Shown here: in pieces, positions 1 through 44,741 of the stretch | Numbering within the stretch: the stretch's first letter is position 1 | Layout of the letters: each line of letters begins with the position of its first letter | NCBI GenBank assembly: GCA_015064155.1 | Contig: SVST01000019.1 | Location: forward strand, 1-44,741 | Direction: 5' to 3' | DNA length: 44,741 bases | DNA from: Oscillospiraceae bacterium | Lineage (GTDB): Bacteria > Bacillota > Clostridia > Oscillospirales > CAG-272 | Program-made: the position numbers and the translations under genes | The notes under the pieces: model-generated | The model's input: the letters and a program-made list of their open reading frames with translations, nothing else | Database searches by the model: none | Told to the model about the DNA's origin: nothing

Positions 1-2
1 AG

Positions 3-101
3 TTGGACGCTGTTGTTTCTCTGATCAACAATCGTCCTCGTAAATGTCTTGGTTTTTTGTCTCCCAATGATTTTTTGAAAAAAGTGTTGCACTTGGCTTG
101 A
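3..101 (+). mobile_element. IS30-family transposase, C-terminal fragment (partial, runs off left edge)
   Basis: The frame from base 3 to the TGA at 99-101 encodes 32 residues that include INNRPRKCLGFLSPNDFL. This N-R-P-R-K-x-L-x-(F/W)-x-(T/S)-P motif is typical of the C-terminus of IS30-family DDE transposases. Only the last part of the gene lies in the window, so intactness cannot be judged. The homology to a dispersed repeat starts abruptly at 111, so the right end of the insertion sequence is probably near 102-110. The assignment rests on the terminal motif alone, but that motif is distinctive. Confidence 0.8.
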
Positions 102-110
102 CAATCTGAC

Positions 111-271
111 GAGCCTAAAAGGGGTTCTTTGCGCTAAAACAACTGCATTTCCGAGGCAAATGATTTCTGAAAGCCTCCCCTGTGTAAGTGGGAGAAAATT
201 TGCAAGCAAATTGGCACGGTTTGCCGTGCCGGAGGGGTTGTTTTCATTATTTTGATGAATATACTTGCTTT
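111..271. repeat. Truncated copy of a dispersed MITE-like repeat
   Basis: Bases 111-271 are nearly identical to 31988-32149: both start at GAGCCTAAAAGGGGTTC and continue through GGCACGG-TTGCCGTG and GGAGGGGTTG to ATACTTGCTTT. The other copy has a complete left arm (see 31881-32179). Here the left arm is replaced by the IS30 end, and the right end diverges after ATACTTGC. It is noncoding, with internal inverted repeats (TTTGCAAGCAAA; GGCACGG/CCGTGCC). Confidence 0.85.
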
Positions 272-286
272 TACCCCTCTTCAAAC

Positions 287-329
287 CCTCTCACGGCAAT
301 TTTGATTGCGTGAGAGGCTTTGTTTTTTT
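287..329 (+). terminator. Rho-independent terminator
   Basis: Perfect 9-bp stem CCTCTCACG (287-295) / CGTGAGAGG (309-317), followed by CTTTGTTTTTTTG. The T-tract is on the plus strand, so it would stop transcription coming from the IS/repeat region. Confidence 0.75.
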
Positions 330-366
330 GTCGAACGCTCGGTACTCTGCCGACGATCTTTCGTTT

Positions 367-608
367 TCACTCCAAGCCCAACAGCCAGTTGACCGATACC
401 TTTAAAATCCGCGAAAGCTCGCGCAGCTCGTAATCGGCAACGAAACGCGTACCGATCTCAATGCGCGAAACGCTGTCACGCTCGATGATGATCCCCGCCA
501 CCTGCAATTGCGCCGCAAGATCGCTTTGCGTGAGTCTGTGCCTGCAGCGCGCTTCGTGTACTCTGTCCCCACAAATATTCTTTTTCCGTTGTAATCATAA
601 ATTTTCAT
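367..608 (-). pseudogene. Small XRE-type helix-turn-helix regulator, frameshifted near its start
   Basis: On the minus strand the frame ending at the TGA at 369-367 reads NICGDRVHEARCRHRLTQ, then SDLAAQLQ, DSVSRIEIGTRFV and LSRILKVSVNWLLGLE. This is a complete XRE/Cro HTH domain ending in the usual VSxxWLLG motif. The frame has no ATG, GTG or TTG before the HTH. Two candidate ATGs with an upstream GGAG (at 608 and 598) lie in other frames, so one or two bases are out of register in the AAAAAGAATATT run around 575-585. Either the gene is a recent pseudogene, it starts at a rare codon, or the base count here is wrong. Related short regulators commonly carry an NICGxRI motif just after the start, which supports the frameshift reading. 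Confidence 0.7.
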
Positions 609-646
609 CTTTTTTCTCCAAAATTCGATAAAGTTCAGACATTATC

Positions 647-675
647 TTGACTTTAACATATTATCGGTGTATAAT
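647..675 (+). promoter_or_regulatory. Sigma-A promoter of the Cys-rich lipoprotein gene
   Basis: TTGACT (647-652), 17-bp spacer, TATAAT (670-675). Predicted start near 682, 55 bases before the ATG at 737. Confidence 0.8.
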
Positions 676-736
676 TGTGTTAAAGATCAGAATTTGGAGA
701 ATCAATCCATATTTTTAACTTGGAGAAGAGGAAAAG

Positions 737-2062
737 ATGAAAAAAACATTACTTGTATTTTTTGCAATGTTGATGTGTTTAACCGTTTTTTTAGTTGGCT
801 GTGACGATGAATCCAGTAAAGATGCGGGGACAAATGGAACACCGACGACGTTACCGGAGACTATCCCCCCTCCGACGAGTGAGGCGCCTGCAAGCTCGTT
901 TGGGTGCACGCACTATTGGATGGAGGCTACCTGTGTAACCCCAAAAACTTGCCTGTGGTGCGACAAAACCGAGGGCGCGGCATTGGGACATGAGTGGAGA
1001 GCTGCGTCCTCTGCGTCTTGCTATCCAATCTGTGAGAAGTGCTATGCGCGCGACTATACTTCTCCGTCGCATTATTGGGTGGATGCAAGCTGTGACAAGC
1101 CGAAGCATTGCTTGTATTGCGGTGAACAGGAGGGCGAACCGCTTGGCGTTGCACATACGTGGGTTGACGCTACCTGTAAGGCTCCGAAAACCTGTTCCGT
1201 GTGTGGTGAAACCGAGGGAAGGACTGCCGCGCATACCTATACGAAAGGTGTTTGCGACGTGTGTGGTCAAAAAGATCCTACGTACATTCCAACGTACGGT
1301 TTAGGGGAAACTTGGATTGTTGACGGACAATGGGAGCTTACGTTCAAAACTGCGGTTCATTTAGAAAACGACAGCAGTGGCAAGCAGGTGGTACAGATTT
1401 CTTGGACAGCGAAAAATCTTGGTTATACAAGGGAAGAGTATCCATACGATAGTGGAGAGCTGGGCATTGATGCGGATGATTTAAAGGTGTATGATGCCGA
1501 AACGGAAGTTGGAGTTTTGGATGTGTGGTCTGAAACCGAGAACGGATGCATCATCGGAACCAAAGCTACGAACGAGGGCGCATGGACTTTAAATAACACC
1601 AGCACAACGATTAAGGTATACGTACAACAAAAGAATTCGTACGGAGTGCTACAAAAAGCATGGTTTGAACTCCCCGTTACTCCTATGCCTGAATCCGATA
1701 AATTGAACGGTTGCACGGTCACGGTGGATTCGGATTTGCCGAAAAAAATCGATTATAAGACGTATAGCGGTTCGACTCAAAGCTCATGCTTGATTACCGA
1801 GATTTCGTTTGAGGTTTCGGGGGATGATCTTTATATTTACTTTACCGGAAAAAAGACCTATGATTCCCGTGGCTCCGGTCAAAGCGATTCTTGCAAAATC
1901 GGCTGGAAGCTTTACGACAGCTCCAACAACGTTATTGAAAGCGGTACGACGTATACGACTTCTGTGGCGACGGGAGAAGGCTTTGTAAATGTTAAAGATT
2001 ATGCGTGGGATTGTATCGTTGCGGGCGAAAGCTATCGACTTGTTCTTCTGAATGTAAACTAA
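737..2062 (+). CDS. Lipoprotein with three Cys/His-rich repeats and a beta-rich C-terminal half
   Basis: 441 residues. A hydrophobic signal ends in the lipobox LVGC (Cys22), so the protein should be lipid-anchored outside the membrane. A Thr/Pro/Ser-rich linker (about 24-56) is followed by three repeats, at about 59-85, 112-140 and 140-166. Each has the form H-x-W-x-(E/D)-A-(S/T)-C-x(2)-P-K-x-C-x(2)-C-x(3)-EG, with two shorter Cys-pair units (about 94-102 and 170-177). CxxC pairs of this kind usually bind zinc or form disulfides. Residues about 185-441 contain two segments resembling immunoglobulin-like, FxxL-type extracellular domains and have no catalytic motif I can name. The ATG has AGAGGAAAAG upstream. 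It is a single-gene unit with its own promoter. Function unknown. Confidence 0.85.
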   Translation: MKKTLLVFFAMLMCLTVFLVGCDDESSKDAGTNGTPTTLPETIPPPTSEAPASSFGCTHYWMEATCVTPKTCLWCDKTEGAALGHEWRAASSASCYPICEKCYARDYTSPSHYWVDASCDKPKHCLYCGEQEGEPLGVAHTWVDATCKAPKTCSVCGETEGRTAAHTYTKGVCDVCGQKDPTYIPTYGLGETWIVDGQWELTFKTAVHLENDSSGKQVVQISWTAKNLGYTREEYPYDSGELGIDADDLKVYDAETEVGVLDVWSETENGCIIGTKATNEGAWTLNNTSTTIKVYVQQKNSYGVLQKAWFELPVTPMPESDKLNGCTVTVDSDLPKKIDYKTYSGSTQSSCLITEISFEVSGDDLYIYFTGKKTYDSRGSGQSDSCKIGWKLYDSSNNVIESGTTYTTSVATGEGFVNVKDYAWDCIVAGESYRLVLLNVN

Positions 2063-2084
2063 CGGACATTTTGTGCTATAAAAC

Positions 2085-2129
2085 AGAACCCCCTGCGCCT
2101 CCAAAATCGGTGGAGCTGCAGGGGGTTCT
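2085..2129 (-). terminator. Bidirectional hairpin terminator between convergent genes
   Basis: Perfect 12-bp stem AGAACCCCCTGC / GCAGGGGGTTCT. On the minus strand it is followed by GTTTTAT, so it best serves the epimerase gene; on the plus strand the T-tract is weak. Confidence 0.7.
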
Positions 2130-2156
2130 ATTGATTTGCGGTAAACACGGAAGAAA

Positions 2157-2816
2157 TTAGGCCAAAGCCTCCCGGAACGTGCTGATATTGGCTTTCATAT
2201 CGCCGCGGTAGATGCCCGAGGAGCCAAGCACGAACACGTCGGCTCCCACGTCGGAGAGCATCTTTGCGTTGGGGAGCGTGATGTTGCCGTCCACCTCGAT
2301 GAAGACCTCGGTCTTTCCGTGGCTGTCCAACAGCGCGCGAAGCGATGCGACCTTTTCTTTCGATCCCTCCAACAGCTTTTGTCCCGCAAAGCCCGGCTGT
2401 ACAGTCATGACGAGGACGCCGTCAAGCTTGTCAAAAAAGGGAATCAGCACGTCGATGGGCGTTTTGGGATTGATGGCAAGGATTGCGGTTGCGCCGCGGC
2501 GGTGGATTTCGTCAAGAATTTCGTCGATGCGGTCGGTTGCCTCGTAGTGGAAGCTGACGAAGTCCCCTGCCTGCACCGAGAAATAGTCCATGCATTCGTA
2601 GGGGGTAATCGTCATCAGATGGATATCGATCGGGATTTTTGTAGCGGCGCGGAGCTGCTTGACGAAGTCACTGCCGAGCGCGAAATTCGGCACGAAGCTA
2701 CCGTCCATGACGTCGATATGTAACAGATCGATGTTGGTTTCCTCAAAAATATCCAGCTCCTTGCGGAAATTGAAAAAGTCGGTACACATCAGAGAGGGGG
2801 AAAGCATTTTTTTCAT
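2157..2816 (-). CDS. Ribulose-phosphate 3-epimerase family protein (AlsE-like)
   Basis: 219 residues, the usual length for this TIM-barrel family, which epimerises carbon 3 of ketose phosphates using a metal ion and two Asp residues. Visible motifs in order: SPSLMC at the N-terminus, HIDVMDGSFVPN (catalytic Asp and His), DIHLM, VMTVQPGFAGQ, EVDGNI and VLGSSGIY. The SPSLMC start and VMTVxPGFAGQ resemble D-allulose-6-phosphate 3-epimerase (AlsE) more than the housekeeping enzyme, whose start is normally SIL(S)ADF. The substrate is therefore more likely a hexulose phosphate or another ketose phosphate (inference). The gene starts 4 bases after the AraC regulator stop and is surely in its transcript. 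The neighbouring rhamnosidase suggests a role in deoxysugar or rare-sugar catabolism. Confidence 0.88.
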   Translation of the reverse strand: MKKMLSPSLMCTDFFNFRKELDIFEETNIDLLHIDVMDGSFVPNFALGSDFVKQLRAATKIPIDIHLMTITPYECMDYFSVQAGDFVSFHYEATDRIDEILDEIHRRGATAILAINPKTPIDVLIPFFDKLDGVLVMTVQPGFAGQKLLEGSKEKVASLRALLDSHGKTEVFIEVDGNITLPNAKMLSDVGADVFVLGSSGIYRGDMKANISTFREALA

Positions 2817-2820
2817 GGGT

Positions 2821-3726
2821 TTAACTCCTTTTTTGTATGGTTGGATTTGCCGTTCGGCAATGACGGCGGAATTCGGCGGGGGACATTCCCGTGGTGCGTT
2901 TGATCAAAGCGGAGAAAAATTTGCTGTCGCGGTAGCCCACCATTTCGGTGATCTCACCCAGCGAATATTGCGAGGAAATCAAGAGGCGGCAGCCCTCGTG
3001 TACGCGGTGCCGTTGCAGATATTGCATAAAGGATTCTCCGGTGTCCTCTTTGAATTTTTTGCTGACGTAGGGAAGACTGTAATTGAGCCGCGCGGCAAGC
3101 TCACACAGCGTGATCTCCTCCATGTAGTGCTCGGCAACGTAGGCACTGAGAAACGCGGTGATATCGGGTCCTGCCGATGCCGCCTTGGTGTCCTCCAATT
3201 GGCGCATGGTCAAAACGAGGATTTCGATCAGGTAACAGCGTACCAGCTCGGTAAAGCCCGCCTCGCGCCGCTTCTCCTCGTCGCGGATGCGCTGCAAAAG
3301 TTCGTAGATTCTTCCCGTTTCGTCGTGAAATACGATCCGTGCCGGATTTTGCACGAGTGCTTGCATATTGAAGTGCAAAAGATAATGCTCCAGCACCGCG
3401 CGCAGGCTTTGTGTCCCCTTGAGGATGGGATCCAAAAGCTCGGGTAGGAACAAACAGTCCAGATTATCGTAGCCGTCCTTGGAGATGGCTTGATAGGAAT
3501 GTCGGCTCCCGTAATCCACGATCAGGTAGTCGCCCTTGGAAAGCGTTGCGGTTTTTCCGTCCAGCGTATGCTCGGTGGAGCCGTTTTCGATATAGGTCAG
3601 CTCCAGGAAAGCGTGGTTGTGTAAGGGGACGCTTTTTTGTCCCTTATGCGGAACGATCAGGAACTTTTCCTTTTCCAGGCTTGCCAGTATTTTACTCCAA
3701 TGAAAGATTTTTTCTGATCCAAGCAT
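2821..3726 (-). CDS. AraC-family transcriptional regulator with cupin sensor domain
   Basis: 301 residues. The N-terminal half is a cupin-type sugar-sensing domain, with PLHNHAFLELTYIENGS and a KGDYLIVDYGSRHS stretch carrying the conserved His/Gly pattern. The C-terminal ~100 residues hold the two AraC helix-turn-helix motifs: LCELAARLNYSLPYVSKKFK, then ITEMVGYRDSKFFSALIKR followed by TGMSPAEFRR. The ATG at 3726 has AAGGGGGTG five bases upstream. It is divergent from the rhamnosidase gene and immediately upstream of the epimerase. The obvious inference is that it controls one or both in response to a sugar. A perfect palindrome sits in the shared promoter region (3768-3785). Confidence 0.9.
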   Translation of the reverse strand: MLGSEKIFHWSKILASLEKEKFLIVPHKGQKSVPLHNHAFLELTYIENGSTEHTLDGKTATLSKGDYLIVDYGSRHSYQAISKDGYDNLDCLFLPELLDPILKGTQSLRAVLEHYLLHFNMQALVQNPARIVFHDETGRIYELLQRIRDEEKRREAGFTELVRCYLIEILVLTMRQLEDTKAASAGPDITAFLSAYVAEHYMEEITLCELAARLNYSLPYVSKKFKEDTGESFMQYLQRHRVHEGCRLLISSQYSLGEITEMVGYRDSKFFSALIKRTTGMSPAEFRRHCRTANPTIQKRS

Positions 3727-3758
3727 AAAAACACCCCCTTTTTTCTTAAAAATATGGG

Positions 3759-3787
3759 TTGATTTATTATAACATATCTGTTATACT
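3759..3787 (+). promoter_or_regulatory. Sigma-A promoter of the rhamnosidase gene
   Basis: TTGATT (3759-3764), 17-bp spacer, TATACT (3782-3787). On the opposite strand a perfect TATAAT (3771-3766) lies 40 bases upstream of the AraC start codon, with only a poor -35 (TTGCAT at 3795-3790), so the two promoters overlap. Confidence 0.75.
3768..3785. promoter_or_regulatory. Candidate operator: perfect palindrome between divergent promoters
   Basis: TATAACA-TATC-TGTTATA, a perfect 7+7 inverted repeat. It overlaps the -10 of the plus-strand promoter and the -10 of the minus-strand AraC promoter. A protein bound here would occlude both. Classical AraC proteins prefer direct repeats, so the binder may be another regulator. 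Confidence 0.5.
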
Positions 3788-3835
3788 GTATGCAAGAGGA
3801 TTTTTTTCAAAAAAACTGAAAAAGGAGAACTTTTT

Positions 3836-6085
3836 ATGAAAATTACGGCAAAATGGATCGCGTCTCCCGAGGGAGATTACGCGGGCGCGCGTCTTTTCAC
3901 GAAGTGCTTTGCTCCTAAAAAGGAGATCAAAAAGGCAACCCTGTACGCCTCTGCAATGGGAATCTATGCTCCCTTTGTCAACGGCACACGCGTGGGCAAG
4001 GGCGTGCTGGCACCCGGTTGGACCTCCTACAAGTACCGCGTGCAGTATCAGGGCTACGACGTAACCGCATTGTTGACCGCCTCGGAGAACCGCATCGAGA
4101 TCGGTGTCGGACGCGGCTGGGCGGTTGGCTTTATCGGACACAAGGATACCGACCATGCCTTTTTCACACAGCCTGCGGTGATTGCATGGCTGGAGGTCGT
4201 TTATGCCGACGGAAGCCGTGACGCGCTGGAAACCGACGGTACCTGGGAGGTTTTCACGAGCGAGGTGACCTTTGCCGAGATCTATCACGGTGAAACTGTG
4301 GACAAGACCGCGGAAAAGACCTTGATCGGCAAGGCGGCTTTGATCGAGGTCAAGACCAAGCTCATTCCGTTGGTGGGCGAGGAGATCACCGAGCAGGAGC
4401 GTCTTGCTCCCGTGGAGCTGATTCATACCCCCAAGGGAGAAACGGTTCTTGATTTCGGACAGAACATGACGGGCTACGTGCAGGTGTCCCTCAAGGCTCC
4501 GCGCGGCAGTCGCATCGTGCTGCATCATGCCGAGGTGCTGGACAAGGACGGCAACTTCTACAATGAAAACTACCGTGCCGCAAGAAATGAGATGACCTAC
4601 GTTTGCAGCGGCGACGAGGACGTATTCAAGCCCACCTACTCGTTCCAGGGCTTCCGCTACGTTCGCGTGGAGGAATATCCCTTTGATACCGTCGACCCCG
4701 CGGCTTTCGTTGCGATTGCCGTGAACTCCGACATGAAGCGTACGGGTCGTTTCTCTTGCGGCAACGAAAAGATCAATCAGCTCTATCACAACATCGTTTG
4801 GGGTCAGAAGAGCAACTATCTCGACGTTCCCACCGACTGTCCGCAGCGTGACGAGCGTCTTGGCTGGACGGGTGACGCGCAGGTATTCTGCCGTACGGGT
4901 GCCATTAACTTTGACGTTGAAAAATTCTTTATCAAGTGGCTGGGTGACGTTGCCGCCGAGCAGGGCAAGGACGGCAGCGTAATGGGGATCGTACCCGATG
5001 CAATGCCCGGTTATAAGACTCGTCTTTCCGCCGCATGGGGTGACGTTGCCTGCGTGGCTCCGTGGCAGATGTATCTGGCATACGGCAACAAAAAGGCGTT
5101 GAAGCAATCCTTCCCCATGATGAAAAAATGGGTGGGATATCAGAGAAGTGCGGGTCCCGAGGAATATCTGTGGCTGGGCGGCTACCATTACGGTGACTGG
5201 TTGGCAATGGACGCGGGCGAGGATTCCTACGTGGGTGCAACCTCTTGTGACCTGATCGGCAGCGCATATTTTGCTTATTCGACCAAGCTCGTCGTGCTGG
5301 CGGGCGAGGCACTCGGTGAGGACGTGAGCGAGTACCGCGAGCTGTATGCAAACATCCGCAAGGCGTTCCGCGCATACTTCCTGGAAAACGGTATGCCCAA
5401 GGCGCAGTACCCCGTTACCGAAATCATTCCCGAGGGTCGCAAGAAGCCCATCGATCAGCTTCGTCGCGGCATGACCCAGACGGCAATCGTGCTGATTCTG
5501 CATTTTGGTCTTTGCGAGGAGAACGAGCGCGCGGCATTGGCGGCAAAGCTGGTTGAACTGATCCGCGAAAACGGCAACCGCATGACCACGGGCTTCGTCG
5601 GTACTCCGTACATTCTGCACGCGCTTTCCGAAAACGGCTACACCGACGTGGCGTACGAGCTGCTCATGCAAGAGAAGAATCCCTCTTGGCTCTACTCCGT
5701 GACCCACGGTGCCACCACCATGTGGGAGCATTGGAACAGCCTGAAGGAGGACGGCAGCTTCTGGAGCACTGCCATGAACTCCTTTAACCACTACGCATAC
5801 GGCGCGGTGTACGATTGGATCTTCGGTGTTGCCGCGGGTATCAAGCCGATTGGAGAGGTTCCCGCGTACCGCGAGATCACCGTTGAGCCGCATCCCAACA
5901 AGTGCCTGGGCTTTGTGGATACCTCGATCGACAGCCGTAACGGCACGGTCCGCATGCATTGGTATTACAAGGGGGACGCGGTTTATTACGAATTGGAGAT
6001 TCCCGAGGGCGTGACCGCGCACCTGACGTTGCCCTCCGGCTATACCGCAACGCTTTGCGGCGGCAGCTACCGCTTTGCGGAGTGA
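3836..6085 (+). CDS. Alpha-L-rhamnosidase, glycoside hydrolase family 78
   Basis: 749 residues, no signal peptide, so intracellular. The N-terminal ~300 residues are beta-sandwich modules (MGIYAPFVNGTRVGKGVLAP is the typical Bac_rhamnosid_N stretch). Residues about 329-348 carry the family's catalytic signature DVPTDCPQRDERLGWTGD, with acidic residues as the general acid region. The (alpha/alpha)6 barrel follows, and TTMWEHWNS (about 625-633) supplies the second catalytic Glu. A C-terminal beta domain closes the protein. Family enzymes are inverting hydrolases that release L-rhamnose from glycosides and polysaccharides. The ATG has AAAAGGAGAAC upstream. It is monocistronic between its own promoter and the terminator at 6125. 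The cytoplasmic location implies imported rhamnosyl-oligosaccharides or flavonoid glycosides. Confidence 0.93.
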   Translation: MKITAKWIASPEGDYAGARLFTKCFAPKKEIKKATLYASAMGIYAPFVNGTRVGKGVLAPGWTSYKYRVQYQGYDVTALLTASENRIEIGVGRGWAVGFIGHKDTDHAFFTQPAVIAWLEVVYADGSRDALETDGTWEVFTSEVTFAEIYHGETVDKTAEKTLIGKAALIEVKTKLIPLVGEEITEQERLAPVELIHTPKGETVLDFGQNMTGYVQVSLKAPRGSRIVLHHAEVLDKDGNFYNENYRAARNEMTYVCSGDEDVFKPTYSFQGFRYVRVEEYPFDTVDPAAFVAIAVNSDMKRTGRFSCGNEKINQLYHNIVWGQKSNYLDVPTDCPQRDERLGWTGDAQVFCRTGAINFDVEKFFIKWLGDVAAEQGKDGSVMGIVPDAMPGYKTRLSAAWGDVACVAPWQMYLAYGNKKALKQSFPMMKKWVGYQRSAGPEEYLWLGGYHYGDWLAMDAGEDSYVGATSCDLIGSAYFAYSTKLVVLAGEALGEDVSEYRELYANIRKAFRAYFLENGMPKAQYPVTEIIPEGRKKPIDQLRRGMTQTAIVLILHFGLCEENERAALAAKLVELIRENGNRMTTGFVGTPYILHALSENGYTDVAYELLMQEKNPSWLYSVTHGATTMWEHWNSLKEDGSFWSTAMNSFNHYAYGAVYDWIFGVAAGIKPIGEVPAYREITVEPHPNKCLGFVDTSIDSRNGTVRMHWYYKGDAVYYELEIPEGVTAHLTLPSGYTATLCGGSYRFAE

Positions 6086-6124
6086 CCCTTTTCTGTCAAG
6101 CGTACCACGATATAACATAACGGT

Positions 6125-6170
6125 CCCCGACACAAAAGCGCGTAACGGCTTTCGTGTCGGGGCATTTTTT
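6125..6170 (+). terminator. Rho-independent terminator of the rhamnosidase gene
   Basis: 15-bp stem with one mismatch, CCCCGACACAAAAGC / GCTTTCGTGTCGGGG, followed by CATTTTTT. Confidence 0.85.
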
Positions 6171-6208
6171 CGTTGGAATATTCTGCCGATTCTGCCAGAA
6201 TGTGTGGG

Positions 6209-6237
6209 TTGATTTTCCTTGCGTTTCCTGCTACAAT
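6209..6237 (+). promoter_or_regulatory. Sigma-A promoter of the SleB-type hydrolase gene
   Basis: TTGATT (6209-6214), 17-bp spacer, TACAAT (6232-6237). Confidence 0.7.
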
Positions 6238-6290
6238 AGAGGCGTGGGATCTCCCAAGGGGGATCCGAAATCAAAAGAAAGGAGAAACGT

Positions 6291-7166
6291 ATGAAGCAAC
6301 AAACCCGCAAACAGCGCATGGCGGTTCGGATTTTTTCTGCGATTTTGAGCTGTGTGATGCTGATCGGCGGCATGCTGATCGGTGCGTCGGCGGCAGAGGT
6401 CACGTTTCCGTCCAATGCAACGGCAACCCGCGTCTTTGTGGACGGCAAGGAGGTGCTGGCAGGCGAGTGCATCATTCTCGATTCTACCACCTACGTCCCG
6501 CTGCGAAAATTCTGCAATCTGTTCGCCTCGTGTGATATTTCCTGGAACGGAAAAACCAACACGGCAACAGTACGCACCGCCGATCTTTCCATGACGGTGA
6601 AATCGGATGCCGCTTACATCACTGCCAACGGGCACGTTTTTTATACGGTCGGTAAGGTTCGGAATCTGAACGGTCATCTGTACGTTCCGATCCGTCCCCT
6701 GGCGCGCGCATTTGCCGAGGAGGTGACGTGGAACGGGGCACTGCGTTCGGTGGAGCTTCGTTCGGTTGGATCGACCCGTGCGGTAAAATGGGCAAATTAC
6801 AATGAAGATGAGGTGTATTGGCTGTCGCGCATCATTTCCGCCGAGGCAAAGGGTGAGCCCTTTGAGGGACAGATTGCCGTTGGCAACGTGGTGCTCAACC
6901 GTGTCCGTCACAAGGACTATCCCAACACGATCTACGGTGTGATTTTTGACCGTAAGCACGGTACGCAATTCTCGCCCGTTTCCTACGGCACGATCTATCA
7001 GAAGCCGACCGAAAGCGCGGTTCTTGCGGCGAAAATTTGTCTGGAGGGCTATTCGATCTCCGACACGGCAATTTTCTTCCTCAATCCGCGCATTGCCACC
7101 AACAACTGGATCGTCAAAAACCGTCCCTATGCGTTTAGCATCGGCAACCATGACTTTTACAATTGA
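6291..7166 (+). CDS. SleB-family cell wall hydrolase with N-terminal copper-amine-oxidase-type wall-binding domain
   Basis: 291 residues. A signal peptide ends at about ASA-AE (residue 35). Residues about 45-160 form the repeat domain called Cu_amine_oxidN1 (TYVPLRKFCNLF, then TWNGKTN/TWNGALR-like turns and LYVPIRPLA), usually a stalk or wall-binding module. Residues about 175-291 match the SleB/Hydrolase_2 lytic transglycosylase fold, with VYWLSRIISAEAKGEPFEGQ (catalytic Glu), VLNRV, TIYGVIFD and QFSPV. It should cut peptidoglycan outside the membrane. SleB acts in spore cortex lysis, but many clostridial paralogues act in vegetative wall turnover. RBS AAAGGAG precedes the ATG. Confidence 0.9.
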   Translation: MKQQTRKQRMAVRIFSAILSCVMLIGGMLIGASAAEVTFPSNATATRVFVDGKEVLAGECIILDSTTYVPLRKFCNLFASCDISWNGKTNTATVRTADLSMTVKSDAAYITANGHVFYTVGKVRNLNGHLYVPIRPLARAFAEEVTWNGALRSVELRSVGSTRAVKWANYNEDEVYWLSRIISAEAKGEPFEGQIAVGNVVLNRVRHKDYPNTIYGVIFDRKHGTQFSPVSYGTIYQKPTESAVLAAKICLEGYSISDTAIFFLNPRIATNNWIVKNRPYAFSIGNHDFYN

Positions 7167-7187
7167 CTCACATCTCAGATAACAGAA

Positions 7188-7230
7188 AAACGGAGCTGTA
7201 TCGCTTTGATACAGCTCCGTTTGGATTTTT
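7188..7230. terminator. Bidirectional terminator between convergent genes
   Basis: Perfect 15-bp stem AAACGGAGCTGTATC (7188-7202) / GATACAGCTCCGTTT (7208-7222). GGATTTTT follows on plus; the minus side reads out into GTTTTTCTG. Confidence 0.88.
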
Positions 7231-7239
7231 ATAAGGGAA

Positions 7240-7563
7240 TTATTTCATAGCCTTTGCCATCTTTTCGGTGATGCGCTTAGAAACCTTCTCTACGTATTCC
7301 TTTTCCTTGTCGGACGGATCAGTTACCTTTGCAGCAGCTTCTGCAAATGCTTTAGCGGCTGTTTCAACTTTTTCTTGTGCCTTTGCGAGGTCTTCTGCGC
7401 TGTCGGTAGCAGCATCATAGTCCTTCATGAAATCTACGTACTCGTCAACAGCCTTTTCGTAAGCGTCGATAGCCTTCATGACCTCGGTCTTCTTGCCGCC
7501 GCAAGCTGCGAGTCCGAGTACGAGCAGGGAAAGTACCAATACGATTGCTACAATTTTTTTCAT
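7240..7563 (-). CDS. Small alpha-helical lipoprotein of unknown function
   Basis: 107 residues from the ATG at 7563, chosen because AAGGAG stands seven bases upstream; an upstream in-frame ATG at 7599 has no such site. Signal peptide with lipobox LAAC (Cys21). The rest is Ala/Lys/Glu-rich and likely a coiled-coil helix bundle (AIDAYEKAVDEYVDFMKDY, then AEDLAKAQEKVETAAKAF). No family-defining residue is visible. It is monocistronic with a consensus promoter, so it is probably well expressed. Membrane-tethered helical lipoproteins of this size are common in gut Clostridia; the function is unknown. Confidence 0.85.
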   Translation of the reverse strand: MKKIVAIVLVLSLLVLGLAACGGKKTEVMKAIDAYEKAVDEYVDFMKDYDAATDSAEDLAKAQEKVETAAKAFAEAAAKVTDPSDKEKEYVEKVSKRITEKMAKAMK

Positions 7564-7616
7564 GTCTTTTCTCCTTGTGAGTTTGTTTTTTTTTTGCATC
7601 CGTGGATGCTGACCCC

Positions 7617-7645
7617 ATCATACACCTTTGTTTCTGATTTGTCAA
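7617..7645 (-). promoter_or_regulatory. Consensus sigma-A promoter of the small lipoprotein gene
   Basis: On the minus strand TTGACA (7645-7640), 17-bp spacer, TATGAT (7622-7617). Confidence 0.85.
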
Positions 7646-7724
7646 TAGTTTTTTCAAAAAATATCTGTTTTGATCAAACTGTAGTTTGCTTTTTTGGTGA
7701 AAATGACTAAGATGGGGGAGAGGA

Positions 7725-7890
7725 AGAATGAAAAATGGAAAATGGGAAATGAAAAATGGAAAGCTGCCATAATTATTCATTATTCATTAGCCGCTTGCGG
7801 CGACTTCATTATTCATTCTTCATTAGAAAAGTCGCGCAGAAAAATGAATGATGAATAATGAAAAATGAATAATGAATAATACAAAAAGAA
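7725..7890. repeat. Low-complexity AATGAATAATG repeat region with inverted symmetry
   Basis: Repeats of AAAAATGGAA are followed by ATTATTCATTATTCATT (around 7771) and its complement AATGAATAATGAATAAT (around 7864-7880), with CGCTTGCGGCGACTT and AAAAGTCGCGCAG between them. The transcript could fold into a long AU-rich hairpin. No coding frame here is credible. Confidence 0.6.
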
Positions 7891-7914
7891 AGCCGCTTGC
7901 GCGACTTTTCTTTT
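7883..7914 (-). terminator. Terminator-like hairpin shared with the tRNA-Ala locus
   Basis: Read on the minus strand, CCAAAAAGAAAAGTCGCGC and AAGCGGCTTTCTTTTTG follow a tRNA-like 3' end. The same sequence with one extra T follows tRNA-Ala at 29079-29115. The stem is AAAAGAAAAG.CGC with GCGGCTTTCTTTTT. Confidence 0.6.
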
Positions 7915-7940
7915 TGGCGCACCATGGCGGATCTGAACCG
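7915..7940 (-). pseudogene. Degenerate 3' end of a tRNA (partial copy of tRNA-Arg)
   Basis: On the minus strand CGGTTCAGATCCGCCATGG continues to TGCGCCA. This copies the T-arm, 3' acceptor strand, discriminator and CCA of the tRNA-Arg at 8091-8167 with a few changes in the T-loop. The 5' part of a tRNA is absent: bases 7941-8050 do not fold into one. It could be a decayed tandem tRNA or an attachment-site-like duplication. Confidence 0.6.
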
Positions 7941-8052
7941 AACTTCGGCGCGGGATGAGGTGGTGATCTGTCGAACTTTACCGTACGGTCGCGCCTCGTC
8001 TGCAAAATTGCTACGCAATTTGCGTACGGTTCTTCGTCAACGTCACAGTACA

Positions 8053-8093
8053 CCAACAGAAAAGGGAAGCCCGAGGCTTCCCTTTTCTGTTGG
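8053..8093 (-). terminator. Terminator hairpin of tRNA-Arg
   Basis: Perfect 19-bp stem, CCAACAGAAAAGGGAAGCC (8053-8071) against GGCTTCCCTTTTCTGTTGG (8075-8093), with a 3-base loop. The stem includes the encoded CCA end of the tRNA, so hairpin formation and tRNA 3' maturation are mutually exclusive. Confidence 0.75.
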
Positions 8094-8167
8094 CGCACCA
8101 TGGCGGACTCGAACCGTCGACACCAAGCGTCGGAGGCTTGTGCTCTATCCATCTGAGCTAATGGTGC
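8091..8167 (-). tRNA. tRNA-Arg (anticodon CCG), CCA encoded
   Basis: Minus strand, 77 nt. Acceptor GCACCAT/ATGGTGC (7 bp), D-arm GCTC/GAGC with a 9-base loop, anticodon stem CAAGC/GCTTG around the loop CTCCGAC (positions 34-36 = CCG), 5-base variable loop, T-arm with loop TTCGAGT, discriminator G and encoded CCA. The T-stem GACGG/CCGCC holds one A.C mismatch. It reads CGG codons. Confidence 0.93.
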
Positions 8168-8195
8168 ATATTTTGTTTTCTGTCAAGCAACTAAC

Positions 8196-8224
8196 AGTAT
8201 ACCACATCAACGGTTAAATTGCAA
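8196..8224 (-). promoter_or_regulatory. Promoter of tRNA-Arg
   Basis: Minus strand TTGCAA (8224-8219), 17-bp spacer, TATACT (8201-8196). Predicted start about 22 bases before the mature 5' end at 8167. Confidence 0.7.
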
Positions 8225-8327
8225 GCGTTTTTGCATTTTTTACCGCTTTCTTTTTTTCGTCTTTTTTTGGTTGGATTCGATTCATTCACGTATATATAAA
8301 TAATATTGAAAAAAATGAAAAAAACTC

Positions 8328-8356
8328 TTGACAAAGAGGATCGATTGTGGTATAAT
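8328..8356 (+). promoter_or_regulatory. Perfect-consensus sigma-A promoter of the rpmG-secE-nusG-rplK-rplA operon
   Basis: TTGACA (8328-8333), 17-bp spacer, TATAAT (8351-8356), preceded by an A-rich stretch (UP-element-like). This is among the strongest promoters expected in the window. Confidence 0.92.
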
Positions 8357-8360
8357 GTCG

Positions 8361-8505
8361 CTACCTCTGTTAAAGGGCTTTTTCTTTGTGCGCATTTTTG
8401 CGCGCAAATCGGACAATGCGCCACCCGTTTCGGGTTGACCGATCTTTCCTTTCAGAGGGAGGTACACAAATACCCCTCGGGGTAAAATTTATCATAGGAG
8501 GTGCC
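8361..8505 (+). promoter_or_regulatory. Structured ~150-nt 5' leader of the rpmG operon
   Basis: The leader holds local hairpins (GTGCGC/GCGCGC near 8390; ACCC/GGGT near 8425-8440; CCCTCGGGG near 8475). It also has a possible long-range pairing between TACCTCTG at 8361 and CAGAGGGAGGTA near 8453-8464. It has no match to a riboswitch I recognise. It ends in AGGAGGTGCC before the ATG at 8511. Confidence 0.4.
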
Positions 8506-8510
8506 GCTAA

Positions 8511-8672
8511 ATGGCGAATGACGCAAGAGTCAAGATTACTCTCGCATGCACCGAGTGCAAGCAGAGAAACTATGACACAAAGAAAAACAAGAAAAATGAC
8601 CCGGACAGACTGGAGCTCATGAAGTACTGCAAATTCTGTCGCAAGCATACCATGCACAAGGAAACCAAGTAA
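8511..8672 (+). CDS. rpmG: 50S ribosomal protein L33
   Basis: 53 residues, [18 protein letters not shown] onward, with two CxxC pairs (Cys13/16 and Cys40/43). This is the zinc-binding (C+) form of L33, which sits near the ribosomal E site. RBS AGGAGG, eight bases upstream. First gene of the conserved L33-SecE-NusG-L11-L1 operon. A zinc-containing form is often paired elsewhere in the genome with a zinc-free paralogue induced under zinc starvation (family knowledge; not visible here). Confidence 0.95.
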
Positions 8673-8718
8673 TTGGTTTCGCGATAGACAAACTGAAGAA
8701 AGGAATCAAGGTTTTATT

Positions 8719-9093
8719 ATGAAAGGAACCATGAAAAAATGGATGGCAGCTTTCACAACTGCTCTCCTGGCAATTTCCCTTTTTGCGATTCCTGCTTTTG
8801 CTGCCGAAGAATCTGAGAAGAAAGGTTTGACGACCGGTCAGATTGTTGGTATTATCATTGCCGCTGTGGTGGTTATCGTTGCTGTTGTGCTTTGCATCAA
8901 ATTCCGCGAGAAGCTTTCGAAATTTTTCCGCGTTTACAAAAGCGAGGTAAAGAAGATCGTTTGGCTGCCGTGGAATCAAACGCTGAAGAGCTCTTACGTG
9001 GTAACGATTATGCTGATCGTTTGTGCAGCAGCAATCTGCTTGCTCGACGTCTGCTTGTCCAACCTGTTCAAGGCTTTCATCAAGTTGTTCTGA
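8719..9093 (+). CDS. secE: Preprotein translocase subunit SecE, extended form
   Basis: 124 residues, about twice the usual Gram-positive SecE length. The C-terminal ~60 residues are SecE: amphipathic YKSEVKKIVWLPWNQTLKSS, then the transmembrane helix VVTIMLIVCAAAICLLDVCL. The N-terminus adds a signal-peptide-like helix ending AIPAFA-AEE and a second hydrophobic helix (about 43-62). The usual VWP motif is VWLPW here, one residue longer. SecE clamps SecY in the translocon. Position between rpmG and nusG makes the identity firm. An alternative ATG at 8731 would drop four residues; both have weak upstream purine tracts. Confidence 0.9.
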   Translation: MKGTMKKWMAAFTTALLAISLFAIPAFAAEESEKKGLTTGQIVGIIIAAVVVIVAVVLCIKFREKLSKFFRVYKSEVKKIVWLPWNQTLKSSYVVTIMLIVCAAAICLLDVCLSNLFKAFIKLF

Positions 9094-9109
9094 TTAGGAC
9101 GCAACGAGT

Positions 9110-9661
9110 ATGAGTGATATCAATGAAATGAACGTAGGCCCGAGATGGTATGTGGCGCACACGTATTCAGGCTACGAAAACAAAGTAAAAGCAAATCTCG
9201 AAAAGATTATCGAGAACCGCGGACTCGGGCATCTGATTTTTGACATCCGTATTCCTGTCGAGGTCGTTGTGGAAAAGAACGGCGACGTTGAAAAGGAAGT
9301 GGAAACCAAGCTGTTTCCTTGCTACGTGTACGTCAAAATGATTATGAACGAGGAAAGCTGGCACGCCGTTCGAAATATCACGGGCGTTACCGGCTTCGTA
9401 GGTCCCGGATCCCGTCCCACCCCGCTTACCGAAGAGGAGGTTGCGGCACTGGAGATCGAGCAGGTAGAGCAGATCAAGCTTGCCTTTACGATCGGTGACA
9501 GCGTAACCGTTAGCGGCGGCTTGTTTGAGGGGTACACCGGTACCGTTCAGGCAATTTCCGAGGATCTGAAAAACGTTACCGTGCTCATCAAGCGCGGCAA
9601 CCGCGATATGCCCGTTGAGCTGGCTTCCGACGAGGTCAAGCTGCTGGCGTCGCAAAACTGA
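9110..9661 (+). CDS. nusG: Transcription termination/antitermination protein NusG
   Basis: 183 residues, normal length. NGN domain (about 12-110) starts with PRWYVAHTYSGYENKVK and contains LFPCYVYVKM and VTGFVGPGSRPTPL. The KOW domain (about 128-183) has GDSVTVSGGLFEGYTGTV. It binds RNA polymerase and modulates pausing and ribosome coupling. It lies 16 bases downstream of secE. Confidence 0.97.
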   Translation: MSDINEMNVGPRWYVAHTYSGYENKVKANLEKIIENRGLGHLIFDIRIPVEVVVEKNGDVEKEVETKLFPCYVYVKMIMNEESWHAVRNITGVTGFVGPGSRPTPLTEEEVAALEIEQVEQIKLAFTIGDSVTVSGGLFEGYTGTVQAISEDLKNVTVLIKRGNRDMPVELASDEVKLLASQN

Positions 9662-9664
9662 TTT

Positions 9665-9718
9665 CGCAACGAGAATTTCGTTGCGCGTGGGAGGAAGAAA
9701 AATTCTATCAATTCTTCC
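9665..9718 (+). promoter_or_regulatory. Intercistronic hairpins between nusG and rplK
   Basis: Two perfect hairpins: CGCAACGA (9665-9672) / TCGTTGCG (9678-9685), and GGAAGAA (9693-9699) / TTCTTCC (9712-9718). Neither has a T-tract. They may be processing or stability elements, or part of an L1/L11 autoregulatory site (inference). Confidence 0.4.
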
Positions 9719-9750
9719 GCAACAAACCACATTTGGAGGTATTTTAAATC

Positions 9751-10176
9751 ATGGCAAAGAAAATTTTGGGTTACATTAAGCTGCAGTTGCCCGCCGGAAA
9801 GGCAACCCCTCAGCCCCCCGTTGGTCCCGCACTGGGTCAGTACGGTGTTGCAATTCCCGTATTCACTAAGGAATTCAACGAGAGAACCAAGAACGACATC
9901 GGTCTGATTATCCCCGTAGTTATCACGGTTTATGCTGACCGTTCCTTCACCTTTATCACCAAGACTCCTCCCGCACCCGTTCTGATTAAGAAGGCTGCAG
10001 GCATCGAGTCCGGCTCCGCTGTTCCGAACAAGACCAAGGTTGCAAAGCTGACCAAGGAGCAGGTTCAGAAGATTGCTGAAACCAAGATGCCCGACCTGAA
10101 TGCGGCTAACTTGGAGTCTGCAATGAGCATGATCGCAGGTACCGCACGTTCCATGGGCGTTACCGTTGAGGAGTAA
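9751..10176 (+). CDS. rplK: 50S ribosomal protein L11
   Basis: 141 residues, the canonical length. Start [20 protein letters not shown], the conserved [12 protein letters not shown] loop, [13 protein letters not shown], and the C-terminal rRNA-binding domain ending [17 protein letters not shown]11 binds the GTPase-associated centre of 23S rRNA. RBS TTGGAGG upstream. Fourth gene of the operon. Confidence 0.98.
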
Positions 10177-10189
10177 GGGGGATACGACA

Positions 10190-10885
10190 ATGGCAAAAAT
10201 GGGTAAAAAGTATGTAGACAGCGCAAAGCTGTTCGAGAAATCTAAGCAGTATGATGTAGCTGAGGCTATGGGTTTGGTATGCCAGACCTCTAAGGCTAAG
10301 TTCGATGAAACCATCGAGGTTCACGTTCGTTTGGGCGTTGACTCCCGTCACGCAGACCAGCAGGTTCGTGGTGCAGTTGTTCTGCCCAACGGTACCGGTA
10401 AGACTGTAAAGACCCTCGTATTCGCAAAGGGTGACAACGTTCAGAAGGCTCTGGATGCAGGCGCAGATTACGCAGGCGGCGCAGAGTACGCTGAGAAGAT
10501 CCAGAAAGAAAACTGGTTCGATTTCGACGTTGTTATCGCAACTCCCGACATGATGTCCGTAATCGGTCGTTTGGGTAAGGTGCTCGGTCCTAAGGGCTTG
10601 ATGCCTTCTCCCAAGGCAGGAACCGTTACTCCCGACGTTGTACGCGCTGTTACCGAAGCTAAGGCAGGTAAGATCGAGTACCGTTTGGATAAGACCAACA
10701 TCATCCACTGCCCCATCGGCAAGGCATCCTTTGGTGCTGACAAGCTCCAGGAGAACTTCGACGTTCTGCTCGGCGCAATCATCAAGGCAAAGCCCGCTGC
10801 TGCAAAGGGTCAGTATATCAAGAGCTGCGTCATCGCTTCCACGATGGGCCCCGGCATTAAGATCAACCAGGCTAAGCTTGGCTAA
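10190..10885 (+). CDS. rplA: 50S ribosomal protein L1
   Basis: 231 residues from the ATG at 10190, chosen because AAGGGGGA stands just upstream and the protein then begins [15 protein letters not shown] as in homologues; an in-frame ATG at 10166 lies inside rplK. Contains [20 protein letters not shown] and the L1 signature [19 protein letters not shown]1 forms the mobile stalk at the E site and often represses its own mRNA. It starts 13 bases after rplK. A strong terminator follows, so rplJ and rplL are not in this operon, unlike the usual order. Confidence 0.97.
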
Positions 10886-10898
10886 TCCAATACCATAT

Positions 10899-10936
10899 AA
10901 AAAAAGGAAAGATTTTTCGAAGTCTTTCCTTTTTTT
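10899..10936 (+). terminator. Rho-independent terminator of the ribosomal protein operon
   Basis: Perfect 14-bp stem AAAAAAAGGAAAGA (10899-10912) / TCTTTCCTTTTTTT (10923-10936). Confidence 0.9.
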
Positions 10937-10976
10937 GATGTTTTTTGGGGAATGGTTTTTTGGGTGGACGGTGTTT

Positions 10977-11024
10977 TTTGGAGGGGAGGAGGACTTCTTG
11001 CAAGAAGTCCTCCTCCCCTCCAAA
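10977..11024. repeat. 48-bp perfect palindrome (intergenic repeat, type A)
   Basis: A perfect inverted repeat with no loop, TTTGGAGGGGAGGAGGACTT.. mirrored about 11000/11001. It resembles the palindrome at 11242-11281: both have a (G/A)-rich arm followed by ACTT(C/T)TT at the centre. Bases 10937-11297 contain no coding frame of interest. Confidence 0.85.
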
Positions 11025-11047
11025 CCACCCCTCCTCCCAAGAACCTT

Positions 11048-11120
11048 TGAACAAACAGCCCCCGAAAGCGACCTCTTAACAAGGTTGCTTTCGGGGGCTG
11101 TTCAAACGCCTTTGGCGTTT
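11048..11120. repeat. Nested hairpins in the same intergenic region
   Basis: ACAGCCCCCGAAAGC (around 11055-11069) pairs with GCTTTCGGGGGCTGT (11087-11101). A second hairpin, AAACGCC-TTT-GGCGTTT, lies at 11104-11120. No T-tract follows either. Confidence 0.7.
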
Positions 11121-11241
11121 GTGGTGGTTTGTTTACGCGGTTTGTTAACCCAAGGGCTACTCTTTGGGCAGTGCCGAGGGCTCAAATGAAAAATAAAAAC
11201 TCTCACACATAAAAAATGCTGTGAAAGTTTTGAAGAGGGAG

Positions 11242-11281
11242 TGTGGGGGAGGAACTTTTTTCAAAAAGTTCCTCCCCCACA
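11242..11281. repeat. 19-bp-stem palindrome (intergenic repeat, type A)
   Basis: TGTGGGGGAGGAACTTTTT (11242-11260) / AAAAAGTTCCTCCCCCACA (11263-11281), two-base loop, perfect. It lies directly downstream of the cyclophilin gene on the minus strand and could serve as its terminator or as an mRNA 3'-end stabiliser. Confidence 0.8.
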
Positions 11282-11297
11282 AAAACCCAAAATCCAA

Positions 11298-12005
11298 TCA
11301 AGCAATTGGTTTTACAAAGGACACGTCGTTGATTGTGACGGTGTTAATCGGTTTAGATACTTCGTAATTCATGGAGGGGTTAGCGCGGACCTCGGTATTG
11401 GCGATGCCGTCAACGGTTTCCATGCCGCAAACGACGTAGCCGAAGGAGGCATAATTGCCGTTGAGGTGTGGCTTGTCGCCATGCATGATGAAGAACTGGC
11501 TGGATGCCGAGTTGGGGTTATCGGTACGTGCCATGGAAATGACACCGCGCACGTGCTTGAGGTTGTTTACGACACCGTTGGAGGTGAATTCACCCTTGAT
11601 CGGGTTGGTTGCCTCGGCAGAGGAGTTTGGTGCGCCGCCCTGGATCATAAAGTTTTTGCAGACACGGTGGAAGATCTTACCGGTATAAAAGTCGTTTTGC
11701 ACCAGCTTTTGGAAGTTGGCAACCGTGATGGGTGCGACCTCCTTGAACAAGCGGACGTAAATATCACCCGTGCAATCGATGCCGTTTTTATCGGTGTAGC
11801 TGACGTTGATTTTTACGATGTCGGTAACGTCTTCGGTAACGGTGTATTGCGAAGCGTAGATTTCGGAAAAGTCCAGATCCTCCATTTTAACGGCGGGAGT
11901 GGCGGGGGCATCGGTGGTTTCTGGTTCTTTGTCTTCGTCGTTTCCACACGACACGGCGGAGAGGAGCATAACAAGCACCAAGAATATCGATAGAAGCTTT
12001 TTCAT
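11298..12005 (-). CDS. Cyclophilin-type peptidyl-prolyl isomerase, lipoprotein
   Basis: 235 residues. Signal peptide with lipobox SAVSC (Cys20), an acidic/Thr/Pro linker, then a cyclophilin domain (about 60-235) with FHRVCKNFMIQGG, RGVISMARTDNPNSASSQFF and NGNYASFGYVVCGMETVD. These hold the catalytic Arg and the Gln-Phe-Phe active-site residues. It catalyses cis-trans isomerisation of prolyl bonds, here on the outer face of the membrane, to help fold secreted proteins. It begins 33 bases after glutamine synthetase on the same strand with AAAGGAT upstream, so probably shares that transcript. Confidence 0.92.
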   Translation of the reverse strand: MKKLLSIFLVLVMLLSAVSCGNDEDKEPETTDAPATPAVKMEDLDFSEIYASQYTVTEDVTDIVKINVSYTDKNGIDCTGDIYVRLFKEVAPITVANFQKLVQNDFYTGKIFHRVCKNFMIQGGAPNSSAEATNPIKGEFTSNGVVNNLKHVRGVISMARTDNPNSASSQFFIMHGDKPHLNGNYASFGYVVCGMETVDGIANTEVRANPSMNYEVSKPINTVTINDVSFVKPIA

Positions 12006-12038
12006 ATTTTTAGGTAATCCTTTCTTGATTCGGATGCG

Positions 12039-14129
12039 TTACACGCGGAACATCATATCCCCGTAGGTCGGCACGGGCCAGCACTTGGAGGCGGTCAGCG
12101 TTTCCATTTCGTCCACGGCGGCGCGAAGCTCCTCCATGATGGGAAGCACGCGGTTGCAGTAGCTTTCGGCGCGTTCACGTGCCGATTCGATGGCTGCCGA
12201 TTCGGTTTCGGCAATGCGCAAACGCTCGGCGGCATCGTACGCGCGTGCGTTGAGGTCGGAAAGACGGCAGATCAGGTCCTCCTCCACGCGGCAGCTGATG
12301 CTCTTGACAACGGCTTTTTTCTTTGCCGCGGTTTCGGCAATCTGTGCAACGTAGCTCTCAACCGCGGGGATGTAATCGCGTGTTGCCATCACGATCATGG
12401 TCAACGCTTCGATGTTGATGATCTTTGCGTAATTTTCAAAATAGATTTCCTCGCGGGAGCGCATTTCGGTTTCGCTCATGACCCCGAGAGAAGAGAAGAG
12501 TGCCACGTTTTTCTCGGTCATAAACGCTTTGTAGGCATCCACCGAGGTGCGCAGATTGCTCAGTCCGCGGCGTGCCGCCTCCTTTTCCCAGTCGTCGGAA
12601 TAGCCGTTTCCGTCAAAGAGAATGCGGCGGTGTGCCGAGAAGGTGTCTTTAATCAGCGCGGCAACCTCTTTGTCGAAGTCCTCGGTGTTCTCCAAGCGGT
12701 TGGCAAAGGAACGCAGGGCATCCGCCACGGCGGTATTCAGCACCGTGTTGGGGAGCGCGATGTTTTGCGAGGAGCCCAGCATACGGAACTCGAATTTGTT
12801 ACCCGTGAATGCAAAAGGCGAGGTTCTGTTGCGGTCGGTGGTGTCCTTGCGGAAGACGGGAACGGTGGGAATGCCCAGATCCATCATCGGTGCCTTTGCG
12901 CCGTGGTAGGAGGTTCCGTCCACGATGGAATTGATCAAGGAGTCCAGCTCTTCGCCGACAAAGATCGAAATGATCGCGGGGGGAGCCTCACCGGCACCCA
13001 AGCGATGGTCGTTGCCCGCGTGCGCGACCGACAGACGCATCAGATCCTGATAATCGTCTACCGCCTTGACAATCGCGGCAAGGAAAAGCAAGAATTTGAT
13101 GTTTTCCTCGGGGGTCTTGCCGGGGTCGAGCAGATTTTTGCCGCTTGCCGAAAGCGACCAGTTGTTGTGCTTGCCCGAGCCGTTTACGCCCTTGTAGGGC
13201 TTTTCGTGGAGCAGGCACACAAGACCGTGATCCTCTGCGATCTTCTTCATATATTCCATCGTCAGGAGGTTTTGGTCAACCGCAATGTTGGCGGTGGCAT
13301 AGATCGGTGCCAGCTCGTGCTGGGCGGGGGCTGCCTCGTTGTGCTTGGTTTTGGCATTGACGCCCATCGTCCAAAGAGCTTTGTCGAGATCGGACATAAA
13401 TGCCGCAATGCGGGTTTTCAGAGGACCAAAATAATGATCCTCCAGCTCCTGACCCTTGGGTGCGGGGGCGCCAAAGAGGGTGCGTCCCGCATAGACGAGA
13501 TCCTTGCGGCGGTCATACATGGCTTTATCAATGATAAAATACTCCTGCTCGGCACCGACGGTGATGTCCACGCGGCGCGTTTGGGTGTCACCGAACAGAC
13601 GCAAAATGCGCAACGCTTGCGTGTTTAACGCATCCATGGAGCGCAAAAGCGGGGTTTTGGAGTCGAGTGCTTCGCCCGTGTAGGAGCAGAATGCGGTGGG
13701 AATGTAGAGCGTATTGTCCTTGACGAAGGCATAGGAGGCGGGATCCCAAGCGGTGTAGCCGCGCGCTTCAAAGGTGGCACGCAGACCTCCCGAGGGGAAC
13801 GAGGAGGCATCCGATTCGCCGCGAATCAGCTCCTTGCCCGAAAATTCCATCACGACCTGGCTGTTTCCGACGGGTGCGATGAAAGCGTCGTGCTTTTCGG
13901 CGGTAACACCCGTAAGAGGCTGGAACCAGTGGGTATAGTGGGTTGCGCCCTTTTCCACAGCCCAATCTTTCATGGCATTTGCAACCACGTCGGCAATTGA
14001 GGGGTCGATGGTTCTTCCGTTGGCAATGGTTTTGGTGAGCGACTTGTAGACCTCGCGCGGCAGACGCTCACGCATGACGTTGTCGTTAAATACCATTGCA
14101 CCGAAGATTTCAGAAACGTTTTTCGGCAT
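12039..14129 (-). CDS. glnN: Type III glutamine synthetase
   Basis: 696 residues from the ATG at 14129 ([16 protein letters not shown]), chosen because GGAAAGGAT lies seven bases upstream; earlier in-frame starts overlap the promoter. This length separates GSIII (about 700) from GSI (about 470). Motifs: [11 protein letters not shown] (metal-binding Glu), [26 protein letters not shown] (the NKHxNWS-like GSIII motif), [17 protein letters not shown] and [16 protein letters not shown]. It makes glutamine from glutamate, ammonia and ATP. No P-II or GlnR site is obvious; transcription is from a perfect-consensus promoter. Confidence 0.95.
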
Positions 14130-14177
14130 AGTTATCATCCTTTCCGATGCTGCAGCGCATCGATAACAATCTAAATC

Positions 14178-14206
14178 ATTATATACCATTTCTTGTCGTT
14201 TGTCAA
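14178..14206 (-). promoter_or_regulatory. Perfect-consensus sigma-A promoter of glutamine synthetase III
   Basis: Minus strand TTGACA (14206-14201), 17-bp spacer, TATAAT (14183-14178). Confidence 0.9.
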
Positions 14207-14408
14207 TCACTTTTTCGCAAAAAAGGCAAGGTGGGCACTCAAGGGGACTTTGAATAACGCAACACGTATTGCTTTTTTTGGGGCGGACGATGCCGATTGA
14301 CGCATTGATTTGCAGACGAATGCGGCAAAAAACGGCAGACGGGTGTCGATTTTCTCAAGAAAACCGAAAAATATTTCAAAAACATCTCCCAAAAACGGGA
14401 AAATAATG
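14207..14408. other. Intergenic region between divergent promoters, no gene seen
   Basis: About 200 bases with no credible coding frame. The only structure is a near-palindrome GCAACACGTATTGC (around 14261-14274) followed by a T-run, which could be a weak hairpin. Confidence 0.4.
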
Positions 14409-14437
14409 TTGACATTGGTTTTTTTATGTGCTATAAT
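14409..14437 (+). promoter_or_regulatory. Perfect-consensus sigma-A promoter of the 922-residue membrane protein gene
   Basis: TTGACA (14409-14414), 17-bp spacer, TATAAT (14432-14437). Confidence 0.9.
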
Positions 14438-14522
14438 TGTAATGGATTATACTTTTCTATATAGTGATTCTCGTTTTTGGGGGAGAATCACGAAAAATTC
14501 AAAAACGGAAGGGTTGATACAC

Positions 14523-17291
14523 ATGAAACATCAACGCACGAAAACAAGCACGAAGAATCTCGTATGGCTGGCAATGCTTGTGGTAACGCTCGTTGCGATG
14601 ATCGGGTGCTTTACGGTGCTCGCATCTGCCAAAGAGGTTGCCGAATTGAAGCCGAACGAGGATTTCTTCATTGACCTCGACTATTCCGACGGCATTCCTA
14701 CGAAGGAATACGACGGAACGGTTATGGCACCCGTTCGTCTTAGCGAAGAAAAGCTGGACGAACTGAACGGAATGGTCGTAATCGCGCACGATCACTTGGT
14801 AAAGCTTTCTTGCGAGGCGGTTTACGATAGCGCCGGAGTAGACGCAACCAAAATTACCGTTACGGTGAAGATGGTTCCCGCGGTTGATACTCCCGAAGCA
14901 ATTGCGGCGGCAGAAAGCTACGAGGATATCATGCCTGCTCCGCAGACGATTCCCGCAAAGATCGTGCCCAAGACCCTGAACTGGGTATACGGCAATCCCG
15001 AGGGAACGCTGTTTTCCGACGTTGAATACGTCATGGGTCAGTCCGATTACACCGTTGATCTGACTCCCGATCTGTTGCCCGCACTGGACGTCACCGACGC
15101 ACCCGCACTGTTGGGTGACAGCTTCGACGTTTCGTTTTCCGGTGTAGCGGCTTCCACCGAAACCGCATCCTACACGGCAACCGTAAACGTGTCGGTGGAT
15201 AGCCCCAACTACGTGGCGGCACCTCTTTCGGTAACGCTGCGCGTCAGCCCCATCGAAATCGTAGAGATCGAATGGGAGAAATTCTGGGATTATTCGCAGT
15301 ACGTCTTTACGTGGGGCGATGCCAATATCGAGGATATCTGTGCAACCGGTAAAACCGCCGACGGCACCGAGTATCCTCTGCAGATCACCTTCCCCGCAGG
15401 CTACGGCAACGTCGGTACGCATACCGTAACCGCGTCGGCTACCGCAGGTCTTGCATTGAAGGACGGTCTTGCCAACACCATGAGCGTAACCGTTCATAAG
15501 CGCGTGTTTACCGTTATGATGAACGGTGCCAGCCATTTCGGCAGCGAGGACATGCAAACGACTCCCACCGTTCACAGCCTGACGGTTGAAACGGTTGATG
15601 AGGACGATGTGATCCCCGCAGAGATCCGTGCGCTGATTGCGTATTCCAACAACAATCAATCGGCATTCGGTACCTACGAGATTACCGCCGAGCTTCCGAT
15701 TTCGTCCAACTACGAATTCCGCGATGCCGACGGCAACGTAGTGACCTCCTTGTCCGCAACGATGTACATCAAGAGATCGTTCCTGGTTGCCGAGAGCAAG
15801 GATATTCCTTATCAGGTCATTCTGTACAGACCCGACGGCTTCCTGGATGATATCCGCGCGTCGGTTACCGTTCCGAACGATTTGAGTAAGAAGGCTCTCT
15901 CCGATTTCCCCGTATACAAGGCATACAACCTTGCCATCACGGGCGGCGCAACCGAAAGCTTTACGGTTACCATTCCGCTGTCTACCGATCTGTATCACAA
16001 GCGTTGCAACGCGCTGTCCATCAACGATCTGTATCTCTACGACAGCAACAGCGGCAAGCTGACGCCTGCCGTTGACATTACCGGCTATACCGTAACGCTG
16101 ACCGACAGTGCTTACCAGATCGAAGGCGTAAAGGGTAGTTCGAACCTGACCTTCGTGATCGCACCCGTATTCAACGCACCTTTCTGGGGTTCGATTTGGA
16201 GTATTTTGCTCACCATCTTTGTGATCCTTGCAGTGATCGCATTGATGCTGTTGGTTGGCTTGTATCTGCTCCGCATCCGCTTGAGCGAAACGCAGGGCAT
16301 GGTGATCGATACCGACGGTGACGTTCCCGAAATCGTAGATCCCGTGATCGAGGATAAGGTTGACGTTGAGGAGGCTTTGGACGACAAGCTGGATGACCTT
16401 GCAAATTCGGTTATGCCCGAGGAACCCACCGAAACCGAAGACACCGAGGGTGTTGAAGAGGCTGTTGCCGAGGCATTGGAAGAGAACTTTGAGGATGATG
16501 GTACGGCAATTGCCGCAATTGCTGTGGTTGCCGACGATGACGACGAGGATGAGGGCGAAGACGATTCCTTTGGCGGCTTTGGCGATCTGTCCTTGGATTT
16601 CTTCGATGCCAAGGAAGAGGCTGACCGTTACGCGCTCCTTTTGGAGGAGGAAAACCGAGGCGAAACCCGTATCGTAACCCGTTACCGCAGAAGCTTCCAG
16701 TCCCGCCTTGCACAGTCCCAGGGTAACGTGCAGGAGTACTACAGTGCCATTAAGAATGCGTTGCTGTCGTACAAGGGCGTGAAGAGCCGTACGAGCTGGA
16801 ACTACGAGGCATTTAACCGTGGCAGAGCACACGTTGCGAAGCTGAACGCAAAGACCAAGACCTTGTATCTGTATCTTGCGTTGGATCCTGCCGAGCTGGC
16901 AGATACCAAGTACGGTATTACCGATATGTCCTCCAAGAAGAAGTACGCATCGGTTCCCGTGCTCTTGAAGATCAAGGGTGAGCGTAAGTTCAAGTATGCG
17001 CTTGAGTTGATCGAGAAGCTGTGCGCTGAAGACATGGCACTCCAGAAGCTGGACGTTGCAGAGATCGACTACAAGCCGGCATATCAGACCACCGAGGAGT
17101 TGGTTGAGGCAGGTCTTGTGAAGAAGATGGTTGCAGGCGTACCGATCGTGTACGGCGAGCAGCCCGTATCCGAGGAGCCCGTTGAGCCCGTAACGGCGGC
17201 AACCGAGGATCAGGAGGTTTCCTTCGTAGAGCCTACCGACGATCCCGCAGTCGCTGCAGCGGCGCAGGACGACGCAACCGAGAACGTATAA
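14523..17291 (+). CDS. Large membrane-anchored protein with extracellular beta repeats and a conserved cytoplasmic C-terminal domain
   Basis: 922 residues from ATG 14523 (MKHQRTKTSTKNLVW; GGAAGGG upstream). A signal/transmembrane helix (about 13-35) precedes a ~510-residue extracellular region rich in beta strands, with MBG/Ig-like segments such as VKMVPAVDTPE, SVTLRVSPIEIVEIEW and TYEITAELPISSNYEF. A transmembrane helix lies at about 554-587 (WSILLTIFVILAVIALMLLV). A very acidic linker follows (about 600-690), then a cytoplasmic domain at about 726-880 with YYSAIKNALLSYKGVKSRTS, AKTKTLYLYLALDPAEL and KKYASVPVLLKIKGERKFKY. That last domain recurs in uncharacterised clostridial proteins; I know no function for it. 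The layout, sensing outside and a basic domain inside, suggests a surface receptor or adhesin. Codon use matches neighbours. Confidence 0.85.
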   Translation: MKHQRTKTSTKNLVWLAMLVVTLVAMIGCFTVLASAKEVAELKPNEDFFIDLDYSDGIPTKEYDGTVMAPVRLSEEKLDELNGMVVIAHDHLVKLSCEAVYDSAGVDATKITVTVKMVPAVDTPEAIAAAESYEDIMPAPQTIPAKIVPKTLNWVYGNPEGTLFSDVEYVMGQSDYTVDLTPDLLPALDVTDAPALLGDSFDVSFSGVAASTETASYTATVNVSVDSPNYVAAPLSVTLRVSPIEIVEIEWEKFWDYSQYVFTWGDANIEDICATGKTADGTEYPLQITFPAGYGNVGTHTVTASATAGLALKDGLANTMSVTVHKRVFTVMMNGASHFGSEDMQTTPTVHSLTVETVDEDDVIPAEIRALIAYSNNNQSAFGTYEITAELPISSNYEFRDADGNVVTSLSATMYIKRSFLVAESKDIPYQVILYRPDGFLDDIRASVTVPNDLSKKALSDFPVYKAYNLAITGGATESFTVTIPLSTDLYHKRCNALSINDLYLYDSNSGKLTPAVDITGYTVTLTDSAYQIEGVKGSSNLTFVIAPVFNAPFWGSIWSILLTIFVILAVIALMLLVGLYLLRIRLSETQGMVIDTDGDVPEIVDPVIEDKVDVEEALDDKLDDLANSVMPEEPTETEDTEGVEEAVAEALEENFEDDGTAIAAIAVVADDDDEDEGEDDSFGGFGDLSLDFFDAKEEADRYALLLEEENRGETRIVTRYRRSFQSRLAQSQGNVQEYYSAIKNALLSYKGVKSRTSWNYEAFNRGRAHVAKLNAKTKTLYLYLALDPAELADTKYGITDMSSKKKYASVPVLLKIKGERKFKYALELIEKLCAEDMALQKLDVAEIDYKPAYQTTEELVEAGLVKKMVAGVPIVYGEQPVSEEPVEPVTAATEDQEVSFVEPTDDPAVAAAAQDDATENV

Positions 17292-17310
17292 ACCGAGATT
17301 GAATAGCATT

Positions 17311-17343
17311 TTGGAGGGGTTGGCTGTCAACCCCTCCTTTTTC
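17311..17343 (+). terminator. Rho-independent terminator
   Basis: Perfect 10-bp stem GGAGGGGTTG (17313-17322) / CAACCCCTCC (17328-17337) followed by TTTTTC. Confidence 0.9.
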
Positions 17344-17365
17344 TTGCCTTTTTTTACGTTAGCTA

Positions 17366-17394
17366 TTTACAAACGGCGATTTATCGTGTATAAT
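17366..17394 (+). promoter_or_regulatory. Sigma-A promoter of the cysE-tmk unit
   Basis: TTTACA (17366-17371), 17-bp spacer, TATAAT (17389-17394). The leader is under 45 bases, too short for a T-box or SAM riboswitch. Confidence 0.8.
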
Positions 17395-17442
17395 ATGGGT
17401 AATCAAGGATCATTTTAAAATTTCGCAGAAAGGAGATGCCGA

Positions 17443-18219
17443 ATGAAGCCCGAACAGAAGACGTTGGAACAGATCAAAAAACAAATCCTACACTCCGAGA
17501 AAAAGCTGACGAAAACGGTGGCATCTGCTAAGCGGGAGATTCGAGAAACGGTAGAAACGGTGAAGGAGCGCGACCCTGCGGCACGTAGCACGTGGGAGGT
17601 GCTGTTATTGTACTCCGGCGTCCATGCCATCATGGCACACCGTGTGGCGCATAAGCTTTATCAGAAAGAAAAATATTTTTCGGCACGTGCGGTCAGCCAG
17701 GCGGCTCGCTTCGTAACCGGCATTGAAATCCACCCCGCCGCACAGATCGGTCGTCGATTCTTTATCGACCACGGCATGGGTGTTGTAATCGGAGAAACCA
17801 CCGAAATCGGTGACGATTGCACCGTCTACCAGGGCGTGACGTTGGGCGGTACGGGCAAGGACGTTGGAAAACGGCATCCCACGCTTGGAAACAACGTGAT
17901 GGTGGGCGCGGGTGCAAAGGTACTGGGACCCGTGAAAATCGGCTCCAACACCAAAATTGCCGCCAATGCGGTGGTGTTGCACGAGGTGCCCGAGGGAAGC
18001 ACTGCGGTTGGAATTCCCGCAAAGGTGGTTCGCAGAAACGGACAAAAGGTGAAGAACGACCTTGACCAGATTCATATTCCCGACCCCGTGGCGCAAGAGA
18101 TCAGCCGCTTGGGTGCGGAGATTTCCGCGTTGGAAACGCGCGTAGAGCAGATGGTGAAGTCTGCATTGCAGGCGGTTGCGTCAACCGACGGGAATTGCGA
18201 AACCGAAAAGAATCCGTAA
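17443..18219 (+). CDS. cysE: Serine O-acetyltransferase
   Basis: 258 residues. A charged N-terminal helix (1-45) leads into the SATase helical domain (STWEVLLLYSGVHAIMAHRV). A left-handed beta-helix of hexapeptide repeats follows at about 90-195: IEIHPAAQIGRRFFIDHGMG, VVIGETTEIGDDCTVYQGVT, LGGTGKDVGKRHPTLGNNV, AVGIPAKVV. The catalytic His is in the DHGMG motif. It acetylates L-serine with acetyl-CoA as the first step of cysteine synthesis. The N-terminus is shorter than in E. coli CysE, as in Bacillus-type enzymes. The C-terminus adds about 50 residues with a coiled-coil tendency. RBS AGAAAGGAG. No cysK neighbour is visible. Confidence 0.95.
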   Translation: MKPEQKTLEQIKKQILHSEKKLTKTVASAKREIRETVETVKERDPAARSTWEVLLLYSGVHAIMAHRVAHKLYQKEKYFSARAVSQAARFVTGIEIHPAAQIGRRFFIDHGMGVVIGETTEIGDDCTVYQGVTLGGTGKDVGKRHPTLGNNVMVGAGAKVLGPVKIGSNTKIAANAVVLHEVPEGSTAVGIPAKVVRRNGQKVKNDLDQIHIPDPVAQEISRLGAEISALETRVEQMVKSALQAVASTDGNCETEKNP

Positions 18220-18256
18220 CAAACGGCAGGGTTGAAACCGGAGAGAGAGAATAGAC

Positions 18257-18901
18257 ATGCAAGAACAAGAAAAAAACGCGCAAGCGCGCGGTAGGCTGAT
18301 CGTTTTTGAGGGGATCGACGGTGCGGGGAAAACCACGCAGATCGAGCTGTTGACGCGCCGATTGCAGGCGGAGGGCAGACGGGTTTACCGTACTGCCGAG
18401 CCGACCGAATCGGTAACGGGCGGACTTTTGCGCGATGCACTGGGCGGCATTACCAAGCGAACTCCCGGCGAAATGGCGGCACTTTTCGTGCTGGACCGAA
18501 TTTTCCACAACACCAATCCCGTCAACGGCTTTGAAACCATTCTTGCGCAGGGCGTTGATATTATTTGCGACCGCTACTATTATTCGTCGCTGGCATACCA
18601 AGGCTGTGAAACCGACGAAGCGTGGGTGCGTGATATGAACTTGAATTGTCCCGACATCCGACGTCCCGATATCTGCATCTTTTTGGACTTGACACCGCAG
18701 GAGAGCATGGAACGCATCGGGCGGGGGCGCGTGACGGTGGAGATCTATGAGAACGAGGAACGCTTGACTCGCGTCAGAAACCGTTTTATGAGCGTGATCG
18801 AGGATTTGAAGGACACCGAACGGATCTGCGTTGTGAATGCGGCGCGTTCGGTGGAAGAGATCCATGAGGAGATCGCGGCATTGGTTGCCGAAATTCTCTG
18901 A
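18257..18901 (+). CDS. tmk: Thymidylate kinase
   Basis: 214 residues. P-loop GIDGAGKTT at 19-27, the dTMP-binding region AEPTESVTGGLLRDAL, DR(Y/H) motif CDRYYYSSLAYQG at about 103-115, and the LID region following DICIFLDLTPQESMERI. It phosphorylates dTMP to dTDP. It lies 37 bases downstream of cysE with GGAGAGAG upstream and is probably cotranscribed with it. A terminator follows at once. Confidence 0.93.
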   Translation: MQEQEKNAQARGRLIVFEGIDGAGKTTQIELLTRRLQAEGRRVYRTAEPTESVTGGLLRDALGGITKRTPGEMAALFVLDRIFHNTNPVNGFETILAQGVDIICDRYYYSSLAYQGCETDEAWVRDMNLNCPDIRRPDICIFLDLTPQESMERIGRGRVTVEIYENEERLTRVRNRFMSVIEDLKDTERICVVNAARSVEEIHEEIAALVAEIL

Positions 18902-18914
18902 CCGAACAAAAATT

Positions 18915-18951
18915 TTGGCGCACCTGCGATCACGCAGGTGCGCCAATGCTT
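18915..18951. terminator. Bidirectional terminator between tmk and the ROK gene
   Basis: Perfect 14-bp stem TTGGCGCACCTGCG / CGCAGGTGCGCCAA. The minus side runs into AATTTTTG, the plus side into TGCTTTT. Confidence 0.88.
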
Positions 18952-20337
18952 TTATTGAATGCTGGGAAGGCTTGCTGCTGCGATGGACTGACCTACGCGG
19001 CGGCTGCTTTCGTCGGGAAGATGAATGGTGATCTTCTTTGCAAGCTCGGGGAACTCCTCGGCAAGAACCTTTTGTGCGTTCTTGTAGAGAATGCTTCCGC
19101 CCTCGCCCGAGGATACGCGACCCATCAGGAGAACGTGCTTGATATCGTAGAAGATTGCGTAGTATGCAACGGCATAGCCGAAGTATGCACCGATGGTTTC
19201 GTAGATCTTTGCCGCACGCTCGTCACCCTGCGCCATAAGACCCTGAACAACCTTGAGCTTCTCGGCGGGAGATGCACTCTCGTCCAGCTCGATGCCTGCA
19301 GCGGGAGCCAGCTTGATCACGGCATCCTGAGAGAAGTATTTTACGCCACAGCCGTAGTCGCCGGACCACTCGTCAAGCATTGCGTCCTTGTTGTAGTCCG
19401 CGGGAACGAATGCAAGCTCGTTGAGCCAGCCGGTGATGTTTCCGTTGCCGTCAACGTATCCGCCTGCCTCACTGGTACCCATTGCAACACCGAGAACGTT
19501 GGTGTCGTCAAGATCCATAGCACCTGCAAGAGCCGTAACGTCACCGTCGTTTGCAACCTCGATCGGAACGTTTCCGAGTTCCTTTGCAATGTCGGTGTAG
19601 ATGTTCTTCACAACCTTTTCAAATGCTTCGGGGTTTTCGTTCTTTACCTTGAGGAAGAGCGAAGAGGTCATGATGCGGTTTCCGATGACAACGCCTGCGG
19701 TGGATACGCCGATTGCGTCAACGCGAGGCATCTTGGATGCTGCGGTTTTCATTGCGTCCATGATTCCGTCGTAGTGATACTGAGGATCGTTCTGGAGCTT
19801 CGGGAACCAAACGACCTCCTCGGAATAGGTTGCGTTACCGTCAACAACTGCGCTCACCTTACGGTCACTTCCGCCTGCGTCGAAGCCGATGCGGCAACCG
19901 TCCAGGTGACGTCCGACGGGAGCTGCGGTTTCGTTTGCAACGGGAGCCTGTTCAAAGGGAACGTGGATAACCTCAAACGGAGCCTCGTAAACGCCCGACA
20001 TAAAGTCGCGGTCGAATGCGCGGATTCCGCCCTCGGAGTAATCTGCTTTGATTCTATCTGCGATCACCTTGGAGCCGGCGATGATGATCTTGTAGCCGCC
20101 GCGTACCCACAGAAGCGATTTTACGATTCTTTCAACGAAATCGTGGTTTTCTTCGTCGTGTCCCGTGCCGTCCTTGAACACCTCAACGGTGAAAACGGAA
20201 GTATAGCCGTCGTTTCTTTCAAGACCGATGGTGAGCTTCTCACCGCCTGCAGCCTTTACTGCGGCTTCAAAATCGCGGAAAACAACCGCCATCGGCATAA
20301 AGCCGGGATCCAGTGGAGCATTAACTTTAAGCTTCAT
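18952..20337 (-). CDS. ROK-family sugar kinase-like protein with N-terminal extension
   Basis: 461 residues, against about 300 for a typical ROK kinase. Residues 1 to about 140 form an extra domain with no match I recognise. The rest is actin-fold ROK: phosphate motif GFDAGGSD (about 150), GVSTAGVV, the catalytic-Asp motif VANDGDVTALAG, and GVAMGTSEAGGYVD. The zinc motif CxCGxxGCxE normal in ROK kinases is missing. It overlaps the end of nagA by 11 bases, so translation is coupled. Its likely job is phosphorylation of an amino sugar for NagA (inference). It could instead be a regulator; there is no helix-turn-helix. Confidence 0.8.
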   Translation of the reverse strand: MKLKVNAPLDPGFMPMAVVFRDFEAAVKAAGGEKLTIGLERNDGYTSVFTVEVFKDGTGHDEENHDFVERIVKSLLWVRGGYKIIIAGSKVIADRIKADYSEGGIRAFDRDFMSGVYEAPFEVIHVPFEQAPVANETAAPVGRHLDGCRIGFDAGGSDRKVSAVVDGNATYSEEVVWFPKLQNDPQYHYDGIMDAMKTAASKMPRVDAIGVSTAGVVIGNRIMTSSLFLKVKNENPEAFEKVVKNIYTDIAKELGNVPIEVANDGDVTALAGAMDLDDTNVLGVAMGTSEAGGYVDGNGNITGWLNELAFVPADYNKDAMLDEWSGDYGCGVKYFSQDAVIKLAPAAGIELDESASPAEKLKVVQGLMAQGDERAAKIYETIGAYFGYAVAYYAIFYDIKHVLLMGRVSSGEGGSILYKNAQKVLAEEFPELAKKITIHLPDESSRRVGQSIAAASLPSIQ

Positions 20338-21478
20338 AAACTGTTTTTCCTTTCTTGATGGTTCTTATAATATTAATTGTTTCGTCGGTGATGATGATGT
20401 CCGCATCCTTGCCGGCTTCAAGCGAGCCGATGCGATCAGCGCAACCGATTGCCGTGGCTGCGTTGAGCGATGCCATGTTAAAGATTTCATGTACGGGAAG
20501 ATCGGTATGGTCGATCACGTTCTTCACTGCGTTGTTGAGCTTCAGAACGCTTCCTGCGATGGTACCGTCGGCAAGGCGGCACTCAATTCCCTTGAGGAAG
20601 ATCGGCTGTCCGCCGAGGTCGTACTCACCGTCGGGCATACCGCCGGCACGCGTACAGTCGGTGATCAGAATCATCTTGTCGCCCTTTACCTTGGCAACGA
20701 TCGAGTAAAGACCGGGATTGATATGGAAGGTGTCTGCGATGACCTCAACCGAAACGTTATCGGCGGAGAGTGCCGCACCGACCACACCGGGATTTCTGTG
20801 CGCCAGAGCAGACATTGCGTTGAAGAGGTGGGTTGCGTGGTTTACTCCGTCTTTCGCGGCACTCATAGCCTCCTCGAATTTCGCATCGGTATGTCCCATC
20901 GAAACCAGCACGTTGGACTCCTTTGCAAGCTTCTTGATGCACTGATGTCCCTCGTCCATTTCGGGTGCCAGCGTGACCGAGGTGATGATATCTGCGTTTT
21001 CAATGATGAAGTCCGCGTCGGGCTTGAGAATATTCTCCTCTGCCTGCGCACCCTTTTTGGAGGGGTTGATGAACGGACCCTCTGCGTGAACGCCGATGAT
21101 TTCGGCACCGCCCCAGGTTTTGCTTTCCTCCTTGACCGAACGAACCGCGTTCAGTGCGTCAACGATCTGGTCCTTGGAAACGGTCATGGTTGTGGGAAGA
21201 AATGCCGTAACGCCGTTTTGTACCACCCCATAAGCCATCTTTTTGATGCCCTCGGGCTTTGCGTCGCAGGTGTCCTCGCCCAGATATCCGTGAATATGGA
21301 TATCCACCAGTCCGGGAGCTACGTAATTGCCTGCCGCGTCGATGGTTTCTGCGTTGGCGGGCAGCTTGTCCACAAGACCGCAAATCTTTCCGCTTTCTCC
21401 GTCGAACGCCAAGATCTTGTCGCATACGACCGAATCGGGAAGCACGATCTTACCGTTAACGATGTATGTCAATGCCAT
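20327..21478 (-). CDS. nagA: N-acetylglucosamine-6-phosphate deacetylase
   Basis: 383 residues from ATG 21478 (MALTYIVNGKIVLPD), chosen for the AAGGAG nine bases upstream; an upstream in-frame ATG at 21511 gives an atypical N-terminus. Motifs: APGLVDIHIHGYLG (metal HxH), GVHAEGPFINPSKKGAQ (metal Glu), VSMGHTDA (metal His), HLFNAMSALAHRNPG (metal His), ITDCTRAGGMPDGEY (catalytic Asp). It removes acetate from GlcNAc-6-P in amino-sugar catabolism and wall recycling. It is followed by, and overlaps, the ROK gene. No nagB is in the window. Confidence 0.96.
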   Translation of the reverse strand: MALTYIVNGKIVLPDSVVCDKILAFDGESGKICGLVDKLPANAETIDAAGNYVAPGLVDIHIHGYLGEDTCDAKPEGIKKMAYGVVQNGVTAFLPTTMTVSKDQIVDALNAVRSVKEESKTWGGAEIIGVHAEGPFINPSKKGAQAEENILKPDADFIIENADIITSVTLAPEMDEGHQCIKKLAKESNVLVSMGHTDAKFEEAMSAAKDGVNHATHLFNAMSALAHRNPGVVGAALSADNVSVEVIADTFHINPGLYSIVAKVKGDKMILITDCTRAGGMPDGEYDLGGQPIFLKGIECRLADGTIAGSVLKLNNAVKNVIDHTDLPVHEIFNMASLNAATAIGCADRIGSLEAGKDADIIITDETINIIRTIKKGKTVYEA

Positions 21479-21558
21479 AATAAGTATCTCCTTATCAGTA
21501 AATTTTGCCATATATAGTATAGCAGAATCTCACGCGGCTTTTATGAATTTTCTGTTAA

Positions 21559-21593
21559 TTTTCCATGGTGCGTCTTTATTTTTCATGGGGTGT
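21559..21593. promoter_or_regulatory. Direct repeats in the nagA/ROK divergent intergenic region
   Basis: TTTTCCATGGTGCGT (21559-21573) and TTTTTCATGGGGTGT (21579-21593) match at 12 of 15 positions, 20 bp apart, on one face of the helix. They lie between nagA and the divergent ROK gene. The nagA strand has a TATACT near 21522-21517 with no good -35. Confidence 0.35.
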
Positions 21594-21644
21594 ATGCTAA
21601 AATAAAGTCGCGATACAGATAGGCTGATAAAAGGAGAAAATGAA

Positions 21645-22469
21645 ATGTATAAAATCGGTGCGGTTGTTGATGAAAAACGGTGCGAGGTTGCATTGTACGA
21701 TGCGGAATATACGCTTTTGCAGAAAAAGCTTGGGGGAGCTTCCGAGCTTTCCAGCCTCTCTTTGGAGCTGTTGACGGAGAAGAACGTAAAGGCGGACGAC
21801 GTAGCGTACGTAGGCATCGCCGTTGACGCGGTCTTGGGGGATCCCTCCCTCTACGCTGCCGAGGCGGAAAGAACGATTGGAATCAAATGCTTGGGTGCAT
21901 CCTTGATGGGGGCTCGGGCATTGGGAGAAGCGTATCTGACCAACGACGTTTCCTCCTTGTTCTTGCTCAAGGTGGCAGACACCGTCGAGTGCGGCGTTGT
22001 GATTGACAAAAAGCTGTACGAGGGTGTACATCTGCGCGGCGGAAACGTGGCGCATATGGTGATCAATTTCGGCGGTTATGAGTGCACTTGCGGAAAACGC
22101 GGCTGCTTGGAGGCGTACGCAAGCAATGCGGGACTTCGGAAAATTGCCGCAGAGGCAGGTGTTGAGGGAGCCGAGTCGATCACGCACGCAACGCTTTTCA
22201 ATATGAATACCCCGAACGCAGAGCGCGCAAAAGAGCTTTACGTCAAGTATTTCGCGTGCGGCGTTACCAATCTCGTCAACTTGTTCCAGCTGGAGGAATT
22301 CGTCCTGGACGGCGCGATTGGCGAGGCGGGCGATAAGATTATGGCACCGCTTATGGACATTGTTCTGACCGAACAGTTTTCGCACAATATGCCCGACAAA
22401 TGCAACGTCAGATTTGCAAGCAAAGAGGCAGATACCGCGACGCTGGGAGCTGCATTGCTTGGCAGATAA
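21645..22469 (+). CDS. ROK-family protein lacking kinase motifs (putative pseudokinase)
   Basis: 274 residues. It keeps the structural ROK zinc motif YECTCGKRGCLEAY (about 146-158, CxCGxxGCxE) preceded by GNVAHMVINFGG. The N-terminal phosphate loop DxGGT is absent (KIGAVVDEKRCEVALYD). The catalytic NDANAAALGE is replaced by ASLMGARALGEAYL. The second phosphate motif GTGIGGG is replaced by KVADTVECGVV. The fold is therefore retained while ATP binding and the catalytic Asp seem lost. There is no DNA-binding domain. It is divergent from nagA and may be a sugar sensor or binding partner. AAAGGAG precedes the ATG. Confidence 0.78.
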   Translation: MYKIGAVVDEKRCEVALYDAEYTLLQKKLGGASELSSLSLELLTEKNVKADDVAYVGIAVDAVLGDPSLYAAEAERTIGIKCLGASLMGARALGEAYLTNDVSSLFLLKVADTVECGVVIDKKLYEGVHLRGGNVAHMVINFGGYECTCGKRGCLEAYASNAGLRKIAAEAGVEGAESITHATLFNMNTPNAERAKELYVKYFACGVTNLVNLFQLEEFVLDGAIGEAGDKIMAPLMDIVLTEQFSHNMPDKCNVRFASKEADTATLGAALLGR

Positions 22470-22502
22470 ACGCGAGGGACTTCTCTTTTGAACAAACAAG
22501 AA

Positions 22503-22550
22503 AAGCGATTGCTTTTTACCAAACGGTATCAAGCAATCGCTTGTTTTTTG
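22503..22550 (+). terminator. Rho-independent terminator
   Basis: Perfect 12-bp stem AAGCGATTGCTT (22503-22514) / AAGCAATCGCTT (22531-22542) followed by GTTTTTTG. Confidence 0.88.
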
Positions 22551-22605
22551 CAGGGAATCGCGGGAGTGGTTCTTTTTTTGTTGCCGGTGTCATGCAACGG
22601 GGGGG

Positions 22606-23523
22606 CTAAAGCGCAATGAAATCATACGGCATATTCATCAACACCACACAGATGATGCCGCATACAATGCCCCATATCTGACGGAGAGAGAGCTTGTCTT
22701 TGAATAAGAAAATGCCGATCAACGTCATCAGAATCGATTGCAATCCGTTCTGCGTGGGCAAAAGAATTGCGGTATCGATTTTCACCAGTGCGTATATGTA
22801 GCATTTTTGATAGATCGTGAGAATTGCACCGATCGCCAATGCATACAGGATGAGATTTTTTCCGATTCGGTAAGACGATTTCGGCTTTGTGCCAACCGAA
22901 CGGCGCGCAAAGTAAAACAGGAATGCGAACATAGCTGCGAAGAGATAGATCACGCACAAAAATGTTGTGTCTGCTCCCGCAATCCCAATGCTTTGCTTTC
23001 CGTATATTTTCTGCAGGATGGTGGCAAGACCGTTGGAAAGGATCGTCAAAGCAATGGCAACTAACCATTTCCAGGAAATTTTCGGAGTGCTTGCATCTTT
23101 CCCACGCTTGAGATTGAGAAGCATGCAAAGGATCAAAAACAAAATACCGATGATCTGTGTTTGATAGATGCGTTCGTCATAGAGTATGATGCTTGCCGTA
23201 ACGGGGATGAACAGGGAAAAGCATGCAAACAGCACCGTCAGGGAAATTGGCCCTGTGACCATAGCAGTCGCGTAGCAGGTTTGGAACAGGAAAGAGAAAA
23301 GCGCGACCCCAAGTGCATAGAGGAGCATGGTGGGGGTTGGTTTGATGATCGGGAAGACAATCGCCATCAATGCAGCGATCGCGAGAAACAGGATGCCGTT
23401 GAAAAGAACTGTGTCTTGTGTATTTTTAAAATAGATGCGGCTGACTCGTCCTTGTATGGTAACTTTTGACGACGCAAAAACCACCAACAGACAGATCCAA
23501 AGAAATGCAATGATACCGGTCAT
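22606..23523 (-). CDS. DMT-superfamily (EamA-type) membrane transporter
   Basis: 305 residues, about ten hydrophobic helices in two halves, as in the drug/metabolite transporter superfamily. The second half shows the EamA pattern of AILLPTQNGLQSILMTLIG, then FKDKLSLRQIWGIVCGIICV (a lysine-acidic loop and a Gly-rich final helix). The substrate cannot be inferred from sequence; family members export amino acids or metabolites or take up nucleotide sugars. It is the last gene of the amino-acid ABC operon, 15 bases after the ATPase stop, with a poor ribosome binding site. Confidence 0.8.
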   Translation of the reverse strand: MTGIIAFLWICLLVVFASSKVTIQGRVSRIYFKNTQDTVLFNGILFLAIAALMAIVFPIIKPTPTMLLYALGVALFSFLFQTCYATAMVTGPISLTVLFACFSLFIPVTASIILYDERIYQTQIIGILFLILCMLLNLKRGKDASTPKISWKWLVAIALTILSNGLATILQKIYGKQSIGIAGADTTFLCVIYLFAAMFAFLFYFARRSVGTKPKSSYRIGKNLILYALAIGAILTIYQKCYIYALVKIDTAILLPTQNGLQSILMTLIGIFLFKDKLSLRQIWGIVCGIICVVLMNMPYDFIAL

Positions 23524-23538
23524 AGTTGTATCGAGGGA

Positions 23539-24363
23539 TCAGAGCACCTTACTCAGGAACTCTTTGGTGCGGGGATTCTTGGGATTGTTGAACAGCTCGG
23601 CAGGGGGTGCTTCCTCTGCGATCACACCGTTGTCCATGAAGAGGACGCGGTCTGCAACCTCGCGTGCAAAGCCCATTTCGTGTGTGACGATGACCATCGT
23701 CATACCCTCGTTGGCAAGCTCTTTCATGAGGTCCAAAACCTCGCCTACCATTTCGGGGTCGAGTGCCGAGGTCGGCTCGTCGAAGAGCATGACCTTGGGA
23801 TTCATGGCAAGCGCGCGCACGATGGCGATACGCTGCTTCTGACCGCCCGAGAGGGTAGAGGGGTAGGCGTTTGCCTTGTCCTCAAGACCGATGCGGCGCA
23901 ACAGCTGCATTGCATGTTCTTCGGCTTCCTTGCGGATCTGTTTCTTGACAGCGGATTTGGCGAACAAACCGCCTGCTTTTTTGGTTTTCAGGTAAATAGG
24001 TGCCAGTGTGATGTTTTGCAAAACGGTTTTGTTGGCAAACAGATTGAACTGTTGGAATACCATGCCGATGTTTTCGCGGTGCTTGTTGATGTCAACGCGG
24101 ACGTCTGCAATGTCGTCCCCATCAAAGAAGATGGAACCCGACGTGGGATCCTCCATGCAGTTCAAGCAACGCAGGAAAGTGCTTTTTCCGCTACCAGAGG
24201 GACCGATGACAGCAACTCTTTCGTTTTTGTGAATGACACTGTTGATGTTTTTGAGTACTTGCAGTTCTTTTTTCTTGCTGATTCGAAAGGATTTGCACAA
24301 ATCACGCACAACGATCAATTCATCGCCCGCGGTTTCGGGTACGTTATTTACGGTGTTGTTCAT
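23539..24363 (-). CDS. Polar amino-acid ABC transporter, ATP-binding protein
   Basis: 274 residues. Walker [10 protein letters not shown] (54-62), Q-loop FQQFNLF, signature LSGGQKQR (171-178), Walker [13 protein letters not shown] (191-202), H-loop [17 protein letters not shown]. The HEMGFAR motif is typical of the GlnQ/HisP amino-acid importers. A short insertion (about 125-148, [20 protein letters not shown]) is longer than in GlnQ. It lies 14 bases after the permease stop. Confidence 0.95.
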
Positions 24364-24377
24364 ACGGCTCTCCTTTC

Positions 24378-25085
24378 TCAGACGCGGTCGCCACGGTGCA
24401 TCTTTTGCTCGATCAGTTTAAAGAGCAACGTGACAAGCAAGATCAGCACAATATAGATGATTGCCATCATCAAATACGGAGCAAGATATTCATAGTTGAC
24501 ATTTCCCATTTCGGTGAAGACTTTGTAAAGGTCAACAGCGGCAACAAAGCTGACAACAGAAGTATCTTTGATCAACGCGATAAATTCATTTCCCAACGTG
24601 GGCAAAATATTTTTGATTGCCTGCGGGATGACGATTTTTATCATAGCAGGAGCATAGCCAAGCCCCAATGCACGGCCGGCTTCCATTTGCCCTGCGTCTA
24701 CCGATTGAATACCGGCGCGCATGATTTCGGATACGTATGCACCGCTGTTAAGTCCGAAAATCAAAATACAAGTATTAAGTGATCCGATGGAAACTCCCAT
24801 CAATGGGAACAGTACGTAGTATGCCAACAGCAACTGTACCACAATCGGTGTTCCACGGAAGAAACCTACGTAGATATTACAAAAAACGTTCAGTACGCGC
24901 GGCAGACGTTTGTATTTTGGCATAACCTTGACCGCTGCAATCAGTGTGCCTATTACAATACCGATGATTAAACCCAAGATTGAGATTTTCAGCGTATTGG
25001 CAAGGCCCTCGCTTAAAACACGCTTATACCCACCGTTGGTGTAAAACAGTCGCCAAAAGGCGGACCATTGATCTAGGAAATCCAT
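24378..25085 (-). CDS. Polar amino-acid ABC transporter, permease (HisM/GlnP-like)
   Basis: 235 residues from ATG 25085 ([14 protein letters not shown]), preferred over an upstream TTG. It has a clear [20 protein letters not shown] start helix, [17 protein letters not shown] and the EAA loop [28 protein letters not shown]. About five membrane helices. It is the single permease of the system, so it probably forms a homodimer. Between it and the binding-protein gene lies a stem-loop (25117-25153) likely to lower its expression relative to the binding protein. Confidence 0.95.
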
Positions 25086-25116
25086 ATTCAGTGTTGTTCC
25101 TTTCTTGTCTATCCGC

Positions 25117-25153
25117 AAAACAGGGCTACCGACTGAGCCGGCAGCCTTGTTTT
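25117..25153 (-). terminator. Intercistronic attenuator-like hairpin
   Basis: AAAACAGGGCTACCG (25117-25131) pairs with CGGCAGCCTTGTTTT (25139-25153) with a few mismatches. On the minus strand it ends in CTGTTTT. The position just after a binding-protein gene is typical of partial terminators or mRNA-stabilising hairpins. Confidence 0.55.
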
Positions 25154-25163
25154 GTTTCTTGTA

Positions 25164-26021
25164 TCACTTATTTATGCCTTTTGCGATTGCGTTTGCGGGT
25201 GCGTTGTCAAGGATGACGTAGTTGATTTCACCGTTTCTCATCGCGGTTACGGCAAGTGCTGCGTAGTCATAAGCCATCTTGGTAACCGGCAAGCCCTTGA
25301 AGCCATATCCGTCAGGATTATCAAGGTCACCGGTGATGTAGATTTCACCGGTGGTACCGGTCTGGCATCCGATCTTGGTATCTTTGTTCAAGCCCTCCAA
25401 GATCTTTACAACGTCGTCAGCGGTCTTGCAATCATCAAACGTGGTATCATTCTCGTTTACGATCAATACCTGGGATGCATTGTAATAAGAATTACTGAAC
25501 GTTACCATAGCCTCGCGTGCGGGGGTGATGGTCAAGCCTGCCATACCGATATCGCACTGCTTGGTCTGTACCGAGAGAACAACCGATTCAAATTTCATGT
25601 CCTTGATGACCAGCTCTTTGCCGAGATATTCAGCAAGACCCTTTGCAATTTCAAGGTCGATTCCGTAGTATTTTCCGTTTTCGTCTACCATCTCAAACGG
25701 AGCAAAGCCGGTGCTGGTTGCAACAACAAGCTGATCCTTGGTAGCGTCTTCTTTTGCAGACTCGAATTTTACGGGTTCGCCGTCGCCGAAGTAACGGTCG
25801 CAGATTGCATCAAAGGTGCCGTCCTCCGTGATTTTTGCAAGGTATTCGTTTACCTTGTTGAGCAGATCGGTATCATCCTTTGCCACAGCAAAAGCATACT
25901 TCTCTTCGGAGAGAGCGATGTCAATCACCTTTACGCCTTTCTTTTCGCCGCAAGACGAGAAGCAAGCTACGGAAGAGAGCAGCATTGCTACTACCAACAA
26001 GACAGTTAAAAGTTTTTTCAT
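25164..26021 (-). CDS. Amino-acid ABC transporter substrate-binding lipoprotein, apparently circularly permuted
   Basis: 285 residues from ATG 26021 (GGAGG nine bases upstream). Signal peptide with lipobox SVAC (Cys20), possibly FSSC at 24. From residue 97, KDQLVVATSTGFAPFEMVDE, GKYYGIDLEIAKGLAEYLGK, CDIGMAGLTITPAREAMV and FSNSYYNASQVLIV are the normal start and core of the SBP_bac_3 fold. Residues about 30-80, however, hold EEKYAFAVAKDDTDLLNKVN and LAKITEDGTFDAICDRYFGD, which in standard family members are the last 50 residues. The real C-terminus stops at LDNAPANAIAKGINK, where that segment would normally follow. First gene of the operon; the ligand is probably a polar amino acid. Confidence 0.92.
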   Translation of the reverse strand: MKKLLTVLLVVAMLLSSVACFSSCGEKKGVKVIDIALSEEKYAFAVAKDDTDLLNKVNEYLAKITEDGTFDAICDRYFGDGEPVKFESAKEDATKDQLVVATSTGFAPFEMVDENGKYYGIDLEIAKGLAEYLGKELVIKDMKFESVVLSVQTKQCDIGMAGLTITPAREAMVTFSNSYYNASQVLIVNENDTTFDDCKTADDVVKILEGLNKDTKIGCQTGTTGEIYITGDLDNPDGYGFKGLPVTKMAYDYAALAVTAMRNGEINYVILDNAPANAIAKGINK

Positions 26022-26063
26022 AGTTTTTTTCCTCCAAATGTTTAAATTTTTATTACAATGCCT

Positions 26064-26092
26064 ATTATAGCGCATAAATATGCGTTTGTCAA
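26064..26092 (-). promoter_or_regulatory. Perfect-consensus promoter of the amino-acid ABC operon with palindrome in the spacer
   Basis: Minus strand TTGACA (26092-26087), 17-bp spacer, TATAAT (26069-26064). The spacer contains a perfect palindrome CGCATA-AA-TATGCG (26071-26084), an ideal position for a repressor. Confidence 0.85.
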
Positions 26093-26124
26093 GGGATTTG
26101 AGAAATATTTATTGACAGATTCAT

Positions 26125-26145
26125 AAAATCTAAATGGTAGATTTT
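26125..26145. repeat. Inverted repeat upstream of the ABC operon
   Basis: AAAATCTA (26125-26132) / TAGATTTT (26138-26145), perfect. It lies 33 bases upstream of the ABC promoter and 35 bases past the U32 stop codon. It is either an upstream regulatory site or a weak AT-rich terminator for the U32 gene; no T-tract follows. Confidence 0.45.
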
Positions 26146-26180
26146 GGTCAGTCCGTATAAAATTTCATGATTTTACGCAT

Positions 26181-28220
26181 TCATTTGATTCTGCGCACGG
26201 GGAATGGAAGTGGCGTCCCTTTTTGGTATGCGCGGATGATTTTGTCGATCACCTCCGAAGGTTCGGTGGAGAACAGAAAATGACGCGCCGCAAGTCCACA
26301 TCGGGTCAGCTCCTCCTCGCGGTCGGACATTCCCGTCGGCACGCTGTTGTAGATCACGTTTCGATGCTCCCATTCGCGCAGAACCGGAAATTCCATGCCG
26401 CGGCGGTCACGAAGCAGGACTCGGTCGGTCTTGCAGGCATTGCAGTCGGCAATTTCGCGGATGACGCATTTCTCAACCGTCATCAAGGGGATGCGTCCGT
26501 AAACGATCGCCTCTCCGTTTCCTTTCAGGTCGCGCATTTGCGCAAGGGTCAATTCGGGCGAGAAGAGGAATTCGCAGATTCCAAGCCTTTCCAGCACCCT
26601 TGCGGTGCTTTGGTTGGTGACGTTCCAACGAAAATCGGCAACGGGAGTCAAGGGGAACTCGCGCGTCAGAGACAAATGCCCGAGATTTCCAACCAACGCA
26701 TACCGTGCGCCGGCATCACACGCGGCCTTGATTTGCTGCGTGACACGGTCACGGTCACAGTCAAAAATGACGGGCGGCAGGACCACACCGTCTGCGGGCG
26801 CACGGAAACGGTGGAGGGGGAGATAGATGCGATCGAAATAGGAGCGCGCGGCTTCTGTGATTTGCTCCGGCTTTTGAAACCGCGCGGTGCGGCGCGGGGT
26901 TCTTTCCCCTGTGGGAGAATCGGTCGAAAGGGGACGCTCGGAAATCGGCTTTTGGGAAAGCGTTGCCTCTTCGAATGCCGCCAGCGCGCGGCGGCGCAGA
27001 TCGTTCAACCGGGAAAGCGGCAGCATCAAGCCCTCGTCCAGATCGATCGAAAAGGCACCCACACTGTAAAGCGTTCCGCCGAGCTTCGTCAGATTGCGCT
27101 CTGCGATTTCCTTGGAAAGCGGTGCGTTTTGCGCAGGCATGGGGACGTCCCCCGTCACCGTGACGCTGTGCGTGCCGTTTGAGATCGACAGAAGAATGGG
27201 CTGATCGGCTTTTACGGCGGCATGCATCCGAACGGGAACGCGACGGGTGATACCGGTAAATTCCTCTCGGTTGCGTGAATTGGATTTGTCCTCCTCACTG
27301 CGGATTCCCAGCATACGGTTGTCGATTTTTTTCGTGTAGTAGCCGTCGGTAAAGCCGCCCCGTGAGAAGATTGAGGCAAGCTCCCGTAGCTCCGCGGGTG
27401 TTGCGGCACGACGCTCGTCCAAGAGCTTTCGCCACACACGTGCGGTATCACGGACGTATTCGGGGGATTTCATGCGTCCCTCGATTTTCAGGGAGGCAAC
27501 GCCCATTTCAATCAATTCCGGCACGTGCTGCGCAAGCGAGAGATCCTTTAAGGACAGCGGATAGCCGTTTTGCGCTTTGCCCTTTGCGTGCGGGCAGGCA
27601 TAGGGAAGACGGCAGGGCTGGGCGCATTCGCCGCGGTTGCCGCTTCTGCCCCCGACAAGTGAGGAAAACAGACACTGCCCCGAATGGCTGACACAGAGGG
27701 CTCCGTGGATGAAGACCTCGATTTCGATCGGGGAATTTTTTACGATGGTGCGAATGTCCTCTGCCGACGTTTCGCGGGCAACGACCATGCGGGAAAAGCC
27801 AAGACGTGCAAGCTCGTGACCGATCGCTGCGTTATGTCCCGAAGCTTGCGTGCTGGCATGCAGCTCGGCCGAGGGGATTGCTTGCTTGATGGCGGCGGCA
27901 CCGCCGAGATCGGCAACGATCAGGGCATCCACACCGACGCGAAGTGCTTCACGGGCAGTGTCCACGAAGGCGGGTAGCTCGCGGTCGGTGACCAAGGTGT
28001 TCAGCGTCAGATAGGTCTTGACGCCAAAGGTATGTGCGCGCAAAACGGCGGAGCGCAAAGCATCTCCGCCGAAATTTTTCGCATTCATACGGGCATTAAA
28101 TGCCGCGCCGCCGAAATAGACGGCATCTGCTCCGCCGTCGATCGCCGCGTCCAGTGCGTCGGGCGACCCTGCGGGACAAAGCAGCTCGGGTAACTTTTGC
28201 TTCATGTAGAAATCAGACAT
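26181..28220 (-). CDS. U32-family peptidase (RlhA/YhbU-like)
   Basis: About 680 residues. The N-terminal U32 domain shows LPELLCPAGSPDALDAAIDG, GADAVYFGG and the Cys-rich signature CVSHSGQCLFSSLVGGRSG followed by NRGECAQPCR (about 178-206). A long C-terminal region follows, as in the larger family members of 650-700 residues. Larger U32 proteins such as E. coli RlhA support hydroxylation of rRNA, and shorter ones modify tRNA or degrade collagen; an RNA-modification role is the better guess here. The start is uncertain: ATG 28220 (or GTG 28223) overlaps the zapA stop; ATG 28205 is also possible. None has a strong RBS, so translation is probably coupled to zapA. Confidence 0.88.
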   Translation of the reverse strand: MSDFYMKQKLPELLCPAGSPDALDAAIDGGADAVYFGGAAFNARMNAKNFGGDALRSAVLRAHTFGVKTYLTLNTLVTDRELPAFVDTAREALRVGVDALIVADLGGAAAIKQAIPSAELHASTQASGHNAAIGHELARLGFSRMVVARETSAEDIRTIVKNSPIEIEVFIHGALCVSHSGQCLFSSLVGGRSGNRGECAQPCRLPYACPHAKGKAQNGYPLSLKDLSLAQHVPELIEMGVASLKIEGRMKSPEYVRDTARVWRKLLDERRAATPAELRELASIFSRGGFTDGYYTKKIDNRMLGIRSEEDKSNSRNREEFTGITRRVPVRMHAAVKADQPILLSISNGTHSVTVTGDVPMPAQNAPLSKEIAERNLTKLGGTLYSVGAFSIDLDEGLMLPLSRLNDLRRRALAAFEEATLSQKPISERPLSTDSPTGERTPRRTARFQKPEQITEAARSYFDRIYLPLHRFRAPADGVVLPPVIFDCDRDRVTQQIKAACDAGARYALVGNLGHLSLTREFPLTPVADFRWNVTNQSTARVLERLGICEFLFSPELTLAQMRDLKGNGEAIVYGRIPLMTVEKCVIREIADCNACKTDRVLLRDRRGMEFPVLREWEHRNVIYNSVPTGMSDREEELTRCGLAARHFLFSTEPSEVIDKIIRAYQKGTPLPFPVRRIK

Positions 28221-28809
28221 CACTGAAGGTCAACAGATCGAACATGGTACCCACGCGATTTTTGTTGGACTTCTGTGCTTTTTTAGCGGTTGTGTCATCC
28301 TCTGCGTTCTCGTCCGTTGCGTCTGCCGCGGGAACGGGAGCCGTGGGTATTTCGGGGAGCTCGTCGAACACCGAAAGCTGAGCGACCTCTTCCTCCTCTG
28401 CCTTTTGCGCGGCGGTGGGGGCGGGAGCAGTCTGCGGCTCTTCGGCAACCTTTGCATTCTGAGCAGCTTGGTCGAGGATCGAGCGCATCACGGCGGCATC
28501 CTTGCGCAGGTTATCCAGCTCGGTTTGCAGCTCCTCGATGGTTCGTTTCAGCTTTTCGTTCTCGCCGGCAAAGCGGAAAGCATCCTTTTCCACCTTTTTA
28601 AAGGCCTCCTGCATGGCAATGCGCTCGGAGCAATAGGAGAGCGCGCACAGAAGAGCCGCCTCGTTTTTGGTGCAACGGGGGCTTTTGAGATTGATGTCGC
28701 GCATACGGCGATCCAGCATGCCAACGAGGTTTTCCACCTCATCGGGAGAGGCGTCGCTGATGATGTTCAGATCCATATCGGCTACGGTGATGGTGTACTT
28801 TTGTTTCAT
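28213..28809 (-). CDS. zapA: Cell division protein ZapA-like, with long C-terminal tail
   Basis: 198 residues. The first ~70 match the ZapA globular head (KYTITVADMDLNIISDASPD, VENLVGMLDRRMRDI). A predicted coiled coil follows (FAGENEKLKRTIEELQTELD). ZapA dimers or tetramers bundle FtsZ filaments at the division site. Typical ZapA is 85-100 residues; here an Ala/Glu/Pro-rich, low-complexity tail of about 80 residues has been added, ending KNRVGTMFDLLTFSDV. It overlaps the U32 gene, a pairing common in Clostridia. A TATAAT at 28868-28863 on the minus strand may be its -10, but the -35 is poor. Confidence 0.85.
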   Translation of the reverse strand: MKQKYTITVADMDLNIISDASPDEVENLVGMLDRRMRDINLKSPRCTKNEAALLCALSYCSERIAMQEAFKKVEKDAFRFAGENEKLKRTIEELQTELDNLRKDAAVMRSILDQAAQNAKVAEEPQTAPAPTAAQKAEEEEVAQLSVFDELPEIPTAPVPAADATDENAEDDTTAKKAQKSNKNRVGTMFDLLTFSDV

Positions 28810-28965
28810 AACTTATAAACAGCTCCTTTCGTTCCTTGCAAACGAACAATTATTCATCTACCATTATACTATAAACCGTTTGAAAAAAAAAGGGCTTTTT
28901 GCAAAAAAAGTAAAATTATTTTTGGGAAAGTCGAAATTATTTTTTGACAAAGGCGAAAGAAACGC

Positions 28966-28994
28966 TTGACACGGGCAAAAATCTGTGATAAAAT
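28966..28994 (+). promoter_or_regulatory. Promoter of tRNA-Ala
   Basis: TTGACA (28966-28971), 17-bp spacer, TAAAAT (28989-28994), ten bases before the mature tRNA. Confidence 0.85.
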
Positions 28995-29003
28995 GACGCA
29001 GAC

Positions 29004-29079
29004 GGGGCATTAGCGCAGTTGGGAGCGCACAACACTGGCAGTGTTGGGGTCAGGGGTTCAAGTCCCCTATGCTCCACCA
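29004..29079 (+). tRNA. tRNA-Ala (anticodon GGC), CCA encoded
   Basis: 76 nt. Acceptor GGGGCAT/ATGCTCC contains the G3.U70 wobble that identifies alanine tRNAs. D-arm GCGC/GCGC, anticodon stem CAACA/TGTTG around the loop CTGGCAG (anticodon GGC), T-arm AGGGG-TTCAAGT-CCCCT, discriminator A, encoded CCA. Confidence 0.97.
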
Positions 29080-29115
29080 AAAAGAAAAGTCGCGCAAGCG
29101 GCTTTTTCTTTTTGT
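29079..29115 (+). terminator. Terminator of tRNA-Ala, shared repeat module
   Basis: AAAAAGAAAAGTCGC pairs with GCGGCTTTTTCTTTTT around a GCAA loop. The same sequence follows the degenerate tRNA 3' end at 7883-7914. Confidence 0.75.
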
Positions 29116-29225
29116 ACTTTTCACTATTCTCTTTTCACTCTTCACTTTTCTCTAAATCTCCCACGCGACTTTTCCAGAGAAGAGATAAGAGAGAAGAGAG
29201 AAAAGAAAAGGTAGCTTTTCTCCCT
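29116..29225. repeat. Low-complexity CT/GA-rich inverted repeat
   Basis: TTTTCACTATTCTCTTTTCA and TTCACTTTTCTC (29117-29151) face GAGAAGAGATAAGAGAGAAG (29175-29195) with a GCGACTTTT motif between. This could form an imperfect hairpin. It resembles the layout beside the other tRNA (7725-7890). No gene. Confidence 0.5.
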
Positions 29226-29239
29226 TTGGTCGAAAAGCA

Positions 29240-29268
29240 TTGATTTTTATTTAGAAATGTGATATAAT
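29240..29268 (+). promoter_or_regulatory. Promoter of the four-helix-bundle gene
   Basis: TTGATT (29240-29245), 17-bp spacer, TATAAT (29263-29268). Confidence 0.8.
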
Positions 29269-29291
29269 GATTTCAAAGAGAGGTGAAGACA

Positions 29292-29642
29292 ATGAATAGC
29301 CCATTACTTGAAAAATCTATGGATTTTGCGACGCAAATTGTACTTTTCTATGAAGATTTTTCAAAAAGCAAAAAGGATACGACAATCGCAAAACAATTAC
29401 TGCGTTCTGCCACAAGTGTTGGTGCAAATATAAATGAAGCTATTTACGGAAACAGTAAAGCGGATTTTATTTCAAAATTGCATATCTCTTTGAAAGAAAC
29501 AGGAGAAAGTATTTATTGGCTCACTTTGTTGAAACGCACAAATTTAATTGCATATGATTTTGATAATCTTCTTTCATTGGCGGAAGAAATTAAACGAATG
29601 TTGATTGCTTCCCTCAACACCGCAAAGGAGAACAAGCAATGA
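29292..29642 (+). CDS. Four-helix-bundle protein (S23/23S rRNA intervening-sequence protein family)
   Basis: 116 residues from ATG 29292 (GAGGTGA upstream), all alpha-helical. The family pattern is clear: SMDFATQIVLFYEDFSKSKK, then IAKQLLRSATSVGANINEA (the LRSA.SVGANIAEA core), then DFISKLHISLKETGESIYWL. The family is encoded in some 23S rRNA intervening sequences and as free-standing genes; its biochemical role is unclear, with nucleic-acid or pilin-like assembly proposed. The next gene's ATG overlaps its TGA by four bases. The region is markedly AT-richer than its neighbours, hinting at transfer. Confidence 0.9.
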   Translation: MNSPLLEKSMDFATQIVLFYEDFSKSKKDTTIAKQLLRSATSVGANINEAIYGNSKADFISKLHISLKETGESIYWLTLLKRTNLIAYDFDNLLSLAEEIKRMLIASLNTAKENKQ

Positions 29643-30112
29643 AAAAAGCAGTTGCTCTAATTGTGGTTGTTTTGATTTTTGGTACCGTTTTATCCTCTTG
29701 CGTTATTCCTGCAGATGAGGTGCTTGATCCGCTCGGCAAGTACAAAGGTCATGAATTTTATACCCAAGGGGAGTTTCAAGATTATACGGAGTATGCAAAA
29801 TATTATTACGATTCGGTAGACTTTACCGACAACAAGATTTTTTCAAAAATTCAACAAGCTGATTTGGATAACTTAAACGAGCATTTGGATGATTTTGAAA
29901 GTTGTATTGCGAGCTATCGAGAAAATGATGAAACGTGCGAGATCGTTGTTAATTACGATTTTGATCGTTCGTTGATAGATTGCGAGGACTATTTATATAT
30001 CGACTCTGAAAAGCATACTTGGGATGACGGTTACACTTCACTTGTAAACTACGACGTTTATTTTTTTGATACTCAAACAAACACGTTATATTATTTTCAC
30101 AACAATATCTAA
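29639..30112 (+). CDS. Lipoprotein of unknown function
   Basis: 157 residues. Signal peptide with lipobox LSSC (Cys21), then an acidic, Tyr/Asp-rich domain (YKGHEFYTQGEFQDYTEYAK; later CEIVVNYDFDRSLIDCEDYL) with no known signature. The ATG overlaps the stop of the four-helix-bundle gene (ATGA), so translation is coupled. AT-rich like its partner. Function unknown. Confidence 0.82.
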   Translation: MKKAVALIVVVLIFGTVLSSCVIPADEVLDPLGKYKGHEFYTQGEFQDYTEYAKYYYDSVDFTDNKIFSKIQQADLDNLNEHLDDFESCIASYRENDETCEIVVNYDFDRSLIDCEDYLYIDSEKHTWDDGYTSLVNYDVYFFDTQTNTLYYFHNNI

Positions 30113-30210
30113 AACTATTGCCAAACAATATGCAGCTTAATCTGTGAGGTTCAAATCCCGTAAGCACTTCGCCGAAAATATCTTTTTTATAGCCCTTACA
30201 CAGAAAAAAG

Positions 30211-30246
30211 CACACCTTTGTCTACCAAGACAAAGGTGCGTTTTTT
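30211..30246 (+). terminator. Rho-independent terminator of the AT-rich two-gene unit
   Basis: Perfect 10-bp stem CACCTTTGTC (30213-30222) / GACAAAGGTG (30229-30238) then CGTTTTTTG. Just upstream, 30148-30175 (GTGAGGTTCAAATCCCG) resembles a decayed tRNA T-arm but does not fold into a tRNA. Confidence 0.8.
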
Positions 30247-30422
30247 GAATGATGTTTGCCTTCGGCAAATGATGACGGCTTCGCCTAATGATGTTCGCTA
30301 CGCGAATGATGTGTGCCTGCGGGCACATAGGGGCAAACATCGCATCATTGCGGAACGAAGTGGAGCAACATCATTTTGAGCGAAGCGAAAAACATCATAT
30401 CGCTGTAAGGCGATGCATCATT
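30247..30422. repeat. Array of short hairpins joined by ATGATG / CATCAT spacers
   Basis: Between ATGATG spacers lie TTTGCC-ttc-GGCAAA, GGC-ttc-GCC, TTCGC-tac-GCGAA and TGTGCC-tgc-GGGCACA (30251-30328). The second half shows the complementary spacer CATCAT with GAGCgaaGCG-type and ATCGCtgtaagGCGAT hairpins (30330-30422). Each hairpin has a different stem but the same spacing. No coding frame is plausible. A further small AAGGC/GCCTT hairpin is at 30436-30448. Confidence 0.75.
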
Positions 30423-30516
30423 TACAAAAATACAAAGGCTTGCGCCTTGGTTTATTGGAAAAATCGTGATGTGGATGACGGCTTTATTTTGTAATTTGCG
30501 TTTTGCAAATACGCAC

Positions 30517-30545
30517 TTGACACGGGTTTTCAAATGTGATATAAT
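30517..30545 (+). promoter_or_regulatory. Perfect-consensus promoter of the YgjV-like gene
   Basis: TTGACA (30517-30522), 17-bp spacer, TATAAT (30540-30545). The stretch from -35 through spacer (TTGACACGGG...TGTGATA) resembles the tRNA-Ala promoter at 28966. Confidence 0.88.
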
Positions 30546-30596
30546 GCGCGGGGCTTTCCGAGAGAGCAAGAAAAGCCGAGAAAGGAGCAACCAAAC

Positions 30597-31142
30597 GTGC
30601 AAAACGAAATTCTTGGGCAGGCGATCAGCATTGTTGCGACGCTTTTGACCTTTGCATCCTATCAGATGAACAAGCAATCGCAGGTGTTGATAACGCAAAC
30701 GGCGGCAACGGGTTGTATGTGTATCGGCTACTTTTTCTTGGGTGCTACAACGGGCTTTGCGCTGAATATCGTTTGTATTATCAGAAATCTCTCTTTTTAC
30801 GGCTTGAAGAACAAGAAAAAACAATATAGCTTGTACGCAGGGCTCTTTTTTGCCGTCGCAGTGAGCGCGTTGGGTGCCTTTTCCTGGCAAGGCTACAGCT
30901 CGCTTTTGATGATCATAGGTCTTGCGGTCAACACCGTCTTTTTGTCGCTGGGAGATCCGCAGAGCCTTCGGAAAAGTATTCTGTTTACCTCATCCATCAT
31001 TCTCGTGTACAACTGTGTTGTCTTCTCCATCGGCGGAATTGCAAACGAGCTGGTTGCAATCGGTTCCTCCGTGATCGGAATTTTCCGCTTCCGAAAGAGT
31101 GCGAAGAAAGACCCCGAGCCTTCAAAATCCGAATTGTCATGA
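30597..31142 (+). CDS. YgjV-family inner membrane protein
   Basis: 181 residues from a GTG start at 30597, decided by AAAGGAG nine bases upstream and no in-frame ATG before the first helix. About six membrane helices. The N-terminus ILGQAISIVATLLTFASYQM followed by KQSQVLITQTAATGCMCIGY and LGATTGFALNIVCIIRN is characteristic of the YgjV/Imp family, whose role is not established. Monocistronic between its own promoter and terminator. Confidence 0.85.
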   Translation: MQNEILGQAISIVATLLTFASYQMNKQSQVLITQTAATGCMCIGYFFLGATTGFALNIVCIIRNLSFYGLKNKKKQYSLYAGLFFAVAVSALGAFSWQGYSSLLMIIGLAVNTVFLSLGDPQSLRKSILFTSSIILVYNCVVFSIGGIANELVAIGSSVIGIFRFRKSAKKDPEPSKSELS

Positions 31143-31176
31143 CTGCCGCATCGGTGGGCTTCGTTTGATAAAAAAG

Positions 31177-31219
31177 GATACGTCCCTGCGCTTTTGCAAG
31201 GACGTATCTTCTTTTTTTG
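31177..31219. terminator. Bidirectional terminator between convergent genes
   Basis: Stem GATACGTCC (31177-31185) / GGACGTATC (31200-31208), TTCTTTTTTTG on plus and CTTTTTTATC on minus. Confidence 0.88.
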
Positions 31220-31846
31220 TTATTTCATGGTATGGTATGCGTCCAACCACTGACGCTTGATAAAATCGTGACCGGGTGCATCGGGATGGACTCCATCGCG
31301 CAGCCAGTAATCGGCGGGTGCCTGCTCCAAGAGCGCGTCAAAGCCCGCCTGCAGAGGAACGAAAGTCAGGTTGTAACGCTCGGCAACCTTTTTTGCCATC
31401 ATGGCTCTCTTGCGTGCCTCGACGTCGAAAAATTCCCAGTGATCGTCGGTGGCGGTGCCGTGCAGAACGAAGGGCTCCAGAATCATGATCTTGATATTGG
31501 GGAGTGCTTCCCGAATCTCTTCGATCAGCATGCAGTAGATCTTGTAGAACTTGTCGGCATCCACACCGTTGGGATCGTCGTGTGCATCGTGCCACACGTC
31601 GTTGATACCGATCAGAATGCTCATCAGGTCGGGTTTCAGATTGATGATGTCCTTTTTGATGCGCGCGTAAACGTCAACGATGCGGTTGCCGCTGATGCCG
31701 CGGTTGATAAAGGTATGCTGCTCGGCGGCTTCCTCAAAGCCCAGCTGACCCTTTACCATCGTGGGGTAGCCGATGCCGGTTTTGACGTCGCGCTCGCGAT
31801 CTCTGCCGCAATCGGTGATCGAATCGCCTTGGAATAGAATCTTCAT
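31220..31846 (-). CDS. SGNH/GDSL hydrolase (esterase/lipase family)
   Basis: 208 residues from ATG 31846 (MKILFQGDSITDCG), set by AAGGGAGG six bases upstream. Block I GDSIT with nucleophile Ser9, block II NRGISGNRI (oxyanion Gly), block III IGINDVWHD (oxyanion Asn), block V DGVHPDAPGH (catalytic Asp and His). No signal peptide, so cytoplasmic. Family members deacetylate or de-esterify sugars, lipids and peptidoglycan fragments; the short GDSL form fits a carbohydrate esterase. A MITE-like repeat now sits between this gene and its likely ancestral promoter. Confidence 0.92.
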   Translation of the reverse strand: MKILFQGDSITDCGRDRERDVKTGIGYPTMVKGQLGFEEAAEQHTFINRGISGNRIVDVYARIKKDIINLKPDLMSILIGINDVWHDAHDDPNGVDADKFYKIYCMLIEEIREALPNIKIMILEPFVLHGTATDDHWEFFDVEARKRAMMAKKVAERYNLTFVPLQAGFDALLEQAPADYWLRDGVHPDAPGHDFIKRQWLDAYHTMK

Positions 31847-31880
31847 AATAAACCTCCCTTGGAAAATAACAAAAGATCGT

Positions 31881-32179
31881 AAGGACATTATAGTCCTTCA
31901 GACTGTAGACAAAAGGCGTATTCAATCGTACATTGTACAAAGAACAATCCCTCAGTCACCTACGGTGCCAGCTTCCTTTACACAAGGGAGCCTAAAAGGG
32001 GTTCTTTGCGCTAAAACAACTGTATTTCCGAGGCAAATGATTTCTTGACGCCTCCCCTGTGTAAGAGGGAGAAAATTTGCAAGCAAATTGGCACGGCTTG
32101 CCGTGACGGAGGGGTTGTTTTTATTACTTTGATAATTATACTTGCTTTGGTCTACACTCTCAAGGACATTATAGTCCTT
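31881..32179. mobile_element. MITE-like element, complete copy, flanked by identical 18-bp palindromes
   Basis: AAGGACATTATAGTCCTT occurs at 31881-31898 and again at 32162-32179. Inside these are inverted ends CAGACTGTAGACAAAAG (31899-) and the complement of CTTTGGTCTACACTCTC (-32161). Inside those is a second nested inverted repeat running from AACAATCCCTCAGTCAC (31944) to GGAGGGGTTGTT (32119). Bases 31988-32149 match the truncated copy at 111-271. No transposase is encoded, so mobilisation would need one in trans. Confidence 0.75.
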
Positions 32180-32196
32180 TTTTGCCGGCTTGTCAA
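32168..32196 (-). promoter_or_regulatory. Perfect-consensus promoter outside the MITE-like element, reading toward the GDSL gene
   Basis: Minus strand TTGACA (32196-32191), 17-bp spacer, TATAAT (32173-32168). The -10 lies inside the 18-bp palindrome. The gene-proximal copy of the palindrome (TATAAT at 31892-31887) lacks a good -35. Confidence 0.8.
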
Positions 32197-32258
32197 TAGA
32201 TTGTTTATCCTTTTTTCGCCTCCTTTTTGCCAAATTTTGCGCTTTTTTGAAAAGAGGG

Positions 32259-32287
32259 TTGCTTTTTGGGAGAACTTTTGTTATACT
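32259..32287 (+). promoter_or_regulatory. Promoter of the amidohydrolase-PHP operon
   Basis: TTGCTT (32259-32264), 17-bp spacer, TATACT (32282-32287). Confidence 0.75.
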
Positions 32288-32318
32288 GTACAGAGAAATT
32301 CGGTGATAGGAGGAAGCG

Positions 32319-33248
32319 ATGAAAAAGCTTGATTTTCACGTACACGTTCACAAATGGGGAGAGCAGCACGGATCTGCGGACGTTGCCGCGTCGCATCTGC
32401 GCGCCATGTGTGCCGAGTACGGATATGAAACGGTGGGGCTGATTGCCTTTACAACCTACGACGATATGGAAAATAACGAGCAGGTTTTGCGCATCAAAGA
32501 GAGGATGCCCGAAGCAATTGCCTTTGCCTCTCCCCGTCCGGGGACGGATTTTGCCAAGGATACCGAATATTATATGCGGAACGGCTTTGAGGGCATCAAG
32601 CTGATCCGTGCGGGAAAACCGAACCGCCACCGCCAATACGGGGGTCATTTCTGGGATGATCCGATCTATGCCGATTTGTTTGCCTATTGCGAAGAGAACG
32701 CGGTGCCGATTTTGCTGCACAACAACGATCCCTTGATTCACTGGGACCTGAAAAATGCACCCAAACGCGCGATCGAGCAGGGCTGGGTGTACGACGAAAC
32801 CTATCCCACGCAAGCCGAGTTTTTTGAACATTTGGAAAACATGCTGGAAAAATATCCCCGCCTCAATCTTGCACTGGCGCACATGGGCTTTTATGCGGAC
32901 GATCTTCCTCATGCCGCCGAGCTGTTGGATCGTTATCCCAACCTCAAATTGGACGTTACGCCTGCGATTCTGATCTACGAGCAGCTTTCCAAGACCCCTG
33001 CCGAGAGTGAAGTGTTCTTCCGTAAATACCACGACCGCCTGATCTTCGGAACCGATGCCGATGCCGACCAAACGGGCGAGAGAAAAGCCTACACCAATCT
33101 CAAAAACCGACTCACGTCCGCGTTTTTCGGGGGCGGAGAGCCCGTGGAGATTGAGGGAAGACACGTTCATCCCATTTCGCTTTCCGACGAAATGCTGGAG
33201 GATATCTACTACAACAACGCAATGCGTTTTATCGGGAAAATTAACTGA
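32319..33248 (+). CDS. Amidohydrolase-family (Amidohydro_2) metal-dependent hydrolase
   Basis: 309 residues. A TIM-barrel amidohydrolase with N-terminal metal motif DFHVHVH (His7/9/11), then FEGIKLIRAG, VPILLHNND (metal His), LNLALAHMGFYADDL (second metal His) and the catalytic Asp in LIFGTDADAD. The Amidohydro_2 family includes decarboxylases and lactonases of sugar-acid and aromatic pathways; the exact substrate cannot be read. RBS AGGAGG nine bases upstream. The next gene follows after 23 bases, so they form an operon. Confidence 0.88.
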   Translation: MKKLDFHVHVHKWGEQHGSADVAASHLRAMCAEYGYETVGLIAFTTYDDMENNEQVLRIKERMPEAIAFASPRPGTDFAKDTEYYMRNGFEGIKLIRAGKPNRHRQYGGHFWDDPIYADLFAYCEENAVPILLHNNDPLIHWDLKNAPKRAIEQGWVYDETYPTQAEFFEHLENMLEKYPRLNLALAHMGFYADDLPHAAELLDRYPNLKLDVTPAILIYEQLSKTPAESEVFFRKYHDRLIFGTDADADQTGERKAYTNLKNRLTSAFFGGGEPVEIEGRHVHPISLSDEMLEDIYYNNAMRFIGKIN

Positions 33249-33271
33249 AAGTCAACCAAAGGAGAACCGAG

Positions 33272-34189
33272 ATGTATACCGACCGATATGGAAAAACCTG
33301 GGTGAAGCTGGCGTTTCATCAACACTCTACGCGCTCCGACGGACGTGCAACGCCCGAGGAGATCGTGCGCTTGTACCGCGAGGCGGGATACGATGCCGTG
33401 GCATTGACCGACCACTGGGTGCAAAACGGTGCCGAGGTGATCGACGGCATGCCGATTCTTCCGGGCTGTGAATATCATGTTGTAAAATCGGGAAAGGTCG
33501 ATCGGATGCAAGACAGCACCGAGGGGATTTATCATATCGTGGGCTTGTGTTACGAGCGCACGCCGAGGCTGGAGAAGGATCTTTCGCTTTCGCCGCAGAC
33601 GGTGATCGATGCGATTGGCGAGGCGGGAGGGCTTGCCGTTCTCGCACACCCTGCGTGGTCGTTTAATACCCCGGAGCAGATCGCTCGGCTGCACGGCATT
33701 GACGCTGTGGAGATCTACAATACGACCTCCTCCGCCGGGAATAACCGCCGTCCCGATTCGTCGGTGATTTTGGATCAGCTTGCCGCACACCATGGGATTT
33801 TTTTGCCGATCAGCGGAGCCGATGATGCCCATCGGTATACGACACCGATCGGAAGACATCCGGATTATTGCACAACCTTCGTGATGGCGGAATGTGACAG
33901 CGTAGAGCCCGAGGCGATCAAAGGGGCGATCCGTGAGCGTCGCTTCTACACCTCGCAAGGACCCGAGATTCGCTTGACACGAGAGGGAAACCGCTTCCTT
34001 GTGGATTGCTCGCCCGTGTCCGAAATCGTCTTTTTCTCCAACTTTGTGGTGGATGCCAACGCAACGCTGGAGGGGGACGGGCTGACGCATTTTGCGTACG
34101 AAACCCAAAGAGAGGGTCTGAAATTCGTCCGCGCGATGGTGATCGATGCCGACGGCAAAATGGCTTGGAGCCAGTATATGACGGTCTGA
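33272..34189 (+). CDS. PHP-domain metal-dependent phosphoesterase-like protein
   Basis: 305 residues. PHP motifs are visible: FHQHSTRSDGRATPEEI (His16, His18), YDAVALTDHW (Asp-His), GCEYHV (Glu), LAVLAHPAW (His) and PISGADDAHRY (Asp-Ala-His). These ligands hold a trinuclear metal site that hydrolyses phosphate esters. A C-terminal ~75 residues (IRLTREGNRFLVDCSPVSEI onward) look like a small beta domain, as in CehA/McbA-type proteins of the family. AAAGGAG precedes the ATG. It pairs with the amidohydrolase. Confidence 0.88.
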   Translation: MYTDRYGKTWVKLAFHQHSTRSDGRATPEEIVRLYREAGYDAVALTDHWVQNGAEVIDGMPILPGCEYHVVKSGKVDRMQDSTEGIYHIVGLCYERTPRLEKDLSLSPQTVIDAIGEAGGLAVLAHPAWSFNTPEQIARLHGIDAVEIYNTTSSAGNNRRPDSSVILDQLAAHHGIFLPISGADDAHRYTTPIGRHPDYCTTFVMAECDSVEPEAIKGAIRERRFYTSQGPEIRLTREGNRFLVDCSPVSEIVFFSNFVVDANATLEGDGLTHFAYETQREGLKFVRAMVIDADGKMAWSQYMTV

Positions 34190-34195
34190 AAACAG

Positions 34196-34245
34196 AAAAA
34201 ACGCATCACGTATTGCAAATTGCAGCGATACGGGGTGCGTTTTTG
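34196..34245 (+). terminator. Rho-independent terminator
   Basis: AAAAACGCATCACGTA pairs with TACGGGGTGCGTTTTT (one mismatch) around a 16-base loop; T-tract included. Confidence 0.8.
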
Positions 34246-34288
34246 AATTTTGACGGCGACATTTTTTTCAAAAAAGAAGAAAAAATTC

Positions 34289-34317
34289 TTGACGAACGGG
34301 ACAAAGCGTGTTATAAT
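34289..34317 (+). promoter_or_regulatory. Promoter of tyrS
   Basis: TTGACG (34289-34294), 17-bp spacer, TATAAT (34312-34317). Confidence 0.88.
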
Positions 34318-34323
34318 AGTCGA

Positions 34324-34340
34324 ACCGACTGTCAGTCGGT
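34324..34340. promoter_or_regulatory. Candidate operator: perfect 17-bp palindrome at the tyrS transcription start
   Basis: ACCGACTG-T-CAGTCGGT, seven bases after the -10, covering the predicted start site. The sequence is like operators bound by TetR-family repressors. It could alternatively be a short leader hairpin. Confidence 0.5.
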
Positions 34341-34386
34341 CGGCAAAAAATTAAGAATGTAAACTGCGCACAGGAGGACGAAACTC

Positions 34387-35613
34387 ATGACTTTGTATGA
34401 GGAACTGAAATGGAGAGGCTTGATTCAAGACATCTCCGATCCCAAATTGATCGACAAGCTTAACGCGGGCGGCTTGACGTTTTATATCGGAACCGACCCC
34501 ACGGCGGACAGCCTGCATTTGGGACATTATTCGTCCTTTTTGATCACACGCCGCTTGGCGGCTGCGGGGCATACTCCCCTGCTTCTCGTCGGCGTTGCGA
34601 CCGCTTTGATCGGTGACCCGCGAGGAACCGTGGAGCGTAAGCTTTCCAATCGCGACGAGGTTTTGCATAACTTCGAGTGTCTGAAAAAGCAGGTGCAGAG
34701 CATCTTCCCGTACGAGGTCGTAAACAACTACGACTGGGTAAAAGACATCAACGTGGTTGATTTCTTCCGCGATTACGGCAAATACATCAACGTTGGCTAT
34801 ATGCTCAGCAAGGATCTGATCCGCCGCCAGATGGAAAGCGGAATTTCCTATGCCGAGTTCTCTTATATGCTCATTCAGGGTCTGGACTTCAAGTACCTGC
34901 ATGAAACGCGCGGCGTCGATCTGCAGGTGGCGGGCTCCGACCAGTGGGGCAACATCACCACGGGTATTGAGCTGATCCGCAAGACCACGGGTGACGAGGT
35001 TTACGCGTTTACCATGCCGCTTGTTACCGATTCGCACGGCAACAAGTTCGGAAAGAGCGAGGGAAATGCGGTTTGGTTGGACAAAAACAAGACCAGCTCC
35101 TACCAGCTCTATCAGTTCCTTTTGAATTCCGAGGACAGCATGGTGATCGAATATCTCAAGCGCTTGACCTTCCTCTCTCGCGAAGAGATCGAGGCAATTG
35201 CCGCAGAGCATGTGGCGGCTCCCGAGAAGCGTTTGGCTCAAAAAACGCTGGCACAGGAGATTTTGCGCGACCTGCACGGCGAGGGCGCGTATGAGTCCGC
35301 GGTAAAGATCAGTGAGCTTTTGTTTGCGGGTCAGATCAAGGAGATCCCCCTGAACGATCTTTTGGCGGGACTCAAGGACGTACCGCACTTTACCACCAAG
35401 GGCGGTAACGTGATGGACGTTTTGGTGGAAGCGAAGATCTGTTCCTCCAAGCGTGAGGCGCGTGAGTTTATTTCGAACGGCTCTTTGACGCTCAACGGTG
35501 ACGTGCTGCGTGCAACCGATGCAGAGATCGGGGCTGACGCATGCCTTGGCGGTAAATATCTGGTGGTTCGCCGCGGAAAGAAGAAGTACTACCTGGGCGA
35601 GCTGGAGGCATAA
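34387..35613 (+). CDS. tyrS: Tyrosyl-tRNA synthetase
   Basis: 408 residues, full length. Class I catalytic domain with YIGTDPTADSLHLGH (HIGH motif HLGH at 44-47), VAGSDQWGNITTG (tyrosine/ATP site) and KFGKS at 220-224 (KMSKS equivalent). A C-terminal S4 RNA-binding domain (about 343-405) reads AKICSSKREAREFISNGSLT. RBS GGAGGAC. In Firmicutes tyrS is often under T-box control; the leader here is only about 65 bases and has no T-box AGGGTGGNACCGCG sequence. Confidence 0.97.
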   Translation: MTLYEELKWRGLIQDISDPKLIDKLNAGGLTFYIGTDPTADSLHLGHYSSFLITRRLAAAGHTPLLLVGVATALIGDPRGTVERKLSNRDEVLHNFECLKKQVQSIFPYEVVNNYDWVKDINVVDFFRDYGKYINVGYMLSKDLIRRQMESGISYAEFSYMLIQGLDFKYLHETRGVDLQVAGSDQWGNITTGIELIRKTTGDEVYAFTMPLVTDSHGNKFGKSEGNAVWLDKNKTSSYQLYQFLLNSEDSMVIEYLKRLTFLSREEIEAIAAEHVAAPEKRLAQKTLAQEILRDLHGEGAYESAVKISELLFAGQIKEIPLNDLLAGLKDVPHFTTKGGNVMDVLVEAKICSSKREAREFISNGSLTLNGDVLRATDAEIGADACLGGKYLVVRRGKKKYYLGELEA

Positions 35614-35714
35614 GCCCGGACGTTTGCCGACACGCTTTCGACTTTTTTACACGTCGTACACAATTTTTGAATACAACCGCGCAAAAACGCGGTCTTTGGA
35701 AGGAGAATTTTCTT

Positions 35715-36572
35715 ATGAAGCTTGGTGTAATCAGTGATTGCTTTAAGAAGACCATGGAGGAAAGCATTGCGGCGGCTGCCGCGCTGAAGCTTTCGGGCAT
35801 TCAGATGTATGCGGTCAGCGGTGACATCTGCCCCGAGGCACTTACCGATGCCGATATTGCACGCTACAAGAAGCTGCTTGCCGACAACAATCTGTCTGTC
35901 AGCGCACTGTGCGGGGACCTTGGCGGTCACGGCTTTGAGATTGCAGAGGACAATGCCGAAAGAATCGAAAAAACCAAAAAAATCGTTGACCTTGCGGTCA
36001 AATTCGACACCAAGGTGGTCACCACCCATATCGGTGTGATTCCCGAGGATACCGCAAGCGAAAAGTATCAAACCATGCTGTCGGCACTCCGTGAGTGCGG
36101 CGCGTATGCCGCAAGCAAGGGTGTTACGCTTGCCATCGAAACCGGTCCCGAGGTGGCTCCCGTGCTGAATACCTTCGTTCGCGCAGCTGGCGACGGTGTC
36201 GGTGTCAACCTTGACCCCGCAAACTTCGTGATGGTGACGGGTCAGGATCCTGCCGAGGCGGTTTATCTGCTTCGTGAAAAGATCGTTCACACCCATCTCA
36301 AGGACGGAAAAATGCTCAAGAAATCGGATCCCGTGGAGATCTACCGTTGCTTTGCGGAGGGCGGTATCGATGCTTTGAACGTAGCCGATTACTTCATCGA
36401 AACCCCGATCGGAGAGGGTGACGTTGATTTTGCCGCTTACCTGAAGGCTTTGCGCGAGGTCGGCTTCAACGGCTACCTGACCATTGAGCGTGAAACCGGT
36501 GCGGATCCCTCCCTTGACATTGCCAAGGCGGCAAGCTATATCCGCGACGGCTTTGCACAGTATCTGGATTGA
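35715..36572 (+). CDS. Sugar phosphate isomerase/epimerase family protein (AP endonuclease 2-like TIM barrel)
   Basis: 285 residues from ATG 35715 (MKLGVISDCFKKT, AGGAG ten bases upstream). The TIM-barrel pattern is KLSGIQMYAV, VSALCGDLGGHGF, KVVTTHIGVIP, VTLAIETGPE (metal Glu), GVNLDPANFVM (Asp/His position), IVHTHLKDGKML (metal His) and GYLTIERETG (metal Glu). Members include xylose-isomerase-like epimerases and inositol dehydratases; the substrate is unknown. It lies 101 bases after tyrS with a small CCGCG/CGCGG hairpin between, and may read through from it. I see no convincing promoter of its own. Confidence 0.88.
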   Translation: MKLGVISDCFKKTMEESIAAAAALKLSGIQMYAVSGDICPEALTDADIARYKKLLADNNLSVSALCGDLGGHGFEIAEDNAERIEKTKKIVDLAVKFDTKVVTTHIGVIPEDTASEKYQTMLSALRECGAYAASKGVTLAIETGPEVAPVLNTFVRAAGDGVGVNLDPANFVMVTGQDPAEAVYLLREKIVHTHLKDGKMLKKSDPVEIYRCFAEGGIDALNVADYFIETPIGEGDVDFAAYLKALREVGFNGYLTIERETGADPSLDIAKAASYIRDGFAQYLD

Positions 36573-36600
36573 TCGGATTTTGTTTTAGAAAGCATTCATA

Positions 36601-36660
36601 AAAAGAGAACCGAGAATTTGGCATTGTTGCACAACGCTGAATTTTCGGTTCTTTTTTTTC
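36601..36660 (+). terminator. Rho-independent terminator
   Basis: AAAGAGAACCGAGAATT pairs with AATTTTCGGTTCTTTT (one mismatch) and runs into TTTTTTTT. Confidence 0.85.
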
Positions 36661-36704
36661 TCGAAAAAACAAAAAAAGGACAAGTCATGCGTAAAAAAAT
36701 GTTA

Positions 36705-36732
36705 TTGAAGTTTGGTTCGAATCGGCTATAAT
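36705..36732 (+). promoter_or_regulatory. Promoter of MBL paralogue 1
   Basis: TTGAAG (36705-36710), 16-bp spacer, TATAAT (36727-36732). Confidence 0.7.
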
Positions 36733-36803
36733 TGAAGCACCCAAAAACGCACGACGGCATCTGATTTTGCCGATTTCGATTGCGAGAAAAGGAGCTTTTA
36801 ACG

Positions 36804-38480
36804 ATGAGTATTTTAAAAGTATGCCAAGGTGTTGCGCCTCTTGCGGAATCGATCGCTCTCAAGGACGGCGGGGAGCTGATCCTTTTGCGCGACAGTTCCG
36901 TCGATCAGTATCGCGCGGTGATCGCAGCGGTGGAAGCGGCAGGCTTTTCCTACGACAGCGACCGCAAGGAGGGCGAGGTTCTGTTTGCAACCTACGCAAA
37001 GGGGAGCCACGTTCTTTTGATTTCCTACGTCCCGTTGGACAACGCAACCCGTGTGATCTCGGAGGAAAACACTGTCATTCCTCCCCGTGAGAGCAACCCG
37101 AAGCAGCTTTGCACGCCCCTGATGACACAGCTCAAAACCCCGTATTTGATTTGTGACTGCGGGATGTCGTATCTGATGCGCTTGTGCGACGGCAGATTTA
37201 TCGTCATCGACGGCGGACTCGGTGAATACGAGGAAACCGAATATCTGCTGGAAACCATGGAAAAGCAGAACGTGCTGGGCGGCAAGCCGATCATTGAGGC
37301 ATGGTTTATCACGCATTGGCACGGCGACCACTATTTCGTGATGTGCGACATGATGGAACGCTTCGGTGACCGCGTGGAGTTCCGCACGCTGTTGGTGAAC
37401 ACCCCCCTGATGTATGATTTCCCGAACCGTGTCAAGGCAATGATGGAGGCGCATCCCGAAATTCGCCTGATCGTTCCGCACACGGGTCAACGCTTCGTAT
37501 ATGCCGATGCAACGCTCGACGTGATGTACGCTTGCGAGGACCACTATCCCGGTGAATTCAGAGATTCCAACGACACCTCTACCATTATCCGCATGGAGCT
37601 TGCCGGACGCCGCGTGCTTTGGCTGGGCGACTCCTCTCCTCTGTCCTCCAATATTGCAGCCGACCGTTTCCCCAAGGAATCGCTCCTTTGCGAATTTTTG
37701 CAGGTGGGTCACCACGGCTACACCGGAGGCTCTCATCGGATGTACCGTGCGGCAAGCCCCGAATATCTGCTGTGGCCTTGTCCCGATTATTGGTATGCGA
37801 TGGTAAAATATTGGGGCTCTAACCACGTGCTGCTCAGCGAATCTCCCCGTTGCAAGGGTATTTTCGTTGCGGGTCATGCCGAAACCACCTTTGATATGAC
37901 CAAGCCGGTTGAGGCAAAGGATCCTTGGAAATTCTTTGCGGACGGCGAAACCGTTTACGAGCAGAATTTTGCCGGCAACCGCGTACTCGATCTGGGCTGG
38001 AACTTCGTTACCGGCGGCAGCCACGGTTACCGTGCGCCCAAGGTCGTACTGAACGAGGGCAGTGCAACCGTTACCACCGCCGCAGAGAATGCGTATGCCG
38101 TTTTGCAGTTCATTTTCCGTGCGCAGATGGACCGTATGTCGTCGTTTACGCTCAACTTCTCGGGCAAGCTGACCGCAGGAACCGAAAAATTCGGTCTGTT
38201 CTATCTGTATCCGCTTCTCAAGGGCTACGAATTGAGTGGCGAATGGCGCAGAAACAGCTTCTGCGAGGATGACGCGATGTGGTTTACACCTTCCTCCGAG
38301 GACGGTAGCTTTGCGTATTGCATCAAGTTCGATGCCGATACGCGCAGTGCGGTCGTATACGAGAACGGCGCGGAGATTGCAACCTACAAGTATCGCAAGG
38401 AAGAGGGAAGCGCTTTGTACTTCCTCCTGCGAAACGGTGAGGTTACCTTTGACCATATCAAGCTCGTAAAGGGCGTATAA
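36804..38480 (+). CDS. MBL-fold (ComEC-like) metallohydrolase, paralogue 1 of 4
   Basis: 558 residues from ATG 36804 (AGGAG ten bases upstream), no signal peptide. The N-terminal domain (about 1-115) starts with an ELILLRDSSVDQYRAVIAAV-type segment shared by all four paralogues. The MBL core (about 118-390) opens CDCGMSYLMRLCDGRFIVID, has the metal motif HWHGDH at 171-176, the metal Asp in VLWLGD (Asp276) and VGHHGY at 301-306. VGHHGY and the LGD spacing are like the ComEC/Rec2 MBL domain. The C-terminal ~170 residues, ending DHIKLVKGV, are beta-rich and conserved. The fold predicts hydrolysis of a phosphodiester, ester or lactone; the substrate is unknown. This copy has HW instead of HP in the motif and is the most diverged from paralogues 3 and 4. 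Confidence 0.85.
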   Translation: MSILKVCQGVAPLAESIALKDGGELILLRDSSVDQYRAVIAAVEAAGFSYDSDRKEGEVLFATYAKGSHVLLISYVPLDNATRVISEENTVIPPRESNPKQLCTPLMTQLKTPYLICDCGMSYLMRLCDGRFIVIDGGLGEYEETEYLLETMEKQNVLGGKPIIEAWFITHWHGDHYFVMCDMMERFGDRVEFRTLLVNTPLMYDFPNRVKAMMEAHPEIRLIVPHTGQRFVYADATLDVMYACEDHYPGEFRDSNDTSTIIRMELAGRRVLWLGDSSPLSSNIAADRFPKESLLCEFLQVGHHGYTGGSHRMYRAASPEYLLWPCPDYWYAMVKYWGSNHVLLSESPRCKGIFVAGHAETTFDMTKPVEAKDPWKFFADGETVYEQNFAGNRVLDLGWNFVTGGSHGYRAPKVVLNEGSATVTTAAENAYAVLQFIFRAQMDRMSSFTLNFSGKLTAGTEKFGLFYLYPLLKGYELSGEWRRNSFCEDDAMWFTPSSEDGSFAYCIKFDADTRSAVVYENGAEIATYKYRKEEGSALYFLLRNGEVTFDHIKLVKGV

Positions 38481-38495
38481 TTGAATTTTTTCGGA

Positions 38496-38530
38496 ACGCT
38501 CCGCGGTTTTGTACTGCGGGGCGTTTTTGA
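38496..38530 (+). terminator. Rho-independent terminator after MBL paralogue 1
   Basis: AACGCTCCGC pairs with GCGGGGCGTT (one mismatch) and is followed by TTTG. Confidence 0.75.
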
Positions 38531-38562
38531 TTTTGATATATTTTTAACTTTCCGGAAATACG

Positions 38563-38591
38563 TTGACTTTTTGCCCCGAAAAGAGTATACT
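38563..38591 (+). promoter_or_regulatory. Promoter of MBL paralogue 2
   Basis: TTGACT (38563-38568), 17-bp spacer, TATACT (38586-38591). Leader about 26 bases. Confidence 0.8.
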
Positions 38592-38622
38592 GTGCTCAAA
38601 TCAACCGACGGAGGAGTTCAAA

Positions 38623-40287
38623 ATGGAAATTTTACGCACGTTGCGCGCAATCGAGCGCTATACCGAGAGCATCCCCTGCTATTTGGAGGGTCAGGAGCTG
38701 TTTATTGTCCGTAAGGCAACCGAGGAACGCTATCTTGCCGTTTTGGAGGTGTTGCGGGGCTTGGGCTTTTGCGAGCGCAGTCACCGACAGATGGGAGAGG
38801 TGTTGTTTGACGTTTTGGTACGGGAAAACGAGTCGTTGTTCTGCTCCTTTTCTCCCAACGATCGGTTTATTCGCGTGGTGCGGGAATTGGATCACCGATT
38901 CTCCACGGAAAGCCCCTTGGAGGGAGAGGTCCGCGTCAACCCCTTGGTGACGCAGCTTCGCGGTGCGTATCTCGGCACCGATGCCGGAATGGGGTATCTG
39001 ATCCGTCTTTCGGACGGCAGATTTATCATGATCGACGGCTTTGTGGGCGAATACGAGGAGCCCGATTATCTGATGGACGTGATCCGTTCGCAAAATCAAA
39101 GAGCCGGCAAGCCCGTGATCGCGGCGTGGTTTGTGACGCACCCCCACGGTGATCACTATTTCGGGACTGCACGGTTTATGAAAAAATACGGAGATGCGGT
39201 GGAACTGAAGCACTTGATCTACAATTTCCCGCGCCCCGATATGGTGAATTTCAGCAACCCTATGGAATTTAACGAGATGGTGGAAGAGTGGCGCGATCGC
39301 ATTGAGATCTATACGCCGCATGCGGGAGAGCGTTTTGTCTACGGAGATGCCTGCTTTGACGTTTTGTGTACCGGGGAGGATCTGTACCCCGACCGCGGCT
39401 TGCTCTGCAACAGCACGTCGCTCGTGATGATGATGGAGCTTGCGGGGCGGCGCGTGCTTTGGCTGGGAGATCTGAAAAAGGACGGCGGCGATTTTATTGC
39501 AAGACGGTATCCCGCGGAGCTTTTGCAGTGCGAGTTTTTGCAGGTGGGACATCACGGCTACGGCATCAATTCCAAAAAGCTGTACCGCACCGTCAACCCC
39601 GAGGTTCTGATGTGGCCGTGCGCCGATTATTGGTACCCCGTGGTGAGTCTTTCGGAGCCGAACCAACTGCTTTTGAGTCATGAAAGCATCCGCGTGCTGG
39701 ATATCTGCGGTCAGGGGGAGGTAACCTACGACTTCACAAAGCCCGTGGAGCAGACGACCCCGTACCGCGATTTTGCCGACGGTGAAACGGTGTACCTCCA
39801 ACGCTTTGAATGTCCCCGCGTGCTGGATCTTTGGTGGAACAGCGTGGTGGGCGGTGCTTCGGGCTACCGCGCGCCGAAATATGCCCTGGAAAACGGTGCT
39901 CTGACCGCCAAAACGACGGCAGAGGAGGTTTATTCGGTGGTTCAATTCGTGCAGCGCGGACAGATGGATCGTTTGGATTCCTTTACGCTTTGCGTGCGTG
40001 GAAAATGCGAGCTGAGCGAGGGGCTGTTCGGACTTTTCTGGAACTATCCGAACGTCACGGTCTTTGACGAATCCGCGCTTTGGGAGATTCCCGCAGGCGA
40101 GGACGGAGCCTTTGAATTTTGCTTGTCTGCCGATGCCGAAACGAAAAAAGCAACCCTTGCTTGCAACGGAAAAACGGTGAGAACCGATGCTTATGAAAAG
40201 CAACGGGGCAGCGGCTTGAACTTCGTTTTGAAAAACGCGGTGCTTACTTTGCACGAGATCAAGCTGATCAAGGGCGTTCAAAAATGA
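38623..40287 (+). CDS. MBL-fold (ComEC-like) metallohydrolase, paralogue 2 of 4
   Basis: 554 residues from ATG 38623 (GGAGGAG upstream). Same three-part architecture: N-terminal domain with LEGQELFIVRKATEERYLAV, MBL core with DAGMGYLIRLSDGRFIMID, metal motif HPHGDH at 173-178, VLWLGD, LQCEFLQVGHHGY and MWPCADYW, then the beta-rich C-terminus ending EIKLIKGVQK. All metal ligands seen in paralogue 1 are kept, so it should be active. It lacks the initial Cys of the CDCGMSYL motif (TDAGMGYL here). Own promoter; the terminator at 40347 ends the unit. Function unknown. Confidence 0.85.
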   Translation: MEILRTLRAIERYTESIPCYLEGQELFIVRKATEERYLAVLEVLRGLGFCERSHRQMGEVLFDVLVRENESLFCSFSPNDRFIRVVRELDHRFSTESPLEGEVRVNPLVTQLRGAYLGTDAGMGYLIRLSDGRFIMIDGFVGEYEEPDYLMDVIRSQNQRAGKPVIAAWFVTHPHGDHYFGTARFMKKYGDAVELKHLIYNFPRPDMVNFSNPMEFNEMVEEWRDRIEIYTPHAGERFVYGDACFDVLCTGEDLYPDRGLLCNSTSLVMMMELAGRRVLWLGDLKKDGGDFIARRYPAELLQCEFLQVGHHGYGINSKKLYRTVNPEVLMWPCADYWYPVVSLSEPNQLLLSHESIRVLDICGQGEVTYDFTKPVEQTTPYRDFADGETVYLQRFECPRVLDLWWNSVVGGASGYRAPKYALENGALTAKTTAEEVYSVVQFVQRGQMDRLDSFTLCVRGKCELSEGLFGLFWNYPNVTVFDESALWEIPAGEDGAFEFCLSADAETKKATLACNGKTVRTDAYEKQRGSGLNFVLKNAVLTLHEIKLIKGVQK

Positions 40288-40346
40288 TCCGACGGCTTGC
40301 TCATCCCTTTTCGGATGGGTAAAAAGCCTTGTCGGACGGTGTATCT

Positions 40347-40401
40347 AAAAGACGGTCAAGGTTTTGTTTGCGCAAATCACGAGTCTTGATCGTCTTTTTT
40401 T
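40347..40401 (+). terminator. Terminator after MBL paralogue 2 (duplicated element)
   Basis: AAAAGACGGTCAAG pairs with CTTGATCGTCTTTT (one mismatch) and continues in TTT. A homologous terminator lies at 42388-42448. Confidence 0.8.
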
Positions 40402-40446
40402 GACCGGGAGTTAAAAAACGGCAACAACATAACAAAAAAATGATAA

Positions 40447-40497
40447 CCCATTTCCAAAAATGAGATATTGCGAAAGGGGTGTAAATCATAGTATAAT
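40447..40497 (+). promoter_or_regulatory. Promoter of MBL paralogue 3 with adjacent imperfect palindrome
   Basis: Imperfect palindrome CCCATTT-CCAA-AAATGAG (40447-40464), then TTGCGA (40468-40473), 18-bp spacer, TATAAT (40492-40497). The same arrangement precedes paralogue 4. The leader to the ATG is about 160 bases and starts with the hairpin AAAAAGC-TT-GCTTTTT. Confidence 0.65.
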
Positions 40498-40663
40498 ACG
40501 CGTACAAACGTGGAAAAAGCTTGCTTTTTGCGGCGCGGAATCTATCGTTTTCGAAAGGACGGAAGCCGCTGTCGGCAAACGGAATTCTTGCTTGATTCAC
40601 GTTGAATTTGCGGCTTGCTCGCGCGCATACGCGACGGGCTGCCGCGCGAAAGGAAAAAATGCC

Positions 40664-42337
40664 ATGAACAATTTCGCTTTGCTTCAAGAGCTTCGTAAGT
40701 TCTCGGTACTCACCGACACGCATCGGTGTTACGACGGTGCAGAGCTGTTTTTGCTCCGCAAGGGAACTGCCGAGCAATACGGCGAGCTGCTTGCCCTTTT
40801 GAACGGACTCGGTTTTTCCGAGAAAAGACGGCAAGAGATTGGTGAGGTCCTCTTTAACGTGCTGGCAGACGGCGCACACGTGCTGACCTGCTCGTACACA
40901 CCGTTCGACGGAAGAATCCGCGTTTTTTCGCAGGAAAACGGTGTGGTTCCGCCGATCGAAGAGCAGCCCGTAAAGCAGATCGCCACGCCGCTTCTGACGC
41001 AGGTCAGAACCGCGTACGTCTATTGCGATTGCGGAATGTCCTATTTGCTCCGCTTGAGTGACGGTCGATTTGTGATGATCGACGGTAACGCAGGGGAGTA
41101 TGAAGAGCCCGATTACCTGATGGATCTGGTCAACCAACAGAACGTGCTTCCGGGTAAGCCCGTGTTTGCGGCATGGATTATTACCCATCCGCACGGCGAC
41201 CACTACTGGGGATTTTCCAGATTCCTTGCAAAGTACGGTGACCGAGTGGAGCTCGGAGACGTGATCTATAACTTTTTGCGCACGGACTTAAAATACTTTG
41301 GCGGTGCGCCGGATTTTGAGGATTTGCTTGTCAAATTCCAAGGACGTCTTCGCCCGATTACCGCGAGAACGGGTCACGTATTCCGCTACGGTGACGCAGA
41401 GCTTCAATTCCTGACGTCGCCCGACGATCTGTATCCCCCCGATACTCGGTTGGACCCCAATAACGCATCACTTTCCTTTATGCTGACCTTTGCGGGACGC
41501 AGAATTTTCATTCTCGGAGATCTTTGCTACACGGGTGCAAGCTACGCGTGCCAAAGATTCCCTGCCGACACCTTCAAGTGTGAATTCCTCCAGGTCGGTC
41601 ATCACGGCTACTGGGGCGGCTCCGAGCAGCTGTACCGTGCCGCAGATCCCGATTTCCTCTTGTGGCCTTGCCCCGATTTCTGGTTTGCGAGAGTGCGCGA
41701 CTGGAACCCCAATCAGGTGCTGTTTGAGGAGTGCAAGCATATCAAGGGCATCTTTGTTGGCGGACAGCGCGAGGACGTGATCGATATGACCAAGCCCACC
41801 GAGTACGTCAGCCACTACGTTGACGTTGCCGACGGGGAAACGGTTTACGAGGAGCATTGTAACCCACGGCGCGTGATCGATCTCGGTTGGAACTGTGTTT
41901 GCGGCGGCAAAACGGGCTACAGCGGTGCGGTTTTCACGCTTGGTGAGGACGGTGTAACGATGGATTGCATCACTCGCAACACTCCCGTGGTTTGTATGTT
42001 CGTACAGCGCGGACAGATGGATCTGCTTTCCGACTTTACCCTGACGATGAGGGGCAAGATTGACCTGCAGTCCGAAAGCTTCGGCTTGTACTGGAACTAC
42101 CCGAATCACGATCAGTTCAGTGCATCGGACGTGCTTCCCGTTTTCCACGATGCTGACGGCAGCTTTGATCTCAAGTTGACGGCGGATTCGGCGGCGGGTC
42201 TTGCGAAAATATACCACAACGGTGCGTTGATCGCAACGCTTCCGTACGCAAAAAAGCCCGACAGCGGTCTTTACTTCGTGATGAAGAGAGCGCGCGTTAC
42301 CATGCGTGACGTGAAGCTTGTCAAGGGCGTTCACTAA
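40664..42337 (+). CDS. MBL-fold (ComEC-like) metallohydrolase, paralogue 3 of 4
   Basis: 557 residues from ATG 40664 (GAAAGGAAA upstream); an open frame extends further upstream, but it crosses the promoter and leader. N-terminal domain with CYDGAELFLLRKGTAEQYGE, MBL core with CDCGMSYLLRLSDGRFVMID, metal motif HPHGDH at 175-180, IFILGD, VGHHGYWGGS and LWPCPDFWFARVRDW. The C-terminal beta domain ends DVKLVKGVH. It is very similar along its whole length to paralogue 4, so the two are a recent tandem duplication. All metal ligands are intact. A cytoplasmic hydrolase of unknown substrate. Confidence 0.85.
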   Translation: MNNFALLQELRKFSVLTDTHRCYDGAELFLLRKGTAEQYGELLALLNGLGFSEKRRQEIGEVLFNVLADGAHVLTCSYTPFDGRIRVFSQENGVVPPIEEQPVKQIATPLLTQVRTAYVYCDCGMSYLLRLSDGRFVMIDGNAGEYEEPDYLMDLVNQQNVLPGKPVFAAWIITHPHGDHYWGFSRFLAKYGDRVELGDVIYNFLRTDLKYFGGAPDFEDLLVKFQGRLRPITARTGHVFRYGDAELQFLTSPDDLYPPDTRLDPNNASLSFMLTFAGRRIFILGDLCYTGASYACQRFPADTFKCEFLQVGHHGYWGGSEQLYRAADPDFLLWPCPDFWFARVRDWNPNQVLFEECKHIKGIFVGGQREDVIDMTKPTEYVSHYVDVADGETVYEEHCNPRRVIDLGWNCVCGGKTGYSGAVFTLGEDGVTMDCITRNTPVVCMFVQRGQMDLLSDFTLTMRGKIDLQSESFGLYWNYPNHDQFSASDVLPVFHDADGSFDLKLTADSAAGLAKIYHNGALIATLPYAKKPDSGLYFVMKRARVTMRDVKLVKGVH

Positions 42338-42387
42338 GCTTTTCCAAAAATCATAGAGCCGGCAACGGATTGTTGGACGGTGTACCT

Positions 42388-42448
42388 AAAAAGACGGTCA
42401 AGGTTTTGTTTTGTTTGCACAAATCATGAACTTTGACTGTCTTTTTTT
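42388..42448 (+). terminator. Terminator after MBL paralogue 3 (duplicated element)
   Basis: AAAAGACGGTCAAGG pairs imperfectly with CTTTGACTGTCTTTT, followed by TTT. It corresponds to 40347-40401. Confidence 0.75.
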
Positions 42449-42494
42449 GACGGAAAGTTAAAAAAATGGCAACAATGAAACAAAAAAATGATAA

Positions 42495-42544
42495 CCCATT
42501 TCCAAAAATGGGATATTGCGAAAAGATTGTAAATCATATATAAT
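42495..42544 (+). promoter_or_regulatory. Promoter of MBL paralogue 4 with perfect palindrome upstream
   Basis: Perfect palindrome CCCATTT-CCAA-AAATGGG (42495-42512), then TTGCGA (42516-42521), 17-bp spacer, TATAAT (42539-42544). The leader of about 177 bases is homologous to that of paralogue 3. Confidence 0.7.
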
Positions 42545-42727
42545 ATGAGTACGAATGCGAAAAAAGCTTGCGTTTTTTGCGGCTCGGAGTCTTTGGTTTT
42601 CGAGGGGACGGTTGCCGCTTTCAAAAAAACGGAATTCCTGCTTGATTTGCGTCGAAACTGCGGCTTGCCCGCGCGTCCGCGCGTATGCGCATGAGCATGA
42701 GGGCTCCCGCATGAAAGGAAAAATGTC

Positions 42728-44398
42728 ATGAACAATTTCACCTTGTTTCAAGAACTTCGCAAGTTCTCCTGCCTCACCGATATGCATCGGTGTGACGACG
42801 GTGCGGAGCTGTTTTTGCTCCGTAAGGGAACTCCCGAGCGATACGGCGAGCTGCTTGACTTTTTGAAGGGTCTCGGTTTTTCGGAGGAAAGACAGCACAC
42901 CATCGGCGACGTTCTCTTCAACGTGCTGGCAGACGGCGCACACGTGCTGACCTGCTCGTACACGCCGTTCGATGAAAGAATGCGCGTGGTTTCACAGGAG
43001 AACGGTGTGGTTCCTCCGATCGAGGAGCAGCCTGCAAAGCAGATCACCACGCCGCTTCTGACGCAGGTCAGAACCGCGTACATCTTCTGCGACTGCGGCA
43101 TGTCCTACCTGCTTCGTCTGTGCGACGGTCGGTTCATCATGATCGACGGAAATGCGGGCGAGTACGAGGAATCGGATCACCTGATGGACATTCTGAACGA
43201 GCAGAACGTGCTTCCCGGTAAGCCCACCTTTGCGGCATGGTTCATCACGCATCCGCACGGTGACCATTTCCAAGGATTTTCGCGCTTCATCAAGAAGTAC
43301 GGTGACCAAGTTGAGCTTGGCGACGTGATCTACAACTACGCACGCACCGATTGCTCGGGACGCAGCAATATGGCTCCGTTCGACGAGTTCCTTGCCGATA
43401 ACGGAAACCGTATCCGCGTGATCACCGCAAGAAGCGGACAGGTCTTCCGCTATGCCGATGCAGAGTTTGAAACGCTGACGGCGGCTGAGGATCTGTACCC
43501 GATCGATAAGGTCAACTGCAACGATACCTCGCTCTCCTTTATGCTGACCTTTGCGGGACGTAGAATCCTGATTTTGGGTGACCTGCAGGGCAAGGGTGCC
43601 GATTATGCGGGCAAGAGATTCCCCGCGTCCGCCTTCAAGTGCGAGCTTTTGCAGGTTGGACACCACGGCTACTGGGGTGCCTCCGAAACCATTTACCGTG
43701 CGGCAGATCCCGAGCTTTTGCTGTGGCCTTGCCCCGACTTTTGGTTTGCAAGAGTGAGAGGCTGGAAGCCCAACCAAGTGCTTTTTGAGGAATGTCAGAA
43801 CATTCGCGGTATTTTCGTGGGCGGTCAGCGCGAGGACGTGCTGGATATGACCAAGCCCATCGAATACGTCAGCCATTACGTAGACGTTGCCGACGGCGAA
43901 ACGGTTTACGAGGAGCATTGCGACCCGAAGCGCGTGATGGATCTCGGTTGGAACTGTGTATGCGGCGGCAGTACGGGATATAACGGCGCAATCTTCACCT
44001 TGGGTGACGACGGCGTTACCATGGATTCCCTGATCCGTGAAAATCCCGTGGTTTGTATGTTCGTACAGCGCGGACAGATGGATCTGCTGAACGACTTTAC
44101 CTTGACGCTCAAGGGCAAGGTTGATCCGCAATCCGAAAGCTTCGGCTTGTATTGGAACTATCCGAGCCACGACAAATTCAGTGCATCAGACGTGCTTCCC
44201 GTTTTCCACGACTCGGACGGCAGCTTTGAGTTCAAGCTGACGGCGGATTCGGCGGCAGGTCTTGCAAAAATATACCACAACGGTGCGTTGGTTGCAACGC
44301 TGCCGTACGTGAAAAAGCCCGACAGCGGTCTTTACTTCGTTATGAAAAAGGCATACGTCACCGTGCGCGACGTAAAGCTTGTCAAGGGCGTTCACTAA
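42728..44398 (+). CDS. MBL-fold (ComEC-like) metallohydrolase, paralogue 4 of 4
   Basis: 556 residues. N-terminal domain with CDDGAELFLLRKGTPERYGE, MBL core with CDCGMSYLLRLCDGRFIMID, metal motif HPHGDH at 175-180, ILILGD, LLQVGHHGYWGAS and LWPCPDFWFARVRGW; C-terminal domain ending DVKLVKGVH. GAAAGGAAA precedes the ATG. It differs from paralogue 3 mainly around residues 195-265, the segment after the metal motif, which suggests substrate-side divergence. A lipoprotein gene follows 37 bases later with no terminator between, so both are probably on one transcript. Confidence 0.85.
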   Translation: MNNFTLFQELRKFSCLTDMHRCDDGAELFLLRKGTPERYGELLDFLKGLGFSEERQHTIGDVLFNVLADGAHVLTCSYTPFDERMRVVSQENGVVPPIEEQPAKQITTPLLTQVRTAYIFCDCGMSYLLRLCDGRFIMIDGNAGEYEESDHLMDILNEQNVLPGKPTFAAWFITHPHGDHFQGFSRFIKKYGDQVELGDVIYNYARTDCSGRSNMAPFDEFLADNGNRIRVITARSGQVFRYADAEFETLTAAEDLYPIDKVNCNDTSLSFMLTFAGRRILILGDLQGKGADYAGKRFPASAFKCELLQVGHHGYWGASETIYRAADPELLLWPCPDFWFARVRGWKPNQVLFEECQNIRGIFVGGQREDVLDMTKPIEYVSHYVDVADGETVYEEHCDPKRVMDLGWNCVCGGSTGYNGAIFTLGDDGVTMDSLIRENPVVCMFVQRGQMDLLNDFTLTLKGKVDPQSESFGLYWNYPSHDKFSASDVLPVFHDSDGSFEFKLTADSAAGLAKIYHNGALVATLPYVKKPDSGLYFVMKKAYVTVRDVKLVKGVH

Positions 44399-44435
44399 GT
44401 TTTCCAAAAAAATTCATAAAAGAGAGGAAAAAACC

Positions 44436-44741
44436 ATGAAAAAACTTTCTTGGGTAAGAGTACTGTCTATGTTGCTTGTAGTAGCAATGTTGACGTGCTG
44501 CTTTGCTGCCTGCGGTTCTTCCGACGAAAAGGAAGATGCTACCACGGCGGCACCCGAAACCAGTGATGCACCCGCATCCTCGACCGTGCCCGTAACGTCC
44601 GACGAGCCCGAGTCTTCCGTTGAGGAGCCCGAGTCCTCCGTAGAGGAGCCCGAGTCCTCCGTTGAGGAGCCCGAGTCTTCCGTAGAGGAGCCCGAGTCTT
44701 CCGTAGAGGAGCCCGAGTCTTCCGTTGAGGAGCCCGAGTCT
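44436..44741 (+). CDS. Lipoprotein with EEPESSV heptad repeats (partial, runs off right edge)
   Basis: 102 residues are visible. MKKLSWVRVLSMLLVVAMLT starts a signal peptide with lipobox FAAC (Cys26), then a Ser/Thr/Asp/Ala linker, then a heptad repeat (E/D)EPESSV from about residue 56 to the window edge. AGAGAGGAA precedes the ATG. The repeat looks like an acidic, extended stalk that lifts a distal domain off the membrane; that domain is beyond the window. It is probably cotranscribed with MBL paralogue 4. It may be a binding protein or surface enzyme; nothing visible decides this. Confidence 0.82.
   Translation, partial: MKKLSWVRVLSMLLVVAMLTCCFAACGSSDEKEDATTAAPETSDAPASSTVPVTSDEPESSVEEPESSVEEPESSVEEPESSVEEPESSVEEPESSVEEPES
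44601..44741. repeat. Tandem 21-bp repeat within the lipoprotein gene
   Basis: At least six full units of GAGGAGCCCGAGTC(T/C)TCCGT, with only third-position changes (TCT/TCC, GTT/GTA). The repeat reaches the window end. Confidence 0.9.

What the first reader, a model, noticed from the sequence alone, without database searches (positions are those of the whole stretch)
36804..44398. Four tandem paralogous MBL-fold proteins of about 555 residues with a shared three-domain architecture
Seen: four consecutive genes with the same N-terminal ~115-residue domain, an MBL core carrying HxHGDH, LGD and VGHHGY, and a conserved beta-rich C-terminus ending in (L/I)KGV. Each has its own promoter. Known: VGHHG plus HxHxDH in this spacing is typical of the ComEC/Rec2-type MBL domain and related phosphodiesterases. 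Inference: this is an expanded cytoplasmic hydrolase family, perhaps acting on related nucleotides, lactones or phosphoesters. Independent promoters and one divergent segment suggest different substrates or conditions. I recognise no named family for the full-length architecture.
Basis: partly seen in the sequence, partly recalled or inferred. Interest (0 to 1): 0.7.

Follow-up and report, generated by a model that had tools for sequence, protein, structure and literature searches.

The report
Tandem sugar-linked metallo-hydrolases in gut Clostridia
Four neighbouring genes of an uncultured gut bacterium encode related metal-dependent hydrolases, from a large unnamed enzyme family whose members are repeatedly joined to sugar-binding domains, so they probably cut a sugar-linked ester during sugar use.

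Summary
Four intact genes (558, 554, 557 and 556 aa) lie in tandem at 36804-44398. They are diverged duplicates, not assembly copies. Each protein has a small N-terminal alpha/beta domain, a metallo-beta-lactamase (MBL) core and a C-terminal beta-sandwich. Searches of Pfam, NCBIfam, PADLOC and PDB sequences gave no entry for the whole architecture. By predicted fold and by profile, the core sits closest to the ComEC nuclease domain and the teichoic-acid phosphorylcholine esterase Pce, both phosphodiesterases. Its metal-site residues are kept in at least 72 of 74 aligned family members. Relatives join the same core to Laminin_G_3, to ASRT (a predicted sugar-binding domain) or, weakly matched, to NAGLU_N/GH67N-like domains. 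The window's own C-terminal domain is homologous to tandem CBM_4_9-like modules encoded beside a secreted relative in the same genus. I read the array as a lineage-specific expansion of a cytosolic, sugar-directed metal hydrolase, most likely a phosphodiesterase. P3 and P4 differ most in one segment of the core. The substrate is not shown, and the window's own genome has only cytosolic forms. It is a new variant of a known kind and a good candidate for assay.

The parts
36804..38480 (+). P1 (P0001), 558 aa: N-domain, MBL core, beta-sandwich C-domain
38623..40287 (+). P2 (P0002), 554 aa, same architecture
40664..42337 (+). P3 (P0003), 557 aa, same architecture; 78% identical to P4
42728..44398 (+). 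P4 (P0004), 556 aa; modelled (mean pLDDT 95, pTM 0.93)
42728..43027 (+). [not shown]
43040..43876 (+). P4 MBL core (about residues 105-383): H175, H177, D179, H180, N265, D285, H312, H313
43334..43507 (+). P4 residues 203-260, fast-diverging segment of the MBL core, between HxHGDH and motif III
43880..44395 (+). P4 C-terminal beta-sandwich, CBM66/YesU-like; homologous to secreted tandem modules in same-genus genomes
36705..36732 (+). promoter-like site before P1 (10 of 12)
38563..38591 (+). promoter-like site before P2 (10 of 12)
40468..40497 (+). promoter-like site before P3 (10 of 12)
42516..42544 (+). promoter-like site before P4 (10 of 12)
35712..36572 (+). xylose-isomerase-like TIM barrel (AP_endonuc_2, E 1.8e-34), the gene directly upstream; suggestive neighbour only

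Best explanation
The four genes are lineage-specific tandem duplicates of a cytosolic metal-dependent hydrolase. The MBL core is of the ComEC/Pce branch and should bind metal, probably two ions, through H175, H177, D179, H180, D285 and H312, with Asn (N265) at motif III as in ComEC. A metal-bound hydroxide would attack an ester, most likely a phosphodiester, on a sugar or oligosaccharide that the C-terminal CBM66/YesU-like sandwich helps to hold. In other genomes of the genus and family, secreted lipoprotein relatives would do the same to glycans outside the cell; in the window's genome only cytosolic forms were found, so there the substrate is taken up or made inside. P1-P4, with separate promoter-like sites and (P3/P4) a fast-changing core segment, would serve different but related substrates. 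Shown by computation: the duplication, the predicted fold, the metal-site conservation, no signal peptide found in P1-P4, and the domain fusions of relatives. Inferred: catalysis, number of metals, phosphodiester chemistry, sugar substrate, different substrates.
Against: No assay of this family is known to me. ComEC acts on DNA and Pce on phosphorylcholine, so phosphodiester chemistry is by analogy; 2wyl (a UlaG-type lactonase, identity recalled) is also in the Foldseek list. Motif III is Asn, unlike Pce. The window's genome (86% complete) showed no secreted family member: six matches, four of them the array, and none of the ~500-aa lipoproteins at E 1e-20. Neighbours of the window-type clade are mixed and often housekeeping. 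The isomerase neighbour belongs to a family with 28 matches in this genome. No member of the C-domain alignment matches a Pfam family at E below 0.003. The C-domain was not folded by itself.
Confidence: 0.46

Rival explanations
1. A sugar-directed MBL hydrolase with non-phosphate chemistry: a lactonase, carboxylic esterase or glycosidase acting on sugar acids or acylated sugars.
For: The sugar-domain evidence fits equally. Foldseek also lists 2wyl (UlaG-type, identity recalled) at E 2.5e-8. A GDSL esterase lies five genes from the array (31220-31888) and its homologue four genes from the L106 member; a gene next to the L077 member looks like one by eye only.
Against: The two nearest structures, by a wide Z gap, are phosphodiesterases. 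The GDSL genes fall in the 'far' set, 0 of 218 near genes.
Confidence: 0.28
2. A DNA or RNA nuclease, like the ComEC domain, used for nucleotide salvage or competence.
For: Best fold match is the ComEC nuclease domain, and motif III Asn is as in ComEC.
Against: No Competence, OB or beta-CASP domain found. Many relatives are secreted, and sugar-associated domains recur in relatives.
Confidence: 0.1
3. A sugar-binding sensor or scaffold that has lost catalysis.
For: Cytosolic ASRT-type domains are proposed as sugar sensors (PMC2739507, passages).
Against: Metal-site residues are kept in at least 72 of 74 family rows.
Confidence: 0.06
4. A nucleotide or signal hydrolase in anti-phage defence (6A-MBL, Avs1a, LmuA-like).
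For: Weak partial matches: LmuA E 1.6e-8 over residues 246-314 of P4; 6A-MBL 20 bits, Avs1a 19 bits.
Against: Far below the cut-offs of 220 and 420 bits. No PADLOC hit in the three neighbouring-region proteins scanned. The matches cover only part of the MBL core.
Confidence: 0.05

Closest known systems
ComEC/Rec2 C-terminal MBL domain (9ic4; TIGR00361)
   Different: No membrane channel or OB domain found; HxHxDH complete, whereas ComEC has Asp for one motif II His (paper passage); 27 bits or less against a cut-off of 190.
Teichoic acid phosphorylcholine esterase Pce/CbpE (2bib, 1wra)
   Different: Motif III is Asn, not His; C-domain is a CBM-like sandwich, not choline-binding repeats; no signal peptide found in the window's proteins.
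CBM66 / YesU-like concanavalin-type sandwich (4b1m, 1oq1)
   Same: Foldseek matches of the whole model that can only be its C-domain (placement inferred).
   Different: 12-13% identity in the best chains; ligand unknown; fused to an MBL.
ASRT-bearing cytosolic clade (PF07100)
   Same: Same N-domain and MBL core; own genome has one copy on contig C3.
   Different: C-domain not detectably related to the window's (hhalign probability 0.1%).

Membership tests
MBL superfamily (PF00753) | HxHxDH, later Asp and His ligands, alpha-beta-beta-alpha fold | tested here: met
   All four pass the Pfam cut-off of 22.7 bits; residues; fold.
ComEC/Rec2 | Competence (PF03772) channel and DUF4131 OB domain on the same chain | tested here: not met
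   Neither found in the four proteins at E up to 1; the same library found both in a true ComEC, L073.
ComEC/Rec2 | Asn in place of motif III His | tested here: met
   N265 in 74 of 74 rows; rule from a PMC8579336 passage; equivalence of position inferred.
ComEC/Rec2 | Metal-dependent DNA nuclease | not testable with these tools
   Needs assay.
Pce phosphorylcholine esterase | Motif III His | tested here: not met
   Asn in 74 of 74 rows; equivalence of position inferred.
Pce phosphorylcholine esterase | Choline-binding repeats | tested here: not met
   No such Pfam hit in the four proteins at E up to 1.
Pce phosphorylcholine esterase | Hydrolysis of phosphorylcholine esters | not testable with these tools
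   Needs assay.
RNase J / CPSF nucleases | beta-CASP domain | tested here: not met
   No such Pfam hit in the four proteins at E up to 1.
6A-MBL, Avs1a defence MBLs | NCBIfam equivalog cut-off | tested here: not met
   20 of 220 and 19 of 420 bits at best.
Carbohydrate-binding module (CBM_4_9/CBM66-like) for the C-domain | Sequence or fold relation to a CBM | tested here: met
   Profile E 3e-25 to tandem modules of L037 4915-7218 (1.2e-8 with the window four alone), which pass CBM_4_9; CBM66 Foldseek E 5.7e-6. The C-domains of alignment A4 themselves hit no Pfam CBM.
Carbohydrate-binding module (CBM_4_9/CBM66-like) for the C-domain | Sugar binding | not testable with these tools
   Needs binding assay.

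The most novel reading that the evidence does not exclude
A whole class of carbohydrate-active enzymes built on the MBL fold: a ComEC/Pce-type metal core that herbivore-gut Clostridia have expanded to as many as about 25 copies per genome, as secreted lipoproteins and cytosolic enzymes, to cut phosphodiester or other linkages of dietary or microbial glycans. The window array would be a cytosolic specificity series.
Probability: 0.32. Interest if true: 0.82.

Novelty: new variant of a known kind. Interest (0 to 1): 0.55.

Why it matters
133 of 295 genomes searched in this uncultured family carry the module at E up to 1e-20 (counted from the table, checked), and same-genus genomes hold up to 25 matches. 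Yet I found no named family for it. If it acts on glycans, a sizeable part of glycan use in herbivore gut bacteria has been hidden behind the label 'MBL fold'. The four diverged copies give a ready set for testing how one core segment changes specificity.

Tried and rejected
Assembly artefact: rejected; copies differ at synonymous and non-synonymous sites and are on one contig.

Operon logic for the window clade: I saw no conserved operon across orders. The AP_endonuc_2 TIM barrel is the next gene in 5 of 42 loci (6 of 218 near genes, 3 of 243 far genes), but ten genomes hold 3 to 36 matches each, so this is weak. Pfam counts of all 218 near genes were mixed; the far genes were not scanned with Pfam.

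The ~500-aa lipoprotein beside 8 of 42 loci (7 of 218 near, 2 of 243 far genes): 2 of 9 members match SBP_bac_1, best 4e-6, none a PDB chain. It proved very abundant, 7 to 114 matches in 11 of 12 genomes searched, and absent at E 1e-20 from the window's genome. So its adjacency is weak evidence. Its profile also touches the lipoprotein gene after P4 (E 2.4e-7), but only over the signal peptide and linker (model positions 1-61); rejected as homology.

Secreted partner in the window's genome: not found. This cut my confidence in the inside/outside pairing for this organism from 0.48 to 0.46 overall.

3-keto-glycoside pathway: considered because Gfo/Idh dehydrogenases and isomerases lie near some members (L103, L106, L109); an idea only; papers seen as a listing (12 of 22).

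Mobile spread: no plasmid match, no viral-contig match with P4's six patterns, three weak faecal phage contigs. The viral fold library added nothing specific: two unnamed MBL-like and many concanavalin-like hits.

Papers: listings on MBL fold with polysaccharide use (3 of 3), ComEC/Pce (9 of 9), glycoside hydrolases (12 of 210), rumen (10 of 6,022), phosphocholine (2 of 2) and ASRT (6 of 18). In the rows shown I saw none on this family; longer lists were not read. Passages only were read of PMC8579336, PMC12455585, PMC5031224 and PMC2739507.

Caveats on counts: searches count every match, and a true ComEC can score 2e-9 (L073), so single weak matches may be ComEC. One search scored at most four candidates in most genomes; 84 rows, 10 five-prime-open set aside; it includes L073 and only P4 of the window; P1-P4 were tested. 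In one search win_P3 and L063 were labelled 'secreted' only because stop-to-stop frames were used.
Full report
Observation. They encode 558, 554, 557 and 556 residues with the stated motifs and C-terminal ending. P3 and P4 are 78% identical and the other reported pairs 43-46%. The upstream regions of P3 and P4 are also duplicated (82% of 356 aligned bases; shuffled mean 43%). A 10-of-12 promoter-like site precedes each gene, in a region where 9 sites were found on both strands and 4.6 expected. The contig, and so the window, ends at 44741 inside a 21-base repeat.

Family. The profile of the four found matches in 231 of 295 genomes of the same family at E up to 1e-3. Because a true ComEC scored 2e-9 (L073), I counted the genomes at E up to 1e-20 in that table: 133 of 295. 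In the genus 34 of 35 genomes match at E up to 1e-5, with up to 25 matches each. Many matches cover only the N-domain plus MBL core. The window-type architecture reaching into the C-domain is rare: 6 of 295 family genomes (rows reaching position 543 at E up to 1e-75), 3 other genomes of 394 in the order at E up to 1e-62, one of them without the C-domain, 2 others of 391 in the class, and no other of 398 in the phylum at E up to 1e-50. Among these only the window's genome showed four. The 37 named loci are all metagenome-assembled Clostridia, many from ruminants or other herbivores; one of them (L073) is a true ComEC.

Two locations. Of 84 relatives' frames (10 five-prime-open set aside, L073 included), those with an N-terminal extension of 60 or more residues have a signal-peptide-like start in 40 of 49 cases, 30 with a lipobox; those without have none in 25 of 25. 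The rule is a simple hydrophobicity script, not SignalP. A quick maximum-likelihood tree of 85 rows puts the four window genes together (SH-aLRT 97), inside a 15-row clade (100). By the same script 14 of these 15 show no signal peptide and one (L103) is borderline. A separate 14-row clade (100), also 14 of 14 without signal, includes the own-genome copy on contig C3. The tree has long branches and was a quick search. The window's genome itself has six matches, none with the N-terminal extension of the secreted type.

Sugar link. Several unrelated sugar-associated domains are joined to the same core. (1) The second cytosolic clade carries ASRT (PF07100) in 12 of 14 members, best E 1.7e-7; the own-genome copy scores 23.8 bits, just under the cut-off of 25. 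ASRT is a predicted sugar-binding domain (PMC2739507, passages). It is not detectably related to the window's C-domain. (2) Of nine proteins scanned, eight have the MBL core (one being the ComEC L073): two have Laminin_G_3, one of these also a weak GLUG, and another a weak NAGLU_N match; the ninth, without MBL core, passes CBM_4_9. Of 44 N-terminal extensions scanned (44 of 45 listed), GLUG matched 3 (best 1.2e-8), and NAGLU_N (2), GH67N (1) and GH20b (1) matched weakly, best E 4e-4 to 3.5e-3. (3) The C-domain profile of 11 members hits three tandem modules (E 3.1e-25) of the secreted protein at L037 4915-7218, and two further secreted proteins in L107 (E 8.8e-18, 2.7e-7). That profile includes the C-domain of L037's own MBL; with the four window proteins alone the hits are 1.2e-8 (L037) and 1.5e-7 (the first L107 protein), and the other L107 protein is not found. 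L037's passes the CBM_4_9 cut-off; one of the L107 two has a sub-threshold CBM_4_9 match, the other none. In both same-genus genomes (G177, G1042) the order is ~500-aa lipoprotein, two secreted proteins, then a secreted MBL lipoprotein bearing the window-type C-domain (in G177 only the second of the two secreted proteins matched the profile). In G177 the cytosolic window-type enzyme follows. The ~500-aa lipoprotein family is very abundant in 11 of 12 genomes but absent from the window's, so its adjacency alone says little.

Context of the window. Directly upstream is an AP_endonuc_2 TIM barrel; nearby are an Amidohydro_2 protein and a GDSL esterase and, 30 kb away, an alpha-L-rhamnosidase. AP_endonuc_2 is the next gene in 5 of 42 loci, but the window's genome has 28 matches, so I give this little weight.

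Divergence. P3 and P4 differ most in residues 203-260, 27 of 58 identical against 407 of 498, with pN 0.36 against 0.10 and similar pS. The block 205-224 is also the most variable of the 20-residue blocks of the core in the 74 rows (entropy 3.41 bits). In the chain it lies between HxHGDH and motif III, where MBL enzymes often have substrate loops (recalled). Its distance from the metals was not measured. This supports diverging specificity, but relaxed constraint would look alike.

Reading. Best explanation: cytosolic, sugar-directed metal hydrolase, most likely a phosphodiesterase (0.46). Rivals: sugar lactonase, esterase or glycosidase (0.28), nuclease (0.10), inactive sensor (0.06), defence nucleotide enzyme (0.05). 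What is shown is the duplication, predicted fold, conserved metal site, two locations across the family and domain fusions. What is inferred is catalysis, chemistry and substrate.

Noticed in passing
window 44604-44741: A 21-base tandem repeat (6.6 copies) encoding an ESSVEEP-type repeat in a lipoprotein gene; the contig ends inside it.
   Followed up: partly
L006 811-1461 and 1462-2298 (G000 contig C4): A weak own-genome relative: an MBL-only frame preceded by a separate 216-aa frame without Pfam match; whether one gene or two is unclear.
   Followed up: partly
alignment A10 (L037 1837-3351 and eight relatives): A very abundant ~500-aa lipoprotein family, 7 to 114 matches per genome in 11 of 12 family genomes and none in the window's genome; only 2 of 9 members match SBP_bac_1.
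   Followed up: partly
window 3836-6085: An alpha-L-rhamnosidase (Bac_rhamnosid6H E 1.2e-107), with a regulator-like gene by eye at 2821-3726.
   Followed up: partly
window 14310-17291: A 993-aa frame, membrane protein by eye, with a weak MBG_2 match (E 0.007); function unknown.
   Followed up: partly
phage records MT837908, MT836253, MT835845: Three unannotated human faecal phage contigs encode stretches 23-26% identical to P4 over 40-46% of it.
   Followed up: no
L048 8157-9206, L052 7799-8809, L037 14569-15720: A conserved protein that looked like a TIM-barrel glycosidase by eye recurs near family members in three loci; not identified.
   Followed up: no
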